Positions 1-64,000 of a stretch of 64,000 nucleotides of DNA are shown here, in pieces. Numbering within the stretch: the first letter of the stretch is position 1; each line of letters opens with the position of its first letter. Under the pieces are notes generated by a model. It was not told the DNA's origin. It worked only from the letters and a program-made list of their open reading frames with translations, and made no database searches. Location: the NCBI RefSeq assembly GCF_008838325.1, contig NZ_CP042829.1, forward strand, positions 2,356,001 through 2,420,000. Direction: 5' to 3'. The stretch is from Tepidiforma bonchosmolovskayae. Lineage in GTDB: Bacteria; Chloroflexota; Dehalococcoidia; Tepidiformales; Tepidiformaceae. The position numbers and the translations under genes are program-made.

Positions 1-143
1 CCCTGCGGCGTGTCCGCATCGAACGACCACGTCTCCCGGGAGGCGCCGCCCGAGAGCCGGGCCAGGTTCGACACCGTGACCGGGCCGCCCGTCCGTGCGG
101 CGATGAACCGCTCCAGCCCCTGCTGGACCTCCTCCTTCTGCAC
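1..143 (-). CDS. Phosphotransferase (aminoglycoside/choline kinase-like), N-terminal fragment
   Basis: Only the first 47 codons lie in the window; the rest runs off the left edge. The reading starts at a GTG (141-143) five bases after the stop of the upstream gene and gives a short N-terminal helix followed by the motif LSGGASRETWSFD. That glycine-rich loop is typical of the nucleotide-binding lobe of the APH/choline kinase superfamily, including the ACAD10/11-like phosphotransferases often found near acyl-CoA dehydrogenases. A role in phosphorylating a small hydroxylated molecule or acyl group is inferred from the family only. It is probably the last gene of the minus-strand operon starting with the CopC gene. 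The start codon is not certain because no strong ribosome binding site separates it from the preceding gene. Confidence 0.7.
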   Translation of the reverse strand, partial: MQKEEVQQGLERFIAARTGGPVTVSNLARLSGGASRETWSFDADTPQ

Positions 144-147
144 GGCC

Positions 148-1110
148 CTACTCGACCTGGTCGAGGTACTCGCTCAGGCCGTAGCCCTTGCGCTCGCCGT
201 CGAGGAGGTACTCCGTCATCCCCTCGCCGATGTGGGTGAACTTCCCGGCCCGGCGGTTTCGCAGCGGGATGAACCCGCGAACCGTGCCCTCCACCCGGTG
301 GGTCTCGCCGTTCGCCAGCGTTACCGTCGCACGAAGTGCCTTGTGGTAGTTCGTGTTCTCCTCGTACTCCGTCTCGAGGTCGATCTGCTTCACCGGGATG
401 ATGGTGTCCGGGCCCTTGTGGAACACCCCGCCGATTCGGTCGCCGACAATCGAGAGGACCATGCCCAGGTCGTCGCCGAAGTTCCCCGTAATCCACCGGT
501 AGCTCGGCGTCGATTGCCAGTACCGCGGCCCCCAGGAGTGGTCCCGCAGCCCGTGCCCCGTGATCTGGAGCACCGGCCCGTCCTCGACCTGCAGCGTCCC
601 GGTGACCCGCATGTGCTGCTCGTAGTGCGCCCGCGCGAACTCGTTCTGCGCGCCGGCTCCGCCCGGCTCGGCCACGTGCCCGTAGATCGGTCCGACGCCC
701 TCGTGCACCAGGTCCAGCCGAATCCGCTTATGCGGGTTCTCCTTGAACGCCACGCTCGGCTCCCGCATCTCCCGCGGGTCCTTCAGGTAGACCACCGAGC
801 CCTCATACGTCGTGCGCAGCCGCTCGCCCGGCTCGAGCACCTCCACCTTCAGCCCGCCGGCGTTCCATCCCTCGTTGCTCGAAATCTGGGGCCGCTTGTA
901 GTTGAACAGCGCCGAGCCGTCGGGCTGGTACACAATCACGGTTACCTCGGCGTAGCCCTCGTTGGCGCGATTCCCGATGCGCAGGAACCCGCCCATTTGC
1001 TGCTGGCGGTCGAAGAAGTTGAAGTAGACCGACTCGTTGAAGTTCTCCTCGGGGCCGAGGGGGTGAGTGTAGTCGTCTTCCGGCTTGACGTTGCCGACGA
1101 TGGTAACCAT
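148..1110 (-). CDS. DUF7064/DUF7065-like (lipocalin-like) protein
   Basis: A 320-residue soluble protein with no signal peptide or membrane segment. The ATG at 1110 is preceded by AGGAGG on the minus strand, so the long upstream extension of the frame is not used. The first half is rich in beta strands and aromatic residues; the second half has the motif GHGLRDHSWGPRYW, which resembles proteins carrying the DUF7064/DUF7065 pair, related to the hydroxyneurosporene-synthase (CrtC)-like lipocalin fold. Such proteins are found beside phosphotransferases and acyl-CoA enzymes in actinobacteria and Chloroflexota, and the next gene is indeed a phosphotransferase five bases away. The biochemical activity is unknown. 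The family assignment is from motif memory and should be treated as probable. Confidence 0.75.
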   Translation of the reverse strand: MVTIVGNVKPEDDYTHPLGPEENFNESVYFNFFDRQQQMGGFLRIGNRANEGYAEVTVIVYQPDGSALFNYKRPQISSNEGWNAGGLKVEVLEPGERLRTTYEGSVVYLKDPREMREPSVAFKENPHKRIRLDLVHEGVGPIYGHVAEPGGAGAQNEFARAHYEQHMRVTGTLQVEDGPVLQITGHGLRDHSWGPRYWQSTPSYRWITGNFGDDLGMVLSIVGDRIGGVFHKGPDTIIPVKQIDLETEYEENTNYHKALRATVTLANGETHRVEGTVRGFIPLRNRRAGKFTHIGEGMTEYLLDGERKGYGLSEYLDQVE

Positions 1111-1178
1111 GCGCTGCCTCCTGCCGGTGCTGTCTCCCGGCGAAGGCGGATCATACCGGAGCCGCCGCCGGCCCGCTC

Positions 1179-3356
1179 CTACTGCGTAACCGGCGCCAGC
1201 GTCCGCAGGTAGTTCACGAGGTGCCAGATCTCCTCGTCGGTCATCCCCTGCTCTTTCCACGCCGGCATCGCTGTACCGGGGATGCCGTTCGCGATGAACC
1301 GGTAGAGCTGCCCGTCCGGGTGCTGCGGCACGTGCACCGTGAGGTCGAGCGGATACGGGTTCAGGTTCAGTCCCGGGGGCGGGACGCCGGTCCGGCCATG
1401 GCAGGCGATGCAATTCGCCTCGTACAGCGCCCGGCCCTTCGCAATCGAGTCCGCATCGGGAAAGACGGGGTTGCTCGGCAGGCCGGCCTGCGGCTCGTGG
1501 GCATGCACGCCGAACAGCAGCAGCACGCCGAGCCCGAAACCCGCCAGCGTGCCCGTGCTCGCCGCCCGGCCGGCAATCCGGTGGAGCCGCCGCGCCTCCC
1601 CCCGGGCCAGCGCAGCGCCCAGCCCGGCCAGCAGCAGCACGAGCCCGCCGAACTGGTTCCAGCTCAGCCCCGCCGTCGGCAGCGCCCACCGGCCGCCCGT
1701 GGTGGCGCTGCCGCCCGCAAACGCCCCGGACGGCCGGACGTCGAAGAACGTCCGCGCGTCGTCTGCATCCGCCCGCCGGACCTCGACCTCCACCCGCCAT
1801 CTCCCTTCGAGCGGGAGGTACGGCCCCTGTCCGCTGAACTCCCCCGGCCCGTCGGGCGAGAGCACCAGCGTCGATGGGCCGAGCGACTGGTCCTCCTGGT
1901 ACCGGAACGACAGCCGTACGAACTGCGCCGCTGCGGGTGCTCCGCCGGCACCGGCGAGCCGTACGCGGAACGTATTCAGCCCGGTCTGGTTCGGGTGGAT
2001 GGAGAGCGTCACCCGGAGGTCGTTCGCAGGCGCGGTCATCTCGAACGGCCGGCGCTCCGGCTCGATGACGATTGAGCGGCTGGTCGTGGTCTGGCTCATC
2101 AGAGCGGCGGCGCCCACGACCAGCAACCCGGCCGCCAGCTCCGCCGCCGCAGTCAGCATGAACCCCCGCGGCTCACCCCGCCGCTCCTCCATCAGCCGCA
2201 CGCGCCCCCGCCGGGCGTTGTACAGCGCGATTCCGAGCAGCGGGACGATCAGCGCGAGCTTCGCCAGCAGAACGAGCCCGTAGCGCGTCTCCGTAAGCTT
2301 GGCCGTGCTGTCGATGTGGACCAGCGCCCCGAGGAGGCCGGTCGCCAGCAGGAGGAACACCATCGCCGAGGCCAGCCGCGTGAACCGGCGCATCAGCGCG
2401 CGCCACGGAGCATGCCGCTGCCCGAACCCGGCGGCAACGACCGCCCCTGAAACCGCCCCCAGCCAGGCCACGGCAGCGCCGGCGTGCGCCGCGTCGATCG
2501 CCATCGCCCAGCCGCTCCCCGGGACCGCGGCCGCGTGGCTCGTCGCCGTGAACGTCCAGAGCGACCCGCCGACCGCGCCCAGCAGAGCCCACGACGCGGC
2601 CCGAGGGTGCCGTGAATGCAGCGCAGCAACAGCCCCGGCGGCAGCCGCCAGCGCGGCCCACGCCAGCCAGTACCGCCCGAAGCGGGTGTCGACGATCGCC
2701 TCGGCCGCCGGCAGGCCGCTGTACGTGTCCAGCAGAAGGGCGAGGCTGAGTCCGGCCGCCCCGATCGCCGCACCTGCCCCGAGCAGCGCCGCTCCGCGCA
2801 GTCCCCGCCGGGCGCCGGCCGGGGCTTCGGGCCAGAGCAGCGTGACCGTCGCCGCTCCCGCCAGGAGAATCAATCCGAGCAGGGCCAGGGACCGCACCGC
2901 CGTCCCATCGGCCCGGCCCAGCCGGTCGGCGCTCGAACTCCCGCCGCGGACCAGGTTCGTGCCCCCAGGCACCGAGCCGTCCGGGTTCAGCACCGTGAAC
3001 GGGTACGACCCCGAGAGTGCGTGCCCGTCCACCAGCGACACGTTGTTCCAGACGACGTTGTAGATGCCCGGCTCGAGCGCGGGCAGCGTCGCGCGCATCC
3101 GCGACCCGGTCACCACGGTGTCGCCGATGGCGACTTCGCGTCCCGTGGCGTCGAGCAGGCGGATGCGGCTCGCCCGCCCGTCGATCGGCTCCGTGAAGTC
3201 GAGGATGACTTCCTTTGGCGGCTGCCGCAGGAAGGCGTTTGCGGCCGGCTCCGAGGAGCGCAGCGCCGCATGCGCCGCAGCCGGCTGGCCGCCCGGCGGC
3301 CAGAGGGCAACGGCCGCCAGCACCGCGAGGAGCAGCGCCAGGGTTCCCCGCCTCAT
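1179..3356 (-). CDS. CopC-CopD-cytochrome c fusion protein
   Basis: A 725-residue three-part membrane protein. After an N-terminal signal segment, a CopC domain starts with AHAALRSSEP and ends with VDGHALSGSYPFTV; the two histidines match the copper ligands of CopC. The middle (about residues 150-420) is a CopD-like block of hydrophobic helices. A periplasmic beta-rich stretch follows, then another membrane helix, then a C-terminal class I cytochrome c domain with CIACH and a candidate axial methionine in TAMPAW. The start at 3356 overlaps the stop of the upstream CopC gene by four bases (ATGA), so translation is probably coupled. The fusion suggests electron transfer tied to copper handling in or across the membrane, but this is inference. 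Standard CopD proteins are about 300 residues and lack the haem domain. Confidence 0.9.
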   Translation of the reverse strand: MRRGTLALLLAVLAAVALWPPGGQPAAAHAALRSSEPAANAFLRQPPKEVILDFTEPIDGRASRIRLLDATGREVAIGDTVVTGSRMRATLPALEPGIYNVVWNNVSLVDGHALSGSYPFTVLNPDGSVPGGTNLVRGGSSSADRLGRADGTAVRSLALLGLILLAGAATVTLLWPEAPAGARRGLRGAALLGAGAAIGAAGLSLALLLDTYSGLPAAEAIVDTRFGRYWLAWAALAAAAGAVAALHSRHPRAASWALLGAVGGSLWTFTATSHAAAVPGSGWAMAIDAAHAGAAVAWLGAVSGAVVAAGFGQRHAPWRALMRRFTRLASAMVFLLLATGLLGALVHIDSTAKLTETRYGLVLLAKLALIVPLLGIALYNARRGRVRLMEERRGEPRGFMLTAAAELAAGLLVVGAAALMSQTTTSRSIVIEPERRPFEMTAPANDLRVTLSIHPNQTGLNTFRVRLAGAGGAPAAAQFVRLSFRYQEDQSLGPSTLVLSPDGPGEFSGQGPYLPLEGRWRVEVEVRRADADDARTFFDVRPSGAFAGGSATTGGRWALPTAGLSWNQFGGLVLLLAGLGAALARGEARRLHRIAGRAASTGTLAGFGLGVLLLFGVHAHEPQAGLPSNPVFPDADSIAKGRALYEANCIACHGRTGVPPPGLNLNPYPLDLTVHVPQHPDGQLYRFIANGIPGTAMPAWKEQGMTDEEIWHLVNYLRTLAPVTQ

Positions 3357-3925
3357 TCCCCCCGCCTGCTGAGCACCACGCCCGCGCCCAGTCCGACCAC
3401 GAACAGCCCACCGCCGACCGCGGCAACCAGCACCCAGCCCACCTCGCCGCTCCCCCCGGCTGCGGAGATGCCGGTCACCCCCGCCGGAGCGGCCGGCCCG
3501 CCTCCCAGCAGCGTCTCCTTCAGCAGCTCCCGCCCCGGGCTCGGCGCGGCCGCGGGGTCGACCCGGAAGCGGAGCTCTCCGGTGGCCGTGTCGCCGTCGT
3601 CCGCGCTCAGCGTCCGCCACCGCACGGTGTATTCGCCCGGCGGCAGGTCGGCCGGCAGCCGCACGCTGAGCCGCCGACGGTCGTTCGGGTCGATGACCGC
3701 TGGCTCGCGCGTGACCTCGTTCCCGCCGGCATCGTACACGTCGATGTCGTTCGCACCCGCCTGCCTGGCCATCTCCTGGGTCATGACCAGGACGACCTCG
3801 GCCGGCGGCGCGTTCAGCACCGCTCCGTCGCCCGGGCTCGCACGCTCTGGCTCCGCGTGTGCGAACGCCGCAGCGAACCACCCAACGGCAGTGAGGCCGG
3901 CAGCCGCAGCCGCAAGCCATCGCAT
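3353..3925 (-). CDS. CopC-like periplasmic copper-binding protein with C-terminal anchor
   Basis: A 190-residue protein: signal peptide (about 1-24), a CopC domain beginning with AHAEPERASPGDGAVL, a linker, and a C-terminal hydrophobic segment (about 160-185) followed by SRRGE, so it is probably anchored in the membrane and faces outward. The N-terminal histidine is present, but the second CopC histidine is not: the usual DGH motif reads DDGDTATGELRF. The copper(II) site may therefore be altered or lost. It is the first gene of an operon with the CopC-CopD-cytochrome c fusion, overlapping it by four bases. The start at 3925 gives a normal signal peptide; an upstream extension would run through the intergenic region. 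Confidence 0.85.
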   Translation of the reverse strand: MRWLAAAAAGLTAVGWFAAAFAHAEPERASPGDGAVLNAPPAEVVLVMTQEMARQAGANDIDVYDAGGNEVTREPAVIDPNDRRRLSVRLPADLPPGEYTVRWRTLSADDGDTATGELRFRVDPAAAPSPGRELLKETLLGGGPAAPAGVTGISAAGGSGEVGWVLVAAVGGGLFVVGLGAGVVLSRRGE

Positions 3926-4006
3926 AGCCACCAGTCTAGGCCCACGGTACCGCTGCACAAGCGAACCGGCGGACACCTGCGTCTGTCTTGACCCGCTCCT
4001 GGCGGA

Positions 4007-4032
4007 CCGGCCCGGCGAGCTCGCCGGGCCGG
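4007..4032 (-). terminator. Perfect 26-bp GC palindrome downstream of the acyl-CoA dehydrogenase
   Basis: A fully self-complementary GC-rich palindrome with the core CCCGGCGAGCTCGCCGGG lies 27 bases after the stop of the acyl-CoA dehydrogenase gene and before the CopC gene on the same strand. It could form a stable stem in RNA. There is no clear T-run, so termination strength is unknown. Confidence 0.55.
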
Positions 4033-4059
4033 CCGAAGGGGAAGCGCGTGATGCGCCGG

Positions 4060-5232
4060 TCAGCCGCGCGGCAGGCCCAGCCCGCGGGTCGCGATGATGT
4101 TCCGCTGGATCTCGCTCGTCCCGCCCGCGATGGTTGACGACACCGTCTGCAGATAGCTGCCCGGGGCGCGGCCCTTCATCGGCGCCTCCCTGCCGGTCAG
4201 CAGCGCCGAGGTCCCGAGCAGCTTCATCGCGGTCCGTGCAATCCGCTGGCTCAGCTCGGTGTTGAACAGCTTTGCGATTGAGGCTTCGTGGTTCGGCACG
4301 CGGCCCGCCGCCTGGATGCTGATCACCCGGTAGCTCAGCATCTTCGCCGTCGCGGCTTCGATCCACCGGTCCGCGAACTCGGAAGCGAAGGCGGCGCTCG
4401 CGCTCGCCGTTACCGGCTGACCGCGGTGCTCCTTCCAGAATCGCAGGTAGTACTCCAGCGTCTGCCGCTGGCCCACTGCGTTCCCGATCGACGAGCGCTC
4501 GAAGTCGAGCGTCGTGGTCCCGATGTACCACCCGCGGTTGATCTCGCCGACGACGTTCCGCACGGGCACCCGCACATCCTCGAAGAACACCTCGTTGAAC
4601 TGGTGCCCGCCCGCCATGTTGATGAGCGGCCGTACGGTGATCCCCGGGCTCTTCATATCAACGAGGAAATAGGTAATCCCGCGGTGCTTCGGCGCGTCCG
4701 GGTCCGTCCGGGCCAGCATGAACATCCAGTCCGCGTTATGCGCCCCCGACGTCCAGATTTTCTGCCCGTTGATGATGAAATCGTCGCCGTCGCGGACTGC
4801 GCGGGTTTGCAGGCTGGCAAGGTCGGAGCCGGCGCCGGGCTCGCTGTAGCCCTGGCACCACTGCACTTCGCCGCGCAGGATGGCCCCAAGGTGCTCCCGC
4901 TTCTGCTCCTCGTTGCCGTGGATGATGAGCGTGGGGCCGATCATCGAAACGCCCATGCCCCCGACCTGCGGCGCCCGCGCCTCGGCGAACTCCTCGTTCA
5001 TGATGAACTGTTCCATGACGCCGAGCCCGGCGCCGCCGTACTCCTTCGGCCAGGCTGGCGCAATCCACCCTTTCTTCGCGAGCTTGTCGCGCCACTCCTT
5101 CAGCACGCCGCCCCGCTCGCGTGCCAGCTCCATCGGGTTCGCATCCGGGTCGATCTTCGGCCGCTCCTTCTCCAGGAACTCGCGCACTTCGGCGCGCCAT
5201 GCCGCCTGCTCGGGGGTGTCTCGGAAGTCCAT
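4060..5232 (-). CDS. Acyl-CoA dehydrogenase
   Basis: A 390-residue FAD-dependent acyl-CoA dehydrogenase of the usual length. The order of domains is clear: N-terminal helical domain (1-120) with WPKEYGGAGLG; a middle beta domain with CQGYSEPGAGSDLASLQT, the flavin-contacting segment; and a C-terminal helical domain ending in IAGGTSEIQRNIIATRGLGLPRG, the family signature close to the C-terminus. It should introduce a trans-2,3 double bond into an acyl-CoA and pass electrons to ETF. Substrate cannot be read from the sequence. The start at 5232 has AGGAGA about seven bases upstream. It is divergent from the LLM oxidoreductase gene, with a 161-base shared intergenic region. Confidence 0.95.
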   Translation of the reverse strand: MDFRDTPEQAAWRAEVREFLEKERPKIDPDANPMELARERGGVLKEWRDKLAKKGWIAPAWPKEYGGAGLGVMEQFIMNEEFAEARAPQVGGMGVSMIGPTLIIHGNEEQKREHLGAILRGEVQWCQGYSEPGAGSDLASLQTRAVRDGDDFIINGQKIWTSGAHNADWMFMLARTDPDAPKHRGITYFLVDMKSPGITVRPLINMAGGHQFNEVFFEDVRVPVRNVVGEINRGWYIGTTTLDFERSSIGNAVGQRQTLEYYLRFWKEHRGQPVTASASAAFASEFADRWIEAATAKMLSYRVISIQAAGRVPNHEASIAKLFNTELSQRIARTAMKLLGTSALLTGREAPMKGRAPGSYLQTVSSTIAGGTSEIQRNIIATRGLGLPRG

Positions 5233-5393
5233 CGCCTTCTCCTGCCGTGTCGTTGAGGGGCTGCGCGAACACTAGCAAACGGCAACCCTGACGTAAAGGG
5301 AAAGGTCATCGGCGGCACGCAAACGCCGTGCAGCCGCGTTCCCCGGCGCGTAGACTGCGCACGCATTCGCACCCCAACGAAAGGACGCCCGCC

Positions 5394-6482
5394 ATGAAAG
5401 TTGGTTCTGGATTCGGCGGCACCTGGCTCACCGCTGTCCCCGACCAGGCGCGCCACGCCGAAGAGCTCGGCTACGACTTCGCCAGCACCCCGGAAACCCA
5501 GCACGACTCCATCCTCGCGGCTACCCTCGCCGCCTACACCACCGAAAAGCTCGAAATCCAGACGAGCGTCACCATCGCCTTCCCCCGGAGCCCCACGGTG
5601 CTCGCCATGGAAGCCTGGGATATCCAGCACCTCAGCAAGGGCCGCTTCGTGCTTGGCCTCGGCTCGCAGGTCAAGGGGCACAACCAGCACCGCTTCAGCG
5701 TCGACTGGCCCGGCGCCCCGGCCACCCGGATGAAGGAGTACATCAAAATGCTCCACGCCGTCTGGGACTCCTTCCAGGACGGCAAAAAGCCGGAGTTCAT
5801 CGGGAAGTACTACCACTTCACGCTCATGACCCCGAACTTTAATCCGGGGCCCATCCCCTACCCCCGCCCCAAGGTCGGCCTCGCCTGCGTCGGCGACGCG
5901 ATGGCCCGCGTGGCCGGCGAAGTCGCCGACGTTGTCATGCCCCACGGCTTCATGACCGACAAGTACATGCGCGAAGTGGTCCTCCCGAACGTCGCCATCG
6001 GCCTGAAGCGCTCCGGGCGAACCTGGCAGGACATCGAAATTGCCGGCGGCGGCTTCACGGTCTTCGGCGAGACCGAGTCGGAGATCGAGCAGGGGCTCGA
6101 ACGCCTCCGCCAGCCGATTTCGTTCTACGGGTCAACCCGCTCCTACCACGAGGTGTTCGAGGTCCATGGCCTGAAGAGCCTGGGCATGCAGCTGCACGAG
6201 CTCTCTCTGCAGGGCAAATGGGACGAGATGCAGCGCGTCATCCCCGAGGATGTCCTCCGCGTCTTTGCCCAGACCTCCACCTACGACAAACTGCCGGAGT
6301 TCGTGGCCAACCATCGCGAATACGCCTCGCGCATCACGCTGCCCCTGCGAGCCTCCACCCCTGAGCAGCGCGAGCGCGCGAAGTACATCATCGAGCAGGT
6401 GAGGAAGGTGCAGGTGCCCCGCGTCCCCCGCGGCCTCGAGGACCTCTCCGCCATCCCCGACCGGCCGAAGGTGACCGCCTGA
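5394..6482 (+). CDS. LLM-class F420-dependent oxidoreductase (TIGR03617-like)
   Basis: A 362-residue protein of the luciferase-like monooxygenase family. It shows the TIM-barrel pattern of the F420-dependent branch: early strand MKVGSGFGG, then FVLGLGSQVKGHNQHRFSVDWPGAP, and later KVGLACVGDAMARVAGEVADVVMPHGF. These enzymes use reduced coenzyme F420 (or FMNH2 in other branches) to reduce or oxidise small organic substrates; the substrate here is unknown. The start at 5394 is chosen because AAAGGA lies eight bases upstream and the family begins here; the frame continues 22 codons further without a family match. It stands alone, divergent from the acyl-CoA dehydrogenase. Confidence 0.92.
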   Translation: MKVGSGFGGTWLTAVPDQARHAEELGYDFASTPETQHDSILAATLAAYTTEKLEIQTSVTIAFPRSPTVLAMEAWDIQHLSKGRFVLGLGSQVKGHNQHRFSVDWPGAPATRMKEYIKMLHAVWDSFQDGKKPEFIGKYYHFTLMTPNFNPGPIPYPRPKVGLACVGDAMARVAGEVADVVMPHGFMTDKYMREVVLPNVAIGLKRSGRTWQDIEIAGGGFTVFGETESEIEQGLERLRQPISFYGSTRSYHEVFEVHGLKSLGMQLHELSLQGKWDEMQRVIPEDVLRVFAQTSTYDKLPEFVANHREYASRITLPLRASTPEQRERAKYIIEQVRKVQVPRVPRGLEDLSAIPDRPKVTA

Positions 6483-6523
6483 CGGCCCATCCCGGCCCGG
6501 CGCCTGCCGCGTAGGATCGGTGC

Positions 6524-8212
6524 ATGCCCACGCGATCCTGGCGGCGGGCCGGTGCAGCGCTGCTCACCCTGGCGGGCGCGGCGGCGCTCGCCTTCGCCGC
6601 CTTCGACCGCGCCGGCGAGTTCGCCCTCATCGAACGCCCCTGGGAGGCCTCGGCGCTCAACTGGGCGGCGCTCCTCGGCCTCGCCGGCGCCGTGCTCACG
6701 CCCCGGTCCGGGTTGGCTGCAGGTCTCATCGCTCTCGCGGCCGCCTGGGCCGCCCTCGTCATCAGCCGCCTCGGCGAGGTTCCGAATCTGGTCCTCGTTG
6801 GTGCAGCCCTGCTCGCCCTCGCCGGCCTCCTGGCGCTCGCCGGGTCGCTGCGTCGGCGCCCCCGCCGGACGCTCCTGGTGCTCGCGCTGGGCGGCTCCTC
6901 GGTCGCCCTGCTGACCGTCGCCGGCATCCGCATCCATGGCGTCTACCTTGGTCCCACGCATCCGTCTTCGCCCCTCCGGCCGCAGCCCGTGGACCTGGTC
7001 GAATGGGCCTGGGCAGGCGCCGTTACGCCGACCTCGTTCGCGGTGACCGCCCAGCTGGCGGAACCTGCGCGCGCCGCCGACCCCTCCGCGCTCGCCCTCG
7101 TGGTCCGCGCCGCATCCGATGGCGCTGTCGTCGGCCGGTTCGCTCCCGCCCGCATCAGCCCGGCCGGTGTCGCCCGGTTCGAAGCCGCCGGTCTCGAGCC
7201 CGGCGCCCGGTATCGCTGGGCCGTCGCCGTCGACGGCCGCGAAGACTGGTACCGCACCGGCACTCTCCGGACGTTCCCCGTCGGCCCGGCCGGCTTCACA
7301 ATTGCGTTCGGAGCCTGCGCCTCGACCGGCTCGAACGGCCAGGTCTTCGACCGCATCCGCGAAGCGGAGCCCCTCCTCTTCATCCACACCGGCGACTTCC
7401 ACTACGCGGATATCGACGCCAACGACCCGGCGGCAATTCGCCGCGCCTACGCCCGGTCGCTGCAGGCGCCCGCCCAGCAGGCGCTCTGGCTCACTGCACC
7501 CGTCGCCTACACCTGGGACGACCACGACTACGGCGGGAACGACGCTGACCGCACCACCGCCTCGCGCGACGCCGCCCGTTCCATCTACCGCGAAATCGTG
7601 CCCCACTACCCGCTGCCTTTCGATGGCCCCATCGCCCAGGCGTTCACCGTCGGGCGGGTGCGCGTCATCCTCACGGACAGCCGGTCCGAACGCGCACCCT
7701 CCAGCGCCCCCGACGGCCCTGGCAAGAGCATGCTCGGCGACGTTCAGCTCGCGTGGTTGTTCGACGAACTCCTTCGCGCCCGCGACACCGCGGCGCTTAT
7801 TGTCTGGGTCAACAGCGTCCCGTGGATTTCGTCGTCGGCCGGCGGCGACGACTGGGGGGCCTACGCCGAGGAACGCCGCCAAATCGCCGACTTCATCGTC
7901 GAGCACGGGATCCGCAACCTCGTGATGCTCAGCGGCGACGCCCACATGCTCGCCGCGGACAGCGGCGCGAACAACCGCTTTGCCGCCGGCGGCGCCGGTC
8001 CGGGCTTTCCCGTCTATCACGCCGGGGCCCTCGACCGGCGCGGTTCGGTCAAAGGCGGCCCCTACAGCGAGGGCGCCCGCCCCGGCGGCGGCCAGTTCGG
8101 CCTCCTCGCTGTCGACGACCGCGGTGACGCCATCGAAGTTACCTTCAGCGGCCGCAACTGGCGCGGCGAAGAACTCATCCGCCACGCCGTCACGTTTGCC
8201 GTCGAGCCGTAG
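6524..8212 (+). CDS. PhoD-like alkaline phosphatase family protein with N-terminal membrane domain
   Basis: A 562-residue protein. Residues 1-150 form four or five hydrophobic helices. A beta-sandwich N-terminal domain of the PhoD type follows (about 155-255). The catalytic metallophosphatase domain carries CASTGSNGQVFDRI, then HTGDFHYADID, then TWDDHDYGGND, and SGDAHMLAAD, which together supply the metal ligands of the PhoD family. It is likely a membrane-anchored phosphodiesterase/phosphatase acting outside the cell and scavenging phosphate; this follows from the family. No Tat signal is visible; the membrane helices replace it. It follows the LLM gene by 41 bases but no functional link is evident. 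Confidence 0.9.
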   Translation: MPTRSWRRAGAALLTLAGAAALAFAAFDRAGEFALIERPWEASALNWAALLGLAGAVLTPRSGLAAGLIALAAAWAALVISRLGEVPNLVLVGAALLALAGLLALAGSLRRRPRRTLLVLALGGSSVALLTVAGIRIHGVYLGPTHPSSPLRPQPVDLVEWAWAGAVTPTSFAVTAQLAEPARAADPSALALVVRAASDGAVVGRFAPARISPAGVARFEAAGLEPGARYRWAVAVDGREDWYRTGTLRTFPVGPAGFTIAFGACASTGSNGQVFDRIREAEPLLFIHTGDFHYADIDANDPAAIRRAYARSLQAPAQQALWLTAPVAYTWDDHDYGGNDADRTTASRDAARSIYREIVPHYPLPFDGPIAQAFTVGRVRVILTDSRSERAPSSAPDGPGKSMLGDVQLAWLFDELLRARDTAALIVWVNSVPWISSSAGGDDWGAYAEERRQIADFIVEHGIRNLVMLSGDAHMLAADSGANNRFAAGGAGPGFPVYHAGALDRRGSVKGGPYSEGARPGGGQFGLLAVDDRGDAIEVTFSGRNWRGEELIRHAVTFAVEP

Positions 8213-8229
8213 CCGGCGCCCGGCGCCCG

Positions 8230-8601
8230 GTGTACCCTCCGGCCGTGCCGCCCACCGTCCGTCTTGTGAACCAGCGCACTGGCGAAACGGTCGCCGGGCG
8301 TGTCAGCATCGCCGATTCATTCTGGAGCCGCTTTCGCGGCCTCATGTTCCGCCGGCCGCTCGAGCCCGGCGAGGGGCTGTGGATTGAGCCCTGCTCCTCC
8401 ATCCACATGCTCGGCATGCGGTTTGCAATCGACGCCGTCTTTCTCGACCGCGACGGCCGGGTCCTGAAAGTCGCCCGCGGCGTCCGCCCATGGCTCGGGC
8501 TGGCAGCTGCGCGCGGCGCCCGGGCGGTCATCGAACTCCCCGCCGGCTCCGCCGCCGCCATCCAGCCCGGCGATCGCCTCGAGACCGCGCCAGCTCCCTA
8601 G
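8230..8601 (+). CDS. DUF192 family protein
   Basis: A short protein (123 residues from the GTG at 8230, or 118 from the GTG at 8245). It matches the DUF192 pattern: FWSRFRGLMFRRPLEPGEGLW, then CSSIHMLGMRFAIDAVFLDRDGRVLKV, then ARAVIELPAG near the end. DUF192 proteins are small beta-rich proteins of unknown function, often secreted; this copy has no signal peptide, so it may be cytoplasmic. Neither start has a ribosome binding site, so the N-terminus is open. It ends tail to tail with the excalibur lipoprotein gene, the two stop codons overlapping. Confidence 0.85.
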   Translation: MYPPAVPPTVRLVNQRTGETVAGRVSIADSFWSRFRGLMFRRPLEPGEGLWIEPCSSIHMLGMRFAIDAVFLDRDGRVLKVARGVRPWLGLAAARGARAVIELPAGSAAAIQPGDRLETAPAP

Positions 8602-9170
8602 CCGCTCTCGCAGCCGATGCCGTCGCCGTCGCTGTCGAAACGGTGCGGGTCCGGCGGCCGTACCGGGAACCTGCGGTAGGGGATGTTTTTGCAGTCCAGG
8701 TCGGGCGGTGGCGGGGGAATGCAGACTGTCGGGTACGACGGGTCGCACCGTCCCGAACCGCCCGGCGGGGATGTCGGCGTAGGCCAAGGCGGCCTGCTCG
8801 TGGCCGTGGGCGTCGGCTGGGGCGGACGCGGAGTCGGCGTCGCCGTTGGGGGCGGAGGCGGCGTGGTCGGCGTCGCAGCCGCCTGGCCGGCCGGCCGCGC
8901 TGGGGTTGCGGTCGCTGTCGGGGTGGGCGAAGGCCGCGGACGTGTGACGCCGGGTGCCGTCGGCGTCGCGGTCGGGGTCGGTGTGGCAGCGGGCGTCGCC
9001 GAACGGCTCTCTGCCGGCGCAGCGCCGACGGTCGCCTCACGCTGCCCGGACGCAGTGCCGGCCGCGCCTGGTTCCGTCTCACCGGCGCCGCCGCAGGCTG
9101 CAGCGACCAGTGCCAGGGCGCCTGCCGCCATAACGAGGCATTCCCTCACGTCATCAATCCTAAGCGCCAT
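8598..9170 (-). CDS. Lipoprotein with Thr/Pro-rich stalk and excalibur calcium-binding domain
   Basis: A predicted lipoprotein: hydrophobic segment MAAGALALVAAAC gives a lipobox with the cysteine at about residue 26. Residues 30-140 are a low-complexity Thr/Pro/Ala stalk (repeats of TPTPTAT type) that would span the cell envelope. The C-terminus has an excalibur domain, with DLDCKNI and the EF-hand-like DSDGDGIGCES. The domain binds calcium in related proteins and is often attached to surface nucleases; here it stands alone. Start choice is uncertain: the ATG at 9170, a GTG seven codons in, or the ATG at residue 14 would all keep the lipobox. Confidence 0.85.
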   Translation of the reverse strand: MALRIDDVRECLVMAAGALALVAAACGGAGETEPGAAGTASGQREATVGAAPAESRSATPAATPTPTATPTAPGVTRPRPSPTPTATATPARPAGQAAATPTTPPPPPTATPTPRPPQPTPTATSRPPWPTPTSPPGGSGRCDPSYPTVCIPPPPPDLDCKNIPYRRFPVRPPDPHRFDSDGDGIGCESG

Positions 9171-9197
9171 GTCAAGCCCGCACGGCCGAAAACAACG

Positions 9198-9229
9198 AGA
9201 GCGGGGCGCTCAGCAGGGCGCCCCGCTCT
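9198..9229 (-). terminator. Terminator hairpin of the thiosulfate operon
   Basis: Two 12-base arms (9198-9209 and 9218-9229, starting AGAGCGGGGCGC) flank an 8-base loop, 25 bases after the stop of the rhodanese gene. It is a strong GC stem without a long T-run. Confidence 0.6.
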
Positions 9230-9254
9230 GCGAATCCGCGTGGTGGAGCCGCCG

Positions 9255-10220
9255 CTACTGCTGGACCGGCGTCTCCTTTGAATTCCCCCACTCGGCCCAC
9301 GAGCCGTCGTAGACCTTGTTCCCCTTGCCGAGCCCGACCAGCCGGAGCGTGAACAGCGAGTGCGCCGCCCGCACGCCGGTCTGGCAGTAAGTGATGACCT
9401 GGGTGTCCTTGGTGATGCCGACCTTCGCGAACTGCGCGCGCAGCTGGTCCGCCGGCTTCCAGACCTTCGGGTCCGTATCCGTCAGCGAGGCCTGCCAGTC
9501 GAGGTTCACGGCGTTCGGGATATGGCCGCCCCGTGCGGCGCGCACGTCTGCGCCCGTGTACTCCGCCTGCGTCCGGGCGTCGAGAATCACCACGTTGGGG
9601 TCAGGGTTCGTCGCCTTTTCTTTGACATAATCGAGGGCACAGATGACATCGGGGTTCGGCTTCGCCACGAACTTCGCCGGGGTCGGGTTCGGCACCTCCT
9701 TGGTCACTGGCCGCCCCTCCTTTTCCCACTTCGCCCAGCCGCCGTTCACCACCCGTGCCTTCGGGTGACCGTAGTAATCGAGCACCCACCACAGGCGCGT
9801 CGCCCAGAGCCCGGTGCCGTCGTCGTAAATGACAACTTCCTTGCTCGCGTCGATGCCCAGCGCCCCGGCCTTCTCAGCGAAGAGGCTCTCCCTGATGACG
9901 TAGAGCTTCTCGTCCGGGTCCTTCAGCGCGACCTGGTCGTACCACACCGCACCCGGGATGTGGCCGGCCTCGTAGGCCTCCTTCTTGCGGATGTCCACGA
10001 TGACCAGCGAGGGGTCGCCCAGCTTCCCGGCCAGCCAGTCGGTTTCGGCGAGCAGGTCCGGTTCGGCGTAACCTGCGGGTTCCGCTGCGGTGTCGCCGCT
10101 CTTCGAGCCGGCGCCATTGGTGTCGTCATCGTCGCCGCCGCACGCCGCCGCCAGCGGCAGCGCCAGCAGCACTGCGAGTGTCAGCCCCAGCAGGGGCAGC
10201 CGCCGCAATGAGTCCAACAT
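9255..10220 (-). CDS. Rhodanese-family sulfurtransferase lipoprotein
   Basis: A 321-residue tandem rhodanese. The N-terminus is a lipoprotein signal (LLALPLAAAC, cysteine at about residue 27) followed by an Asp/Gly linker, so the enzyme is probably tethered outside the membrane. The first rhodanese domain (about 55-165) has no catalytic cysteine (IYDDGTGLWATR at the loop position). The second (about 180-315) has the active-site loop ITYCQTGVRAAHS. It would move sulfane sulfur from thiosulfate to an acceptor. The ATG at 10220 has GAGGGAG upstream on the minus strand. It is the last gene of an operon with TusA and a YeeE/YedE transporter, which fits thiosulfate use. Confidence 0.92.
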   Translation of the reverse strand: MLDSLRRLPLLGLTLAVLLALPLAAACGGDDDDTNGAGSKSGDTAAEPAGYAEPDLLAETDWLAGKLGDPSLVIVDIRKKEAYEAGHIPGAVWYDQVALKDPDEKLYVIRESLFAEKAGALGIDASKEVVIYDDGTGLWATRLWWVLDYYGHPKARVVNGGWAKWEKEGRPVTKEVPNPTPAKFVAKPNPDVICALDYVKEKATNPDPNVVILDARTQAEYTGADVRAARGGHIPNAVNLDWQASLTDTDPKVWKPADQLRAQFAKVGITKDTQVITYCQTGVRAAHSLFTLRLVGLGKGNKVYDGSWAEWGNSKETPVQQ

Positions 10221-10239
10221 GTTCTCCCTCCTCGTGTCC

Positions 10240-10524
10240 TTAGCTTTTCGAGAGTTCGGCGGCGCGCTGCGCAATCTCTGCGAGCGCCTTTTTCTGGTCG
10301 AGCGTCCCTTCGGCCGGTTCGAGCCGGATGCGCCACGTTCCCCGGCCAACGGGCTCAATCGTCGAGCGGTAGTTCAGCTTTGCCCCCTCCCACGGCACCG
10401 TCGAAAGCGCGGGCGCGTGGTCGGTCAGCACCTCGAGACACTCGCCCGCGGGCAGCTTCGCGAGCGCCTCTCGCGCCTTCATCGCCGGGTAGGGGCACAT
10501 CTCCCCCCGGACGTCCAGTTCCAT
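10240..10524 (-). CDS. tusA: TusA-family sulfur carrier protein
   Basis: A 94-residue sulfur carrier. The CPYP motif near the N-terminus (ELDVRGEMCPYPAMKAREAL) contains the cysteine that carries persulfide sulfur. The start at 10524 is preferred over the ATG six codons upstream because AAGGAGGG sits just before it and TusA proteins begin close to this point. The C-terminal part (about 75-94) is a short extension beyond the core. It lies 21 bases after the YeeE/YedE gene and 19 before the rhodanese gene. In this setting it likely accepts sulfur that enters through the transporter and hands it on in the cytoplasm. Confidence 0.92.
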   Translation of the reverse strand: MELDVRGEMCPYPAMKAREALAKLPAGECLEVLTDHAPALSTVPWEGAKLNYRSTIEPVGRGTWRIRLEPAEGTLDQKKALAEIAQRAAELSKS

Positions 10525-10545
10525 CGTTCCCTCCTTGCCCATCGT

Positions 10546-11778
10546 TTACGGGAGCCGCCGGATCAGCGCGACGCCGATCCAGGCGCCCCCGAAGAGCGCA
10601 ATGCCGTACACCCAGCCGGCCAGCGCCAGCGAGGGGACCGACGAGAAGAACGCCCCGATCGTGCACCCAATCGCGATGACCGAGGCGTACCCCATGAGGA
10701 GGCCGCCAGCCGCGGCCTGCACATACCGGCTCCGCTGGCGCGGCCGCCGGAGACGAAACTCGCCCGAAAGCACCGATGCGGTGAACGCCCCGGCAACCAG
10801 CCCGAGCATCGTGGCCGTCCGCACCGTAAACCACTTCTCGGCCCCGCCCGGCGTGCAGCCCGCCAGCAGCTCGCTGCCCTTCAGCGGCAGCGCGCCCGCA
10901 TCGAACCAGCCGAGCACGTTGTCGGCCCAGAGCGAAATCCCGCCGGTTACCCCGAGCGGCACCTGCAGCCCGAGCGCGAACACCGAAATGACCGCCAGGG
11001 CGACCGCCCCGGTCGTGTAGCTCCACCCGTGGCCGCCCCAGACCCGCTCCCAGCCCTGGCGCAGCTGCTCACGCAGTCCGAAGGCCGGCTCCGGCGGCGG
11101 GGCAGGGAACTCCGGCATCTTCGGGGTGCGCGACTCCCACCACAGCACGAGGACGTACAGCCCAGCCAGCGCCGCCAGTGTCAGCGCCAGCGCCGCCGGG
11201 TAGCCGCCCAGTTCGGCCGGGAGCCAAACGGCGGTCCGCTCGCGGATGTCGTTGTCGTACCACCAGGCCCACTGGCGGTTGGCGACGATTGTCCCCGCGA
11301 CGATGCCCGCCATCGCCACCCACGAGGCCACGTACCCTTCGCCCATCCGCCACAGCGACCCGGAGACGCAGCCGCCCGCCAGCACCATGCCCACGCCGAA
11401 CAGCACGCCGCCCACGACGGTCGCAATGCCGACCGGCTGGATGTGCGGCCCGGCCGGTGCAATGCCGAACCCGGGGTCCGGCGCCAGCCGCGCCTCGAGG
11501 AACACGAAGCCCACAGTGGCAACGGCCAGCCCGACCAGGATCGCCCGGAACAGGCGCCCGTCCCCGAGGAGAATCAGGTCGCGGAACGCCCCGGCAAAGC
11601 AGAGACGGCTCCGCTGCAGAACCACGCCGAACGCCACGCCGATGAGCCAGAAGGCGCCGATGGCAAAACCCCGCTGGTCCAGGAGCAGCCAGGCGGCGGC
11701 GATCGCGGCTCCGAGGGCCAGCGGCTTCACAGGGAGGCGGGTAGCGGTCGAGGGAGCGGCAGGGGTGATCGTTGTCAC
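10546..11778 (-). CDS. YeeE/YedE-family (TsuA-like) thiosulfate transporter
   Basis: A 410-residue integral membrane protein with about nine to eleven hydrophobic helices. It has the family cysteines in repeated contexts: RSRLCFAGAFRD, GGCVSGSLWRMGEG, AGCTPGG and GCTIGAFFSS. In TsuA these cysteines line the path that passes thiosulfate. The adjacent tusA and rhodanese genes support thiosulfate uptake rather than another sulfur compound. The GTG start at 11778 has no ribosome binding site, and a candidate promoter ends only about seven bases upstream, which suggests a leaderless transcript. It is the first gene of the three-gene operon. Confidence 0.9.
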   Translation of the reverse strand: MTTITPAAPSTATRLPVKPLALGAAIAAAWLLLDQRGFAIGAFWLIGVAFGVVLQRSRLCFAGAFRDLILLGDGRLFRAILVGLAVATVGFVFLEARLAPDPGFGIAPAGPHIQPVGIATVVGGVLFGVGMVLAGGCVSGSLWRMGEGYVASWVAMAGIVAGTIVANRQWAWWYDNDIRERTAVWLPAELGGYPAALALTLAALAGLYVLVLWWESRTPKMPEFPAPPPEPAFGLREQLRQGWERVWGGHGWSYTTGAVALAVISVFALGLQVPLGVTGGISLWADNVLGWFDAGALPLKGSELLAGCTPGGAEKWFTVRTATMLGLVAGAFTASVLSGEFRLRRPRQRSRYVQAAAGGLLMGYASVIAIGCTIGAFFSSVPSLALAGWVYGIALFGGAWIGVALIRRLP

Positions 11779-11785
11779 GCCCTGT

Positions 11786-11818
11786 AAGCTAATGAAGTTG
11801 AGCTACTCAGTCAACTTC
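11786..11818 (-). promoter_or_regulatory. Promoter overlapping an operator-like inverted repeat, thiosulfate operon
   Basis: On the minus strand TTGACT (11814-11809) and TAGCTT (11791-11786) are 17 bases apart. The region contains an inverted repeat with 8-base arms, GAAGTTGA (11794-11801) and TCAACTTC (11811-11818), so one arm covers the -35 box. A repressor of the ArsR/BigR type, which senses persulfide in other sulfur operons, would fit this arrangement, but no regulator gene is next to it. The -10 box is a weak match. Confidence 0.5.
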
Positions 11819-11939
11819 GATCGCTGGTACTGCCCGGCCGAACCCTCGGGCGGTGTTCCGCACGAACACAGGGAGCAAAACTGCATTGCCGGAGGAAAGC
11901 GGCTTCTCGGGCCGTAACCGATGCAGGAACGGAATCAGG

Positions 11940-12016
11940 TGGTAGCAGGGGGGAGGCTCGAACTCCCGACCTCACGATTATGAGTCGTGCGCTCTGACCG
12001 GCTGAGCTACCCTGCC
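11940..12016 (-). tRNA. tRNA-Met (CAT anticodon), integration site of the island
   Basis: A 77-nt tRNA with encoded CCA. The acceptor stem GGCAGGG pairs with CCCTGCT, the discriminator is A, the D arm contains AGCTCAGCCGGTCAGAGC, the anticodon stem-loop is CACGA-CTCATAA-TCGTG and the T arm contains GTTCGAGCC. It lacks the three G-C pairs expected of the initiator stem, so it is an elongator Met (or, less likely, an Ile tRNA modified at C34). Its 5' half, from the anticodon to base 1, is repeated at 48843-48883. The present 5' half and upstream promoter therefore belong to the inserted island, not to the original locus. Confidence 0.95.
11976..12016. repeat. Left attachment site (41-bp tRNA repeat)
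   Basis: These 41 bases recur at 48843-48883 with a single difference (g at 11991, a at 48858). The identity stops abruptly on both sides. They cover bases 1-41 of the tRNA-Met gene. Confidence 0.88.
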
Positions 12017-12039
12017 ACATTCTTGTGACCCAAACTCCC

Positions 12040-12068
12040 TTGACAGGTTCAGTCCTTAAGCCTAACCT
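12040..12068 (+). promoter_or_regulatory. Promoter of the left integrase
   Basis: A perfect -35 TTGACA (12040-12045) and a -10 TAACCT (12063-12068) are separated by 17 bases. The integrase start is 57 bases downstream with AGGAGG in between. Confidence 0.6.
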
Positions 12069-12124
12069 CCAAAACCGCCGGAACCCTTGGACACAAACCC
12101 GTGACGGTCAGGAGGAAAGAGCAG

Positions 12125-13036
12125 ATGACCCGGGCCAAATTCGACGATGTGATGCGCTCATTCGAGTACTCGCTGAGGGCAGCGGGGAAGTCGCAGCACA
12201 CCATCAATCAGTACCTCGGGTCACCTCGGGCCTTCCTAGAATGGTACGGCCGAGACCCCCTTCAGGCCAAGAGGCACGACATCGAAGGCTGGCTCGCAGA
12301 ACTCTCCAAGAGGCTCGCACCGGCCACCGTGGCCCACCTCTACTCAGGCCTCAAGGCCTTCTACCGCTGGCTCCTCGAAGAAGACGAAATCACAGAGGAC
12401 CCCATGGCCAAGGTCCGCAAGCCGAAGGTCCCGGAGACAGAAAAGGACATCGTCCCGGCAGAGGTCATGGCCAAGGTCCTGAGCGAGCTGGACAGCACCA
12501 AGCAGTACAGGGAGGCAGCCATCATCAGCCTCCTCTACGACACCGGCATGAGGGCCAACGAGCTGGTCGGCCTCAGGGTCGATGACATCGACTGGGACGA
12601 ACAGGTCATCCTCATCAGGAAGACCAAGAACGCAGAAATCAGGGTTGTCCCCTTCTCGAACCAGACAGGGCTCAGGCTCAGGCGGTGGCTGAGGAAGAGG
12701 CCCCATCAGGATGCAGAGCACCTCTTCACTGCCCAGAGGGGCCCGGCGGCTGGCAGGCCGCTCACAACCAGCGGGCTCAGGCAGATTGTCCAATCGGTCT
12801 TCGAGGGCAAGACCAGGGGCAGCATCACACCCCACGACCTGAGGCACACCTTCGCGACCCACTTCCTTGAGGACGAGACCGCAAGGCCAGAAGACCTCAT
12901 GACCATCGCTGGCTGGAAATCTGATGCCATGCTCAGGAGGTACACGAGGAGCCGGAAGCAGGCCAGGGCCATCGCAGCACACCGCAGGCTCAGCCCCGTA
13001 GCCAGACTGGCCGACCGGAGACTCGCGCAGGGCTGA
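12125..13036 (+). CDS. Tyrosine recombinase/integrase (tRNA-Met island)
   Basis: A 303-residue XerC/D-like integrase. Residues 1-90 form the SAM-like core-binding domain (SLRAAGKSQHTINQYLGSPR). The catalytic domain has the first arginine in DTGMRANELVGLR (about 140), a lysine in KTKNAEIRVVP, HDLRHTFATHF (about 237) and the nucleophile tyrosine in LRRYTRSR (about 273); the usual second histidine position reads GWKS, a common variant. The ATG at 12125 is chosen over the GTG at 12101 because AGGAGG lies at 12110-12115. Its place beside the tRNA makes it the likely enzyme for island integration. It has no arm-binding domain, unlike the second integrase. Confidence 0.92.
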   Translation: MTRAKFDDVMRSFEYSLRAAGKSQHTINQYLGSPRAFLEWYGRDPLQAKRHDIEGWLAELSKRLAPATVAHLYSGLKAFYRWLLEEDEITEDPMAKVRKPKVPETEKDIVPAEVMAKVLSELDSTKQYREAAIISLLYDTGMRANELVGLRVDDIDWDEQVILIRKTKNAEIRVVPFSNQTGLRLRRWLRKRPHQDAEHLFTAQRGPAAGRPLTTSGLRQIVQSVFEGKTRGSITPHDLRHTFATHFLEDETARPEDLMTIAGWKSDAMLRRYTRSRKQARAIAAHRRLSPVARLADRRLAQG

Positions 13037-14364
13037 GACCGGTACGAATGGACGGCAACCGCTTGGGAATTTCTGAGGGCCGTGGCGGCGGAATGACTTT
13101 CGAGGTTTGCTGAGACTACAGGAGTCCAGCCAGGTGCTTGAGGGTATCTCCGTTCAGCGAACTCGGACTCCCTCGATTCGGCATAGTGACATCGGGAAGA
13201 GCCCGGCGGAAAGTTTATCTGCCCAGGCGCAAGCGAGCTCGGCCCGACCGACGCCGCCAACCAGGTGGTGATAGCCGACTTCCCTGGGCAGCAAACATCC
13301 GCATAGGCGCGCAATCGCCAGTTGCTACACCCTGGCGTCCAATCCCCGAAGTCCAGGCGGTCCGACGCTGGTCCAACTCCGGTGCCGCCGGGGGCATTGC
13401 TGTATGGCAGCGCCGAAACGAGGCCCATCCTTTGATGGGCGGCTTGGGCCAAGCCGAATCACGCCGCGAAGAGAATTAAGAGATTCAGATTCGACCCGAA
13501 CACACCACGCAGCTCCCTGACAGCCGCCGCGGAGGAATGAGTGGTACCTCAAAAAACCGGCCCAATAGGCCCACTGACCTGGGGGCTGATGCCCCAGTGA
13601 CCGTAACAGTACTGATGCGTTCACCGGGGTGATCCACCGCTGGGCCGGTACTGCTCCGAGAACCGGCCAACGACCGGCCCAATCGGCCCCCAGTCTCTAG
13701 GCTGCTCTACCCCGGTATTCCTGTCAGTTAAAATGGTCTATACTGTTTCGCAAAAAAGAATGTGTTGGTTCGCCACCGCCCCGAACAAGCAGAATGTCGT
13801 GGCAAACGACGGCTAGTCTCCGACCTGCACTTCGATCCGCAGAGTCAACCTGGTTCAGGCTACGCAGCTCGTTTGGCGAATGCCCACGCCGTTCGGAAGC
13901 GGATGCAGCGCGAGCTCGAGGGGTGGTTGCCGGTGTCCGAGCCGAGCTCGCGCGCTTGACCCGCAGGCGTATATCGCGTTACGGGCTGGCTAGACGTGCT
14001 GCAGGTTGCCGAGCCGCAGCTCAGCGAGGCAAGGAGTTCTCAGTTCCTGGGGTCGTTGCTCTCGGAAAGGAGCTGCGAGAGCGTCCAGGATGCCTTCCAG
14101 CAAGCCGCCCGCACCAGGTGAGGCTCGGGCTAGCAGTCCGCAACCCTGTGCGAAGCGCGGTACTCGGCTTGCGGGTCGGCCTATCGATTTGCTCGATGTC
14201 GCAAATTGGAACAGACCCCAGTTGCAGCCCATTTCTATACTCGCCCGGAGCCCGGGACCCGGAGGCATGCGCGGAGCAGTCGCCGGTTCGGGGCTGACAA
14301 CCTTGGAGGGACACCCTCCCGCGGGGCCCTTCGGCTCCCCGCGGACAAAGAAGAAGGAGGGAGT
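13037..14364 (+). other. Gene-free stretch with GGCC-rich hairpins at 13.55-13.70 kb
   Basis: No open frame here resembles a protein or has a good start. From 13545 to 13700 the DNA is palindromic and GGCC-rich: CTGGGG/CCCCAG around 13580-13596, and TGGGCCGGT (13641-13649) facing ACCGGCCCA (13673-13681). The 15-mer at 13559-13573 (GGCCCAATAGGCCCA) recurs at 45114-45128. A possible -10 TATACT lies at 13739. The rest (13760-14340) shows nothing recognisable; a 65-codon frame from 13762 has no family match. Confidence 0.5.
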
Positions 14365-15207
14365 ATGGGTATCAAAATCCGCGGAACGAACCTGGGGTAT
14401 ATGAAGCTCGACAAAGAGCTTCTCGTCTTCCCGCATCCAAACTATGCACTCAACGTCGAGCGGACCTCCGGCCAAAAGCTGTGGGTGAACTGCCCAGCGC
14501 TTGCCTACATCATCGAGCACCCCGACGGTCTAATCCTCTGGGAGACTGGCATTTCCACCAAGGTTCGCGAAGAATGGCTCCCGGCCTGGCAGTGGCTGAT
14601 TGACGTCTCCGAGATCACGCCAGAAGTCTGCCTCGAGGCTCGACTGAAGCAGATGGGGCTTGCGCCGGAAGACTTCAAGTACGTCATTCAGGGCCACCTC
14701 CACTGCGATCACGCGGGTGGCCTCCGACTCTTCGAAGAGGCCGGAGCGGAAATCATCGTCCACGAAGACGAATACAAGTACGTCTTCCAGAACATCGAGA
14801 AGGCGGACCAGTTTTTCGTGCGGGAGGATTTCGCGCTGCTTGGTCGCAAGCGCCCCACGCTCATCTACGGCGACCAAGAGATCCTGGACGGGGTCAAGCT
14901 CATCAGTCTCCCCGGGCACACGGCCGGAACCATGGGGATGCTGGTGCGCCTCAACCACACCGGTTGGGTGCTCTTCACCTCCGATGCAATGTACCTCCAC
15001 GAAAGCTACGGGCCACCGCCTGTCGGCTCCCCAATCGTGTGGGACCCGGGAAAGTGGGCATCGTCGGTCGAGAAGATACGCCGCATCGCCATCGAGCACG
15101 AGGCAACCATCTTCCCCGGCCACGACGAGACCGGGATTAAGCAGCACGCCGATGGTAGCTCGGTCTTCACGCCCCTGAACGTCAGGCCTGATTACGTATA
15201 CGAGTAG
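14365..15207 (+). CDS. N-acyl homoserine lactonase-like metallo-beta-lactamase fold hydrolase
   Basis: A 280-residue metallo-hydrolase. The zinc motif is GHLHCDHAGGLR (HxHxDH, about residues 110-121), followed by LPGHTAGTMGMLVRL, SDAMYL and IFPGHDETG, which supply the other ligands. The N-terminal half resembles the AttM/AhlD group of quorum-quenching lactonases (LDKELLVFPHPNY, WVNCPALAYIIEHPDG), but related enzymes open other lactones. The ATG at 14365 has AAGGAGGGAG just upstream. It stands first in a block with two CoA-transferases and a regulator, so it may hydrolyse a ring-opened or lactone intermediate produced by the neighbouring monooxygenase. This pathway link is inference. Confidence 0.85.
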   Translation: MGIKIRGTNLGYMKLDKELLVFPHPNYALNVERTSGQKLWVNCPALAYIIEHPDGLILWETGISTKVREEWLPAWQWLIDVSEITPEVCLEARLKQMGLAPEDFKYVIQGHLHCDHAGGLRLFEEAGAEIIVHEDEYKYVFQNIEKADQFFVREDFALLGRKRPTLIYGDQEILDGVKLISLPGHTAGTMGMLVRLNHTGWVLFTSDAMYLHESYGPPPVGSPIVWDPGKWASSVEKIRRIAIEHEATIFPGHDETGIKQHADGSSVFTPLNVRPDYVYE

Positions 15208-15252
15208 ACCGCATCTGCTATACTCCGCGGTCGCAGCAGTTGGGGCAGATTG

Positions 15253-15279
15253 GGGGAGCGGCCGCGTGGGCCGCTCCCC
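15253..15279 (+). terminator. Hairpin between the lactonase and the CoA-transferases
   Basis: Eleven-base arms (15253-15263, GGGGAGCGGCC, and 15269-15279) with a 5-base loop. It would end or attenuate transcription leaving the lactonase gene. Confidence 0.6.
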
Positions 15280-15314
15280 TAGAGCCATCTGGAGCAACTC
15301 TGGGGAAGACAGCG

Positions 15315-16481
15315 ATGGCCGGGCTTCCGTTTAGTGGTGTACGGATACTTGACGCGGGAGAGTTGGTGGCGGCTGCTTATGCAACCCGGCTTCTGGCTCA
15401 CCTTGGGGCTTCGGTAGTCAAATTGGAGGACCCTGGAGGCGACCCTCTTCGGGAGCGTCCGCCTTTCGTCGAGCGCGACGGGTACCGGGCTTCGGCGTTG
15501 CAGCTCTTCCTCGACCAGTGCAAGCGCTCGGTCGTGAGAGAAGCGGATGCAGGGGGCGAGAGCACTCTTGGCTCTCTCCTGCGCGACGCAGACGTACTTA
15601 TCATCAGTGGTGACAGGCGTCGCATCCTCCAGCGCGGCTTCGACCCTGACCAGCTGCTTGCTTCGTACCCGAGCCTCATCGTCGTAACCATCACCCCTTT
15701 TGGATGGACAGGCCCCCGGGCGGATTGGTCGGCCACAGAGCTCATCATGTCCGCAGCTGGAGGATGGCTGGGAATCAGCCCGGGTGCTCTCGACGACCCG
15801 GAACTCCCTCCCCTCAAGGCCTTTGGGCAGCAATGCGAATTTCAGGGCGGGGTGCACGGTGCAATTGCCGCTGTCGCGGCGCTCTTTGCTCGTGAGCAAC
15901 GTGGAGGCGAGGGAGAACACGTCGATGTCAGCGTCCAGGCATGCATCGCCTCCAATTTAGAGATGAACTTCATGCACTGGACGTATGCCGGTCGCGAGAC
16001 ATCCCGTCTCGGAACCCGCGCCATCGGTCCCTGGGGGATAATTGAACTGGCCGACGGTCCGTTCTTCCTCACGTGCATCGAAGAAGACCAGTGGCAGCGG
16101 CTGGTTCAGTTTTTGGGTAATCCAGACTGGGCTGATTGGGAAATGTTTGGAGACCGTCTTCTCCGTGCCGAGAATAACGATGCACTGATGCCGCTCATTC
16201 AAGCTGGATTGAACCACCTCACCTGTCAAGATGCCTTCGAACAGCTCCAGAGTCAGCGCATCGCCTGTAGTCCTGTGAATACTATGGAGATGTTGCTAAC
16301 GTCCGATCATCTTCAGGAGCGCGATTTCTTTGTCGCCGTGGAAGACGAAATTTTCGGCGCAGCGACTTTCCCGGGCGCTCCGTTCAAGATGAGCAAGACC
16401 CCATGGAAGCAGAGTACGAGGGCTCCGAGACTCGGAGAACACTCGAGCTGGTCGACATCCGCGCTCTGGGGCATTGACTAG
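15315..16481 (+). CDS. CaiB/BaiF family III CoA-transferase, catalytic aspartate apparently missing
   Basis: A 388-residue protein of the family III CoA-transferase fold: FSGVRILDAGELVAAAYATR at the N-terminus, SVVKLEDPGGDPLR, and ITPFGWTGPRADW. In active members an aspartate in a GD..AG motif forms the acyl-enzyme; here the same position reads FGQQCEFQGGVHGAIAAV, with no aspartate. The next gene has the normal GDPNAG. In heteromeric enzymes such as benzylsuccinate CoA-transferase one subunit also lacks catalytic residues, so these two genes may form one enzyme. The ATG at 15315 matches the family start; upstream codons lie in the terminator region. The third base use is less GC-rich than in the chromosome core. 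Confidence 0.85.
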   Translation: MAGLPFSGVRILDAGELVAAAYATRLLAHLGASVVKLEDPGGDPLRERPPFVERDGYRASALQLFLDQCKRSVVREADAGGESTLGSLLRDADVLIISGDRRRILQRGFDPDQLLASYPSLIVVTITPFGWTGPRADWSATELIMSAAGGWLGISPGALDDPELPPLKAFGQQCEFQGGVHGAIAAVAALFAREQRGGEGEHVDVSVQACIASNLEMNFMHWTYAGRETSRLGTRAIGPWGIIELADGPFFLTCIEEDQWQRLVQFLGNPDWADWEMFGDRLLRAENNDALMPLIQAGLNHLTCQDAFEQLQSQRIACSPVNTMEMLLTSDHLQERDFFVAVEDEIFGAATFPGAPFKMSKTPWKQSTRAPRLGEHSSWSTSALWGID

Positions 16482-16528
16482 CTTAATTTTCTTGAAAAAT
16501 CGTCGCGCGCTCACGAGGTTAAGACGAT

Positions 16529-17788
16529 ATGTCTGTTTCAAAAGAAGTCCCGCTTGCTGGTGTTAGAGTCGCTGACTTTACGTGGGTGTGGGCTGGACCG
16601 AGCGCAACGCTGCAGCTTGCGCATCTTGGTGCGGAAGTCATCAAGATCGAGTCACTTGAGCGGGTCGATACAACCAGGCGCCTGCCGCCTTATGCCGATA
16701 ATACGATTGGACATAATAGGGCCGGTTACTTTAACCAGTATAGTCAAGGTAAGAAATCAGTTGTGCTTAATCTAAAGAACGCTAAAGGCCTCGAAGTTGC
16801 CAGAGAGATCGTGCGCAGCTCGGATGTCGTGGCGGATAATTTTGCAGCCCAAGTAATGGACCGACTTGGCCTTGGGTATGAAGACCTTAAGAAGGTTCGT
16901 CCGGACATCATCGCGATCTCCATGTCAGGCTACGGACAAACGGGGCCGAAGCGCAACTATATCGCGTACGGTCCAGTTCAGGTGCCCATGATCGGGCTCG
17001 CCTCGCTCAGCGGTTACCCCGGGCGCGGGCCGAGCGAGGTGGGACTCTCGTACGGAGACCCAAACGCGGGTATGCACGCAGCGTTTGCCGTGCTCGCCGC
17101 GCTCTGGCACCGGAGGCGCACCGGTGAGGGACAATTCATCGACCTCTCCCAATGGGAGGCGGCAATCGGTCTGGTAGCAGAGGGTCTACTGGATTGGGTG
17201 TTCAACAAAAGCCAGCCCGACCGGATGGGCAACCGTGACTTGGCCGAGGCCCCCCAGGGCGTATTTCGATGTCTCGGCGACGACCGCTGGGTAGCCATCG
17301 CTTGCTGGTCGGACGCTCATTGGGAAGCGCTTGCCCGAGCAATGGGCCGTGAGGATCTCGTCGGTCGTGTCGACCTGCGCACTCGCGAGGGCCGCAAGGC
17401 GCATGAACTTGAGCTCGAGCAAGCAGTGGCCGATTGGACCGCAGCCCGAACTCCAGAAGACGTCGTCGCGACGCTACAGGCTGCCGGCGTTCCTGCATAT
17501 AACCCCCTGAGTAACCGCGGCGTAGCAGAGGACCCGCAACTGAACGCTCGTGGTGCCTTCACTGAGTTCGATCACCCCGAAGTGGGCCGGCGTCGGCACG
17601 TCGGTGCGCCTTGGACGTTTAGGAAGTCTGATGTTCGGGCACGTGGGCGGGCGCCGTTGCTCGGGGAGCACACGGCAGAAGTTCTGATGTCGGTCCTCGG
17701 CTACGACGCGAGCCGTATCCGGGAGCTCGACGAAGCAGGAGCCTTCGGCCCACCCGGATGGCTCTCCCGCCATTGGCAAGGAGGGTGA
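16529..17788 (+). CDS. CaiB/BaiF family III CoA-transferase
   Basis: A 419-residue family III CoA-transferase with the expected features: LAGVRVADFTWVWAGPSAT, AEVIKIESLERVDTTRR, KKSVVLNLKNAKG, ISMSGYGQTGPKRNY, the catalytic aspartate in YGDPNAGMHAAFAV (about residue 177) and GRAPLLGEHTAEVL near the end. It would move CoA between two carboxylic acids, activating an organic acid for degradation. The start is preceded by a GAGG at 16515-16518. It follows the first CoA-transferase by 47 bases and precedes the regulator by four, so all three are probably co-transcribed. The N-terminal third is distinctly AT-richer than neighbouring DNA, pointing to transfer. Confidence 0.93.
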   Translation: MSVSKEVPLAGVRVADFTWVWAGPSATLQLAHLGAEVIKIESLERVDTTRRLPPYADNTIGHNRAGYFNQYSQGKKSVVLNLKNAKGLEVAREIVRSSDVVADNFAAQVMDRLGLGYEDLKKVRPDIIAISMSGYGQTGPKRNYIAYGPVQVPMIGLASLSGYPGRGPSEVGLSYGDPNAGMHAAFAVLAALWHRRRTGEGQFIDLSQWEAAIGLVAEGLLDWVFNKSQPDRMGNRDLAEAPQGVFRCLGDDRWVAIACWSDAHWEALARAMGREDLVGRVDLRTREGRKAHELELEQAVADWTAARTPEDVVATLQAAGVPAYNPLSNRGVAEDPQLNARGAFTEFDHPEVGRRRHVGAPWTFRKSDVRARGRAPLLGEHTAEVLMSVLGYDASRIRELDEAGAFGPPGWLSRHWQGG

Positions 17789-17792
17789 CGCC

Positions 17793-19628
17793 ATGACGAC
17801 AAAGGGGCTGCCTGGCGAGGTTGTGTTTCCACTTAAAGGGGACGTCGACGTTTTGCGCGAGCTGCGTCGTCTCCGTGACGGTCGCCTCTTGGAGCCCTCC
17901 CAGTCACCTGCGTCCAATCGGGCCGTACCTCTGCGGACGGTTATTGAGGATTCCTGGAAGCGGGCGTCTGCCGCCGGAGTCTCTCCGACACTGCGGCGTG
18001 TGGACGTACAGAAGGCGCCCACTCTCGACCGGAGGGTCATCGCTGCCGCAGCACCCATCCTCCGTAAACTCGTCGACGAGGTTGCGGATAACCGGGCCGC
18101 CGTCATCTTTTCCGACTCGTCAGGTGCCATTGTGGAAAGCCTCGGCGATAAAGCGGTCCTCCGAGCCCTCGACCGGGCGGGTGCTGCACCGGGCCATCTG
18201 CTGGCCGAAGCCGCTGCGGGCACGAATGGAATCGGCACCGCGCTGCACGCTGGCTGCGGCATCCAGGTCGTCGGAGCCGAGCATTTTATCGAAGCGTTTC
18301 AGATGTTTTCCTGCACGTGCTTCCCAGTGCGAGACCCATTCACGGGGGAGATATGTGCGTCGTTGGACGTCACCGTCCGTGCCATTGATCACCGTCCAGA
18401 TATCTACGAGTACGTGCGCACTGCAGCAAGAGAGATAGAAGAATCCCTTCACGCGCTGCTTATCGCCGATCAGATGAGCCTCATTCAGCACTACCTCGCC
18501 ATAACTACGCAGGGTGACGTCGCGGTATTAGCGACTAATGGCGAGACAATTGTTGCAAACCGTAGGGCACTTAATCTACTCCAAGGGATGGATAGGGAAA
18601 TCGTCATCAATCGTCTTTTTGCTGAAGGAAGCCGTCCGGATGTCGGCGAGATAGTCGAGTTGGAGACCCGTGGCGCGCTAAAACTAATCGTTCGTATTCA
18701 GCGAGTAGTTGATGAATATGGCAAACGAGGTGTCGTTGCAATCCTGGAGCCCCACATAAAACTCGGAAAGGCAACGACAGCCATGCCCGCTTCCGCTACA
18801 CCGCCCCTGCCAGAGCTGATCGGTCGGTCCCCGGCGTTTGTCGCTGCGGTGGCAAAGGCGCGCCGGTCCGCAAGCGAGCCGGGACTGCTTCTCATCGCGG
18901 GCGAACCTGGGACCGGGAAAGCGACCCTCGCAATCACCGTGGGCGCGCAGTCAGCGCTCACAATGACAGTCGTAGATGCAATTACTGGTATAACTCAAAC
19001 ATATCCGGCTTCACCGTCCGGCCATCAAAATGTTTCATCGTCATCCCGTCTGCAGTACGCGGTCACGGTGATCCTGCGCCTGGAAAACCTTCGGGAGGAG
19101 GACGTCGCATCGTGTCCGGCTTTAAAAAAGGCGTTGCAGAAGGAGGGCCTGGTCATCGCCACGACCAGATCACCCTCTCGCATCCTGCCAGCCCTCCGAA
19201 AAGCGGCATCCGCTGTGATATGTCTTCCCCGTCTCGAGGAGCGCACGGATGACATTCCGAGGCTGGCGCAATGGTACCTGCTTAATCGTCAGCGGCGTCT
19301 CACCATCGACCAGGATGCGCTTGCCCTCCTGCAGCGCATGAACTACGAAGAGAACGTGCGGTCGCTCTTCTCGGTCCTGGAAGCCGCAGCAGAGAAGGCG
19401 CGAGGCTTTCGTGTCACGCGTGACGACATTATCGCGGTGGTCGGCGACAATGTACCGACCCGCCGGGGGATGATTGAGGAACTCTCAGTCCGGGCCGTGC
19501 GGGACGCGCTGGCCATGACCGGCGGCAATCGCTCTGCTGCTGCGCGAGTCCTAGGCATATCCCGCGCAACGCTGTATCGCTGGCTCAAGCACTTCGGGGA
19601 AGACCTCGGCGCGGCGCCCGCCCCGTAA
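17793..19628 (+). CDS. GAF/AAA/Fis-type transcriptional regulator (AcoR-like, GAFTGA loop missing)
   Basis: A 611-residue regulator built like AcoR. Residues 90-225 are a GAF-type sensor (HLLAEAAAGTNGIGTAL, FTGEICASLDVTV); a PAS-like segment follows; then a shortened AAA+ domain with GEPGTGKAT (about 370); and a C-terminal Fis helix-turn-helix (NRSAAARVLGISRATLYRWL, about 578-597). The GAFTGA motif needed to contact sigma-54 is not there, and the core between the Walker motifs is short, so it probably does not activate sigma-54 promoters. It likely senses a substrate of the neighbouring CoA-transferases and controls this block. A good ribosome binding site (GGAGGGTG) precedes the ATG. Confidence 0.88.
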   Translation: MTTKGLPGEVVFPLKGDVDVLRELRRLRDGRLLEPSQSPASNRAVPLRTVIEDSWKRASAAGVSPTLRRVDVQKAPTLDRRVIAAAAPILRKLVDEVADNRAAVIFSDSSGAIVESLGDKAVLRALDRAGAAPGHLLAEAAAGTNGIGTALHAGCGIQVVGAEHFIEAFQMFSCTCFPVRDPFTGEICASLDVTVRAIDHRPDIYEYVRTAAREIEESLHALLIADQMSLIQHYLAITTQGDVAVLATNGETIVANRRALNLLQGMDREIVINRLFAEGSRPDVGEIVELETRGALKLIVRIQRVVDEYGKRGVVAILEPHIKLGKATTAMPASATPPLPELIGRSPAFVAAVAKARRSASEPGLLLIAGEPGTGKATLAITVGAQSALTMTVVDAITGITQTYPASPSGHQNVSSSSRLQYAVTVILRLENLREEDVASCPALKKALQKEGLVIATTRSPSRILPALRKAASAVICLPRLEERTDDIPRLAQWYLLNRQRRLTIDQDALALLQRMNYEENVRSLFSVLEAAAEKARGFRVTRDDIIAVVGDNVPTRRGMIEELSVRAVRDALAMTGGNRSAAARVLGISRATLYRWLKHFGEDLGAAPAP

Positions 19629-19865
19629 GTTGCTCTCTCCCCGGCACGCTCGCAGGACTCTGCAAGGAGCTAGGGCGGCGCCCCTTTGGTCTAGGTGGAA
19701 CGCGAGACCCACGCAGCTTCGAGCGAAGCCCCGAAGAATGAACGGTGGGTCAGGTGTCGTCCCCGCGGCAGGTGACGGCCTGGGGGAATTACCTCGAGCG
19801 TTAGCAGAATAGCCTGGAACGCACGCTGTCCCCCATACGCCGCCCGCATCTGTCCCCAACAAGAC

Positions 19866-19904
19866 GGGCGGGGCCGAGAGCGTCACCACGCCCCGGCCCC
19901 GCCC
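19866..19904. terminator. Bidirectional terminator between convergent genes
   Basis: Ten-base arms GGGCGGGGCC (19866-19875) and GGCCCCGCCC (19895-19904) lie between the regulator and the monooxygenase, which end toward each other. The remaining bases of this 309-base gap (19629-19937) show no gene. Confidence 0.6.
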
Positions 19905-19937
19905 TCGCTTAGGGGAAGGCTCTACGTGAAAACCTGC

Positions 19938-21581
19938 CTACCGGACTGAGGCAGCCTCCGGTTGACCGAGGATGAACCCGCTGAGGCCGCGTTCCACCTC
20001 GTCCCATAGTTTCTGCCGGTACATCGGCGCACCCGAGGGGTACTGAAGCATCTCCGGCCGCTTGCCCGGGATGTTTGCTCCCATGTACCAGGACTTCGCC
20101 TTCGGGAACAGTGTCTTGGCGGCGGCGTCCAGGATCTCCTGGTGCCACTGCTTGCTCACGTCGAGCCGCGGCTCGATGCGCGTAATGCCGCGGCGGGTGA
20201 TATCGCTGATGACGTGGACGACCCAGTCGCCTTCAAGCTCGCCTGCAGTAGGCCCATTGAGGAAGGCCGCGGGCGAATGGAGGCCGTACGTGTAAAAGAG
20301 GTTCGGGAACCCTGGAACCATCTTGCCGAGGTAGTCGAGGTACTCCTCGTTCCAAACGTCCCTGATGGTTCGCCCTTCAGAGTTAACGATGTCGATTGCG
20401 GTCATCGTGCCAGTATTGTTGTCGAACCCGATCGCGCAGATAACGACATCGAGCTCGAACTCCTCTTCTCCCGCTCGAATGCCCGTCTCCGTGAATTCAT
20501 GGATCGGCTGGCTGTTCACGTCGACGAGGCGAACGTTGTCCTGGTTTTAGATCTCCCAGTACCACTGCTCCAAGCAGGGCCGCTTTACCCCGAACGGATG
20601 CGGTGGCGTCGACGGCGCGAGGAGTTCGAGGAGCTCTGGCTTCTTGATTCGCTTGACCGTCTCCCTCCGCCAGAAGTCGTAATTGGCACGGTTGCAGTCT
20701 TCGTCGAAGACGAGGTCAACGGGAGCAGCAAGCCAGAACCAGAACCCGCCCAGCTCCCAGTTAAACCGCATGATGCGGTCGCGCTCCTCTTGGGACATGT
20801 CCGCCCACGGCTTATATACAAAGTCGTAGTCGAACCCGGCGAAGGTCTGCTTGGTGCGCTCCATAGCGGCCGGGAAGAGTGGCTTCAGTGCGTCGTACTC
20901 GCGACGCGTATACCGTTCCTGTTTCATAGGCAGGGCGAGGTTTGGCGTGCGCTGGAAGACCACAAGCTGATCGGCGATGAGACCGACTTCTTGGATGATT
21001 TGGACGCCACTCGCTCCCGTGCCAATCACACCTACCCGCTTGCCTTTGAGGTCATCAACCTCCTTATCGCGCGGCCACCTGGCGCTGTGGTACAGCTCCC
21101 CGCGGTACTTGTTCGTCCCGGAGAAATATTTCGCCGGGTCGATCGGTTGCGTCGTTGACCCGGTGGCCATAATCAGGAACCGGCAGGTGACCGTGTCGCC
21201 GTTGCTGATTTCCACGCGCCATTGCTGGCCGTGCTCGTCAAATGTGGCACGCGTCATCCGCTGGCGGAACGACATATGCGGCCAAAGGTTCCATCGGTCC
21301 GAAACGTAGCGGAAATATCCCTGGAGCTCCTTCCAGCCGGGGTACTTTTCCGTGAAGTGGTAGTTCATCCAGAGGTCCGGGTCAGTGAACTGGTATACCC
21401 AGATGCAGGAGTCCACCCTCGCTCCAGGATACCGGTTCTTGTCCCAGGTTCCCCCGGGGCCCTCCCCGTCGTCGATGAGCCTAACCCTGAAGTCGCGCTT
21501 CAGGAACTCATGCAGGATGTACAGACCTGAGAAGCCTGCGCCGACGATGAGTGCGTCCAGTTGTGGCTTTGAAGTGTCCAT
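19938..21581 (-). pseudogene. Flavin monooxygenase (Baeyer-Villiger type) with one in-frame TAA
   Basis: The frame runs 548 codons, a normal length for this family, but codon 345 (20547-20549) is TAA. Before it are the FAD motif VGAGFSGLYILHEF, the signature GELYHSARWPRD, and the NADPH motif VIGTGASGVQ; after it come NQDNVRLVDV, DVVICAIGFDNNTG and the C-terminal region, all in the same frame. Related enzymes have an aromatic residue at the stop position, so one substitution (for example TAC to TAA) explains it. The ATG at 21581 has AGGAGGGG upstream. If intact it would insert oxygen beside a ketone, giving an ester or lactone, matching the nearby lactonase-like gene. Confidence 0.85.
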
Positions 21582-24114
21582 TGTTAACCCCTCCTGTTCG
21601 TTGCCCGGCCGTCTCTGCGCGGACGGTCATCCGGGCGGCGAGACGATAGCAAGTCCGCAGGGAGCGAGGTCGTCTGACTTTGCGACACTTCGGAAAGGTG
21701 GAGCATCGGTAGAGCGGATGGTGCTCGGACCCGATAGGCGACCGGGCAAGGCGGTCGCCTTGAGGTTTCGGTTCCACCCCTGCATCAACGCTCTGAGTTG
21801 GTAAGGGGGGTCAATGCGGGCTTCTAGCACGTTGCTGGGAATGGAAGCCGGCGGTACCCGGGCGATAGGGGACATGCAGCAAACAGGGTAGGAGGACCCG
21901 ATGCGTAACCGGCAGGAACGAAAGGCGCAAATGATGTGGGCTTGGCCCCGGCCCACCCGGCCGGGGCCAAGCACCCCAGCCACCGGATTCGCGAATTTGT
22001 CGCTATAACCCCCGATCGCCTCCCACTCCTCTCGGTTGCTATGCTCGGGGGCTCGGGCGGCCCTGGAGCCCGACCGAACAGGTGTTCGAGGCCGCCCTCC
22101 GTGTAGCCCGCTCGTTGGTCCACTCCGAGCGTCAGCACTCCGAACGGCGCCAGTATGAACCGTTCTTTAACATTGTTGCTGGACCACAACATCACCGGGC
22201 ACGTCTTCGACCTTGCGACCTTCGACTACAACCAGGAGCGCCTTTGCGGCGTTTCCCCCCGTCTCGGGAAGGCTCAGGCTATTTCTTCTGGCCTCGGCTT
22301 TGACCGCTGTTGGGGTCAAAACCGGGCAGGCTGCCGCCCAAGCCGATGTTGTCGGCGCTCCCGTTCTCGCGGCGCCCGGGAGCGGCTGCGCCAGCGGCGG
22401 GCGGCTTACCCTCTGTTGAAGCGCTAATTAGACGTCGAGGTTGGGCGCATGCTGCCACCGGTAGCAGCTACCACCACCGGCGGCCCCGGTTCATTGTCCT
22501 GACGCAGGTGTCGGCTCTTCCCGTTGAACCTCGTCACGCTTCAGCCTCGCCCCCTTCCGACTTCGGTACACCCTTGAGGTATGGAGCCCCGGCACCGGCA
22601 ATCGGCGGCAATTCGAAAGAGAGCCGAAGGGGCCTGGTCCGAATGCAGCAACCAGGGGCTTCTGACCATGCCGATTGTCCGGCGCACCCAAGCGGGGCCT
22701 ATGCCCCATCCGAATCCTAGCTTGATGGCCGAAGCGTAGCCGCCCATTGCCGCGACTGCGTGGCGCTGAACCAGGTTATCCGCTTTGTGGTCATGCCGGG
22801 CCGCCGGGCCCGCCGACGGCCGACAGGCGACCGGTTGAACGTCCGCGTCGGCGTGACGTGGCCATTTGCGAGAGACCGTGGCCCGTCGGCGGGAGCTTAA
22901 GGCCGATGTCCGGGACGTACCGATGCCGGTCGAGCGGAGCGTCTTCCCCCTACCGTGCCCGCCCTGGCGATGGCGGTGAAGTCATGGTCGGTCGGCTCGC
23001 CGAACGCGAAGTCTGGGTTCTCCTCATGGACAGCCGAGTGCCAGTCACCCCCTGCCCAACCCGAGGGGCTGCCGACGCGCCCCGACCGGTGTCTGCGCCC
23101 CTGGATGCTTGCATGGTTGCAGCGCTTTCGGCTTCGCCCCTACTTACCCTCGGCCAGAGGGCAGTACCCGCGCACGGCGGTACCTCAACCGTGGGGGGCG
23201 CCGGTCCTGAAGCCGACTCGGCTGACCTCTACGAGCGGCCGTCGAACCAAACCTTTCGCTGCAAAGAGCTCCCTGCCCTCCCAGCCGACTAATCCGCAGG
23301 CCGCTTCGCCTGCAGGCCTCAAGCGGCCGAAGGTTCGGTTTCTCGGCCCCCTCGCGGATGGTGCACCAAGGCCTGGCCGCTGCGGTTCGCTGCAGCCGCG
23401 ACCGTGGCCCTGCAGCGCGTGGGGACCTTCCTCGGTGGTACGCCGTTCTTTTGGCTTTCGGCCGGCAGCATCCCCGCCAGCACTTGCCCGGAATAGACCA
23501 GCGGCCGGGATGCTGGACCCAATGCAGCGTGGCACGTGCCAGCCAAGCCGTCCCTGAAGTCGGCGGACAGTCGATTGCTTCCCTCGAGAATCCAGATTTG
23601 TTCAGCGCTCCCGCTAGCCGGCGGTGCCGGCTTCACCGGAAATGCTCAGGTCAGCCTGCACCGATAGCTCCCCAGTCTGCTGAGAGAGTCCGGATATCAT
23701 CGCTATCCACTGGTCTTAGCACAGCAACTCGGCCCTCGTCGTCAGCTGATGCCCCCATCGGTCGCAGAGTCGAAGCCGGTCTCGAACCTGCAGGACCTTC
23801 AGTTATCGCCGGGGGTGAAGGCTTGGGTTGGGCCAGCGGACCGGTGAAAACCCCAGTGCCTCGGCCCTCCTTCTTAGGGAATGCCCGGCCCCCGGGGCCG
23901 GCCTGCCAGTTCCCGGCGCATCCCTTGCCGGCTCTCTTCGCCCAGCCCTTTCGGGGAACTCCAGCCAGGTGCAATGACCCGACCAGCCTGGTGATGTCCG
24001 CCGCGTCGTACTGGCAAGCCTGCCCAGTGGAGGCCCGCTACCGTCTGCCCGGTTTGTCGCTAGAATCCCGGTACAGCTCGTTCGAACTCAGACCTCGCCG
24101 CCCTTGGAGCGCCC
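21582..24114. other. 2.5-kb stretch without recognisable genes
   Basis: Open frames here are short, overlapping and rich in Arg, Pro, Ser and Ala, with no family motifs and no good ribosome binding sites. A 68-codon frame from a TTG at 22213 begins a weak hydrophobic segment but is not convincing. A strong hairpin lies at 21941-21971. The segment may be decayed DNA or hold the upstream regulatory region of the defence operon; near 24060 there is no clear promoter. Confidence 0.5.
21941..21971. terminator. Strong GC hairpin in the gene-poor stretch
   Basis: Thirteen-base arms (CTTGGCCCCGGCC at 21941-21953 and its complement at 21959-21971) with a 5-base loop, about 360 bases upstream of the monooxygenase start. 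No transcript ending here is known. Confidence 0.5.
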
Positions 24115-27100
24115 ATGGACGTCTTCGCCCTCCGGAATAGCCTGGTCAGTGAATACCGGGACTTCGTAGAGAGCTTCCTGACCATTCGAGATAGCCGAAT
24201 TCGGGAATTCGTAGACCAGGCCCTTAGCGACGGGTTGCTCTGGCCAGAGGCACTGGTCCAGCTCAACCCAGGCTTCAAGACCCCGGCAGACGTTGACACA
24301 CTTGTAGAACGTGGCCTGCTTCACGAGGAATGCCGCCGAATCTTCCGAAAGGACAAGAGCGAGGGTAACCCTCTTGGCAGGCCGTTAAAGCTCTATCAGC
24401 ACCAGATCGAGGCTATAGAGGTTGCAGGGCGCGGGGAAAGCTATGTGCTCACAAGTGGCACTGGCTCCGGGAAAAGCCTTGCCTATCTCATTCCGATCGT
24501 GGACGCCATCCTGCGGGAAGGGCCCGGCAGGGGTATTCGGGCCATCATCGTGTACCCCATGAACGCCCTGGCCAACAGCCAGGCCGGCGAACTCCATAAG
24601 TTCCTCGAGCTTGGGTTCCCCGGAGGCCAGGGGCCCGTCCGCTATAAGAGGTACACGGGGCAGGAGTCGGACGAAGAGCGACAGGAAATTGTCGCTAATC
24701 CTCCAGATATCCTTCTCACCAACTACGTCATGCTAGAGCTCATCCTGACCCGGCCCTTTGAGCGGCCCCTCGTCCAGGCTGCGCGCGGCCTCAGGTTCCT
24801 CGTTCTGGATGAGCTCCACACCTACCGCGGGCGGCAGGGCGCAGACGTGGCGATGCTCGTGAGGCGGGTAAGGGAGGCTTGTGAGGCTCGCCAACTGCAG
24901 TGCATCGGAACTTCGGCGACCCTCGCAGGTGCCGATGACGTCCTGCAGCAGCGTGAGCGTGTCGCCGAAGTCGCACAGCTTCTCTTTGGGACTACCGTCA
25001 GGCCCGAAAGCGTCATCCTCGAAACCCTTCAACGGGTTACCGAGCAACGTGACATAATCGATCAAACCTTCATCGTTGAACTCCGTGAGGCCGTCGAATC
25101 CGGGTCGGTCCCTGCCTCGGCTGAGGAACTGAGGAGGAACGCCCTTGCCTGCTGGGTTGAGGAAAAGCTGGGGATTGAGCAAAAGGGCCCTTACCTGCGG
25201 AGGGCCAGGCCTAGGGCTATTCGCGGAAGCGGTGGCCTCGCAGCCGAGCTTGCCGAGCTCACAGGGCTCGAACCCGAAAGGTGTGCAGAAGCGATTGAGG
25301 CCATCCTCTCTGCCGGCTTCCGCGTCCTCAATCCAGAGACGGGCCAGCCGATGTTCGCCTTCCGTTTGCATCAGTTCTTCACCAGGGGCGACACCGTCTA
25401 CGCCTCGCTCGAGCCCCCGGAATCCCGGTATCTGACCCTTCGCGAGCAGCAGTATGTTCCGGGCGACCGGTCCAGGCTGCTATTCCCGCTCGCGTTTTGC
25501 CGCGAGTGTGGCCAGGAGTACTACTCGGTCGCTGAGGCGAACAACGGAGCGAATGGCAATGTGTCTTCCACCCCTGGCGAGGTGCATCCGAACCAGTTCG
25601 AACCAAGGGACCCCCGTGTGGGGGCTGAAGGTGCCGCGTACCTGTACTTCCCTGATCCTGATGAAGCCGCAGATGCCTATCTGGACCGAATTCCGGACTC
25701 CTGGCGTGACCCCTCTTCCGAGAACGTCCTGAAAAGTAAGCGGGGCAAGCTCCCTCGAACTTTCCGCGTGGGGACGGACGGAAGGTTTTCCCCGGACGGC
25801 CACGAGGTCTTGGTCGTCCCCTCTCCAATTCCTTTTTGTCTCCGATGCGGGGTGTCATACGAGGGCAAGGAAAGGCAGGACTACGCCCGCCTCGCGACTA
25901 TCGGTGAGGGTGGCAGGGCTTCCGCGACGACCATCCTCGTCGCTGAGGCACTGCGCCGCCTGAAGGATGGAGCCGGCCTCCCTCAGGAAGCCAGAAAAGT
26001 TCTTAGCTTCACCGATAACAGGCAGGATGCGTCACTCCAGGCAGGGCACTTTAACGACTTCGTTCAGGTTGGCCTGCTCCGCTCAGCGCTGCACCGTGCG
26101 GTCTCTCAGGCCGGGCCCGAGGGGCTGAGGTATGACGAGCTAACCCAGGCCGTCTTCAAGGCCCTTTCCTTGCCGTTTGAACAATATGCGAGGGACCCTG
26201 AGCAGCGGTTTGCTGCCAGAGAGGAGACTGCCCAGGCACTCCGGGATGTCCTCGGCTACCGCCTCTATCGCGACCTCGAGCGAGGATGGCGTCTGACGGC
26301 ACCAAATCTCGAGCAATGCGGGCTTCTCAGGTTCAGGTACCTCTCGCTGGACGAACTCTGCTCCAGCGAAGAGCACTGGAGAGACCTTCATCCTGCGCTC
26401 GCAGGGGCGACGCCCGCTCAGAGGGAAGAGATATCGCGAACGCTTCTCGACCTTCTGCGCCGCGAGCTCGCTATCAGCGTCAACTACCTCGAGTCCGGCT
26501 ACCAGGAGCGGATAAAACAGAGGTCCGACTCCCGCCTGGCAGCCCCTTGGGCGCTCGACGAAGATGAGAAGCTCAAGAGTGCATCGGTAGCCTACCCCGG
26601 CCCTCGCCGCAATGGCGACGATAGGGACTGGAGGCACGTCTTTATCTCGTCGAGGAGCCTGTTTGGGCAGTACCTCAAAAGGGTCAACCTCTTCTCAGGT
26701 CTTCGACCTCCCAATCAAAAGGAAGTCGAGGAGGTCATTGCGAACCTTTTTCAGGTTCTGCGCATCGGCGGGCTGGTTGAGGTCATCGATAACCGCGACG
26801 AAGCTGCTCCCGGCTACCAGCTCTCAGCCGCCGCGATGATTTGGTTGGCCGGCGATGGAACAAGACCCATCCATGACCCCCTGCGGGTGACCCTCGCAAA
26901 TGAGACCGCCAGGGGCGCAAACAGGTATTTTGTCGACCTATATCAGCAGATCGCTGACACGATGGTCGGCTTCAGGGCCGGGGAGCACACCGCCCAGGTC
27001 CAGTCTGGTGTCCGAGAATACCGTGAAAAGGCTTTCAGGGAAGGCCGGCTTCCCGTTCTCTTCTGCTCCCCAACCATGGAGCTTGGGGTCGACATCGCTG

Positions 27101-29298
27101 AGCTTAATGTAGTGAACCTCCGCAATGTTCCCCCTACCCCGGCCAACTACGCTCAGCGCAGCGGACGTGCCGGAAGGCGTGGCCAACCAGCTCTGGTCTT
27201 TACCTACTGCTCGGCCACCAGCTCTCACGACCAGTACTTCTTCAGTCATCCCGTCGAAATGGTCGCCGGCCAGGTGCTGCCTCCCCAGCTTGAGCTGGCA
27301 AACGAGGACCTCCTCAAAGCTCACGTTCATGCCGTCTGGCTGGCCGAGACCGGGCAGGACCTTGGGTCCTCGATGGCCGACGTCCTCGACGTCGCCGGAG
27401 AAGCGCCCACTCTTGAACTCCGAGCTTCACTGGGGGCCGCACTGGCCAATCCCGACGCCAGGGAGCGCGCTAAAGCCAGGTGCTCCAGCATCCTGGACAC
27501 GGTTCCTGGCCTTAAAGAAGCCGACTGGTATCACGAAGGATGGCTCGATGAAGTCCTTGCCAAGGCGCACACCAGCTTCGACGCTGCTTGCGACCGCTGG
27601 CGCTCCCTCTATCGGGCAGCCCTCAATACCAGAGAAGAGCAGAATCGCATCATCGGCGACGCCTCCCGCACCAGTCAGGAGCGTGATCGTGCCAAGCGGC
27701 TCAGGGCCGAGGCCGAATCTCAGCTTGATCTGCTCCGCGCCGATACTGCAGGAACTCGGACATACCAGTCAGACTTCTACAGCTATCGCTACTTCGCCAG
27801 CGAGGGGTTCCTGCCCGGTTACAACTTCCCCAGGCTTCCGCTCTCCGCATTTATCCCCGGCCGGCGCGGTACCAAGGGACAAGACGATTTCCTCTCCCGC
27901 CCAAGATTCTTGGCTATCGAGGAGTTCGGACCCCGCAGCATCGTCTACCACGAAGGGGCGAGGTACGTCATCCATCGGGTCCTTCTGCCACCGAGCAGAA
28001 CCCTTGACGGAAAGCTCGTCACCAGCTCGGCGAAGCAGTGCAGCGAATGCGGCTACCTCCACCTCATCATCGACCCCCCGGGCCCGGACCTGTGCGAGCG
28101 CTGCAACCATCTCCTCGATGCCCCCATCGATAGCCTCTTCCGCCTCGAGAATGTCTCCACAATCCGCCGTGAGCGGATTACCTCCGACGAGGAGGAGCGC
28201 GTTCGGGTCGGCTACGACGTGCAGACCGGCATCCGCTTCGCTGAGGAAGCCGGCGCCACTCGGGCCAGGGTTGCAGAAGTGCGCAAGGATGCGGAGAAGC
28301 TCGCAACCCTCACGTACAGCGGCGCCGCAACCCTCTGGCGGATTAACCTCGGCTGGAGACGACGGAAGAGTTCAGCCGGAATGGGGTTTTGGATTGACCC
28401 TGAGCGCGGCACTTGGCAGCGACGCGAAGATGAGTCTGAGGAGGCCGAGGAACAACAGGATCGACCTCGCCAAAGAGTGGTGCCGTTCGTGGAAGACCGT
28501 CGCAACGCGCTGCTGTTCGAGCCTTCGACTCCCCGGGGTGACGCATTCATGGCCTCACTGGCAGCTGCATTGAAGAGGGCCATACAGGTAGAGTTCCAGC
28601 TCGAAGAATCCGAGCTTGCCGTCGAGCCGCTGCCCCGCCGCGAGAAGCGCAACCTTCTGCTCTTTTACGAAGCCGCCGAAGGTGGAGCCGGCGTCCTCCG
28701 AAGGCTTGTCACTGACCCCGAAGCGATTAACCGGGTCGCCCGCCGGGCCCTCGAGATATGCCACTTTGACCCCGACGACGGAACAGACCTCGGAAAAGCC
28801 CCGCGGGCAAAGGAGAACTGCGAGGCAGCCTGCTACGACTGCCTGATGAGCTACACCAACCAGCTTGACCACAAACTCCTTGACCGGCAGTGTGTCCGCG
28901 ACTTTCTCCTCGACCTGTCCGGAGCCAGATGCGAGCCATCACCCGTTGACACCCCCCGTCACGAGCACCTCCAGGCCCTCCTGAACCTTTGCCAGACCGA
29001 CCTCGAACGCCAGTGGCTTCGCTTTGTCGACGAGCTCGGTCTTGCCCTGCCGACCATGGCCCAGAAATACATTGCCGCCGCGAATGCGAGGCCTGACTTC
29101 GTCTACGATGACAGCCTCACGGCAGTCTTCGTTGATGGACCGGTTCACCAGTACCCTGACGTGGCCGCCCGCGACCATCAGGCCGAACGCCGCCTCGAAA
29201 ACGCTGGCTGGACAGTAGTCCGATTCAACAGCAACAAAGAGGCGTGGGAGGGGGTGCTCCAGCAATGGCCGGACGTCTTCGGCAGGATTTCCCGGTAG
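24115..29298 (+). CDS. DEAD/DEAH helicase with zinc-binding (MZB/DUF1998-like) region and nuclease-like C-terminus; DISARM-related
   Basis: A 1727-residue protein. The first helicase lobe has TSGTGSGKSLAY (Walker A, about 113), LDELHTYRGRQGAD (about 230) and GTSATLAG; the second lobe has ELGVDIAELNVVNLRN and YAQRSGRAGRRG (about 1013). A zinc region follows: CSECGY..CERCN (about 1308-1329) and CEAACYDCLMSY (about 1567-1577), as in MrfA- and DrmB-like proteins. The last 90 residues contain ARPDFVYDDS and VFVDGPVHQ, resembling the PD-(D/E)XK fold of Vsr/DUF559 nucleases. It is first in a three-gene operon with a DrmD-like helicase and an adenine methylase. The likely role is DNA translocation and degradation of unmodified phage DNA. 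The ATG at 24115 has only a weak GGAG upstream. Confidence 0.88.
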   Translation: MDVFALRNSLVSEYRDFVESFLTIRDSRIREFVDQALSDGLLWPEALVQLNPGFKTPADVDTLVERGLLHEECRRIFRKDKSEGNPLGRPLKLYQHQIEAIEVAGRGESYVLTSGTGSGKSLAYLIPIVDAILREGPGRGIRAIIVYPMNALANSQAGELHKFLELGFPGGQGPVRYKRYTGQESDEERQEIVANPPDILLTNYVMLELILTRPFERPLVQAARGLRFLVLDELHTYRGRQGADVAMLVRRVREACEARQLQCIGTSATLAGADDVLQQRERVAEVAQLLFGTTVRPESVILETLQRVTEQRDIIDQTFIVELREAVESGSVPASAEELRRNALACWVEEKLGIEQKGPYLRRARPRAIRGSGGLAAELAELTGLEPERCAEAIEAILSAGFRVLNPETGQPMFAFRLHQFFTRGDTVYASLEPPESRYLTLREQQYVPGDRSRLLFPLAFCRECGQEYYSVAEANNGANGNVSSTPGEVHPNQFEPRDPRVGAEGAAYLYFPDPDEAADAYLDRIPDSWRDPSSENVLKSKRGKLPRTFRVGTDGRFSPDGHEVLVVPSPIPFCLRCGVSYEGKERQDYARLATIGEGGRASATTILVAEALRRLKDGAGLPQEARKVLSFTDNRQDASLQAGHFNDFVQVGLLRSALHRAVSQAGPEGLRYDELTQAVFKALSLPFEQYARDPEQRFAAREETAQALRDVLGYRLYRDLERGWRLTAPNLEQCGLLRFRYLSLDELCSSEEHWRDLHPALAGATPAQREEISRTLLDLLRRELAISVNYLESGYQERIKQRSDSRLAAPWALDEDEKLKSASVAYPGPRRNGDDRDWRHVFISSRSLFGQYLKRVNLFSGLRPPNQKEVEEVIANLFQVLRIGGLVEVIDNRDEAAPGYQLSAAAMIWLAGDGTRPIHDPLRVTLANETARGANRYFVDLYQQIADTMVGFRAGEHTAQVQSGVREYREKAFREGRLPVLFCSPTMELGVDIAELNVVNLRNVPPTPANYAQRSGRAGRRGQPALVFTYCSATSSHDQYFFSHPVEMVAGQVLPPQLELANEDLLKAHVHAVWLAETGQDLGSSMADVLDVAGEAPTLELRASLGAALANPDARERAKARCSSILDTVPGLKEADWYHEGWLDEVLAKAHTSFDAACDRWRSLYRAALNTREEQNRIIGDASRTSQERDRAKRLRAEAESQLDLLRADTAGTRTYQSDFYSYRYFASEGFLPGYNFPRLPLSAFIPGRRGTKGQDDFLSRPRFLAIEEFGPRSIVYHEGARYVIHRVLLPPSRTLDGKLVTSSAKQCSECGYLHLIIDPPGPDLCERCNHLLDAPIDSLFRLENVSTIRRERITSDEEERVRVGYDVQTGIRFAEEAGATRARVAEVRKDAEKLATLTYSGAATLWRINLGWRRRKSSAGMGFWIDPERGTWQRREDESEEAEEQQDRPRQRVVPFVEDRRNALLFEPSTPRGDAFMASLAAALKRAIQVEFQLEESELAVEPLPRREKRNLLLFYEAAEGGAGVLRRLVTDPEAINRVARRALEICHFDPDDGTDLGKAPRAKENCEAACYDCLMSYTNQLDHKLLDRQCVRDFLLDLSGARCEPSPVDTPRHEHLQALLNLCQTDLERQWLRFVDELGLALPTMAQKYIAAANARPDFVYDDSLTAVFVDGPVHQYPDVAARDHQAERRLENAGWTVVRFNSNKEAWEGVLQQWPDVFGRISR

Positions 29299-32114
29299 GG
29301 TCTCTCGTCAGGGTTCGTGGCCGAGACTGGGTAGTCCTGTCCGACGCTGACCCCGACCTCCTCATGCTCCGCCCCCTCGGCGGCACCGATGAGGAGGTCA
29401 CCGCCGTTTACCTCCCCATTGAACCGGTCAAACCCGCCTCCTTCCCTCAGCCCGACGCATCGGACCTCGGCGACTTTCGCTCTGCGAAACTCCTCCGCGA
29501 TGCCCTCAGGCTCGGCTTCAGGGACACGACGGCTCCCCTCCGGAGCATTGCGCACATCGCATTCGAGCCTCGACCGTACCAGCTCGTTCCCCTGCTCATG
29601 GCACTCAGGCTCGACCCTGTCCGCCTTCTCATCGCCGATGACGTCGGCGTAGGGAAGACCATCGAGTCTGCCCTCATCGCCCGCGAACTCCTCGACCGCG
29701 GCGAGGTCGACCGCCTGGCCATTCTCTGCCCTCCGCACCTCGCCGAGCAGTGGCAGTGCGAGCTAGCCGAGAAGTTCAACATCGACGCCGAACTCGTCCT
29801 CCCTGGCACTGCCAGCCGCCTCGAACGCGGTCTTGGAATGAACGAATCCGTCTTTGACCGATACCCCTACGTCGTTGTCTCGACCGATTTCATCAAGTCT
29901 GACCGGCGCTGGCAGGAGTTCGTGAGGGCATGCCCCGAACTCGTTATCGTCGACGAAGCACACGAATGCGCCGACCAGTCCGGCGGACGTTCCAGCCATC
30001 AGAGATATCGCCTCGTCTCCGAAATCGCCCGGCATCCCTCGCGTCACCTCATCCTCGTCACGGCGACCCCACACTCAGGCAACGAGAGCGCCTTTCGTAA
30101 CCTCCTCGGTTTTCTCGACTCCAGGCTCGGTCAGCTCCCCGAGGACCTGTCACCTGAGGCCCGCCGGGCTGAGCGCACGCTCCTCGCCAATCACTTCGTC
30201 CAGCGGCGAAGGTCAGACGTCCTCCGTTACCTCGACACCAGTACAACATTCCCACAGCGAGAGTCCGTCGACCGCACCTACAAGCTGAGCCTCGAGTACC
30301 GTCAGTTCTTTTACGACGTCCTCCGCTGGTGCAGGGAGCGGGTCAGACAGTCTGGTGGAGGAGAGCACCGCCAGCGAGTCCGCTGGTGGGCCGCCCTGGG
30401 ACTTCTCCGTGCCATCGGCTCGAGCCCTGCTGCTGCCGCCGCAACCCTCTACGAGAGGGCCCTGCCCGAGGCCACTGCCTCAGCTGCAGAGGCCGATGAC
30501 CTCGGCCGGCGGACCATCATGGACCTCACTGATGAGACCGCAGAGGGCACCGACGTCACCCCCGGCGCCGAGGTCGAATCCGACGAGCCCCAGCTCGGTT
30601 CCTCAGAACGCCGCCGGCTCCGTGAGCTGGCCCTTAGGGCCCAGCAGCTGATGGGCCCGGCCGACCGCAAGCTCGAAGCCGGCATTGCTGCCGTCCGAGA
30701 GCTGGTCAACCTCGGCAGGTCCCCAATCGTCTTCTGTAAGTTCATCGAAACCGCTGAATACGTCGCCGCCGCACTCCGCAATGAGCTGCGCGACGTCACC
30801 GTCGAGGCCGTCACCGGCAGGCTTCCGCACGACGAGCGTGAGCGTCGCGTCTCTGCCCTCGCCGAGCACCCGAAGCGCATCCTCGTCGCCACCGACTGCC
30901 TCTCCGAGGGCATCAACCTCCAGGAGCACTTCAACGCCGTCGTTCATTACGACCTGGCCTGGAATCCAACCCGTCACGAACAGCGCGAAGGCCGCGTCGA
31001 CCGCTTCGGCCAGCCCAGGGAGAAGGTCGTCACCGTCATGCTCTACGGCGACGACAACCCCGTCGACGGCATCGTCCTCGATGTCCTGCTTCGCAAGCAC
31101 CGGGCCATTCGCGAGAGCCTGGGCGTCAGCGTGCCGGTTCCTGAGAGCCAGTCCGTCCTCGAAGCCATCCTTGAGGGCCTCCTCCTCCGCGGCCGTCCCG
31201 ACGAGGAGATCCTGGGCCAGCTCGAACTCTTTGAACGCGACGTCGTCGCTCCCCGGCGCATCGAATTCCACCGCGAATGGGACCGTGCCGTCGAACAGGA
31301 GCGCAAGTCACGCTCGCTCTTTGCCCAGGAGGGCATCAGGGCCGAGGAGGTTGCAGCCGAGCTGGAAGCTACCCGCCAGGCCCTCGGCGGGCCGCTCGAT
31401 ATTCGGTGGTTCGCCGAAAACGCCCTGGTTTCACTGGGCGGAGTCGTGACCCCCATCGGCCAGGATGGCCTCTCTGCCAGCCTTGCCCATGGCCCCAGGG
31501 CACTCCTCGACCAGCTCAGCCCCGAACGGCAGCCCGGCGCTCACAGCCACCAGGCTCATACGTTCTGGTTCCCCTTCTTGCGCACCCACCCCAATATTCA
31601 GGCCCTCGCATCCTTCGTCCTCGATACCGCCCTCGACCCCCAGGCCCCACCCGCACTCCGTATCGCAAGGCGAGGAGGGGTCATCCGTACCCGCGGCGTC
31701 CAACGCAGGTCGACCCTACTGCTCCTCAGGCTCCGCTACAACTTCGTCACCCGTCGCGGAAACGATGCCAGGCTCCAGCTCGGGGAAGAATCCGCGCTCC
31801 ATGCCTTCGCCGGCTCTCCAGACCAGCCAGAGCTCCTGGGCCCCGCCGAGGCTGAGCGTCTCCTCAGCCTCGAGCCCGCGGCTAATGTCACGCCAGACCA
31901 GGCCAGGTACCACCTCCAGCGCATCATCGATGGACTCCCCGCCCTCCAGGACGCCCTCGCGGCCTTCGCCCATGAGCGCGCAAAGGCCATCTACCGTTCC
32001 CACGAGCGCGTCGCTGCCGGCGCCAAAATCCGCAGCCTCAACCTCTCCATCGAACCCTGCCTTCCGCCAGACGTCCTTGGCGTCTACGTCTACCTCCCGG
32101 TTGGCCAGCAATGA
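29265..32114 (+). CDS. drmD: DrmD-like SNF2-family helicase
   Basis: A 949-residue SNF2 ATPase. The N-terminal 90 residues (VGSLVRVRGRDWVVL, LRPLGGTDEEVTAVYLP) match the domain typical of DISARM DrmD. The motor has IADDVGVGKTIESALIAREL (about 122), VDEAHECAD (about 228), VTATPHSG (about 264) and ATDCLSEGINLQEHFNAVVH with RQEGRVDRFGQ-type motif VI (QREGRVDRFGQ, about 583). The ATG at 29265 is preferred over the GTG at 29244 because GGAGGGGG lies ten bases before it; it overlaps the first helicase gene by 34 bases and the methylase by four, so the three proteins are translated together. It should move along double-stranded DNA as part of the defence complex. The symbol reflects family likeness, not proven orthology. 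Confidence 0.88.
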   Translation: MAGRLRQDFPVGSLVRVRGRDWVVLSDADPDLLMLRPLGGTDEEVTAVYLPIEPVKPASFPQPDASDLGDFRSAKLLRDALRLGFRDTTAPLRSIAHIAFEPRPYQLVPLLMALRLDPVRLLIADDVGVGKTIESALIARELLDRGEVDRLAILCPPHLAEQWQCELAEKFNIDAELVLPGTASRLERGLGMNESVFDRYPYVVVSTDFIKSDRRWQEFVRACPELVIVDEAHECADQSGGRSSHQRYRLVSEIARHPSRHLILVTATPHSGNESAFRNLLGFLDSRLGQLPEDLSPEARRAERTLLANHFVQRRRSDVLRYLDTSTTFPQRESVDRTYKLSLEYRQFFYDVLRWCRERVRQSGGGEHRQRVRWWAALGLLRAIGSSPAAAAATLYERALPEATASAAEADDLGRRTIMDLTDETAEGTDVTPGAEVESDEPQLGSSERRRLRELALRAQQLMGPADRKLEAGIAAVRELVNLGRSPIVFCKFIETAEYVAAALRNELRDVTVEAVTGRLPHDERERRVSALAEHPKRILVATDCLSEGINLQEHFNAVVHYDLAWNPTRHEQREGRVDRFGQPREKVVTVMLYGDDNPVDGIVLDVLLRKHRAIRESLGVSVPVPESQSVLEAILEGLLLRGRPDEEILGQLELFERDVVAPRRIEFHREWDRAVEQERKSRSLFAQEGIRAEEVAAELEATRQALGGPLDIRWFAENALVSLGGVVTPIGQDGLSASLAHGPRALLDQLSPERQPGAHSHQAHTFWFPFLRTHPNIQALASFVLDTALDPQAPPALRIARRGGVIRTRGVQRRSTLLLLRLRYNFVTRRGNDARLQLGEESALHAFAGSPDQPELLGPAEAERLLSLEPAANVTPDQARYHLQRIIDGLPALQDALAAFAHERAKAIYRSHERVAAGAKIRSLNLSIEPCLPPDVLGVYVYLPVGQQ

Positions 32115-35100
32115 GCAGCCCCCGCAACCAGCTCTTCTCAACCATCCGCACCGAGGGCGGCATCCTGCCCCCAGACCTCCTCGCACGAATCGCTGCCAAT
32201 GACCAGTCCCTCGGTGGCCTCGAGCCCGGCGACTACCACCTCTCCCCCGGCGACCGCCTTGGCGAGGCCATAACTCGCTCCTGGAACAGGCTCGTCGGCA
32301 CCTGGCGCGCATTCAAAGATGAACTCGAGCGCCAGCAAGGCCAGCCTGGTCGGGGCGAGTCGGTCACGACGCTCACCAGGGAGCGCTGGCTGCTCCCCCT
32401 TTTCTCCGAGCTGGGCTACGGCAGGCTTCCCACGTCCAGGGCCATCGAAATTGACGGCCGGTCCTACCCCATCTCCCACAGCTGGGGTCCAGTCCCCATT
32501 CACCTCCTGGGCTGGGCCGTCGACCTCGACCGCCGCACCAAGGGCCTGGCAGGCGCAGCCTCGCAAAGCCCCCACGGCCTCGTCCAGGAGCTCCTCAACC
32601 GCTCAGAAGAGCGGCTTTACGGTTTCGTCTCCAATGGCCAGGCACTTCGCCTCCTTCGGGATTCCACTGCTCTGACGCGGCAGTCGTACGTCGAGTTCGA
32701 CCTTGCCGCCATGTTCGATGGCGACAGCTACTCCGACTTCGTCCTCCTTTGGCTCACCTGCCACCAGTCCCGCTTCGAAGGCGAACCCCCGGAATCCTGC
32801 ATCCTCGAACGCTGGCGCGAAGCCGCCCGCGAACAGGGGGTCAGGGCCCTCGATGCCCTCCGCCAGGGCGTCGAACAGGCCATCAACGAACTCGGCTCCG
32901 GCTTCCTTGCCCACCCCTCCAACTCTGCCCTCCGCGAAGCCCTCACCTCAGGTGCCCTCGACCGCCAGGACTACTACCGCCAGCTCCTCAGGCTCATCTA
33001 CCGGCTCATCTTCCTCTTCGTCGCCGAAGACCGCGAAATGCTCTTCGCGCCCGGGGCCGACCCCCAGGCCCGCGAACGCTACACCAGGTACTACTCCACC
33101 TCACGGCTCCGCCGCCTCTCGCTCCGTCGCGTCTCTGCCCGGCACGGCGACCTCTGGGAAGGGCTCAAGGTCGTCATGCGTGCCCTCGATGCCCAGGGCG
33201 GCGCCCCTGGGCTCGCCCTCCCGCCTCTCGGCAGCTTCCTCTGGTCCCCACGCGCTATCCCACACCTCGAAGCCTCCAGCCTCTCCAACGACTTCCTCCT
33301 CCGGGCAGTCGGCCACCTGTCCCGTGTCAGCGACGGAGGGACCGTCCGCGCGGTCGACTACCGCAACCTTGGAAGCGAAGAGCTTGGCGGCGTCTACGAA
33401 TCCCTCCTCGAACTGCACCCCGAACTCGATGTCCAGCAGGGCACCTTCACCCTCCGCGTTGAGGCCGGCCACGAACGAAAGACCTCCGGCAGCTACTACA
33501 CCCCTCCTCAGCTCGTCCAGGCTCTCCTCGATTCCGCCCTCGAGCCCGTCCTCGCAGAGCGGGCACGGGCCAGCGACCCCGAAACCGCCATCCTCTCCCT
33601 CAAGGTCCTCGACCCTGCCTCAGGCTCAGGGCACTTCCTCGTCGCAGCTGCCCACCGCATCGCTCGCAGGCTCTCTGCGGTCCGCACCGGAGACCCAGAG
33701 CCCTCCCCCGAAGCCGTCCGCCGCGCCCTCCGCGACGTCGTCTCCCACTGCATCTACGCCGTCGACGTCAACGAAATGGCCGTCGAACTCTGCAAGTTCT
33801 CACTCTGGCTCGAAGCCCTCGAGCCCGGCAGGCCACTCTCCTTCCTCGATGCCCACATCCGGCGTGGCAACAGCCTGGTCGGCGTCACCCCTGCCCTCCT
33901 CGCCTCCGGCATCCCCGACGACGCCTTCAACCCTCATGCCCTCGACGACCCCGGTTCGGCCGCGGCGCTGAAGAAGCGGAACCGCGCTGAGCGCAAGCTC
34001 CTCCAGGACAGGGCAGCTCAGCTCACCCTCGACGAAGCCTCCGTGGCCGAAGTCCGCGAACTGGCTGAGGCCTCGACCAGGCTGTCGATGGCTCCCGACG
34101 ATACCCCCGAAGAGCTCACCGCCAAAGAGCTGGCCTACCGCGACCTCATCGAGGGCCAGGCCTACCAGCACTCCCGCCTGGTCGCCGATGCCTGGTGCGC
34201 CGCCTTCTTCCTTCCAAAGCAGAAGGGGGCCGAGGCCATCACCACCGACATCCTCCGTCGTCTCGCTGCCAATCCCGAACTCGTGACGGCTGCACTCCGC
34301 GACCAGGTCCGTCGCCTCGCCCATGACCTCGGCTTCTTCCACTGGCACCTCGAGTTCCCCGAGGCCTTTCGGGTCGCCGACGACGCCCCGGAAAACCCCG
34401 AAGCAGGCTGGTCCGGCGGCTTCGATGTCGTCCTCGGCAATCCACCCTGGGAGCGGGTCAAGCTCGAAGAAAAGCAGTTCTTCGCCGAGAGGGCCCCCGG
34501 CGTTGCCGCAGCAGCAAATAAATCCGAGCGCGCCAGGGCCATTGCCCGGCTGAAGGAGGAGGAGCCGGCGCTCTTCGAGGCCTACCGGCAGGCCTTGCAC
34601 CGTGCCGACTCCGAGCTTGGCTTCCTCCACAGCTCGGGCCGATACCCTCTGTGCGGACGCGGCGATACCAACACCTACGCCGTCTTCGCCGAAACCTTCC
34701 GCCTTCTGCTTTCGCCCGGGGGGCGGGCCGGCCTCGTCGTCCCGACCGGCATCGCCACCGATGCCACAACCCAGCACTTCTTCGCCGACCTCGTCGAGCG
34801 CCGCCAGCTCGCCAGCCTCTACGACTTCGAAAACCGGAAGAAGCTCTTTCCTGCGGTCGATAGCCGGATGAAGTTCTCCATCCTGACCATGGCCGGCCCT
34901 GCCCGCCCTGCGCCTGTCGCAGAATTCGCCTTCTTCTGCCAAGACGTAACCGACCTCGCCGACCCCGAGCGCCGCTTCACGCTCACCCCGGAGGACTTCC
35001 GGCTCCTCAACCCCAATACCCGCACTGCACCCGTCTTCCGCACCAGGCGCGACGCAGAGCTCACCCGCCACATCTACCGCCGCGTCCCCGTCCTCGTCGA

Positions 35101-36169
35101 TGAAGCGAAGGGAGATGCCGGCAACCCCTGGTCCGTCGCGTTTCTGCGGCTTTTTGACATGGCAAACGACTCCGGCCTCTTCCGCACCTATGGCCAGCTC
35201 GAAGACGCCGGCTTCAGGCTCCACGGCAACATCTTCGTCCGCGGCGACGAACGCTACCTCCCCCTCTACGAAGCGAAGATGGTCCACCAGTTCGACCATC
35301 GCTGGTCCACCTACAACCACTCCGGCGCCACCGAAGACGTCCCCGACACCGCGAAATCCGACCCGGGCTGCACCGTCCTCCCCCGCTACTGGGTCCGCGA
35401 ACGCGAGGTCGAGGATAGGCTCCTCGGCCGCTGGGACCGCGGCTGGCTCCTCGGCTGGCGCGACATCACCAACGCAACCAACGAACGCACCGTCATCTCC
35501 GCCGTCATCCCCCGCGCTGCCGTGGGCGATACGTTTCTCTTGGCGCTTCCCAGCTCTTCACACTATGCGCACGTTCTCCCGTTGGTGCTCAACTCCCTGG
35601 TTCTGGACTTTGCCGCTCGTCAAAAGGTTGGCGGGACCCACCTAAAGTTCCATACGTTCAAACAGCTTCCTGTCCTCTCCCCGAGTTCGCTCGCTGCCAT
35701 TTGTCCTTGGACCCAATCCCAATTGATGGCCGACTGGCTGCGCCCCCGCGTCCTCGAACTGACCTTCACCGCCTGGGACCTCGTCCCCTTCGCCCGCGAC
35801 CTCGGCTACCACGGCCCTCCCTTCCGCTACGACCCTGAACGTCGTGCCCTGCTCCGCGCCGAGCTCGATGCCTGCTTCTTCCGCCTCTACCTCGGCAGCG
35901 AATACGAATGGCAAGCCCAGGCGGGCCCGGAGCTCCGCGCCCTATTCCCAACGCCGCGCGATGCCGTGAGCTACATCCTCGACCAGTTCCCCATCGTCAA
36001 ACGCCACGACGAGCAGCGCTACGGCTCGTACCGTACCGCCGAGCTTGTCCTTGAGGCCTGGGACCGCATCGCCGCTGCCGAGGCGGGCCGTGCTCCCTAT
36101 CGGTCACTGCTCGACCCTCCGCCGGCCGACCCCTCCGTCGCCCATCCGGCGCCCGAGCCTGCCTCCTGA
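32111..36169 (+). CDS. Eco57I-type adenine-specific DNA methyltransferase (DrmMI-like)
   Basis: A 1352-residue N6-adenine methylase. The SAM-binding motif I is DPASGSGHFLVAAAHRIARR (about 501), the catalytic motif IV is VLGNPPWERVKLEEKQFF (about 776), and YTPPQLVQALLDSAL precedes motif I as in Eco57I-like and PglX-like enzymes. The N-terminal 250 residues contain LYGFVSNGQALRLLRDS, the region that carries a PD-(D/E)XK nuclease in type IIG enzymes; no intact D..EXK was found, so it is probably a methylase only. The C-terminal part is the target-recognition/helical region. In DISARM such an enzyme marks host DNA as self. It overlaps the DrmD-like gene by four bases (ATGA). Confidence 0.9.
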   Translation: MSSPRNQLFSTIRTEGGILPPDLLARIAANDQSLGGLEPGDYHLSPGDRLGEAITRSWNRLVGTWRAFKDELERQQGQPGRGESVTTLTRERWLLPLFSELGYGRLPTSRAIEIDGRSYPISHSWGPVPIHLLGWAVDLDRRTKGLAGAASQSPHGLVQELLNRSEERLYGFVSNGQALRLLRDSTALTRQSYVEFDLAAMFDGDSYSDFVLLWLTCHQSRFEGEPPESCILERWREAAREQGVRALDALRQGVEQAINELGSGFLAHPSNSALREALTSGALDRQDYYRQLLRLIYRLIFLFVAEDREMLFAPGADPQARERYTRYYSTSRLRRLSLRRVSARHGDLWEGLKVVMRALDAQGGAPGLALPPLGSFLWSPRAIPHLEASSLSNDFLLRAVGHLSRVSDGGTVRAVDYRNLGSEELGGVYESLLELHPELDVQQGTFTLRVEAGHERKTSGSYYTPPQLVQALLDSALEPVLAERARASDPETAILSLKVLDPASGSGHFLVAAAHRIARRLSAVRTGDPEPSPEAVRRALRDVVSHCIYAVDVNEMAVELCKFSLWLEALEPGRPLSFLDAHIRRGNSLVGVTPALLASGIPDDAFNPHALDDPGSAAALKKRNRAERKLLQDRAAQLTLDEASVAEVRELAEASTRLSMAPDDTPEELTAKELAYRDLIEGQAYQHSRLVADAWCAAFFLPKQKGAEAITTDILRRLAANPELVTAALRDQVRRLAHDLGFFHWHLEFPEAFRVADDAPENPEAGWSGGFDVVLGNPPWERVKLEEKQFFAERAPGVAAAANKSERARAIARLKEEEPALFEAYRQALHRADSELGFLHSSGRYPLCGRGDTNTYAVFAETFRLLLSPGGRAGLVVPTGIATDATTQHFFADLVERRQLASLYDFENRKKLFPAVDSRMKFSILTMAGPARPAPVAEFAFFCQDVTDLADPERRFTLTPEDFRLLNPNTRTAPVFRTRRDAELTRHIYRRVPVLVDEAKGDAGNPWSVAFLRLFDMANDSGLFRTYGQLEDAGFRLHGNIFVRGDERYLPLYEAKMVHQFDHRWSTYNHSGATEDVPDTAKSDPGCTVLPRYWVREREVEDRLLGRWDRGWLLGWRDITNATNERTVISAVIPRAAVGDTFLLALPSSSHYAHVLPLVLNSLVLDFAARQKVGGTHLKFHTFKQLPVLSPSSLAAICPWTQSQLMADWLRPRVLELTFTAWDLVPFARDLGYHGPPFRYDPERRALLRAELDACFFRLYLGSEYEWQAQAGPELRALFPTPRDAVSYILDQFPIVKRHDEQRYGSYRTAELVLEAWDRIAAAEAGRAPYRSLLDPPPADPSVAHPAPEPAS

Positions 36170-37234
36170 GGGTCGGCCGCCCCCCACTCCCGCACCGCAC
36201 CGCGGCCCCGCACGCCAGGGGGTGTTCCGCACCGGCCGCGCCTTGGCCCGTCGAGGGAATGTGCCTCCTCCATCGCCGGCAATCTCGTCCCTGTTGGTGC
36301 CCCCAGGCTCGAAACCCTGGCCTGCCACCTGCCTTCCCTTGGGTCTTCCCGGTTGGCCGCTGTCTCTGGCCGTCGCCACGGAGTTCGCCCTGCCCCCTGG
36401 CCAGTCCCGCAGCCAGGCAGCCATTCCTGTCCTGCCCATCCGCGCCTCCGCAGCGACACCCCGAAGAACTGTCGCTCCCTCGTGCCATTGAGCAAGGCCG
36501 CGGGTCCCAGGCGTTGGCCCGGACGGAAAAACTGGGCAGGCTCCCGCATGCGCTGCCAGTCGGCGTCTCCGGTGGTGCCCGGCGTCAATTTCCGCCAGCC
36601 AGTTACCCTGCCGTCCCCGTGCAGTACCGGCACCTGCAGCCCCGGAGGCGAACTCGCCCTCCACGGTGCCAGTCGATGTCTGATTCAGGGGCTGAGCTGT
36701 GTCGTCGCACACTCATGGTCCAGCCTGTGTCGCCGAACGCTTGAACACTATGGTCAGTACGACCTGGTACCGGCCGACCCTCAGGAAGCGTTCCATCCCT
36801 CCATCGAACCGACCAATCAGGAAAGTGAAATGGTGATTATTCGGCACTCACCTTCGTTGTCCGAAGCTGGCGCTTCCTTCGCCCGGTTTCTAGACCTGAC
36901 CAACCTCTGCGTGCGTTCGTCCGAGCATTAAAGGCCAGACCATCCTGTACTCGAACGACCTGCCCTTCCCTGGTGTCTGCCCCATCGACTCTTTCGAGCT
37001 TTAAAGGGCTTATCCCTGTGGTGTCCTCCCCGGCCTGGCCCATGCTCTCGAATGTAAAAATTTTTCATCGCGCACCTTAATTCAACGACGAGCCCTCTGC
37101 TGCACTCGTAGAATTCACACAGGACCTCGGTGGTCACGTAGTGATCGCTGGAGTCCCCTCCATCCCGCAAGGACCTCAGTTCAAACTTCCGGCCTGTCGG
37201 TTTGGAGGAATCTCTCCGAAAGGAGGTGAGAGCC
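36170..37234. other. 1.07-kb gap between the defence operon and the replication module
   Basis: No frame looks coding. The 3' part is AT-richer and contains the palindromic run AAAAATTTTT near 37056-37065. The excisionase ribosome binding site (AAAGGAGG) lies at 37219-37226. A junction of two elements could sit here. Confidence 0.45.
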
Positions 37235-37423
37235 GTGAGCGATCGGCTTACCTGCACGGTCGAGGAAGCTGCCAGGCTGCTCGGCATCAGCCGGACCCTG
37301 GCCTACAGGCTCGTCCAGTCCGGACAGCTTCCGTCGTTCAAGGTCGGCAAGCGGCGTCTCGTCCCGGTAGCAGCGGTTGAGGCGTTCATTGCCGACCAGC
37401 TCAGCTCCGCAAGCGCTTCCTGA
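37235..37423 (+). CDS. Excisionase-like helix-turn-helix protein
   Basis: A 62-residue DNA-binding protein of the excisionase/AlpA (MerR-like) type: TCTVEEAARLLGISRTLAYR, QSGQLPSFKVGKRRLVPV and VEAFIADQL cover the winged helix almost completely. Its usual role is to bend DNA at the attachment site and favour excision, or to activate an integrase gene. The GTG at 37235 is chosen because AAAGGAGG ends nine bases upstream; the ATG 11 codons earlier lies before that site. It is 27 bases before the primase gene and in the same direction as the second integrase, forming a small module. Confidence 0.9.
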   Translation: MSDRLTCTVEEAARLLGISRTLAYRLVQSGQLPSFKVGKRRLVPVAAVEAFIADQLSSASAS

Positions 37424-37450
37424 AAACCTCACATCTGCAAGGAGAGAATC

Positions 37451-40435
37451 ATGCTCGAGAACTGCATAGGTTCGAGCGCCATCAACGACATGCTCGATAA
37501 AACCAGAAACATGGCCGGGCAGCCTCTAGGCTCAGGATGCAGCCAGCCTTCGACGGACGGGTCCTCCGGCAAGCTCTGCAGCACTGCCGCAAGGCAGGCG
37601 TCCTCCGTTAATCGGCGGGCCCGCAGGTTCGCCTCCGCAGGGACCGGCCAGCCTGGGGCCAGCCTGGGTGACATCGCCAGGCGGTCGCCCGGCTTACCTC
37701 CCGAGCCAGTGCGGACGGGGGATGTCCCTGCCCTCGAAGGGGACCCGTCTGACGACGGCATCGACGGGCTTGATGCCCGGCACGAGCCCGCCCCCTCCTT
37801 CGTGGCCGGCGTTGCCGCGCCTGAGCCTGTGGGCAAGGAAGCTCGGGGTGCCCTCCCGGCAGGCGCCGACACGGCTGGGAACAGCGCCTGCCGCGAGGCC
37901 GCCCTCTCCTACGCCCGCCGCGGCTGGGCCGTGCTCCCGCTCAGGCCGCGGGGCAAGGAGCCGCTGACCGAGCACGGCGTCAGGGACGCCACGACCGACC
38001 CCGCCAAAATCGAGGAGTGGTGGAACCGCTGGCCTGATGCCAACGTCGGCATCGCCACCGGCGCCGTCTCCGGGCTCGTCGTGCTCGACGTCGACCCCCG
38101 CAACGGCGGCGACGAGGGGCTGCGGGACCTGCTCGGCCGGCACGGCGGCTGGGGCATCCCGGCCGATGAGGGCGGCTACCCCGAGACCCATACGGTCCTG
38201 ACCGGCGGCGGAGGGGTGCACTACTACTTCGCCGTCGAGGGCCCGGCGCCGTCGCGGAAGCTGGCACCTGGCGTCGACCTGAAGGGGGACGGCGGCTACG
38301 TGGTCGCCCCGCCGTCCCTGCACCCTAGCGGCCAGTCGTACATGGCGGAGGACAGCACCGAGCACCTGTCGCCGGTGCCGGCGCCGGCATGGATCCTCCG
38401 GGCCGCCGGCGCCCGCAAAGCGCCCCTGTACCGCGAGCTGGAGGGCGGGCCGGTGCACGAAGGCCAGCGGAACGAATGCCTCGCGAGCCTGGCCGGCAAG
38501 CTGCGCCGCGACGGGCTGTCGGCGGAGGAAATCGCGACCGCGCTGCTGGCCGTCAACGCCGCACGCTGCCTCCCCCCGCTGCCCGAGGATGAGGTCCGCC
38601 GCATCGCCGACTCTGTCTCCCGCTACCCCGCGGGCACCCTGGCCGAGGCCGCGCCGGCCGAGACCTCTGACCCGATTGAGTACTTCACCAACGAGAAGGG
38701 CACGTGGCGTCGGAAAAAAGACCGCGATGGCCGCGTGGTCGTTGACCAGCTTGCCACGTTCAGTGCACGCATCACGCGGGAAATCACCGTCGATGACGGC
38801 GAGGCCCAGGAGCGGGAGTTCGAAATTGAAGCCACGGTCAACGGCAGGACGAAGCGCTTCACGGTCAGGGCATCGGAGTTCGCGGCGATGGACTGGGTCC
38901 TCGAGCATCTTGGAGCTCAAGCCGTCGTCATGCCTGTCCCCTCGGCCAAAGACCATCTCCGGGCCGCTATCCAGCAGCTCTCAGGGAGTGTGCCCGACGA
39001 CCGGATCTTCACGCACCTGGGCTGGCGCGAGGTTGACGGCCGGCACGTCTTCCTTCACGCCGGAGGCGCAGTCGGCGCAGACGGAGTCCGAACCAGGCCG
39101 CCGGCTGACCTGCAGCGGTTCGTCCTGCCGGCTCCCCCCTCGCAGCAGCACCTTTGCAGCATCATCCGCGAGGTTCTGCCCCGGCTCACCAATGTCGCGG
39201 CGCCGCCCACCGCCTGGACGCTCCTCGGCGCAGCGTTCCTGCCCACGCTGTTCGAGCCAGACTTTGCAATCCACCTTACAGGCCCGAGCGGCGCACGGAA
39301 GACCGAGCTGGCTGCGCTTGTCCAGCGGTTCTATGGGGCCGGCATGGATGCCCGGAACCTGCCTGCGAGCTGGCGGTCCACGTGGAACGCCCTCGAGACT
39401 CTGGCCTTCCTCTCGAAGGATTGCGTGCTGGTGGTCGACGACTTTGCTCCAACCGGCTCCGTTCAGGACGTCACGGCGCTGTACCGCTCTGCCGAACAGT
39501 TAATCCGCGGCGCCGGCAACCGTGCAGGCCGCCAGCGGCTGGGCAGGGATGCCAGGCTCCAATCTGGGAGGCGGTCGCGGTGCCTCATCCTGAGCACCGG
39601 CGAAGACATCCCTCCTGGTCTGAGCCTGCGTGCGCGGCTCTGGACGTCCGACGTCGAGCCCGGAGATGTCCAGCTCCAAGTTCTCACCGAGCTGCAGCGG
39701 CGCGGAGCCGAAGGCGCATTTGCTGCCTTGCTGGCCGGATGGCTGGCGTGGATGGCGGCAGACTTCATGGCCATTCGGGCGAAGGCCAGGGAGATGTTCG
39801 AGTCCCGCCGGAATGAGCTTGCAGCAAGCCGGCACGGAAGAACGGCATCCGCTCAGGCCGCTCTTGAGGCAACCGTCAGGGTGGTTCTCGAGTTTTGTGT
39901 TCAGGTCGGGGCCTTCACCCAGGGCGAAGCCGATGAACTCTTCCGACGAGCCGTCGCTGCGTTCAACGAGGGCGCTTCGTCCCAGGCCGCAGCCCAGCGG
40001 GAGAGCGACCCCGCGCGACGGTTCCTCGACCTGCTCCGCTCGGCCCTCGGCAGCGGGAAAGCTCACATCGCCGATGTCTCCGGAGATTGTCCGGACACGA
40101 AGCCCGGGGTGCTCGGCTGGCGCGAGACCGGCGCGACCATGGGCGGGGAATGGCGGCCCCAGGGCGCCTGCATCGGCTGGGTCGACAGCGAACACATCTA
40201 CCTCGACCCCAGTGCCGCTCTCGCGGCTGCCCAGCAGGCCGCCCCGGCAAGCGAGCCTTTCGCAATCACCAGCCGCGCTCTCGGCGGCGCGCTCAAGCAG
40301 GGGAAGTACCTGGCCTCTACTGACGAGAGCAGAGGCAAGAACAAGGTGCGAAAGACTATCAACGGGGTCAGGCGGGAGGTGTTCGTGCTCCCCATCGGGG
40401 CACTCCTGGAGGGCTCCCGAGAGGTCGAACTGTGA
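37451..40435 (+). CDS. Bifunctional DNA primase/polymerase with helicase-like ATPase domain
   Basis: A 994-residue replication protein. Residues 1-140 are low-complexity. The prim-pol domain starts near 148 (ALSYARRGWAVLPLRPRGKE) and has VVLDVDPRNGG (about 209, metal-binding aspartates), GVHYYFAV (about 255) and KGDGGYVVAPPS (about 280). A PriCT-like helical segment lies at 338-390 (RNECLASLAGKLRRDGLSAE). The C-terminal ATPase has GPSGARKTELAAL (Walker A, about 611) and VLVVDDF (Walker B, about 659). Such proteins prime and unwind plasmid or phage-type replication in integrative elements. The ATG at 37451 has AAGGAGAG upstream. It overlaps the next gene by four bases. Confidence 0.9.
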   Translation: MLENCIGSSAINDMLDKTRNMAGQPLGSGCSQPSTDGSSGKLCSTAARQASSVNRRARRFASAGTGQPGASLGDIARRSPGLPPEPVRTGDVPALEGDPSDDGIDGLDARHEPAPSFVAGVAAPEPVGKEARGALPAGADTAGNSACREAALSYARRGWAVLPLRPRGKEPLTEHGVRDATTDPAKIEEWWNRWPDANVGIATGAVSGLVVLDVDPRNGGDEGLRDLLGRHGGWGIPADEGGYPETHTVLTGGGGVHYYFAVEGPAPSRKLAPGVDLKGDGGYVVAPPSLHPSGQSYMAEDSTEHLSPVPAPAWILRAAGARKAPLYRELEGGPVHEGQRNECLASLAGKLRRDGLSAEEIATALLAVNAARCLPPLPEDEVRRIADSVSRYPAGTLAEAAPAETSDPIEYFTNEKGTWRRKKDRDGRVVVDQLATFSARITREITVDDGEAQEREFEIEATVNGRTKRFTVRASEFAAMDWVLEHLGAQAVVMPVPSAKDHLRAAIQQLSGSVPDDRIFTHLGWREVDGRHVFLHAGGAVGADGVRTRPPADLQRFVLPAPPSQQHLCSIIREVLPRLTNVAAPPTAWTLLGAAFLPTLFEPDFAIHLTGPSGARKTELAALVQRFYGAGMDARNLPASWRSTWNALETLAFLSKDCVLVVDDFAPTGSVQDVTALYRSAEQLIRGAGNRAGRQRLGRDARLQSGRRSRCLILSTGEDIPPGLSLRARLWTSDVEPGDVQLQVLTELQRRGAEGAFAALLAGWLAWMAADFMAIRAKAREMFESRRNELAASRHGRTASAQAALEATVRVVLEFCVQVGAFTQGEADELFRRAVAAFNEGASSQAAAQRESDPARRFLDLLRSALGSGKAHIADVSGDCPDTKPGVLGWRETGATMGGEWRPQGACIGWVDSEHIYLDPSAALAAAQQAAPASEPFAITSRALGGALKQGKYLASTDESRGKNKVRKTINGVRREVFVLPIGALLEGSREVEL

Positions 40436-40941
40436 AAGAGCTGCTTAAACGCTGCTACCGGGCGGGGCTCAAGGTCTCCATCAGCGACGCCGGAAACCTG
40501 AAGGTCAGCCTTCCTGATACCCCTGAGGCTGAGTCGCTGCTCGAGGAGCTCAGAGCGCATAAACAGGAGGTGATCAATTACCTCAGCACCAGTTCGCTTC
40601 AGGGAGGACACCTCGCAAGGCTGGCCGTCGAACCTGAGCTTCGGCGGTACTGTCACTGCACTCTCCGGCCTCAAATTGGGCAGGATGTCTCCCGCACCGT
40701 GGAGGAGATTGTCGACCTGTGCGAGCGCAACCCTGGACGGGAGCCCGTCCTGGTCGATGTCATTCACCCTGACGGCTCCATCCAGCAGAAAAACCTGCAG
40801 GCGCACGCCGACCGCGGGGTGCGCAAGGTGCTTGCAATGATTGTCCTCGACTGCAACCTCGGCGCAGCGCAGCGAGCCTTCCGCGGACAACCGCCAGTTT
40901 TGAACCAAGGGGGAAGAGATGAGACGCCGATTCAACGGTGA
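40432..40941 (+). CDS. Small protein with TubC-like N-terminal domain
   Basis: A 169-residue protein starting at a GTG that overlaps the stop of the primase gene (GTGA). The first 50 residues (LLKRCYRAGLKVSISDAGNL, then LLEELRAHKQEVINYL) resemble the TubC N-terminal docking domain, which also occurs in proteins next to primases in mobile elements. The rest contains RYCHCTL and LCERNPGREPVLVDVIHPDG and is not recognised. It may bridge the primase to another protein. It overlaps the start of the second integrase by 23 bases. Confidence 0.75.
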   Translation: MKELLKRCYRAGLKVSISDAGNLKVSLPDTPEAESLLEELRAHKQEVINYLSTSSLQGGHLARLAVEPELRRYCHCTLRPQIGQDVSRTVEEIVDLCERNPGREPVLVDVIHPDGSIQQKNLQAHADRGVRKVLAMIVLDCNLGAAQRAFRGQPPVLNQGGRDETPIQR

Positions 40942-42052
40942 AGGGTCGGTCTACAAACGCAATGACTCGCGGCGGGCGAAGCCCTGGGTTGCCGAAATCA
41001 CGCTGCCCAACGGCAGGCGGAAATGCGCATATGCCAGGACGAAGTCGGAGGCGATCGAGCTGCTCAGAACCATGCATGCTCAGGTTCGGCAGGGCCTGCT
41101 CCCGCCGTCGAGCGAGCGGCTTACCGTGGAGCAGTACTTCACCGAATGGTTGGCAATGATGGCCGGAAGGCTGAAGCAGTCATCGCTCCGCACGTACCGC
41201 GAACGGGTCGAGTACGTCATTCTTCCGAACCTCGGCCACCGTCAGCTCTCCAAACTTCACCCCCTCGAGCTCGAAAGGCTGTACCGCCAGCAGCTCGAGA
41301 GAGGGAACTCGCCAGCCACGGTGCAGCTGCTCCGCCGCATCGTTCACCGCGCTCTGGAAGACGCCGTCCGCCTCGGCTACCTGCCAAGAAATATCGCCAA
41401 GAGTGCGGTGCCGCCGCGGGGAGCCGGCTCACGGGCGGAGAAGGCGATGCCGCCTGAGGAGGCGCGCCGGCTCCTGGAGGCCGTCCGCGGGGACCGCCTT
41501 GAGGCGCTGGTCGTGCTGGCGCTTACGACAGGGATGCGGAAAGGTGAGCTCCTCGCCCTGCGCTGGCGCGACGTCGACCTTGAGAGCGGGTCGCTTCTGG
41601 TGTCGGGGACGCTCGTACGGACTGAGGGAGACTACCGCATCGAGCTGCCCAAGTCGGCTTCGGGCCGCCGGCGTATCCCGCTGCCGCCGCTGGCTGTTGA
41701 GGTGCTCCGTGCCCACCGTCAGCGTCAGCTCGAGCAGCGGTTGCACGCCGGGCCGGCATGGCGCGACCTCGACCTCGTCTTCTGCCGGCCTGATGGGTAC
41801 TACCTCAACGAACGGTCAGTCCTGAGGTGGTACTACGAGCTGCTTGAACGCGCAGGGCTGCCCAGGCATCGCTTCCATGACCTTCGCCATACCGCCGCAA
41901 CTGCGGGGCTGACCAGCGGCGCAAGCCTGCGCGAGATTTCGGCGCTGCTAGGGCACTCTCGGCCATCAATGACGCTCGACATCTACACCCACGCAGTGCC
42001 GGGCGCGGATGAAAAGGTTGTCCGCCGAATCGCGGAGACCCTCATGAGCTGA
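40919..42052 (+). CDS. Tyrosine recombinase/integrase with arm-binding domain
   Basis: A 377-residue phage-type integrase. Residues 1-50 are an AP2-like arm-DNA-binding domain (GSVYKRNDSRRAKPWVAEI), 65-150 the SAM-like domain (FTEWLAMMAGRLKQSSLRTY), then the catalytic domain: TTGMRKGELLALRW (about 204), HDLRHTAATAGL (about 320), LLGHSRPSMTLDIYTHAV (histidine and tyrosine about 345-356). All catalytic residues are visible. It ends the excisionase-primase module and is followed by a good terminator. It differs from the left integrase in length and domain content, so the island probably holds two elements. Its own attachment sites were not found. Confidence 0.93.
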   Translation: MRRRFNGEGSVYKRNDSRRAKPWVAEITLPNGRRKCAYARTKSEAIELLRTMHAQVRQGLLPPSSERLTVEQYFTEWLAMMAGRLKQSSLRTYRERVEYVILPNLGHRQLSKLHPLELERLYRQQLERGNSPATVQLLRRIVHRALEDAVRLGYLPRNIAKSAVPPRGAGSRAEKAMPPEEARRLLEAVRGDRLEALVVLALTTGMRKGELLALRWRDVDLESGSLLVSGTLVRTEGDYRIELPKSASGRRRIPLPPLAVEVLRAHRQRQLEQRLHAGPAWRDLDLVFCRPDGYYLNERSVLRWYYELLERAGLPRHRFHDLRHTAATAGLTSGASLREISALLGHSRPSMTLDIYTHAVPGADEKVVRRIAETLMS

Positions 42053-42091
42053 CCTCCCGGTCGGCCACCTGGGCCGTTTGGGCCGCTTGCC

Positions 42092-42120
42092 TGGGCCGGT
42101 TCACGAAAAGGACCGGCCCA
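42092..42120 (+). terminator. Terminator of the second integrase
   Basis: Arms TGGGCCGGT (42092-42100) and ACCGGCCCA (42112-42120), followed by CGCTTTTG, 40 bases after the integrase stop. The same arm sequences occur at 13641-13681. Confidence 0.65.
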
Positions 42121-44052
42121 GCGCTTTTGTTCCGTAGGGAACGCCCCCGCACGTCAATGCACCGTTGAGAACATCATTTCTGGAAATGGGCCGATTGGGC
42201 CCGAAATTCAAAGCAGACCCCCCAGCGTCTCGCCGAAGGCGCCTGAGCGGCCTGCTGCCCGGCGCCCCGGCCGAGGAGCCCTTCCATGCCCCGACGGGGT
42301 TCCGTTGCTGTCAAATTGCTGTCACGCCTGCGCCAGCCGCTCAATTATCGTCAAACAAAGATTCGATCTCGCCGGTTTGTTAGGGATGCCCGCAAAGGTG
42401 AAATTGGGTAGTCATTGACGAGGCGATTCATGGGCCAACCTTATCCGACGAAGGCAGGTGGCAGTCCATCCGGTCTTGCCCAGTCTCTTACCGTAGGTGG
42501 CGGGTGGGGACTTTGGTGGCCAATCGGCGGTCAGTCCTGTCCAAGCCGCTACCGAAAGGCTGCCCACCTGATTGGACTCGCCCCGGACCGGTCCCAATGG
42601 CGGTTCAGAGCGCGCCCCCTAGACGAACTGCTCTTCAGGCAGTTCTCAGGTCTCGGATTTACCGGAATCGACCTTTGCGCCAACGATTGCAGCCATTGCA
42701 GCGAGCGACTGTGGCGGAGCCTGTCGGTTTGTAGACCCTCGGCGGTTCCGCGGTCCTCACGCGCACGAGTGGAGCCCAGTCTCGACAGACCACCCTATGG
42801 TCCACGGCCCCCCGCTCCTGCGCCCGCGCATACCCCAAGGGGTAGCGGTCCGGTGGCACATGTACCCCAAGTGAGCGAACGTGTGCCCCGCCGAGAGTGG
42901 TACGAAGAGATTTGCCAGGCGGGTGTCGGTCCGGCCCTAGTTGGCCTCGTTGAGGACTGCAAGTGTCGATGCCATTGGCCATTGGCACGGCCTGGCAGAC
43001 CACCTATTGCAGCCTGCCACTCGAACTGCGCCTTTGGTGCCCGTTGATCGGTCCTCGAGAAGGGCTAGCATGCAGGTTGCGCGTCACACATCTTACTGCA
43101 GCCAACTGCCGCCGGACCCTGCATTGCCCGCACAGGTGTGGTGACTTCATGGACTGTTCTTGATCCCTTACGATGGCCGGTGTTGTTGGAAAAGCTTGCC
43201 AGAACGTGCTTGCGATTAAGGCTTTATTCTCATCAAACTTGTCGGATGGATTATGATCTACTTTTCTCCGAGATAATCACAAAAGCGGATTAATCGAATG
43301 GCCGTATAACTGGTTCCTTCAAAGCATAAACAGAATCAGTTCTGAATAATCGAAGCGGAAATGTGATGTATTTCTACAAAACCGCGCCTTAAAATCTCGC
43401 TTATGTGACAATCATAATTGCTCAGAGGTATCATCAAGAGAAAGCCCGATGGGGGTGACAATGAAATTCCTGCAAGCTCCCCTTGCATTGTTGCTGTCGA
43501 TGCTCTTCACATTCCATAGACATGCTGTAGTCGCCTCGCTGAGCCTGGGCCATGTTCACGGACTCTTGGGGCTCCGGGGGCGACGGGCTGCGAAATTGGC
43601 GCCGGCCGCCACGGAGTGACACCTGCCCGCCGGCTGGTAAAGGTCCTGGCGAGGCTGCTCGTCCAATTCCTCAGTGACGATACGGTCAACCCGTCGAGGG
43701 CACGCTGCTTCCCATCGTCATACCCCCCTTGCAGGACGGTCTCTCGACACGGTCTCCCACTCGATATGCCGGCAATCCACGAGCCTTGCCCGGAGTGACT
43801 GCCTGTGGCTTCCGCCGTCGCGTGGAGTGGACGGGACGAAAGCTGACCGCGGAGTTGGGCTCATGGATTTAACGCCAGCTGCCTCTGTCCGGGCACTCCT
43901 GTGCCTTGCCCACTGCCCCATGCCGAGCGAGGGGGATCCCTTGAGCGTCGTAGAGCAAGCATCCCGTGGTTTGACTTGCGCTGCTAAGTGGCTCCCGGAG
44001 GCGTCCCGCGGGCCGGTGGGCACAGCGGGTGGTGGTCATCTTCAGCAGCGGT
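42121..44052. other. 1.9-kb gene-poor stretch
   Basis: No convincing gene. Near 42192-42206 is GGGCCGATTGGGCCC, matching in reverse the sequence at about 13675-13690. A 52-codon frame from ATG 43461 begins with a signal-peptide-like segment (MKFLQAPLALLLSMLF) but has no ribosome binding site and no match. The central AT-rich part is listed separately. Confidence 0.45.
43185..43450. other. AT-rich tract
   Basis: About 265 bases in which A+T clearly exceeds G+C, unlike almost everything else in the window. It contains related words such as GCGGATTAATCGA (43285-43297) and GAATAATCGAAGCGG (43344-43358). No frame is coding. It could be an unwinding region of an element origin or foreign DNA. Confidence 0.5.
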
Positions 44053-44517
44053 CTACGCCCTGCTTCGGATGCTGCCGCAAGGGCCGCTGGAGTCCCGTTC
44101 ATTCCCCGTCCTTTCTCCTCTCTTTGACTCGGCGTCAGGAAGAAGAGGCCAGAGAGGTTGGCGTGGGGGGAGCACCGCCTTCAACGCGGTCTGGCCGGTT
44201 GTGCTGCCTTCTCGCTGGATTTTGGGGCTCTGTAACGTGATTGCAGGACACACGCCACCTTTAATGCTCTGGCCGAGGTAGGACTGGTAGGCCACGATGA
44301 GCTGGTGGACGATGGCCGGGATGGCCGTGAACTCGATGCCCACGAGGCCAACCTGGCGGCCATTGTTGGTCTGTATCAGGAACAAAAAGCGGTCACTTTC
44401 AGACAGCACAATTCCCGTGAAATTTGTCGGCAGAAAGCCGTTGGCAATGAAATCCCGGACAGCCCGGTTGGAGGCCTTGCGGAACTGGCAGGCGAGGCAG
44501 GAGACCTCCTGGCTCAT
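44053..44517 (-). CDS. Hypothetical protein
   Basis: A 154-residue frame. The ATG at 44517 has a good GGAGGAAA nine bases upstream, and a possible -10 (TATAGC) lies further up, which is better support than other frames in this gene-poor area. The first 90 residues look protein-like: MSQEVSCLACQFRK with a CxxC pair, then FIANGFLPTNFTGIVLSESD and RFLFLIQTNNGRQVGLVGIE, suggesting a small beta-rich domain. After about residue 95 the composition becomes unlike a protein (Pro/Arg/Ser-rich), so the C-terminus may be eroded or frameshifted. No family is recognised. Confidence 0.45.
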   Translation of the reverse strand: MSQEVSCLACQFRKASNRAVRDFIANGFLPTNFTGIVLSESDRFLFLIQTNNGRQVGLVGIEFTAIPAIVHQLIVAYQSYLGQSIKGGVCPAITLQSPKIQREGSTTGQTALKAVLPPRQPLWPLLPDAESKRGERTGNERDSSGPCGSIRSRA

Positions 44518-44792
44518 GGCGATTTCCTCCGGCTGGTGTCTTCAGGCCACATTGCACCACAGGCCTGCTATACTCTGCCCCGGAGGCCCGCTTCAGGTGG
44601 GGTAGGGGGAGTCTGGGCCGCGCGACATGACACACCCGCGCCGCTTTGCGGCGCATTGGGGGTCGCGGGGTGTGGGTGGAGGCTCTTGGCTTTGGCTTAT
44701 GGCCATGGCCTATAGAGGCTGTCTATCCAGGCTATAGGCCTATTGGCCTTCTGGCTTATGGCCTGGCCTAAGGCCTATAGGCCTATAGCCGA

Positions 44793-44823
44793 GGGCTTAA
44801 GAGACTAATAGTCTCTTAAGCCC
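44793..44823. repeat. Near-perfect hairpin 1 (15-bp arms, 1-base loop)
   Basis: Left arm GGGCTTAAGAGACTA (44793-44807), right arm its exact complement (44809-44823), one A between them. It shares the core AGAGACTA with hairpin 2. Confidence 0.9.
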
Positions 44824-44829
44824 GAGGCC

Positions 44830-44861
44830 AGGGGAGAAGAGACTATAGTCTCTTCTCCCCT
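44830..44861. repeat. Perfect 32-bp palindrome (hairpin 2)
   Basis: Left half AGGGGAGAAGAGACTA (44830-44845) and right half (44846-44861) are exact complements with no loop. It starts six bases after hairpin 1. Confidence 0.9.
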
Positions 44862-44877
44862 AATTCCTGGCCTACTA

Positions 44878-44906
44878 AGGCTTGGAGACTTAATGTCTCC
44901 AAGCCT
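44878..44906. repeat. Hairpin 3 (12-bp arms, 5-base loop)
   Basis: Arms AGGCTTGGAGAC (44878-44889) and GTCTCCAAGCCT (44895-44906), loop TTAAT. It carries a related GAGAC core and starts 16 bases after hairpin 2. Confidence 0.88.
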
Positions 44907-45340
44907 AGGCTTGGCCTATATGGCCTATTCTTGGCCTAATGGCCTATAGGCCCTCAGGCTTTATGGCCTTCGGGCCTAATGGCCTTACTGGCCTGTATGG
45001 CCTATGGCCAGGCCTGTATGGCCCTCAGGCCTTAGGTGGCCTTCGGGCCATGGCCTGTTGGCCTACTGGCCTATGGCCAGGTCTTACCGGCCAAGGGCCT
45101 GTCTCAAATCCCAGGCCCAATAGGCCCAAGAGGCCCAATGGCCAGTGTCCTCCCGTCACTGCCAACAGCCCACGGGTAACCAACCCCCGGACCGGGAAAC
45201 CTTTGGCCCTGTGAGCCCGTGTAGTGGCCGTAGCGCCACGAAATGCCCCCAGGCAGACCAATCAGGGGGGTCACGCCGGATTTTGGCCATTCTGTGAGCC
45301 CACAGGGCATTCTCCTCCGGAGAATGGTTCCAGGAGGCCC

Positions 45341-45580
45341 CCAGAGAGGCCCGTGCATAGAAGCCATCTATCGGAGGCGATAGACGATGCCTATGGGCTT
45401 TGGGCAGGCTTTCCGGGCTCCCGGAGAAGGGCCTCGAATAGGAGTGCCGTATATGTCTGATAGACGCTCTCTATGGGCTTCTGTCTGCTTGGCTGGCCCT
45501 CCAGAGAGGGGCCCGGAATAGGAGTCCGCTATGGGCCTGATAGACACGTCCTATGCATCTAGCCCGGGCATCGGCCTGGC
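45341..45580. repeat. Three degenerate 80-bp tandem repeats
   Basis: The word GATAGAC occurs at 45379, 45459 and 45539, exactly 80 bases apart. Other words keep the same register: CTATGGGCTT at 45391 and 45471, AATAGGAGT at 45436 and 45516, CCAGAGAG at 45341 and 45501 (160 apart). Small stems such as GTCTGATAGAC sit inside units. An ATTCTCC/GGAGAAT stem precedes the array at about 45309-45325. Confidence 0.82.
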
Positions 45581-47264
45581 TGCCAGGCAGGTCCCCTGTG
45601 AGTTGTCTTAAAAAGTCGACGGTACTAATGCACTCAAAAGCCAAGAAATCAGAGGCCCAGTTGGCAAGTCTGAGGCCTGAAATTGTCAACACACCAGGCT
45701 GGGCTCGAGCCATCTGAAAGGTTCTTAACACATGCCTGGGCGACGGGTCGGGCCCGACCTTTAATGCTAGATGGCCAGGAAGGCTTCAAGGCTGGTTAGG
45801 GGGGTACTACGCCCCCCGGCCCGGGGGGCCGGGGGAAGCCCCCGGGGCCGGGTCGGGCCGGGCCGGCCGCGACCTTCGCACTATCAAACTTGGGCAAATC
45901 GGTCTTGGCGTTCCCAACAGTTTGGAAGGTTTGGGAAGCTGCCCTAGCCAAGCAGGGACGGGTCGACGGCCTAGCCGCGCAGGCTTCGCGGCCGGCTCCA
46001 GTCCGAGCCCGGGGCGGGCGGCAACCCTGGTGCGCATTCCCCAATTCGGTGGCCGCCACCGGGTACGACCTGGTGGCGGTGACACGAACACCCGCTTCGC
46101 TCGGCGGCTTGGCCGTCGTTGTGGTCGTCGTAGAAGTGTTCAGAGGTGCGTCCATTCTATGTGACTTCTGTCCCTGCAGTTGTCCGTGCGGCACAGCGAA
46201 TCGGTCGCGGGTGCTCCGGTTGCCGGCAGTGCCGCCGGTATCGGCCGTTCCGCCGGCCTGCCTCAGTCGCAGGTGCCGCAGCCGAGCCGACGTTGCGGCC
46301 GGGCTGTCGGTTGTCAACACGGATAGCGAGCGCGGTCGCGGTCCCGCCGGGGCATCGTCAGGGTACCGGGCTGTCCGGTCTTGAGCCGTAAGCCTCGTGT
46401 ATCGCGCCCGGGCTGCCCAGCACTCTCGAATCGAGGGCCTCTTTCGCCTGCCCCGATTTACCCATGTTCACATGGTCTTGCCTTCTTCCGGCGTCGGGTA
46501 ACTCCATCGCCGTTCTTGGATTCGTGAGGGAGGGCTTGCTCAGACGGAACTACAGCAGTTGCCCCGAGGCCCGCGGGTCGTCGAGGTATGCCTTGGCGGT
46601 GGTGCCGGCGGCCCTTTGAAGGATTCCTGTTGCTCTCTCTGTCCGCCTATTCCCGACCTGTGTCAGAAACTCCTGCCCGTTTACTATTTCGACCTCGACC
46701 CCGAGCCCGGACGTGACGGGTGCATATCACACCCTAGTTGACTGGGAGCCTTGCCATTCTCTGCCTGCCCGGGGCTGGCAGGACACAGCGAAAGGTACGC
46801 CCCCGGGTCGCCCAACATTTACCACGAGGCAGGGTCGAGGACGTCGAGGAGAATGCTGGCCGCTCCCACCGAGCCTCGGCAGCCAGCGGCAGGGCCGAAA
46901 TCCTTTGAACACTCTCCCTTTCCTTGCTCGAGTACGATTCGCAGGTCGATGTGGGGTCCCTAGTGGCGGCTCACATCCGAGCGTGGCTCGGTCGCGCCGG
47001 TAAGAACTGGGACTAGCTCAGGGCCGCCATCAAGCAACACGCCCGCGCTAAGGTCCGGTTGCGGCCAGGCGATACCGGAAGCGCCGGACCCCTTGCCCCT
47101 CGAACGCAGACAGCATGGTTCGCCGTGCGGCGATGCCATTCTCGGAGCTACGTCCCTGGGCTCTTGGCGTCGTCAGGGTGCGGCCTGCCCTTGCACCCAA
47201 TTAAGTCCCCAGCATTTCCCCCCGGCCGCCGGCTCCGATTTGGTCCCGCTTGGTTGCTTGGAGT
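45581..47264. other. 1.7-kb gene-poor stretch with a GC-hairpin cluster
   Basis: At 45810-45870 runs of C and G form strong alternative stems (for example GGCCGGGGG facing CCCCCGGGGCC around 45827-45852). A minus-strand frame at 45796-46320 starts MDAPLNTSTTTTTTAKPP internally but has no ribosome binding site or match. The rest shows nothing recognisable. Confidence 0.45.
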
Positions 47265-47660
47265 CTATTCGTTCTGCCCTGAGCCCCTTGAGCGCTTCCG
47301 CATCGCGTGCACCATCTCCTCGATGACCTGGCGGTCGGCCGGACTCAGCAGGCTAATCATCGTCGCCAGGCGGACAACATCGGCCTGCCCCTGAGGGGCG
47401 GCGCCGGCCGCGTCGGTCTCATAGCCCATCGCTTCCAGGATTTCCCAGCCCGGAAAGCCGTAGACCTTGCGGAGCGCATTGAACGGCTCCGGGTAGATGA
47501 TGGCGATTCTGCCAGTTTCGATGGAGCCGATGTACTCCCTCCGGACGCCGGTGAGTTTCTCGGCCTCGTGCTGGGTCAGGCCGAGCCGCTCGCGGTACTG
47601 GCGAAGGAGCGCTCCGGTCTGCTTTGCCTTATCGCGCTGTCCTCTCTTATCGACCGTCAT
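47265..47660 (-). CDS. XRE-family transcriptional regulator
   Basis: A 131-residue DNA-binding protein. Residues 15-70 are an XRE/Cro-type helix-turn-helix: LLRQYRERLGLTQHEAEKL, GVRREYIGSIETGR and EPFNALRKVYGFPGWEILEA. The C-terminus (SLLSPADRQVIEEMVHAMRK) is a helix often used for dimerisation in such regulators. Two ATGs (47666 and 47660) are possible and neither has a strong ribosome binding site. It is near the right end of the island and a likely operator lies upstream. It may control the island or itself. Confidence 0.88.
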   Translation of the reverse strand: MTVDKRGQRDKAKQTGALLRQYRERLGLTQHEAEKLTGVRREYIGSIETGRIAIIYPEPFNALRKVYGFPGWEILEAMGYETDAAGAAPQGQADVVRLATMISLLSPADRQVIEEMVHAMRKRSRGSGQNE

Positions 47661-47705
47661 GACCATCTCGGCTCAGCCCCTTCCACCCGGCGTGCTGGCC
47701 GGGAT

Positions 47706-47755
47706 TGTCTGCGTTTGTGTCCCTCAGTATGCAGACACCGTATGGTGCCCGCAAT
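47706..47755 (-). promoter_or_regulatory. Promoter and operator-like repeat of the XRE gene
   Basis: On the minus strand a -35 TTGCGG (about 47754-47749) and a -10 CATACT (47731-47726) are 17 bases apart. An inverted repeat TGTCTGC (47706-47712) and GCAGACA (47731-47737) brackets the -10 and start region, as expected for autorepression. The match to consensus is moderate. Confidence 0.45.
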
Positions 47756-48842
47756 GAACCTCGCCCCGAGGCTATGTTCCTCTGCCCGGCACCGTGGCCC
47801 GACCAGCCTCCGGTGCGCTCGGTCAACTCCCGGTAGGTTGCCGCCTTTACGGGTTGCGCGATGAACCAACCGCCATCCCGATGATGCCCGTCGGGGGCCC
47901 GTGTTTGAGGAGGATAGGCATTTGAACCATCGGCTCTCGAACCGAGGCCCTGGGCGTGTTGACGTAATGTCCTACCCGCCTTCGGACCCATAACCCAGCT
48001 CGTGGTTGGCGCGCGCGGTGTTCACAGCGGAGTCCAGGCAGCACGTAGGCTCAGGCGGCGAACCTACCTGCAAGGCGTCGGCGAACCTTGATTCTGCGCG
48101 ATGCGGCAGTCCGTCTGGTTTGGGGCTGCACGGCGTCGGCGTAGCCCCTCGCCGCCGACGCGAGCGATCGCTAGCTGAACTGAACCTCGAGTTAGACTCG
48201 GAGTTCTCCCCGGCTGATATGGGCGTCGGGTTGACTGACAGGCCAGATTTGTTCCGATGCGTGCTTTACCAGAGCTGGCATCCTAGCTTGGCGTTTACAT
48301 CAGGGGGCCGTTGATTGGTTTGCTCTTTCCTCGGGAGGCGAGTCCATCCTCGCGTTAGCTTGGACTTATGCTCATGCGAGTCTTGGATTCCTCGTGGTGC
48401 TCTGGTCCGAGGGCCAAAGAGCCTTTAGAGGATGGCCGCAGTGCCACGCCGGGAGTCCTTCCTGTCACCTGACCCGATTGTTCGCCCCAGCTCGTCCGAC
48501 AACGGCAATTGAGCCTGTCAGCCTTGTTGGCGCACCTGGTGCGGCGTTTTTTCCGGGCCCCCTGACTTGAAAGCTCTGGCCTTAATCGGGAGGAGCCCTC
48601 GCCGCCGCGTGCGGTCGGCGGTGACCCCCGTGAGAACGAGGCTGGCCGGCGCCGGGGCAAAATCCGGGAGAGTAAGGATATTAGGCCGGTGCCCCAAGGA
48701 CTCCACAAGCCCCAGACGAGATCAAGGCCCATGAGCGGAATAATTCTCCGGGAAAGAGCGGAATAATGCTCAGGCAGATTCAGCCTTGCCGGTGCCCGTC
48801 TCAGATTCGGCGATGGCCTGTGTCCTTCAGTAGCTGACCTGT
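47756..48842. other. 1.1-kb gene-poor right end of the island
   Basis: No convincing gene. A minus-strand segment near 47880-47990 carries a T-arm-like string (GGTTCAAATGCC) but does not fold into a tRNA. The rest shows nothing recognisable. Confidence 0.4.
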
Positions 48843-48883
48843 GATTATGAGTCGTGCACTCTGACCGGCTGAGCTACCCTGCC
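48843..48883. repeat. Right attachment site (5' half of tRNA-Met)
   Basis: Forty-one bases equal to 11976-12016 except one base. On the minus strand it is the tRNA from base 1 to the anticodon loop; the 3' half is missing, so it cannot make a tRNA. It lies 74 bases from the metallophosphoesterase stop, the original chromosomal neighbour. Confidence 0.88.
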
Positions 48884-48957
48884 CCATCTTTCCCAATCTA
48901 CCACGACCCGTTCTTCTGCGGCAGCGCCGGCACGGCTCACACCCCGCCGGCTGCCCC

Positions 48958-49716
48958 CTATCCGTCCACCCGCTCCGTCCGCCACCGCACGCCGCCGGCG
49001 TCAAAGTCCACAATCACGCACAGCCCCGCGCGGCGGTTTGCGTCGCTCAGCGGCATCGGCGCACCCGAGTAGACCGCCGTCACCCCATGACGGCTCACGT
49101 CGGCATGCGGCTCCCAGTGCCCCAGCGCGAAATAATCCCAGTGCCCCCGCGCCGCGGCGAGCTCGTGCTCATGTATCGGGAGCGACCGGTACGTCTCCCC
49201 GCCCTCCGGGACGAAGTGGCCATGCGCGAGCGCGATGTGCCATCGCCGGTCGAGCCGCTCCGGCAGCCCATCGAGCGGCCGGAAGTGCCAGTCCGAGTCG
49301 AGATACGCCCGCCCCCAGACCACGAGGTCCAGCCCCTCCGGCTCGTGGATCTCGCCACGGTGCGCCCGCACAATCGTCAGCTGCTTCGCGATCGCCTCCA
49401 TATCGTGCCGCCAGTAGATGCTCCCCGGGTCCATCGGGTCGTGGTTCCCCGGGATGAGGAACGCCTGCCCCTCGAACCGCCCAATCTGGGCGGCAGCCCA
49501 CGCCACCGTCTCCGCAGGCACCCGGTCGTTATCGAAGATGTCCCCCGCCAGCACCAGGACGTCCGCGCGCTCCCGGTTGGCGAGGTCGATCACACGGCAG
49601 AACGCAGCCTCCATCCGCCGGCGCCGCTCCACCCATGCGGGGTGGTCGTTTCCCGCGTACGCGCCGAGATGCACGTCGGAGGTATGCACCACCCGCAGCG
49701 GCCGCGGCTCACGCAC
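48958..49716 (-). CDS. Metallophosphoesterase (SbcD-like)
   Basis: A 252-residue calcineurin-like phosphoesterase. It has the metal motifs in order: HTSDVHLGAY (DxH), VLAGDIFDND (GDxxD), LIPGNHDPMD (GNHD), LAHGHFVP and LGHWEPH. The layout resembles the nuclease part of SbcD/Mre11-like DNA repair exonucleases, but it is shorter and no SbcC partner is near, so it could be a phosphodiesterase of another kind. The GTG at 49716 overlaps the DinB gene stop by eight bases. It is the last gene of an operon with DinB and a methyltransferase. Confidence 0.9.
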   Translation of the reverse strand: MREPRPLRVVHTSDVHLGAYAGNDHPAWVERRRRMEAAFCRVIDLANRERADVLVLAGDIFDNDRVPAETVAWAAAQIGRFEGQAFLIPGNHDPMDPGSIYWRHDMEAIAKQLTIVRAHRGEIHEPEGLDLVVWGRAYLDSDWHFRPLDGLPERLDRRWHIALAHGHFVPEGGETYRSLPIHEHELAAARGHWDYFALGHWEPHADVSRHGVTAVYSGAPMPLSDANRRAGLCVIVDFDAGGVRWRTERVDG

Positions 49717-50215
49717 CGAGCGCCTCCCGCATCCCGGCCAGCTGCCGGCCGTGGTCGAGTGCGTGCAGGCGAAGGAACAGCAGCCACTCGCGCCAGTTCA
49801 GCTGGCCGAAGAACGGGTGCTCCCAGCGCACCTCGAGATGGGCGCCGGGGTCGGCCGCACGCACGTGCTCGTAGAGCGAGGCGTTGCCGGCCGCCTGGGC
49901 TTCGAGGAGCCTGTCGCGATCGCGCGGCAGCTCGGGCGGTCCGTTCTCCGGGCGTTCGCCGGTCAGCGCCACGTGCAGCACCGCAGTTGCGACCTGCAGG
50001 TTCCAGCCCACCACGTGGGCGAGGCAGTCCATCGGGCTCCACGCGTCACCGGGCGGATGCTCCCCGTACCGCTCCGCGGGGATAGCCCGCGCGGCGGCGA
50101 ACAGCTCGGCCATTCCGCCTTCGACCCGTTCGATCAGCTCCTCGATGCTCCGCGACGCCGCCTGTGCCACGAGGTACTCCCGGATGCGCACCCGTTCCGA
50201 TTCCGGCATCGTCAT
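49709..50215 (-). CDS. DinB-family protein
   Basis: A 168-residue four-helix-bundle protein of the DinB/YfiT superfamily. The metal-binding histidines are visible in DCLAHVVGWN and in RLHALDHGRQLAG near the C-terminus. Members act as thiol-dependent transferases or have unknown activity. It overlaps the methyltransferase gene by four bases (ATGA) and the metallophosphoesterase by eight, so all three are likely co-translated. A second DinB-type gene is at 55177-55707, only distantly similar. Confidence 0.88.
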   Translation of the reverse strand: MTMPESERVRIREYLVAQAASRSIEELIERVEGGMAELFAAARAIPAERYGEHPPGDAWSPMDCLAHVVGWNLQVATAVLHVALTGERPENGPPELPRDRDRLLEAQAAGNASLYEHVRAADPGAHLEVRWEHPFFGQLNWREWLLFLRLHALDHGRQLAGMREALGA

Positions 50216-50880
50216 GCCCCGGCTCCTTCCCCGGCGAACCGCCGGTAAAACTGCAAAGTCGAAAACCCGGCCGCACGGCGCGCCGCCGGCCGCAGCTCTC
50301 CGGGGACCCGGAGTCGGTGCCAGCGGTGCTCAACCATCACCACGGTGCCGCCCGGACGTGCAGCCTCGGCCAGCGCCGCAATCGCCGCCTGCTGTTCGTG
50401 CCGGGGCAGGTGCCCGACATAATGGGCGGCGATGACCGCGTCGAACACCCTGCTCACCCGGCGCAGGTCACGCCCGTCCCCGTGGACCACCACGCCCTCG
50501 CCCAGCCGCTGCGTTGCCGCAGCGACGAAGTACGGCGAGAGTTCGATTGCGCGGAACTCGATGCCCGGCAGGCGCGCCCGCAGCGCTGCCAGCAGCCTCC
50601 CCGGGCCGGGGCCCACCTCGAGCACGCGCCGTGCACCGGTCCGCTCCAGCCATCGTGCCAGCAGGGCGACAACCCGGCCCTCGCTCCCGGCCCAGTAAAG
50701 CGGCCGGATGAGCCGGTCGTACAGCGCCGCGCTCCGGGCAGAACAGTACCCGTCGGGAAGAAAATGCCACCTGCGGAAGTACCAGCCCGGGTACTCGACG
50801 CCCCGCACCGCGGACGGGTGCCGCTCCAGCGCCGACCGCAGCGCTGCTGCCCGTTCCCTCGGCATTCCCTGCAGCCACAT
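50212..50880 (-). CDS. Class I SAM-dependent methyltransferase
   Basis: A 222-residue enzyme with the SAM-binding motif VLEVGPGPGRLL (about 91-102), FRAIELSPYFV as motif II, and FDAVIAAHYVGHLP and RPGGTVVMVEHRW as later motifs. The N-terminal 80 residues, with WYFRRWHFLPDGY, are a family-specific extension. The substrate is unknown; proteins of this layout methylate small molecules or lipids. It begins the three-gene minus-strand operon. Confidence 0.88.
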   Translation of the reverse strand: MWLQGMPRERAAALRSALERHPSAVRGVEYPGWYFRRWHFLPDGYCSARSAALYDRLIRPLYWAGSEGRVVALLARWLERTGARRVLEVGPGPGRLLAALRARLPGIEFRAIELSPYFVAAATQRLGEGVVVHGDGRDLRRVSRVFDAVIAAHYVGHLPRHEQQAAIAALAEAARPGGTVVMVEHRWHRLRVPGELRPAARRAAGFSTLQFYRRFAGEGAGA

Positions 50881-50971
50881 GCCTGCGCATTCTCGCCGCG
50901 GCGGTGGGTCCTGTCACGCAACCCTTGCCGGCCCGTAGAATGCCCCGGCATCCCACCGGAGGTAGTTCCCC

Positions 50972-51274
50972 ATGATTACGGTCGTTGCGAAGCTGCAGGC
51001 CCAGCCCGGCAAGGAGGCCGAACTCCGCGCTGCGCTCACAGAGATGGTCGCCGCCGTCAAAGAGAAGGAGGCGGGAGCTGTTCCAGCGTATTCGCTCCAC
51101 GTCTCCGACTCCGACCCGGCGACCTTCCTGTTCTACGAAAACTACCGCGATGCTGCTGCCTTCGAGGCCCACGGCAAGACCGACCACATGCGCGCCCTCG
51201 GAGCCAAACTCGCCGGGCTGCTCGCGGGCCGTCCCGTCATCGAACGCTACACGAAGATCGCCGGCGTCGACTGA
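50972..51274 (+). CDS. Antibiotic biosynthesis monooxygenase (ABM) domain protein
   Basis: A 100-residue single-domain protein: MITVVAKLQAQPGKEAELRA, YSLHVSDSDPATFLFYENYR and HGKTDHMRALGAKL match the dimeric ferredoxin-like ABM fold of quinol monooxygenases such as YgiN. The role is likely oxidation of quinones or detoxification, which is known only for relatives. A GGAGG lies about eight bases upstream of the ATG. It stands upstream of uppP in the same direction but a functional tie is unlikely. Confidence 0.88.
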   Translation: MITVVAKLQAQPGKEAELRAALTEMVAAVKEKEAGAVPAYSLHVSDSDPATFLFYENYRDAAAFEAHGKTDHMRALGAKLAGLLAGRPVIERYTKIAGVD

Positions 51275-51331
51275 ACGTCGGCTTTCCCCGGGGTGGTTGT
51301 CCCTTAGCACGGCCGGCGCGAACGTTCCCCC

Positions 51332-52153
51332 GTGGACCTCGTTCGCGCCGTCGTGCTGGGCATCGTCCAGGGCCTCACGGAATTCCTCCCCGTCTCCAGT
51401 TCCGGCCACCTGATCCTCATTCCCGCCCTCTTCGGCTGGGACGACCAGGGCCTGGCGTTCGACGTCGGCCTCCACGGGGGCACGCTCCTCGCGCTGCTGG
51501 CCTACTTCTGGCGTGACTGGTACGTCATGTTCCGCACCGGCCTGGCCGACCTCGCCCGGCACGGCGCCCGCGTATCTAACTGGCGCACCGATACGCGCCT
51601 GCTCTGGCTGCTCGCCCTCGGCTCGCTGCCCGCAGGTGTCGTCGGCTTCCTGTTCAATGACTGGATCGAGGCGCATGTCCGCCAGCCGTGGCTCGTTGCC
51701 ATCATGCTCGCGCTGATGGGCACGGTGATGCTGCTCGCCGACCGGCTTGCCGCCAACCGCCGGCCGATCGCGACCGTCGGCATGACCGATGCGCTCATCA
51801 TCGGTGTCGGCCAGGCCCTCGCGCTCGTCCCGGGCGTCTCCCGCTCCGGCGCGACCGTCACCGCCGGGCTCGCGCGGGGGCTCCGCCGCGAGGATGCCGT
51901 CCGCTTTGCCTTTCTGCTCGGGACACCGGCCTTCGTCGGGGCGCTCCTCCTCAAGTCGGCCGACCTCGCCGCCCTCTCCGGCACCGAGGCCCGCGACATG
52001 CTCGTCGGCTTCGCAACTTCAGCCATCGTCGGGTTCGCGGCGATTCACTTCCTGCTCCGCTGGGTCCGGACCCGCTCGTTGTTGGTCTTCGTGCTCTACC
52101 GGTACGCGGTCGCCATCCTCGCCCTGGCCATCGGCGCCTACCGCATCGCCTGA
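51332..52153 (+). CDS. uppP: Undecaprenyl-diphosphate phosphatase
   Basis: A 273-residue membrane protein of UppP/BacA type. Both signature loops are present: GIVQGLTEFLPVSSSGHLIL (residues 10-29) with the essential glutamate and serines, and VPGVSRSGATVTAGL (about 165-179) with the essential arginine. It removes phosphate from undecaprenyl diphosphate, recycling the lipid carrier for peptidoglycan and polysaccharide synthesis. About eight hydrophobic helices are visible. The GTG start at 51332 matches the family N-terminus. Confidence 0.95.
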   Translation: MDLVRAVVLGIVQGLTEFLPVSSSGHLILIPALFGWDDQGLAFDVGLHGGTLLALLAYFWRDWYVMFRTGLADLARHGARVSNWRTDTRLLWLLALGSLPAGVVGFLFNDWIEAHVRQPWLVAIMLALMGTVMLLADRLAANRRPIATVGMTDALIIGVGQALALVPGVSRSGATVTAGLARGLRREDAVRFAFLLGTPAFVGALLLKSADLAALSGTEARDMLVGFATSAIVGFAAIHFLLRWVRTRSLLVFVLYRYAVAILALAIGAYRIA

Positions 52154-52215
52154 GCGGCCCGCAGCAGCCCCGGCCACTATGATGCACCTACACCAGCATC
52201 CCCGGAGGTATCCCC

Positions 52216-53058
52216 ATGGTCCTCGAACGTCTCCGGCTCGATGGCCCGCCGCGCAAGGTGGTCATCGTGACGGGCGGCGGCCGCGGCCTCGGTAAAGCAA
52301 TGGCCATCGCGCTTGCCGAAGCCGGCGCCGACATCTGCATTGCCAGCCGGACCCGCGCGCAGCTCGAAGAAGCCGCCGCCGAAATCCGTGCAGCAAGCGG
52401 CCGCGACCCCCTCATCGTGCCGACCGACGTGCGCGTCCGCGAACAGTGCGACGAGCTGGTCGCGCGCACAGTCGAGCACTTCGGCAGGCTCGACGTCATG
52501 CTCAACAACGCCGGCATCGGCGACCGCCGCGGCGCCGGCAACCGCATCCAGGACCTCGACGACGCCGACTGGCAGGACACGATCGAGGTCAACCTCTACA
52601 GCACGTTCTATTGCTCCCGCGCCGCCGTCCGTCAGCTGCTCAAGCAGGGCACCGGCGGCGTCATCGTCAACGTCGCCAGCGGCACCGCCCTCCGGTCGTC
52701 GCCCCAGTCGCTCGCCTACGCCGCCGCTAAGGCCGGGGTTATCTCGCTCACGAAGAGCCTGGCCGCCCAGGTGGTCGGCGAGAACATCCGCGTCAACTGC
52801 ATCATCCCCGGCTTCGTCGCCCAGGCCCCGGCGCAGTCCGAAGAAGAGGCCGCCATGCGCGCCCAGCGCGGGCGGTTTATCACTGTCCGCCGTCTCGGCG
52901 AGGCCTGGGAGCTCGGCCCGCTCGCCGTCTTCCTCTGCTCCGACGCTTCCAGCTACATCACCGGCGAATCGTTCGTCATCGACGGCGGCGGTCTGGCCGG
53001 CGGCGTCGCCCCCACCGGCTGGGTGGTCACCGAACCCGCGGAGGTGCGCCATGGCTGA
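52216..53058 (+). CDS. Short-chain dehydrogenase/reductase
   Basis: A 280-residue SDR. The cofactor motif is VTGGGRGLGKAMA, NNAG (LNNAGIGDRRG) follows, the catalytic tyrosine and lysine are in YAAAKAG (about 172-176) with a serine in NVASGTA, and the C-terminus has SSYITGESFVIDGGG. The substrate is unknown; the glycine pattern is typical of the classical NAD(P)-binding group. GGAGG lies eight bases before the ATG. The gene overlaps the next SDR by eight bases, suggesting one enzyme pair or complex. Confidence 0.93.
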   Translation: MVLERLRLDGPPRKVVIVTGGGRGLGKAMAIALAEAGADICIASRTRAQLEEAAAEIRAASGRDPLIVPTDVRVREQCDELVARTVEHFGRLDVMLNNAGIGDRRGAGNRIQDLDDADWQDTIEVNLYSTFYCSRAAVRQLLKQGTGGVIVNVASGTALRSSPQSLAYAAAKAGVISLTKSLAAQVVGENIRVNCIIPGFVAQAPAQSEEEAAMRAQRGRFITVRRLGEAWELGPLAVFLCSDASSYITGESFVIDGGGLAGGVAPTGWVVTEPAEVRHG

Positions 53059-53842
53059 GTGGAACCGCAAGCCCGGCTTCGACCTGACCGGGAAGAAGGC
53101 GCTGGTCGTCGGCTGCGCCAACCCGGCCGGCCGCGCCATCGCGCTCGCCCTCGCCGAAGCCGGCGCCGACGTCGCCGTCGCCTCGGCCACGACCGACGGC
53201 GAGGAGATGCTCGAAGCCCGGCGCATCGCAAAGGCCGTCACCGAACTAGGGCGCCGCTCCTTCGCCCAGGGCTGGGACGTCACGCTCCCCACCAACGTCC
53301 AGGTCAGCATGAAGCAGCTCGGCAAGGAGTTCGGCCGCCCGACCATCCTCGTCTACAACGCCGACCTGCCGTTCGCAAAGCCGTTCGACAAGGTGACGGA
53401 TACCGAGTTCGCCCGCCTCCAGGCTGTCAACCAGAACGGCGCCTTTTACACGGCGCGCAGCTTCGTCCGCGAGTTCCCCGAAGGCGAGGGGCCGGGCCGG
53501 CTCATCTTCGTCACCTCGATCTTCGCCGAGCGCGGCGTCGAAGGCCTCGCCGCCTACACTGCGGTCAAGTCCGGCGTCATCGGCCTTTCCACAGCGCTCT
53601 CACAGGAGCTCGCCGCCCGGGGCTTCACGTCCAACTGCATCGCTACCGGCTGGATGGACTGGACCCCCGGCCGCGGTCCCGATGAGATCGGCGCCAACCT
53701 GCTGATGCGCTTCATCCCGATGCGCCGCTTCGGCCGCGCCGACGAACTCGGCCCCCTCGCCGTCCTCCTCGCGTCCGAGGCCGCCGGCTACATCAGCGGC
53801 CAGGTCTTTCACGTCGACGGCGGCGTCAGCCAGCACCTGTAG
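53051..53842 (+). CDS. Short-chain dehydrogenase/reductase, divergent cofactor loop
   Basis: A 263-residue SDR read in a different frame from the preceding SDR. The cofactor loop is unusual: VVGCANPAGRAIALALAEAG instead of TGxxxGxG. The catalytic residues are present (SIFAERGVEGLAAYTAVKSG), and the C-terminus reads AAGYISGQVFHVDGGVSQHL, as in fatty-acid or polyol SDRs. It may have a structural or regulatory role beside the first SDR, but the YxxxK motif suggests activity. GAGGTG lies just upstream of the ATG. Confidence 0.9.
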   Translation: MAEWNRKPGFDLTGKKALVVGCANPAGRAIALALAEAGADVAVASATTDGEEMLEARRIAKAVTELGRRSFAQGWDVTLPTNVQVSMKQLGKEFGRPTILVYNADLPFAKPFDKVTDTEFARLQAVNQNGAFYTARSFVREFPEGEGPGRLIFVTSIFAERGVEGLAAYTAVKSGVIGLSTALSQELAARGFTSNCIATGWMDWTPGRGPDEIGANLLMRFIPMRRFGRADELGPLAVLLASEAAGYISGQVFHVDGGVSQHL

Positions 53843-53860
53843 CGCTGGCGGGCGGGCGCG

Positions 53861-54322
53861 CTACTCGGCGTGCCCGCCTTCCGCCCGCTGCCGCTCCAGC
53901 ACCCTGCCTAGGGCCCGGCCCTTATCGGGCGTTGGGTCTTTCACCAGGCCGTAAATCTCCCGCCCTTCGTGGCCCTCGGGCAGGTACTCGGTGATCGGCA
54001 GGCCCTCCTCGGTCACGAACAGGAGACAGTGGCAGTACTTGTAGATCTGCATCTCGTCGCATGCGCAGATCCAGGTCCGCCGCTTCACCTCCTCGTCCTT
54101 CGGCAGGTACAGCCCCTCCGGCCAGTTTCCGTTCTCATCCTTGGAGGGATAGAAATTGCACGGGCAGAGCGGCCGGCCGTACTCGTCCAGGTTGGCCGCC
54201 AGCCCCAGGATCACCCCTTCAGTGATGTACGGGTCTGGGTGGAAGTGGGTCCCCGACTTCTCCGCGTACTTCCGCGCGTACGCCCACATCTTGTCGATCG
54301 AAGCCTGGCTCGGCCTGTCCAA
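53861..54322 (-). CDS. Ferredoxin-thioredoxin reductase catalytic-subunit-like protein
   Basis: A 153-residue protein with the cysteine pattern of the FTR beta subunit: RPLCPCNFYPS, WICACDEMQIYKYCHCLLFV. The spacing CPC...CxC...CHC gives a 4Fe-4S cluster and a redox-active disulfide; here the middle CPC reads CAC. Such a protein would use reduced ferredoxin to reduce thioredoxin-like partners. The start is a TTG at 54322 with AGGAGG seven bases upstream, better than any ATG. No partner subunit or thioredoxin is beside it. Confidence 0.85.
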   Translation of the reverse strand: MDRPSQASIDKMWAYARKYAEKSGTHFHPDPYITEGVILGLAANLDEYGRPLCPCNFYPSKDENGNWPEGLYLPKDEEVKRRTWICACDEMQIYKYCHCLLFVTEEGLPITEYLPEGHEGREIYGLVKDPTPDKGRALGRVLERQRAEGGHAE

Positions 54323-54398
54323 CGGCGCTCCTCCTTAGCTGTTACCCTGATTATCCGGCCCGCGGGCGAACCCTGCTCGTTCCGCGTACCATGCGGCC

Positions 54399-55172
54399 AT
54401 GCCCCGGGCTCATCCCCTCGTTCCCCGCATCGCCGCCGCCATGCGCGAGGCCACCCTGGCGCTCGGGCGGCACCCGACGCTCAGCGAGGTCGCCGAAGTC
54501 GCGGGCTTCACCTGCATCGACGCCGGGCTCGGCGTCTCGAGCGCAAATGTCGCGCTCCCGACGGCGGTCGCCGGCCCTGCTATGCCCGCGCTGCGCGAGG
54601 TCGCAGCATGGTTCGCCGCCCGCGGCCTCAACTTCCGCGTCGACCTGCCGGCCGATGCGCCGTCCGACCTCATGGCCGCCGCGATGACCCTCGGCCTCCG
54701 CTTCCGCGAGCGCCAGCCCGTGATGCTCCTCGAGCGTGTTTGGCCCGCGCCGTTGCCCGGCGAGCTCGACGTTCGGCCTGTCGCCGATGACCGCGACGTC
54801 CAGGACTTCTGCGCGATCGACACGCTCGAGTTCGAGGATGACCCCCTGCTCGCGTCCATCATCGCCGCCGCGCGCGACGCCCCGGCCGTTCGTCTGCTGA
54901 CAGGCTTCCTCGAGGGCCGGCCGGTCGCACGCATCGCCGCCATGCTCCACGGCGACCTCGCGACCCTCCACAGCCTCTACGTCCACCCTGCCTTCCGCCG
55001 GCGCGGGCTGGGCACGGAGATGACCCTCCGCGCCCTTGCGCTGGTCCGGTCCGAAGGGGCAGCCGCTGCCGCCCTCGCCTCGACGCTGGCAGCCGTGCCG
55101 CTCTACGAGCGGCTCGGGTTCCAAACTATCGGCGCCACCATCGTCATGGGCTGCGACGGCCCGCTGAGCTGA
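54399..55172 (+). CDS. GNAT N-acetyltransferase
   Basis: A 257-residue protein. The C-terminal half (about 125-250) is a GNAT domain with the acetyl-CoA loop LYVHPAFRRRGLGTEMTL and PLYERLGFQTIGATIVM. The N-terminal half is another, eroded GNAT-like segment without the R/QxxGxG/A loop. It acetylates an unknown amine. The start lies 76 bases from the divergent FTR-like gene. Confidence 0.85.
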   Translation: MPRAHPLVPRIAAAMREATLALGRHPTLSEVAEVAGFTCIDAGLGVSSANVALPTAVAGPAMPALREVAAWFAARGLNFRVDLPADAPSDLMAAAMTLGLRFRERQPVMLLERVWPAPLPGELDVRPVADDRDVQDFCAIDTLEFEDDPLLASIIAAARDAPAVRLLTGFLEGRPVARIAAMLHGDLATLHSLYVHPAFRRRGLGTEMTLRALALVRSEGAAAAALASTLAAVPLYERLGFQTIGATIVMGCDGPLS

Positions 55173-55176
55173 CCGC

Positions 55177-55707
55177 TCAGATCGTCAGCCCGCCGAGCCC
55201 CTGCACGCCCCGGACATACTCAATCTCGCCCACATGGCGGTACCCGTGGCTCAGGCACACGCCGTAGATACCGTCCCAGAGCGACATCTCCCCGAGCGGC
55301 TTAATCGTGACTTTCCGCTCGTCGAACTCCTCGGGTGACATGCTGGCGAGGTACCGGTCCGTCGCTTCCCAGACCTTCTGCTGATACTCGTGCCACTTCG
55401 CAACGTCGGAGATCCGGACGGCGTTCGCCTCGTCGGCCGTCATGCCGGTGCCCTGGCTGGTGCGGGGCAGGCCGAAATATTCGTGGTAGTTGCCCTCCAG
55501 CCACACGGTCGGCTTCTGCTGGGCCACCCAGTTGATGATGTTGTCTTCGGTCCGTACGTAGTGCCAGAGGCTGAAGAACGCGCTGACGCCGCCCTCCTGC
55601 GGGCGGAAGTTCAGCTGCTCGGCGGTCATCCCCTCGACCGCCTTGTCGAGCAGGTCATGCATCGACCTCAGCGAAGTGCGCAGGATTTCATGAGCTGTCC
55701 GGGGCAT
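55177..55707 (-). CDS. DinB-family protein
   Basis: A 176-residue DinB-type helix bundle. Histidines that may bind metal are in FFSLWHYVRTEDN and SHGYRHVGEIEYVRG. Tryptophan- and tyrosine-rich helices between them are typical of the DUF664/DinB group. Function unknown. It ends five bases from the GNAT gene, tail to tail. Confidence 0.85.
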   Translation of the reverse strand: MPRTAHEILRTSLRSMHDLLDKAVEGMTAEQLNFRPQEGGVSAFFSLWHYVRTEDNIINWVAQQKPTVWLEGNYHEYFGLPRTSQGTGMTADEANAVRISDVAKWHEYQQKVWEATDRYLASMSPEEFDERKVTIKPLGEMSLWDGIYGVCLSHGYRHVGEIEYVRGVQGLGGLTI

Positions 55708-55785
55708 CGGTCCTCCAGCGTTGTCGGGTTGGTGGAGGCGATTCTACGCCATGCCTCGCCCCGGGGCTCCGGCCGCCACCCCCGC

Positions 55786-56559
55786 TCAGACCGCCATCGC
55801 CGCCGGTTCTGGCTCCTCCAGCGCGTAGCCGGCGCCCCACCGGTTCACAATGTACCGGGGCTGGCTCGGGTCATCTTCCAGCTTCTGGCGCAGGTAGCGG
55901 ATGTACAGCCGCAGGTAGTGCGTCTCGCCGGTGTACTGGTTCCCCCAGACGCGCGCAATGAGCGCCTTCGAAGGCACCACTTCACCGGCGTGCTCGGCCA
56001 GCGTCCAGAGCAGCCGGTACTCCGTCGGCGAAAGCGGCACCTCGCGCCCATCCTTCCAGACCGTCTGCGACGCCGGGTCGATCTCGATCGCTCCCACGCG
56101 CACCCGCCCCGGCGTCGACCCGTTGGGCCGCACCTCTCTGCCCGCCGTCATCTCGATGCGCCGCAGCAGCGCCCGCAGCCGCAGGTCGATTTCGTCCGTG
56201 CTGCACGGCGGCCGGCAGTATTCGTCGGCCCCCGCCTCGAAGCACCGCAGCATCTCGGCAGTGGTGCCCGCGCACCCGACCGCGATGATCGGCACCCCGG
56301 TCGCCCGCCGCAGCCGGGCAATCGCCTCGGACGGGAAGCCGACCTCCCTGCCAAGGTCGACGACAACGGCGTCGGGCTCGGCCCGCTCGAACGCCGCTGC
56401 GGCGGCGGCCGGGTCCCCGAAGGCGGCAACCCGGTAGCCGCTCGCCTCCAGCTCCCGCGCGCGGTCGCAGGCCCGGTCGAGCCCCTGCGAAACGACGGCC
56501 ACGCGCAACCCGACGGGCGGCGGCAGCTCCGCGGTATCACGTATCCGCAGGTCGCGCAT
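55786..56559 (-). CDS. OmpR-type response regulator
   Basis: A 257-residue protein. The N-terminal receiver (about 15-130) keeps the phosphorylatable aspartate in DAVVVDLGRE, but other acidic-pocket residues are weak, so phosphorylation is uncertain. The C-terminal winged helix (about 155-245) is clear: SPTEYRLLWTLAEHAGEVV, HYLRLYIRYLRQKLEDDP, YIVNRWGAGYALE. The ATG at 56559 has GGAGGGAG upstream, so the ATG six codons earlier is less likely. No histidine kinase gene is adjacent. Confidence 0.9.
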   Translation of the reverse strand: MRDLRIRDTAELPPPVGLRVAVVSQGLDRACDRARELEASGYRVAAFGDPAAAAAAFERAEPDAVVVDLGREVGFPSEAIARLRRATGVPIIAVGCAGTTAEMLRCFEAGADEYCRPPCSTDEIDLRLRALLRRIEMTAGREVRPNGSTPGRVRVGAIEIDPASQTVWKDGREVPLSPTEYRLLWTLAEHAGEVVPSKALIARVWGNQYTGETHYLRLYIRYLRQKLEDDPSQPRYIVNRWGAGYALEEPEPAAMAV

Positions 56560-56627
56560 CGCAGACTCCCTCCCCATCGGTGCCTTCCCCGATGTTTCAC
56601 CGCAGGGCGGCAGCCGAAAGTACCGGT

Positions 56628-57368
56628 ATGCGGAGCCTGTCGCCCTTCCCGGTACTCCTCGGTTGCGCAGCCCTCTGCTCGGCGCTCGGTCTCGTGTCGC
56701 TGCGCCTCAATGCGGCAGCCGAAACGGAAAACCCCGCACCCCAAATGTCGGCAGAGGAGGCCGCGCTCCCCGCTGCCGGCTCCCCGTCTGTCACGGAGCT
56801 GACACCCCCGGCGGAGCGGCCGGCCCCGCCCGACGCAGTCGCCGAGGCCCGCGCCACGCCGCTCGCCCCCGCCGCCGAGCCGTCGCCGCCGCCGACGCCC
56901 GTGCCGGCCGCGAGCGCTCCCGAGCCCGTCGCCGCGCTCCCGGCCGCCGTCTCCCAGCCCCGCGAGTTTGTCTCGGTGCAGGACCGCGCGGTCGAGCTGC
57001 TCGCTGCCATGAACGCCGCCCGCGCCGACGCCGGCCTCGCACCGCTCACCTGGGACCCCGACCTCGCCGCCGTGGCGCTCGCCCGCGCCCGCGACCTCAT
57101 CGAGCACGGCTACTTCGATCACTACGGACCTGACGGCCGCAGCGCCTTCTCCGAACTGGCCGCCCGCGGTATCCGCTACGGGCTCGCCGGCGAAAACCTC
57201 GCGCGGAACAACTACGCTGAGGCGAAGACCGTCCAGGCCGCGTTCCAGGGCCTGATGGGCAGCCCCGGCCACCGCGCCAACATCCTGGAACCGCGCTTCT
57301 CGCGCGTCGGCATCGCGGCCGTCCGCTCCGGCCGGGTCTGGCTCTACGTCACCATCTTCGCGGACTGA
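56628..57368 (+). CDS. CAP/SCP-domain secreted protein
   Basis: A 246-residue secreted protein. The first 30 residues are a signal peptide with the cysteine pair CAALC, a Pro/Ala-rich stalk follows (about 35-115), then a CAP domain: LLAAMNAARADAGLAPLTWD, ARDLIEHGYFDHYGPDG, AGENLARNNY and LMGSPGHRANILEP. The histidine and glutamates of the CAP cavity are present. These YkwD-like proteins are common in Gram-positive and Chloroflexota envelopes; their activity is unclear. Confidence 0.88.
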   Translation: MRSLSPFPVLLGCAALCSALGLVSLRLNAAAETENPAPQMSAEEAALPAAGSPSVTELTPPAERPAPPDAVAEARATPLAPAAEPSPPPTPVPAASAPEPVAALPAAVSQPREFVSVQDRAVELLAAMNAARADAGLAPLTWDPDLAAVALARARDLIEHGYFDHYGPDGRSAFSELAARGIRYGLAGENLARNNYAEAKTVQAAFQGLMGSPGHRANILEPRFSRVGIAAVRSGRVWLYVTIFAD

Positions 57369-57397
57369 CCCGCTGCCCCCGTCCGCCGGGCGACGCG

Positions 57398-57474
57398 TGG
57401 TGGGCGATGAGGGGCTCGAACCCCCGACCTTCTCGGTGTAAGCGAGACGCTCTGACCAGCTGAGCTAATCGCCC
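57398..57474 (-). tRNA. tRNA-Val (TAC anticodon)
   Basis: A 77-nt tRNA with encoded CCA. Acceptor GGGCGAT pairs with ATCGCCC, discriminator A. Anticodon loop CTTACAC has anticodon TAC, reading GTA/GTG valine codons. The T arm contains GGGGGTTCGAGCCCCT. No insertion is seen at this tRNA. Confidence 0.96.
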
Positions 57475-57496
57475 ACGTGCCTGCGCAGCTCCCAGT

Positions 57497-58516
57497 CTAC
57501 CGTCCGCCCGCCGCTTCGGTCGCCTCCGCGAGCCGTTCGAAAGCCGCGGCCGTAGCCTCGCGCTCCACCCCGAACGTCCGCTGCTCCTCCAGCCACGCAC
57601 GAAAGCCGGCAGCGTCCCATCGGCCGACCCGCCGGAATCCCTCCAGCGACGGGAAGCCGGCGGCTGCCGCCCGCAGGTCCATCAGCGCCCGGTTCCGCGC
57701 TGCAATGGCCTGCGCCTCGCCGCTCGCCAGGGCAGCCTCAAGTTTTGCGTTCCGGCGCCCGAGCACCCCGGAGGCCAGGCCTGGGTCCTCGAAGTAGGCG
57801 TCCAGCGGGGCGGCAGCAAGGAGCCGCGCCGCCGTGAGCGTCCCCACGCCGGGGATGCCTGGCAGGTCGTCGGATGCGTCGCCGCTTGCCGCCCGGTAGT
57901 CCAGGTACCGCTCCCGCGGAAACGCCGCCGGCGTCCCCGCCGCATCCCGCGGAGCTGCATGCTCCGCGAAGTTCTCTGCCGTGATGACGACCTTCTTCAC
58001 CGGCGGGTAGATGGAGAGCCGTTCGTCGACGAGCTGAAGGAAATCGCGGTCCGTGGAAACGATCCGGACCGGTCCATCCTCCGCCAGCGCGCGGGCGGCA
58101 ATCAGGTCGTCCGCTTCGGTGTTCTCGCCCCGCAGCACCTCGATGGGCAGCATCGCCGCCAGCTCGATGAACGCCGAAATCGCGGCCAGCACGTGTGGCT
58201 CGTTTTCGGTAAAGGCCGGGTCCGTCTCCCGCCCTGTCTGGTACGCCGGGTAGATCAGGCGCCGGCGGACCGGCCGCCCCTGGTCGAACGCGATGGTAAC
58301 GCCCGTTAGCCCGGTTCGCGTCTCTCCGAGCCGACCCTGCCCTGCCGGCTGCCCGTCGGGTGGCTCCCCCCCACGGACCACTGCCCCGAAGACCGCCTGC
58401 GTCAGCCCCAGCAGCGCAGCGCGCGTCTTGCGCTCTGGTGTATCCGCCTGCATCGGGCGGCGCAATGCGTGGAACCCGGCCCAGGCGAGGTTGTTTCCGT
58501 CGAGGATGAGCAGCAC
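57497..58516 (-). CDS. 5'-3' exonuclease (FEN/Pol I N-terminal type)
   Basis: A 339-residue flap/5' exonuclease. Metal-binding motifs are visible: LLILDGNNLAWAGFHALRR (first aspartate), GENTEADDLIAA, VSTDRDFLQLV and ASGDASDDLPGIPGVGTLTA with the helix-hairpin-helix. It resembles the exonuclease part of DNA polymerase I but stands alone, as in many Gram-positive genomes. It would remove RNA primers or 5' flaps. A glycine-rich insertion near 50-65 (GGEPPDGQPAGQGRLGET) is an unusual loop. Confidence 0.92.
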   Translation of the reverse strand: MLLILDGNNLAWAGFHALRRPMQADTPERKTRAALLGLTQAVFGAVVRGGEPPDGQPAGQGRLGETRTGLTGVTIAFDQGRPVRRRLIYPAYQTGRETDPAFTENEPHVLAAISAFIELAAMLPIEVLRGENTEADDLIAARALAEDGPVRIVSTDRDFLQLVDERLSIYPPVKKVVITAENFAEHAAPRDAAGTPAAFPRERYLDYRAASGDASDDLPGIPGVGTLTAARLLAAAPLDAYFEDPGLASGVLGRRNAKLEAALASGEAQAIAARNRALMDLRAAAAGFPSLEGFRRVGRWDAAGFRAWLEEQRTFGVEREATAAAFERLAEATEAAGGR

Positions 58517-58707
58517 CGGGCCAGTATCGCAGGCTCGTCGCTACCCGCGACCAACGCTATATGCCATATGTTTGAAAAATAAGGAAAATTCCCCCCGCGC
58601 CTAGTCCTCTCCCCGATGCACTAGTTAGGGATTCGCCCGTCGCCGCGGATGGTGCCGTGGGCGATGCTCTTGGCAGTCGTTGCCCGGAGTACGAAAGGAG
58701 TCCCGAG

Positions 58708-60345
58708 ATGCCCGAAGCCAGCCTCGTTGAGACCCTCGCCCTGACGCCCTCTGACCGCGCACTTCGCCTGCGCTGGCTTCAACTCACCGACCGCGACGCC
58801 GCCCTCATCCGGGAAGCTGCCCCCTTCCTTCGTGCCCGCGCCGACGAGATCGTCCGCCGCTTCTATGACCACTCCTTCGCCTTCCCGGATTTCGTCCGTA
58901 AGGTCCAGGAATCGAACTCCTCCCGCGCCCGCCTCGAAGCCACCCAGCGGGCTTATTTTCTGAAGCTGCTCGACGCAAAATTCGACGACGACTACTTCGA
59001 ACACCGCCTTCGCGTCGGGCGCACCCACGCCATCCTGAACGTCGAGCCCCGCTGGAACGTCGGCAACTACGCCGTCTATAGCGCCATCGTCCTCGACGAG
59101 CTCGCAAAGAAACTCAAAGGGCAGAAGCTCCTCGATACGTTCCTTGCCTTCCTCAAAGTCTTCCTCCTCGATGCCTCACTCGCAGTCGAGACGTACATCT
59201 CCGAGGGCGTCCTCGCTCGCCTCGTCGATACCTCCAAGCTCGTGTCCACCTCGGCCACCACGATGGGCGACGCCGCCTCCCAGGTCGACGCCGCAGCCCG
59301 CGAGATCGCGAACGCCACCCAAGAGGTTGCCCGTGGCGCCACGGACCAGTCGGCTTCCCTCACCGGGCTCAGCAACACGATGCGGTCGCTCGCTAGCTCA
59401 ATCAATGAGCTCGCAGCTGGTGCCAGCTCCCAGGCCGAACGACTCGAGCTCGCGCAGGCCGCCGCCGGTGCCGTTTGCGCTGCGCTCCAGAACGTCTCCG
59501 GGTCCGCCCGCGCAGCAGCCGAAAAAGGCGCCGGCTCCCTCGCGGCTGCTCGCGACGGGATGGCCGCGGTCCAGCAGACCGTAGAGGCCATGGACGCGAT
59601 CCGCGATGCTGTGCGCAGCACCGCACGCGAGGTCGAAGAGCTCGGTCGCCGGGGCTCGGAGATCGGCGCCATCGTCCAGGTAATCCAGGACATCGCCAGC
59701 CAGACCAACCTCCTCGCCCTCAACGCCGCCATCGAGGCCGCCCGCGCGGGCGAACAGGGCCGCGGCTTCGCCGTCGTCGCCGAGAACGTCCGCTCCCTCG
59801 CTGAGCGGACCGCGGTCGCAACCAAGGAGATCGCCGGCCTGATTTCGGCCGTGTAAAACGGCACTGGGCAGGCCGTCCGTGCCATGGAGGCATCCGTCCG
59901 CGATGTCGAAGTCGGTGCAGCTCGGGCCACGGAGGCGGGGAGCGCCCTCGCGCGTATCGTCGAATCTGCCACCGATGTGAACTCCGAGATTGAGCGCATC
60001 GCCGCCGCAGCTGACGGGATGCAGCAAGGCGTCGAGAATCTCGCCGGTCAGGTGCAGGATGTGGCTCGCATCGCCGAGCGCCTCGCGGGCCTCGCTCTCG
60101 AAATGCGATCTCGCAGCGAGGACGCCGTCGGGGCCATCACCGCTGTTTCTGCAGTCGCCGAAGAATCCGCCGCCGCGAGCGAGCAGGTCTCTGCCAGCGT
60201 CGAAGAAGTGACCGCCCAGATCGGCGAACTGTCGAGCCTCGCCGCTCGCCTCAACGAAATCACCCGCGACATGGGGGCCTTCCTTGCCCGCTTTGGCGCC
60301 CTCGCCCACGATTCCGACGGGCGAACTTACCGGGTCGCGGAGTGA
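58708..60345 (+). pseudogene. Globin-coupled methyl-accepting chemotaxis protein, interrupted by an in-frame TAA
   Basis: A 545-codon frame with a TAA at codon 383 (59854-59856). Residues 10-165 are a protoglobin sensor ([31 protein letters not shown] with the proximal histidine at about 106), no membrane segment, then a methyl-accepting domain: [36 protein letters not shown] and EIAGLISAV, directly before the stop. NGTGQAVRAMEASV and the whole return helix follow in the same frame. Relatives have a glutamine here, so CAA to TAA would explain it. The ATG at 58708 has GAAAGGAG upstream. An intact protein would be a cytoplasmic oxygen receptor like HemAT. Confidence 0.88.
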
Positions 60346-60351
60346 GGCTGC

Positions 60352-62160
60352 TCAGTCGGGCTCCTGGTGCTCTGGCATCTCCGGCAACGGCACGACGTAC
60401 GTCCACCGGTCAGTCTCGTCGAACACCAGGACGCCCCCAACGTGCAGCGCCTCCATCAGCTGCCGCGTGTACCAGGCCGTCGCGGCCCCGTTTGGGTTCA
60501 GCCTGATCGCTCTTGTGATGACCGGCGTCACCTCCTCGGGCGAACGTCCCATCCCGATGAGCACCGCAGCCAGGTTGAAGGCGTCGCCCGCCTCGAACCC
60601 GAACCGCCGGTCGAACCGCCGCAGTGCCGCCTCCGCCTCAGGCAGCCGTCCCGGGTCGACCGATGCAGCGGCTACCAGGGCGACGGTCTCCCGCCTGGCG
60701 TAGTCCCGCTCGAACGGATTGATCCGCCCCGCCGCCTGGTACCGCTCCGCTGCGCGGGAAAACTCGCCGCCCGCAAACGCATCCCACCCCGCCTGTGCGC
60801 GGAGGTCGGCGGTCGGCAGGGCGACCGCGATGACGACCCCTGCCGCTGCCGCTGGCATCCCGGCGAGCAATCCCCAGGAGCCCGGCCGCGGCTGCACTGG
60901 CCGGGCCATCGCTGCCGCTCCCATGGCGCCCAGCATCGCAAAGAACAGCGCATGCGCGGCCAGCGAAATTGGGTTGAGCAGGGTCAGCGCGCCGTAGGCT
61001 GCCATCGCCGCCCACGCATACGGCCAGTCAGGGCCCGGTCTGCCCCGGGCGCGGCGAACTGCCCGGATTGACGCCGCCGCACATCCGCCGACCAGCGCGA
61101 CGAGGAGCGCCAGCCCAACAAGGCCGGTGTTTGCTGCCGTGTCTAGCACGGAGTTGTGGGAGCTCTGCGCGACGAGGTCATACTCCTCGTAGGCGCCGCC
61201 CAGGTGGGCCGGCCGCCAGCGCGGAAAGCCGAGGTGGAGGCCGTCGGGCCCCGTCCCGAGCACCGGCCGGGCCGCAATGACGTGGAGCGTGCCCTCCCAC
61301 AGGGCCAGACGCGTCGAGCCGCCGGTCTCCGCCCGGGTGGCCTGCCCCGAAACCCGCGCGGCGGTGCCCTCGAGCCCGCCCGCGGCCAGCGACGCGACCG
61401 TCACCGCCCCGAGCGCAAGGCCGATGACTGGCGCAGCCCGCAGCAGGGGCCGCCCCGGCTCGCCCGCAATCCACCGGGCCACGGGGACGAGCACGAAAAA
61501 CACCAGCACCGCGGCCAGTCCCGACCGGCTCTCTGCTTCGAGCACGATGAAGAGCGCTGCCGCCCAGGTTGCCGCCGCACCGGCCGCGAACCGCCGTGCG
61601 GGCACAAAGGCCACGAGGCCCATCGAGATAACCGCAAACGCCGCGAGCTCGTTGGCGTTGCCGATCGTCCCGATCGCCCGGTCCGAGGTGTCGATCCACC
61701 AGTCGAACGGGTCCTTCCCGGCCGCCTGGACCGCCGTGTAGGCGAACGCGGCTGCAAGCCCGGCGAATCCTGCGCCGAAAACCCGCCAGCGGCCGGATGC
61801 CGCCAGCGCCCAGCCCCCGGCGAAGAGCCCCGCACAGGCAAACTGCGTCACGATGCCCTGCCGGTACTGGTAGTAGCCGAACACGCTCCCCCGCCAGTCG
61901 AGCCCTGCGGCGGCAGCTGCGACCACGACCGCCAGCCATCCGCCGAGCACGCCCTGGAGCCATCCGGGCATGGTCCGCCGCCAGCCGCCCCAGAGCACGG
62001 CCGCTGCTGTCAGCCCGCCGCTCGCGGCGAGCAGCGCCTGCTTCGGCAGGGTAAAGTCATCGTAGAGTGCCGGCCAGAACACTGCGGGGACGCCGGCCAG
62101 CGCCGTCGCCATTGCGCCGGCCAGCAGCCAGTCGGCCGGCGCTGTTCGTCGAACGCTCAC
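60352..62160 (-). CDS. O-antigen ligase/polymerase-like membrane protein
   Basis: A 602-residue protein with about 12 hydrophobic helices and the Wzy_C pattern: YYQYRQGIVTQFA, RAIGTIGNANELA, AESRSGLAAV, and the large loop with VLGTGPDGLHLGFPRW and SSHNSVLDTAANTG. The C-terminal 130 residues outside the membrane look TPR-like. It probably joins or polymerises surface polysaccharide, but relatives have several substrates. It ends six bases from the chemotaxis gene, tail to tail. Confidence 0.85.
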   Translation of the reverse strand: MSVRRTAPADWLLAGAMATALAGVPAVFWPALYDDFTLPKQALLAASGGLTAAAVLWGGWRRTMPGWLQGVLGGWLAVVVAAAAAGLDWRGSVFGYYQYRQGIVTQFACAGLFAGGWALAASGRWRVFGAGFAGLAAAFAYTAVQAAGKDPFDWWIDTSDRAIGTIGNANELAAFAVISMGLVAFVPARRFAAGAAATWAAALFIVLEAESRSGLAAVLVFFVLVPVARWIAGEPGRPLLRAAPVIGLALGAVTVASLAAGGLEGTAARVSGQATRAETGGSTRLALWEGTLHVIAARPVLGTGPDGLHLGFPRWRPAHLGGAYEEYDLVAQSSHNSVLDTAANTGLVGLALLVALVGGCAAASIRAVRRARGRPGPDWPYAWAAMAAYGALTLLNPISLAAHALFFAMLGAMGAAAMARPVQPRPGSWGLLAGMPAAAAGVVIAVALPTADLRAQAGWDAFAGGEFSRAAERYQAAGRINPFERDYARRETVALVAAASVDPGRLPEAEAALRRFDRRFGFEAGDAFNLAAVLIGMGRSPEEVTPVITRAIRLNPNGAATAWYTRQLMEALHVGGVLVFDETDRWTYVVPLPEMPEHQEPD

Positions 62161-62178
62161 ACGGTCATGGTACGACCG

Positions 62179-63216
62179 TTATCCGGTATGGCCCGGTTCA
62201 CCCCGCGCCCAGAGCGCCCGCTCATCGACGCGCCGCTCCATGGTGTGCTGCACCGGCACGAAGCCGTGCCCCAGCCAGAACGGCGCCCCCGAATAGTTGC
62301 CCGAGGCCCAGTGAAGCGTGCACAGGTCGTGCCCGTTTGCCGCTGCCCACGCCATCGATGCCTGCAGCAGCGCCGTTCCCACGCCGCCGCCGCGCGCCGC
62401 CCGCGCCACCACGCCTTCGAACAGGTAGAGCCGCTGGTCGGCCCGCACATTCGGCGGGGTGAACCCCGGGACCAGGAACGACTGCATTCCCACCGCCTGC
62501 CCGCCCGCCCACGCGAGGAAGGTCGGCGTTTCGCTGGCCAGCGATGCCTGCAGGAACCGCTCCATCGCGGGCTCCGTCTCCGGTATCGACGGCCAGAACA
62601 TCGGCGAACTCCGGTGGTGCTCCATCAGCTCGAGGCTGAGCTGCCGCACCGCCGCGATATCTTCCGGCGTCGCCCGGTCGACCCGTATGCCTGCCGCTGG
62701 CCGCCCTTCGACCGCAGCCCCGGTCAGCCGGGTGGCCGCAGTCATGGTCCGCCCGAATCCGAGGTTCACCCACGCCTCTTCGGTCTCCCGGTCGCCCGGC
62801 ACCACCTCGACGCGGTGCACGAGCAGCCCGTCGCGAACCCAGCGGCCGGCCAGCGCGGCGTACAGCAACCGGTAGATGTCGGTGGCGCTTTCGCCCGGCG
62901 CAACCGCGTACCCCAGCACCGGCACCACGGCCGAGCGCGGCGGCACAAACTGCGCGGCGAAGTCCGTCGGGGCGATGAACACCCGGTTCGCCGCGCAGAC
63001 GCCGACGACGCGCCCATCCCGGACTGCGACCACCCCCTCCGCAAAAGGCCCGCGGCAGATGGCCCCGAGCGCCTCGCCAGCCGCCGCCGGGTCCTCCAGC
63101 GCCGCTTCAAGGACCGGGAGACGCGAGCGGTCGGCACGGTGGCGGGCGGCGAGCAGCGTCGCACACGCCGGCACGTCGGCATCGAGCAGGGGGCGGACCT
63201 GGGTGTGGCCGGGCAT
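62179..63216 (-). CDS. Double GNAT-type acetyltransferase
   Basis: A 345-residue protein with two GNAT-like halves. The second half (about 180-335) has the intact acetyl-CoA motif GVVARAARGGGVGTALLQAS and ends YSGAPFWLGHGFVPVQHTMERR. The first half (about 5-170) is weaker: VVGVCAANRVF and LLYAALAGRWVRDG. Substrate unknown. It starts about 105 bases from the divergent small repeat protein. Confidence 0.85.
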   Translation of the reverse strand: MPGHTQVRPLLDADVPACATLLAARHRADRSRLPVLEAALEDPAAAGEALGAICRGPFAEGVVAVRDGRVVGVCAANRVFIAPTDFAAQFVPPRSAVVPVLGYAVAPGESATDIYRLLYAALAGRWVRDGLLVHRVEVVPGDRETEEAWVNLGFGRTMTAATRLTGAAVEGRPAAGIRVDRATPEDIAAVRQLSLELMEHHRSSPMFWPSIPETEPAMERFLQASLASETPTFLAWAGGQAVGMQSFLVPGFTPPNVRADQRLYLFEGVVARAARGGGVGTALLQASMAWAAANGHDLCTLHWASGNYSGAPFWLGHGFVPVQHTMERRVDERALWARGEPGHTG

Positions 63217-63322
63217 CCGCCGAACTGTAACAGGACGGGCGCCTCGCCTTTACCCTGCGCTGTTTCGCACGTGTTTCGTACATGTTACGATTGCATTAAA
63301 TCTGCATGGAGGCAGAGTTCGC

Positions 63323-63634
63323 ATGAGGAGCAACGTCGTGACCGACCCAGAGGAAGCTGTCAAGCAGGCATCCGCTCACCTCTACGAGGCCCTGACGCAC
63401 CACTACGGGCCGCTCGACCTGGCCGCTCACCAGCCGATCGTCCGCGCCATCTCGGAGTACGGCCAGCGCTGCCGCGAGCATGATGAGGCCGGCCAGGAGA
63501 TTGCGAGCCGCCACGTTTACGAGGCCCTGACCCATCACTTCGGGCCGCGCGACCTCGCCGCCAACGACCCCGTCGTGCGCGCCCTCGCCGAGTACGGCGA
63601 AGCCTGCCGGCGCGCCGGCGTCCGCAAGAGCTGA
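63323..63634 (+). CDS. Small protein with two internal repeats
   Basis: A 103-residue protein made of two similar halves: HLYEALTHHYGPLDLAAHQP and HVYEALTHHFGPRDLAANDP, each followed by a helix (ISEYGQRCRE and LAEYGEACRR). The duplication is clear, suggesting two helix-hairpin units or a pseudo-dimer. GGAGG lies about ten bases upstream of the ATG. The family is not recognised and nearby genes give no hint of function. Upstream, direct repeats TGTTTCG at 63261 and 63272 could be a regulatory site. Confidence 0.75.
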   Translation: MRSNVVTDPEEAVKQASAHLYEALTHHYGPLDLAAHQPIVRAISEYGQRCREHDEAGQEIASRHVYEALTHHFGPRDLAANDPVVRALAEYGEACRRAGVRKS

Positions 63635-63664
63635 CGCCGCTCGGCCGCAAGCCGCGCCGCGAAC

Positions 63665-63696
63665 AACGCCCGGCGGAAGACCTTCTGCCGGGCGTT
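63665..63696. terminator. Bidirectional terminator before glyS
   Basis: Arms AACGCCCGGC (63665-63674) and GCCGGGCGTT (63687-63696), with extra pairing GAAG/CTTC inside, lie between the small repeat protein and glyS, which end toward each other. Confidence 0.65.
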
Positions 63697-63725
63697 CTGC
63701 CGCTGCCCCAGGAGCCCGCAGCAGG

Positions 63726-64000
63726 CTAACAGCGCGGGACCCGCTCCTCGAGCGCGGCCACCAGCCCGCTGATCGGCACGCGCACCTGCTCCTGCGTGTC
63801 CCGGTCGCGAATGGTGACGCAGTCGTCACCCGGCTGGCCGTCTTCGCCCACGGTCTGGAAGTCGATCGTCACGCAGCAGGGCGTCCCGATCTCATCCTGC
63901 CGCCGGTACCGCCGCCCGATGCTCTGTGTCTCATCGTACTGGGTCATCCAGAGCGGCCGGAGCATGTCGTAGACCCGCCGGGCCGTCGGCCGAAGAGCGT
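63726..64000 (-). CDS. glyS: Glycyl-tRNA synthetase, C-terminal part
   Basis: The last 91 codons of a class II glycyl-tRNA synthetase; the 5' part lies beyond the right edge. [20 protein letters not shown] and [20 protein letters not shown] match the anticodon-binding domain and C-terminus of the single-chain (alpha2) type, which is the kind found in actinobacteria, archaea and Chloroflexota rather than the two-subunit enzyme. It charges tRNA-Gly with glycine. The stop at 63726 is normal for the family. Confidence 0.93.

Follow-up and report, generated by a model that had tools for sequence, protein, structure and literature searches.

The three overlapping genes described here, found in Tepidiforma bonchosmolovskayae within the window (the whole 64,000-nucleotide stretch that was analysed), very probably form an ARMADA Type I operon for defence against phages, which a mobile island carries as cargo. 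ARMADA Type I was recently named in a preprint (Bell et al. 2025, bioRxiv 2025.09.15.676423, PMC12458937), where it is defined by a YprA gene followed by a BrxHII-like and then a PglX-like gene, with a C-terminal Vsr nuclease. The present operon shares with it this gene order, the fused OB-CON-DUF1998 region, the zinc-binding inserts, the C-terminal Vsr nuclease, the lack of ArmD and the mobile-element context, and no contrary feature was found. It differs in its companion module, which combines PrimPol-DUF927 and a phage-type integrase in place of an HUH replicase. The assignment follows the published definition, the tree discussed below having been used without the Type I reference WP_108720193.1. 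The initial annotation had suggested a distinct branch of the DISARM family, and had named an already known system of the same layout as the finding that would speak against it; ARMADA Type I is such a system.

The three long open reading frames were confirmed on the plus strand (Table 1), with the earlier calls unchanged and with overlaps of 55 bases between genes 1 and 2 and of 4 bases between genes 2 and 3. Since full-length homologues of the three proteins occur in many phyla, mostly in the same gene order, the operon is not a chance arrangement. Among the best 80 relatives, the order YprA-SNF2-methylase is complete in 56, and 13 more have YprA-SNF2. Pfam and profile matches likewise bear out the earlier description of a defence-type operon with a DUF1998 helicase, an SNF2 helicase and an adenine methylase.

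Table 1. Features of the ARMADA operon and its mobile island in the window.
Feature	Coordinates	Strand	Remarks
Left attachment site	11976..12020		Direct repeat in tRNA-Met (tRNA 11940-12016, minus strand)
Tyrosine integrase of outer island	12101..13036	+	Adjoins tRNA-Met
Transferable ARMADA module	22381..42144		Block common to sister species (G004), there at another chromosomal place
Gene 1	24115..29298	+	YprA-type SF2 helicase-nuclease, 1727 aa, ATG start; counterpart of ArmC (ARMADA Type II)
Gene 1, RecA1/DEAD	24397..24927	+	Residues 95-271; Walker A K120, DELH 232-235
Gene 1, RecA1-RecA2 insert	24967..25989	+	Residues 285-625; helical part, then beta-rich part
Gene 1, RecA2/Helicase_C	26944..27183	+	Residues 944-1023; Pfam
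Gene 1, OB-CON-DUF1998 (DrmB/MrfA-like) module	27772..28914	+	Residues ~1220-1600; Pfam MZB 1482-1577
Gene 1, Vsr/DUF559-type PD-(D/E)xK nuclease domain (predicted active)	28993..29295	+	Residues 1627-1727; E1631, D1661, D1674, H1678, D1687
Gene 2	29244..32114	+	BrxHII/RapA/DrmD-like SNF2-family helicase, 956 aa, GTG start; ArmA counterpart
Gene 3	32111..36169	+	PglX/DrmMI-like N6-adenine DNA methyltransferase, 1352 aa, ATG start; ArmB counterpart
HTH_17 (AlpA/excisionase-like) small protein	37202..37423	+	Mobility module
PrimPol/PriCT_1/DUF927 replication protein	37451..40435	+	Mobility module
169-aa protein	40432..40941	+	Same mobility module; conserved in sister species
Phage-type tyrosine integrase	40919..42052	+	ARMADA-PrimPol module
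Right attachment site	48843..48887		Second copy of the 45-bp repeat, 96%

By its sequence and predicted model, gene 1 encodes a YprA-type helicase in one chain, to which an OB-CON-DUF1998 module is fused as a zinc-rich canopy. Pfam recognizes DEAD (2.5e-26), Helicase_C and MZB, a DUF1998-type zinc domain (1.2e-10), and the Walker A lysine together with the DE of the DELH motif is invariant in 86/86 relatives. Within the YprA family, helicase and DUF1998 usually share one chain in this way, and it is in the DISARM branch that the two are split (PMC12458937). Where RecA2 begins, ARMADA Type I has a zinc-binding insert containing two or more CxxC motifs. This insert is present here, and the CxxC pairs 462/465 and 575/578, kept in all 86 relatives, lie in a region predicted to be beta-rich. 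In the OB region a single cysteine cluster (1309/1312/1327/1330, again kept in 86/86) matches the one zinc-binding insertion of Type I, whereas ARMADA Type II has two, and a second set of zinc cysteines in the OB-CON-DUF1998 module is found at 1569/1573/1576. The predicted fold of this module matches MrfA (Z 13.2) and DrmB (Z 10.3). Directly behind RecA1, where ARMADA Type I carries a BrxA-like helical domain, a helical insert is predicted that gave no significant fold match; with residues 285-625 modelled by AlphaFold (mean pLDDT 81), Foldseek gave no match better than E 0.55, and VIA-align listed only weak winged-helix matches with Z <=3.6. In the stretch between RecA2 and OB, where Type I has a helical coiled-coil extension, the model starting at residue 1180 has a helix at model positions 8-32 and is of low confidence beyond. 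The alignments behind the structure models were composed of rows from the window and the genomes, those from plasmid records being left out.

The C-terminus of gene 1 carries what sequence and model predict to be an active Vsr-type nuclease. Its predicted fold matches E. coli Vsr (1cw0; Z 9.3 over 92 residues, 24% identity) and I-Bth0305I (Z 9.4), the catalytic residues are preserved in 78-84 of 86 relatives, and DUF559 was detected in 33/33 members. The operon has no drmC, yet a nuclease is not missing from it, being fused to gene 1; the earlier description had overlooked this domain.

In the case of gene 2, Pfam finds SNF2 and Helicase_C, with Walker A K138 and DEAH at 237-240, and the GxGKT/DEAH motifs are near-invariant among relatives. 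Gene 3 matches Eco57I (1.2e-17) and N6_Mtase; it has a DPASGSG motif at 501-507 and an NPPW motif at 777-780 that is kept in 43/43 of them.

In the tree, gene 1 and its relatives, almost all of which lie in the same operon, form one clade (support 97/91) that is separate from DruE, DrmA and DpdJ; the two ARMADA Type II references form no joint clade in it and sit on long branches. ARMADA Type II (E. coli NCTC 12900, ATCC 8739) comprises the same three protein families, but in the order ArmA-ArmB-ArmC and with a fourth gene, ArmD, a GajB-like helicase with a RelE-like domain. Downstream of the present operon, no ArmD (GajB/UvrD-like with a RelE domain) was found, the next genes being HTH_17 and PrimPol. 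Genes 2 and 3 belong to families also known from BREX (BrxHII, PglX), and no BrxA/B/C, PglZ or BrxL genes lie beside the operon.

A compact DISARM branch, in which DrmA and DrmB were fused, drmC lost, and drmD and drmMI kept, would account for several features shared with DISARM Class 1, namely the DrmD-like SNF2 helicase, the DrmMI-like methylase and the DUF1998 module. The resemblance of gene 2 to DrmD (282 bits in PADLOC, 311 bits for NCBIfam NF038317) and of gene 3 to DrmMI (228 bits), pointed out previously, is real, and the C-terminal half of gene 1 has DrmB (7s9v_B) as one of its two best fold matches. However, gene 1 scores 354 bits on the PADLOC model of Druantia DruE3 versus 58 on DrmA, DrmA falls outside the gene 1 clade on a long branch, gene 2 is well short of the NCBIfam cut-off of 610 bits, and the fused nuclease is of the Vsr type. 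DISARM Class 1 differs further in that here helicase and DUF1998 are in one chain without a separate drmB, the helicase is Druantia-like, and there is no separate drmC. The initial annotation had already recorded that drmC is absent from the operon, and none is found among the three reading frames; a single DrmC model gave no match in the genome, its control also matching nowhere. The DrmC phospholipase D is usual in DISARM Class 1 and not essential. At a plasmid locus, a separate annotated drmA-drmB pair adjoins the same three-gene operon, and because both are present side by side, DISARM and this operon are distinct. The supposed DrmA-DrmB fusion stands in that one chain combines a DrmA-like with a DrmB-like part, but not as a derivative of DISARM, the helicase being nearest, by profile score and tree, to Druantia-type YprA, as is that of ARMADA Type I. 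The DISARM reading is already largely refuted and very unlikely.

A Druantia system with a DruE-type helicase is suggested by the best PADLOC models for gene 1, which are DruE, and the helicase does come from the same YprA sub-branch; yet its 354 bits compare with 2695 for genuine E. coli DruE and are at the level of the ARMADA Type II helicase (350), DruE is set apart in the tree (95/94), neither DruH nor other Druantia partners are in the operon, and a Vsr-type nuclease replaces the PLD nucleases of DruE III, which makes such a system highly improbable. Membership of a Dpd (7-deazaguanine DNA) system, proposed by the 'DpdE' model PDLC02853, which PADLOC ranks first for gene 2 and which spans the full length of this gene at 810 bits, can hardly be entertained at all: the genome has no DpdA match, genes for deazaguanine synthesis were not seen next to the operon, and PDLC02853 matches 39/39 gene 2 relatives tested from this operon type, so that what it labels seems to be ARMADA Type I. 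A DNA-repair helicase operon with no defensive role would fit MrfA, which leads the fold matches of the DUF1998 part, but the distribution of the operon is patchy and its place is a mobile island, a short helicase of YprA alone (797-aa frame) is encoded separately in the genome, and the partner genes are of restriction-modification and BREX types; we thus consider a repair operon most implausible.

The ARMADA Type I operon lies inside a 36.9-kb island at tRNA-Met, flanked by 45-bp direct repeats, in a mobile context resembling that described for ARMADA Type II. In the sister species, the tRNA-Met site is empty, yet the same module is found elsewhere, 89% identical. Neither in the window nor in the sister species was an attachment repeat found that would fix where the inner ARMADA-PrimPol module ends, and the site that the module occupies in the sister species is not preserved in the T. 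bonchosmolovskayae genome.

By analogy with ARMADA Type II, the operon would have an anti-phage function. Type II is non-abortive and requires the helicase and methylase motifs; in its ArmB, mutation of NPPW abolishes protection, whereas mutation of the SAM motif only weakens it (PMC12458937). In other systems, DruE loads on 3'-tailed DNA and carries a nuclease, and methylated DNA reduces the ATPase activity of DrmAB. In the model that we propose, the gene 3 methylase and the gene 2 translocase would survey DNA and tell the cell's own methylated DNA from that of an incoming phage; gene 1 would load on exposed single-stranded ends or phage replication intermediates, unwind the DNA and cut it with its own nuclease, which would take the role of DrmC in DISARM. 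Phage replication would be halted and the cell would survive. Since protection in Type II depends on the methylase motif, gene 3 may by analogy be a sensor rather than a self-marking enzyme. A version of ARMADA Type I in which the methylase is the target-recognition subunit, forming with the SNF2 protein a surveillance complex of the BREX kind by which the helicase-nuclease would be loaded where DNA is unmodified, is possible though on balance unlikely: the ArmB mutants favour it, while the near-invariance of both NPPW and the SAM motif in gene 3 is consistent with true catalysis. It is doubtful that, within ARMADA Type I, the Chloroflexota lineage forms a sub-branch with a function of its own, spread in a satellite-like manner by its PrimPol-integrase module and using the fused Vsr nuclease and the methylase for self-contained restriction without a host nuclease.

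Relatives occur in 48 of the 301 Chloroflexota genomes sampled (~16%). Among 2.9 million viral contigs only 10 loci have relatives, and therefore the gene is not mainly phage-borne. As relatives are common and the PADLOC models used label the SNF2 gene DpdE and the helicase DruE, such operons are probably often misannotated. Phage-defence tests in Bell et al. 2025 concern ARMADA Type II only (PMC12458937). All together, what began as a lead on a new DISARM branch now clearly belongs to a recently named system that is experimentally untried for Type I. We know of no phage test of any ARMADA Type I system, and the operon copies found on Deinococcus plasmids and in Meiothermus and Calidithermus genomes offer material for a first one.

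The initial annotation had described three overlapping genes here, and they are found where it placed them, on the plus strand (table below), genes 1 and 2 overlapping by 55 bases and genes 2 and 3 by 4 bases; this three-gene operon is real, complete and conserved. It is ARMADA Type I, a further member of an already named system, with which it has in common the gene order and the fused C-terminal Vsr-type nuclease. ARMADA was defined by a YprA-type helicase, most Druantia-like, that is accompanied by a BrxHII/RapA-like helicase and a PglX-like methylase, both shared with DISARM Class 1 (PMC12458937). In Type I the usual order is YprA, BrxHII-like, PglX-like, and the first helicase carries, besides a fused OB-CON-DUF1998 module and zinc-binding inserts, a BrxA-like insert that follows RecA1 and, at its C-terminus, a nuclease of the Vsr type; Type II shows a different gene order and a fourth gene (PMC12458937).

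Features of the ARMADA Type I operon and of the island that holds it
Feature	Position	Strand	Description
Gene 1	24115-29298	+	1727 aa; Pfam DEAD, Helicase_C, MrfA zinc-binding domain (MZB, DUF1998 type)
Gene 2	29244-32114	+	956 aa; Pfam SNF2/Helicase_C
Gene 3	32111-36169	+	1352 aa; Pfam Eco57I/N6_Mtase
45-bp direct repeat, copy 1	11976-12020		covers 5' half of tRNA-Met
45-bp direct repeat, copy 2	48843-48887		96%
Tyrosine integrase of island	12101-13036		

The idea of a distinct DISARM branch gives way to this assignment, as the same three-gene layout already bears the name ARMADA Type I (PMC12458937). The DrmA- and DrmB-like functions do lie in one chain, as had been suggested, but since DISARM alone consistently has the helicase and the DUF1998 module as separate proteins (PMC12458937), this is the usual form and no special fusion. 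With PADLOC models, gene 1 is far from DrmA (58 bits) and nearest to Druantia DruE (354 bits). On the same DruE model a genuine E. coli DruE reaches 2695 bits and an E. coli helicase 350 bits; the latter, preceded by a methylase and followed by an ATP-dependent helicase, was assigned to ARMADA Type II on account of these partners. Gene 1 thus belongs to a YprA sub-branch that it shares with Druantia, without being DruE. On the Nocardioides plasmid pNOCA01 an annotated drmA-drmB pair adjoins a complete copy of the present operon and thus the two are separate things. Gene 3 matches DrmMI (228 bits). For gene 2, the model PDLC02853, labelled 'DpdE', ranks first (810 bits, whole length), ahead of DrmD (282) and the BrxH models (193); with the NCBIfam DrmD model gene 2 scores 311, below the cut-off of 610. 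A Dpd system was nevertheless rejected because DpdA was not found in the genome; as PDLC02853 is matched by all 39 gene 2 relatives checked from such operons, its label probably describes the SNF2 gene of ARMADA Type I.

In a tree from a helicase-core alignment of 387 columns and 38 rows, gene 1 groups with 25 relatives, almost all of them from such three-gene operons, in a single clade (97/91), outside which fall the DruE proteins (95/94), DrmA, DpdJ and short YprA-only helicases. Because the DrmA and DpdJ branches are very long and the two Type II references are ungrouped, the tree backs this separation rather than any finer order. Full-length relatives of gene 1 are present across many phyla, including on Deinococcus, Nocardioides and Roseomonas plasmids (45-46% identity). 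Of 301 sampled Chloroflexota genomes, 48 hold a relative at E 1e-60 or better, one hit agreeing in its coordinates with Thermogemmatispora carboxidivorans. Among the 80 best relatives on genome contigs, the YprA-SNF2-methylase order is kept in 56, YprA-SNF2 is seen in 13, mostly just ahead of a contig end, and the contig ends within 500 bases of YprA in nine; one (L082) has both partner genes upstream on the opposite strand, and another (L098) has room beside YprA yet no partner gene.

Several loci show other arrangements. A YprA protein of the gene 1 clade in a genome of the same family (L039:696-7471, genome G018), 45% identical and lacking SNF2 and methylase partners, overlaps an upstream GmrSD_N gene (type IV restriction), a possible two-gene variant. 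In L038 (genome G081) the order is methylase, YprA, SNF2 on a single strand. Genes for a 389-aa hypothetical and a four-helix-bundle protein lie between the core genes on a Chlorohelix plasmid (L142:17116-21608), and an NYN-domain gene on a Type II-like Thermus plasmid (L141:2712-3425). On Deinococcus radiodurans R1 plasmid MP1 (L010:19946-24975) the helicase genes both have their full length, but the methylase gene is in separate pieces, with an ISDra3 transposase gene between the second and third; this copy may be damaged. The T. bonchosmolovskayae genome itself holds a second YprA-type defence helicase, DruE-like (L044:8533-16639; G000:C1:1030532-1038638, minus strand), split into two overlapping reading frames (566 and 992 aa). 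The gene before it, at the DruH position, encodes a 1150-aa protein with neither a Pfam nor a PADLOC match, and Cas3g, Cas56g and Cas7g (type I-G CRISPR) follow a few kb further downstream in the same orientation.

Across 86 aligned relatives, Walker A K120, the DE of DELH and eleven checked zinc cysteines of gene 1 are invariant, and the nuclease residues are kept in most (E1631 in 81, D1661 in 84, D1674 in 83, H1678 in 78, D1687 in 83); the Walker A and DEAH motifs of gene 2 and NPPW of gene 3 are near-invariant. In a structure model of residues 1180-1727 (mean pLDDT 84), the DUF1998 part matches the folds of MrfA (Z 13.2) and DrmB (Z 10.3), and the last hundred residues those of I-Bth0305I (Z 9.4) and E. 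coli Vsr (Z 9.3 over 92 residues, 24% identity). All 33 C-terminal tails checked match Pfam DUF559, and D1661 aligns with the Vsr RPDF motif in the profile. The insert 285-625, helical then beta-rich, has two invariant CxxC pairs; no match in its fold search identified BrxA.

The operon-bearing island has a lower GC content than its flanks, which in the sister species G004 are contiguous with 41 bases in common: the tRNA-Met site (window 11940-12020) is empty there. Roughly 3 to 11 kb separate the flanks in three further species of the genus, which makes this tRNA-Met an apparent integration hot spot. The same ARMADA operon is present elsewhere in G004 (gene 1 89% identity), and the PrimPol-DUF927, 169-aa and integrase genes accompany it there too; the common block, window 22381-42144 in several aligned pieces, indicates by its other location that the ARMADA, PrimPol and integrase genes move together as one module, which in the window is nested in the tRNA-Met island or forms part of it. 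The carrier module is similar to the reported Type II satellite-like elements, although the replication gene differs. The island also has metabolic cargo (window 14206-21581): a metallo-beta-lactamase-fold hydrolase, CoA-transferase family III genes, a Fis/AAA-type regulator and a flavin monooxygenase apparently broken by a stop codon.

Domain content, conserved catalytic motifs and co-transmission are directly shown, whereas the mechanism we propose draws on related systems. The phage tests of Bell et al. 2025 concern ARMADA Type II only, which defends the cell without killing it, no longer protects when any one of the four genes is deleted and depends on the NPPW motif of the methylase (PMC12458937). 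Unmethylated DNA stimulates the DrmAB ATPase more strongly than methylated DNA does (PMC9142583), and DruE is a helicase-nuclease that loads on 3' single-stranded DNA (PMC13192584). By analogy, the methylase and the SNF2 protein would likely discriminate own from foreign DNA, the methylase acting either as a self-marking enzyme or as a sensor, and the helicase-nuclease would then likely unwind and cut phage DNA. With the defence role of Type I inferred by analogy, the interest of the system lies in its abundance, its fused nuclease, its mobile carrier and the misleading labels given by current models.
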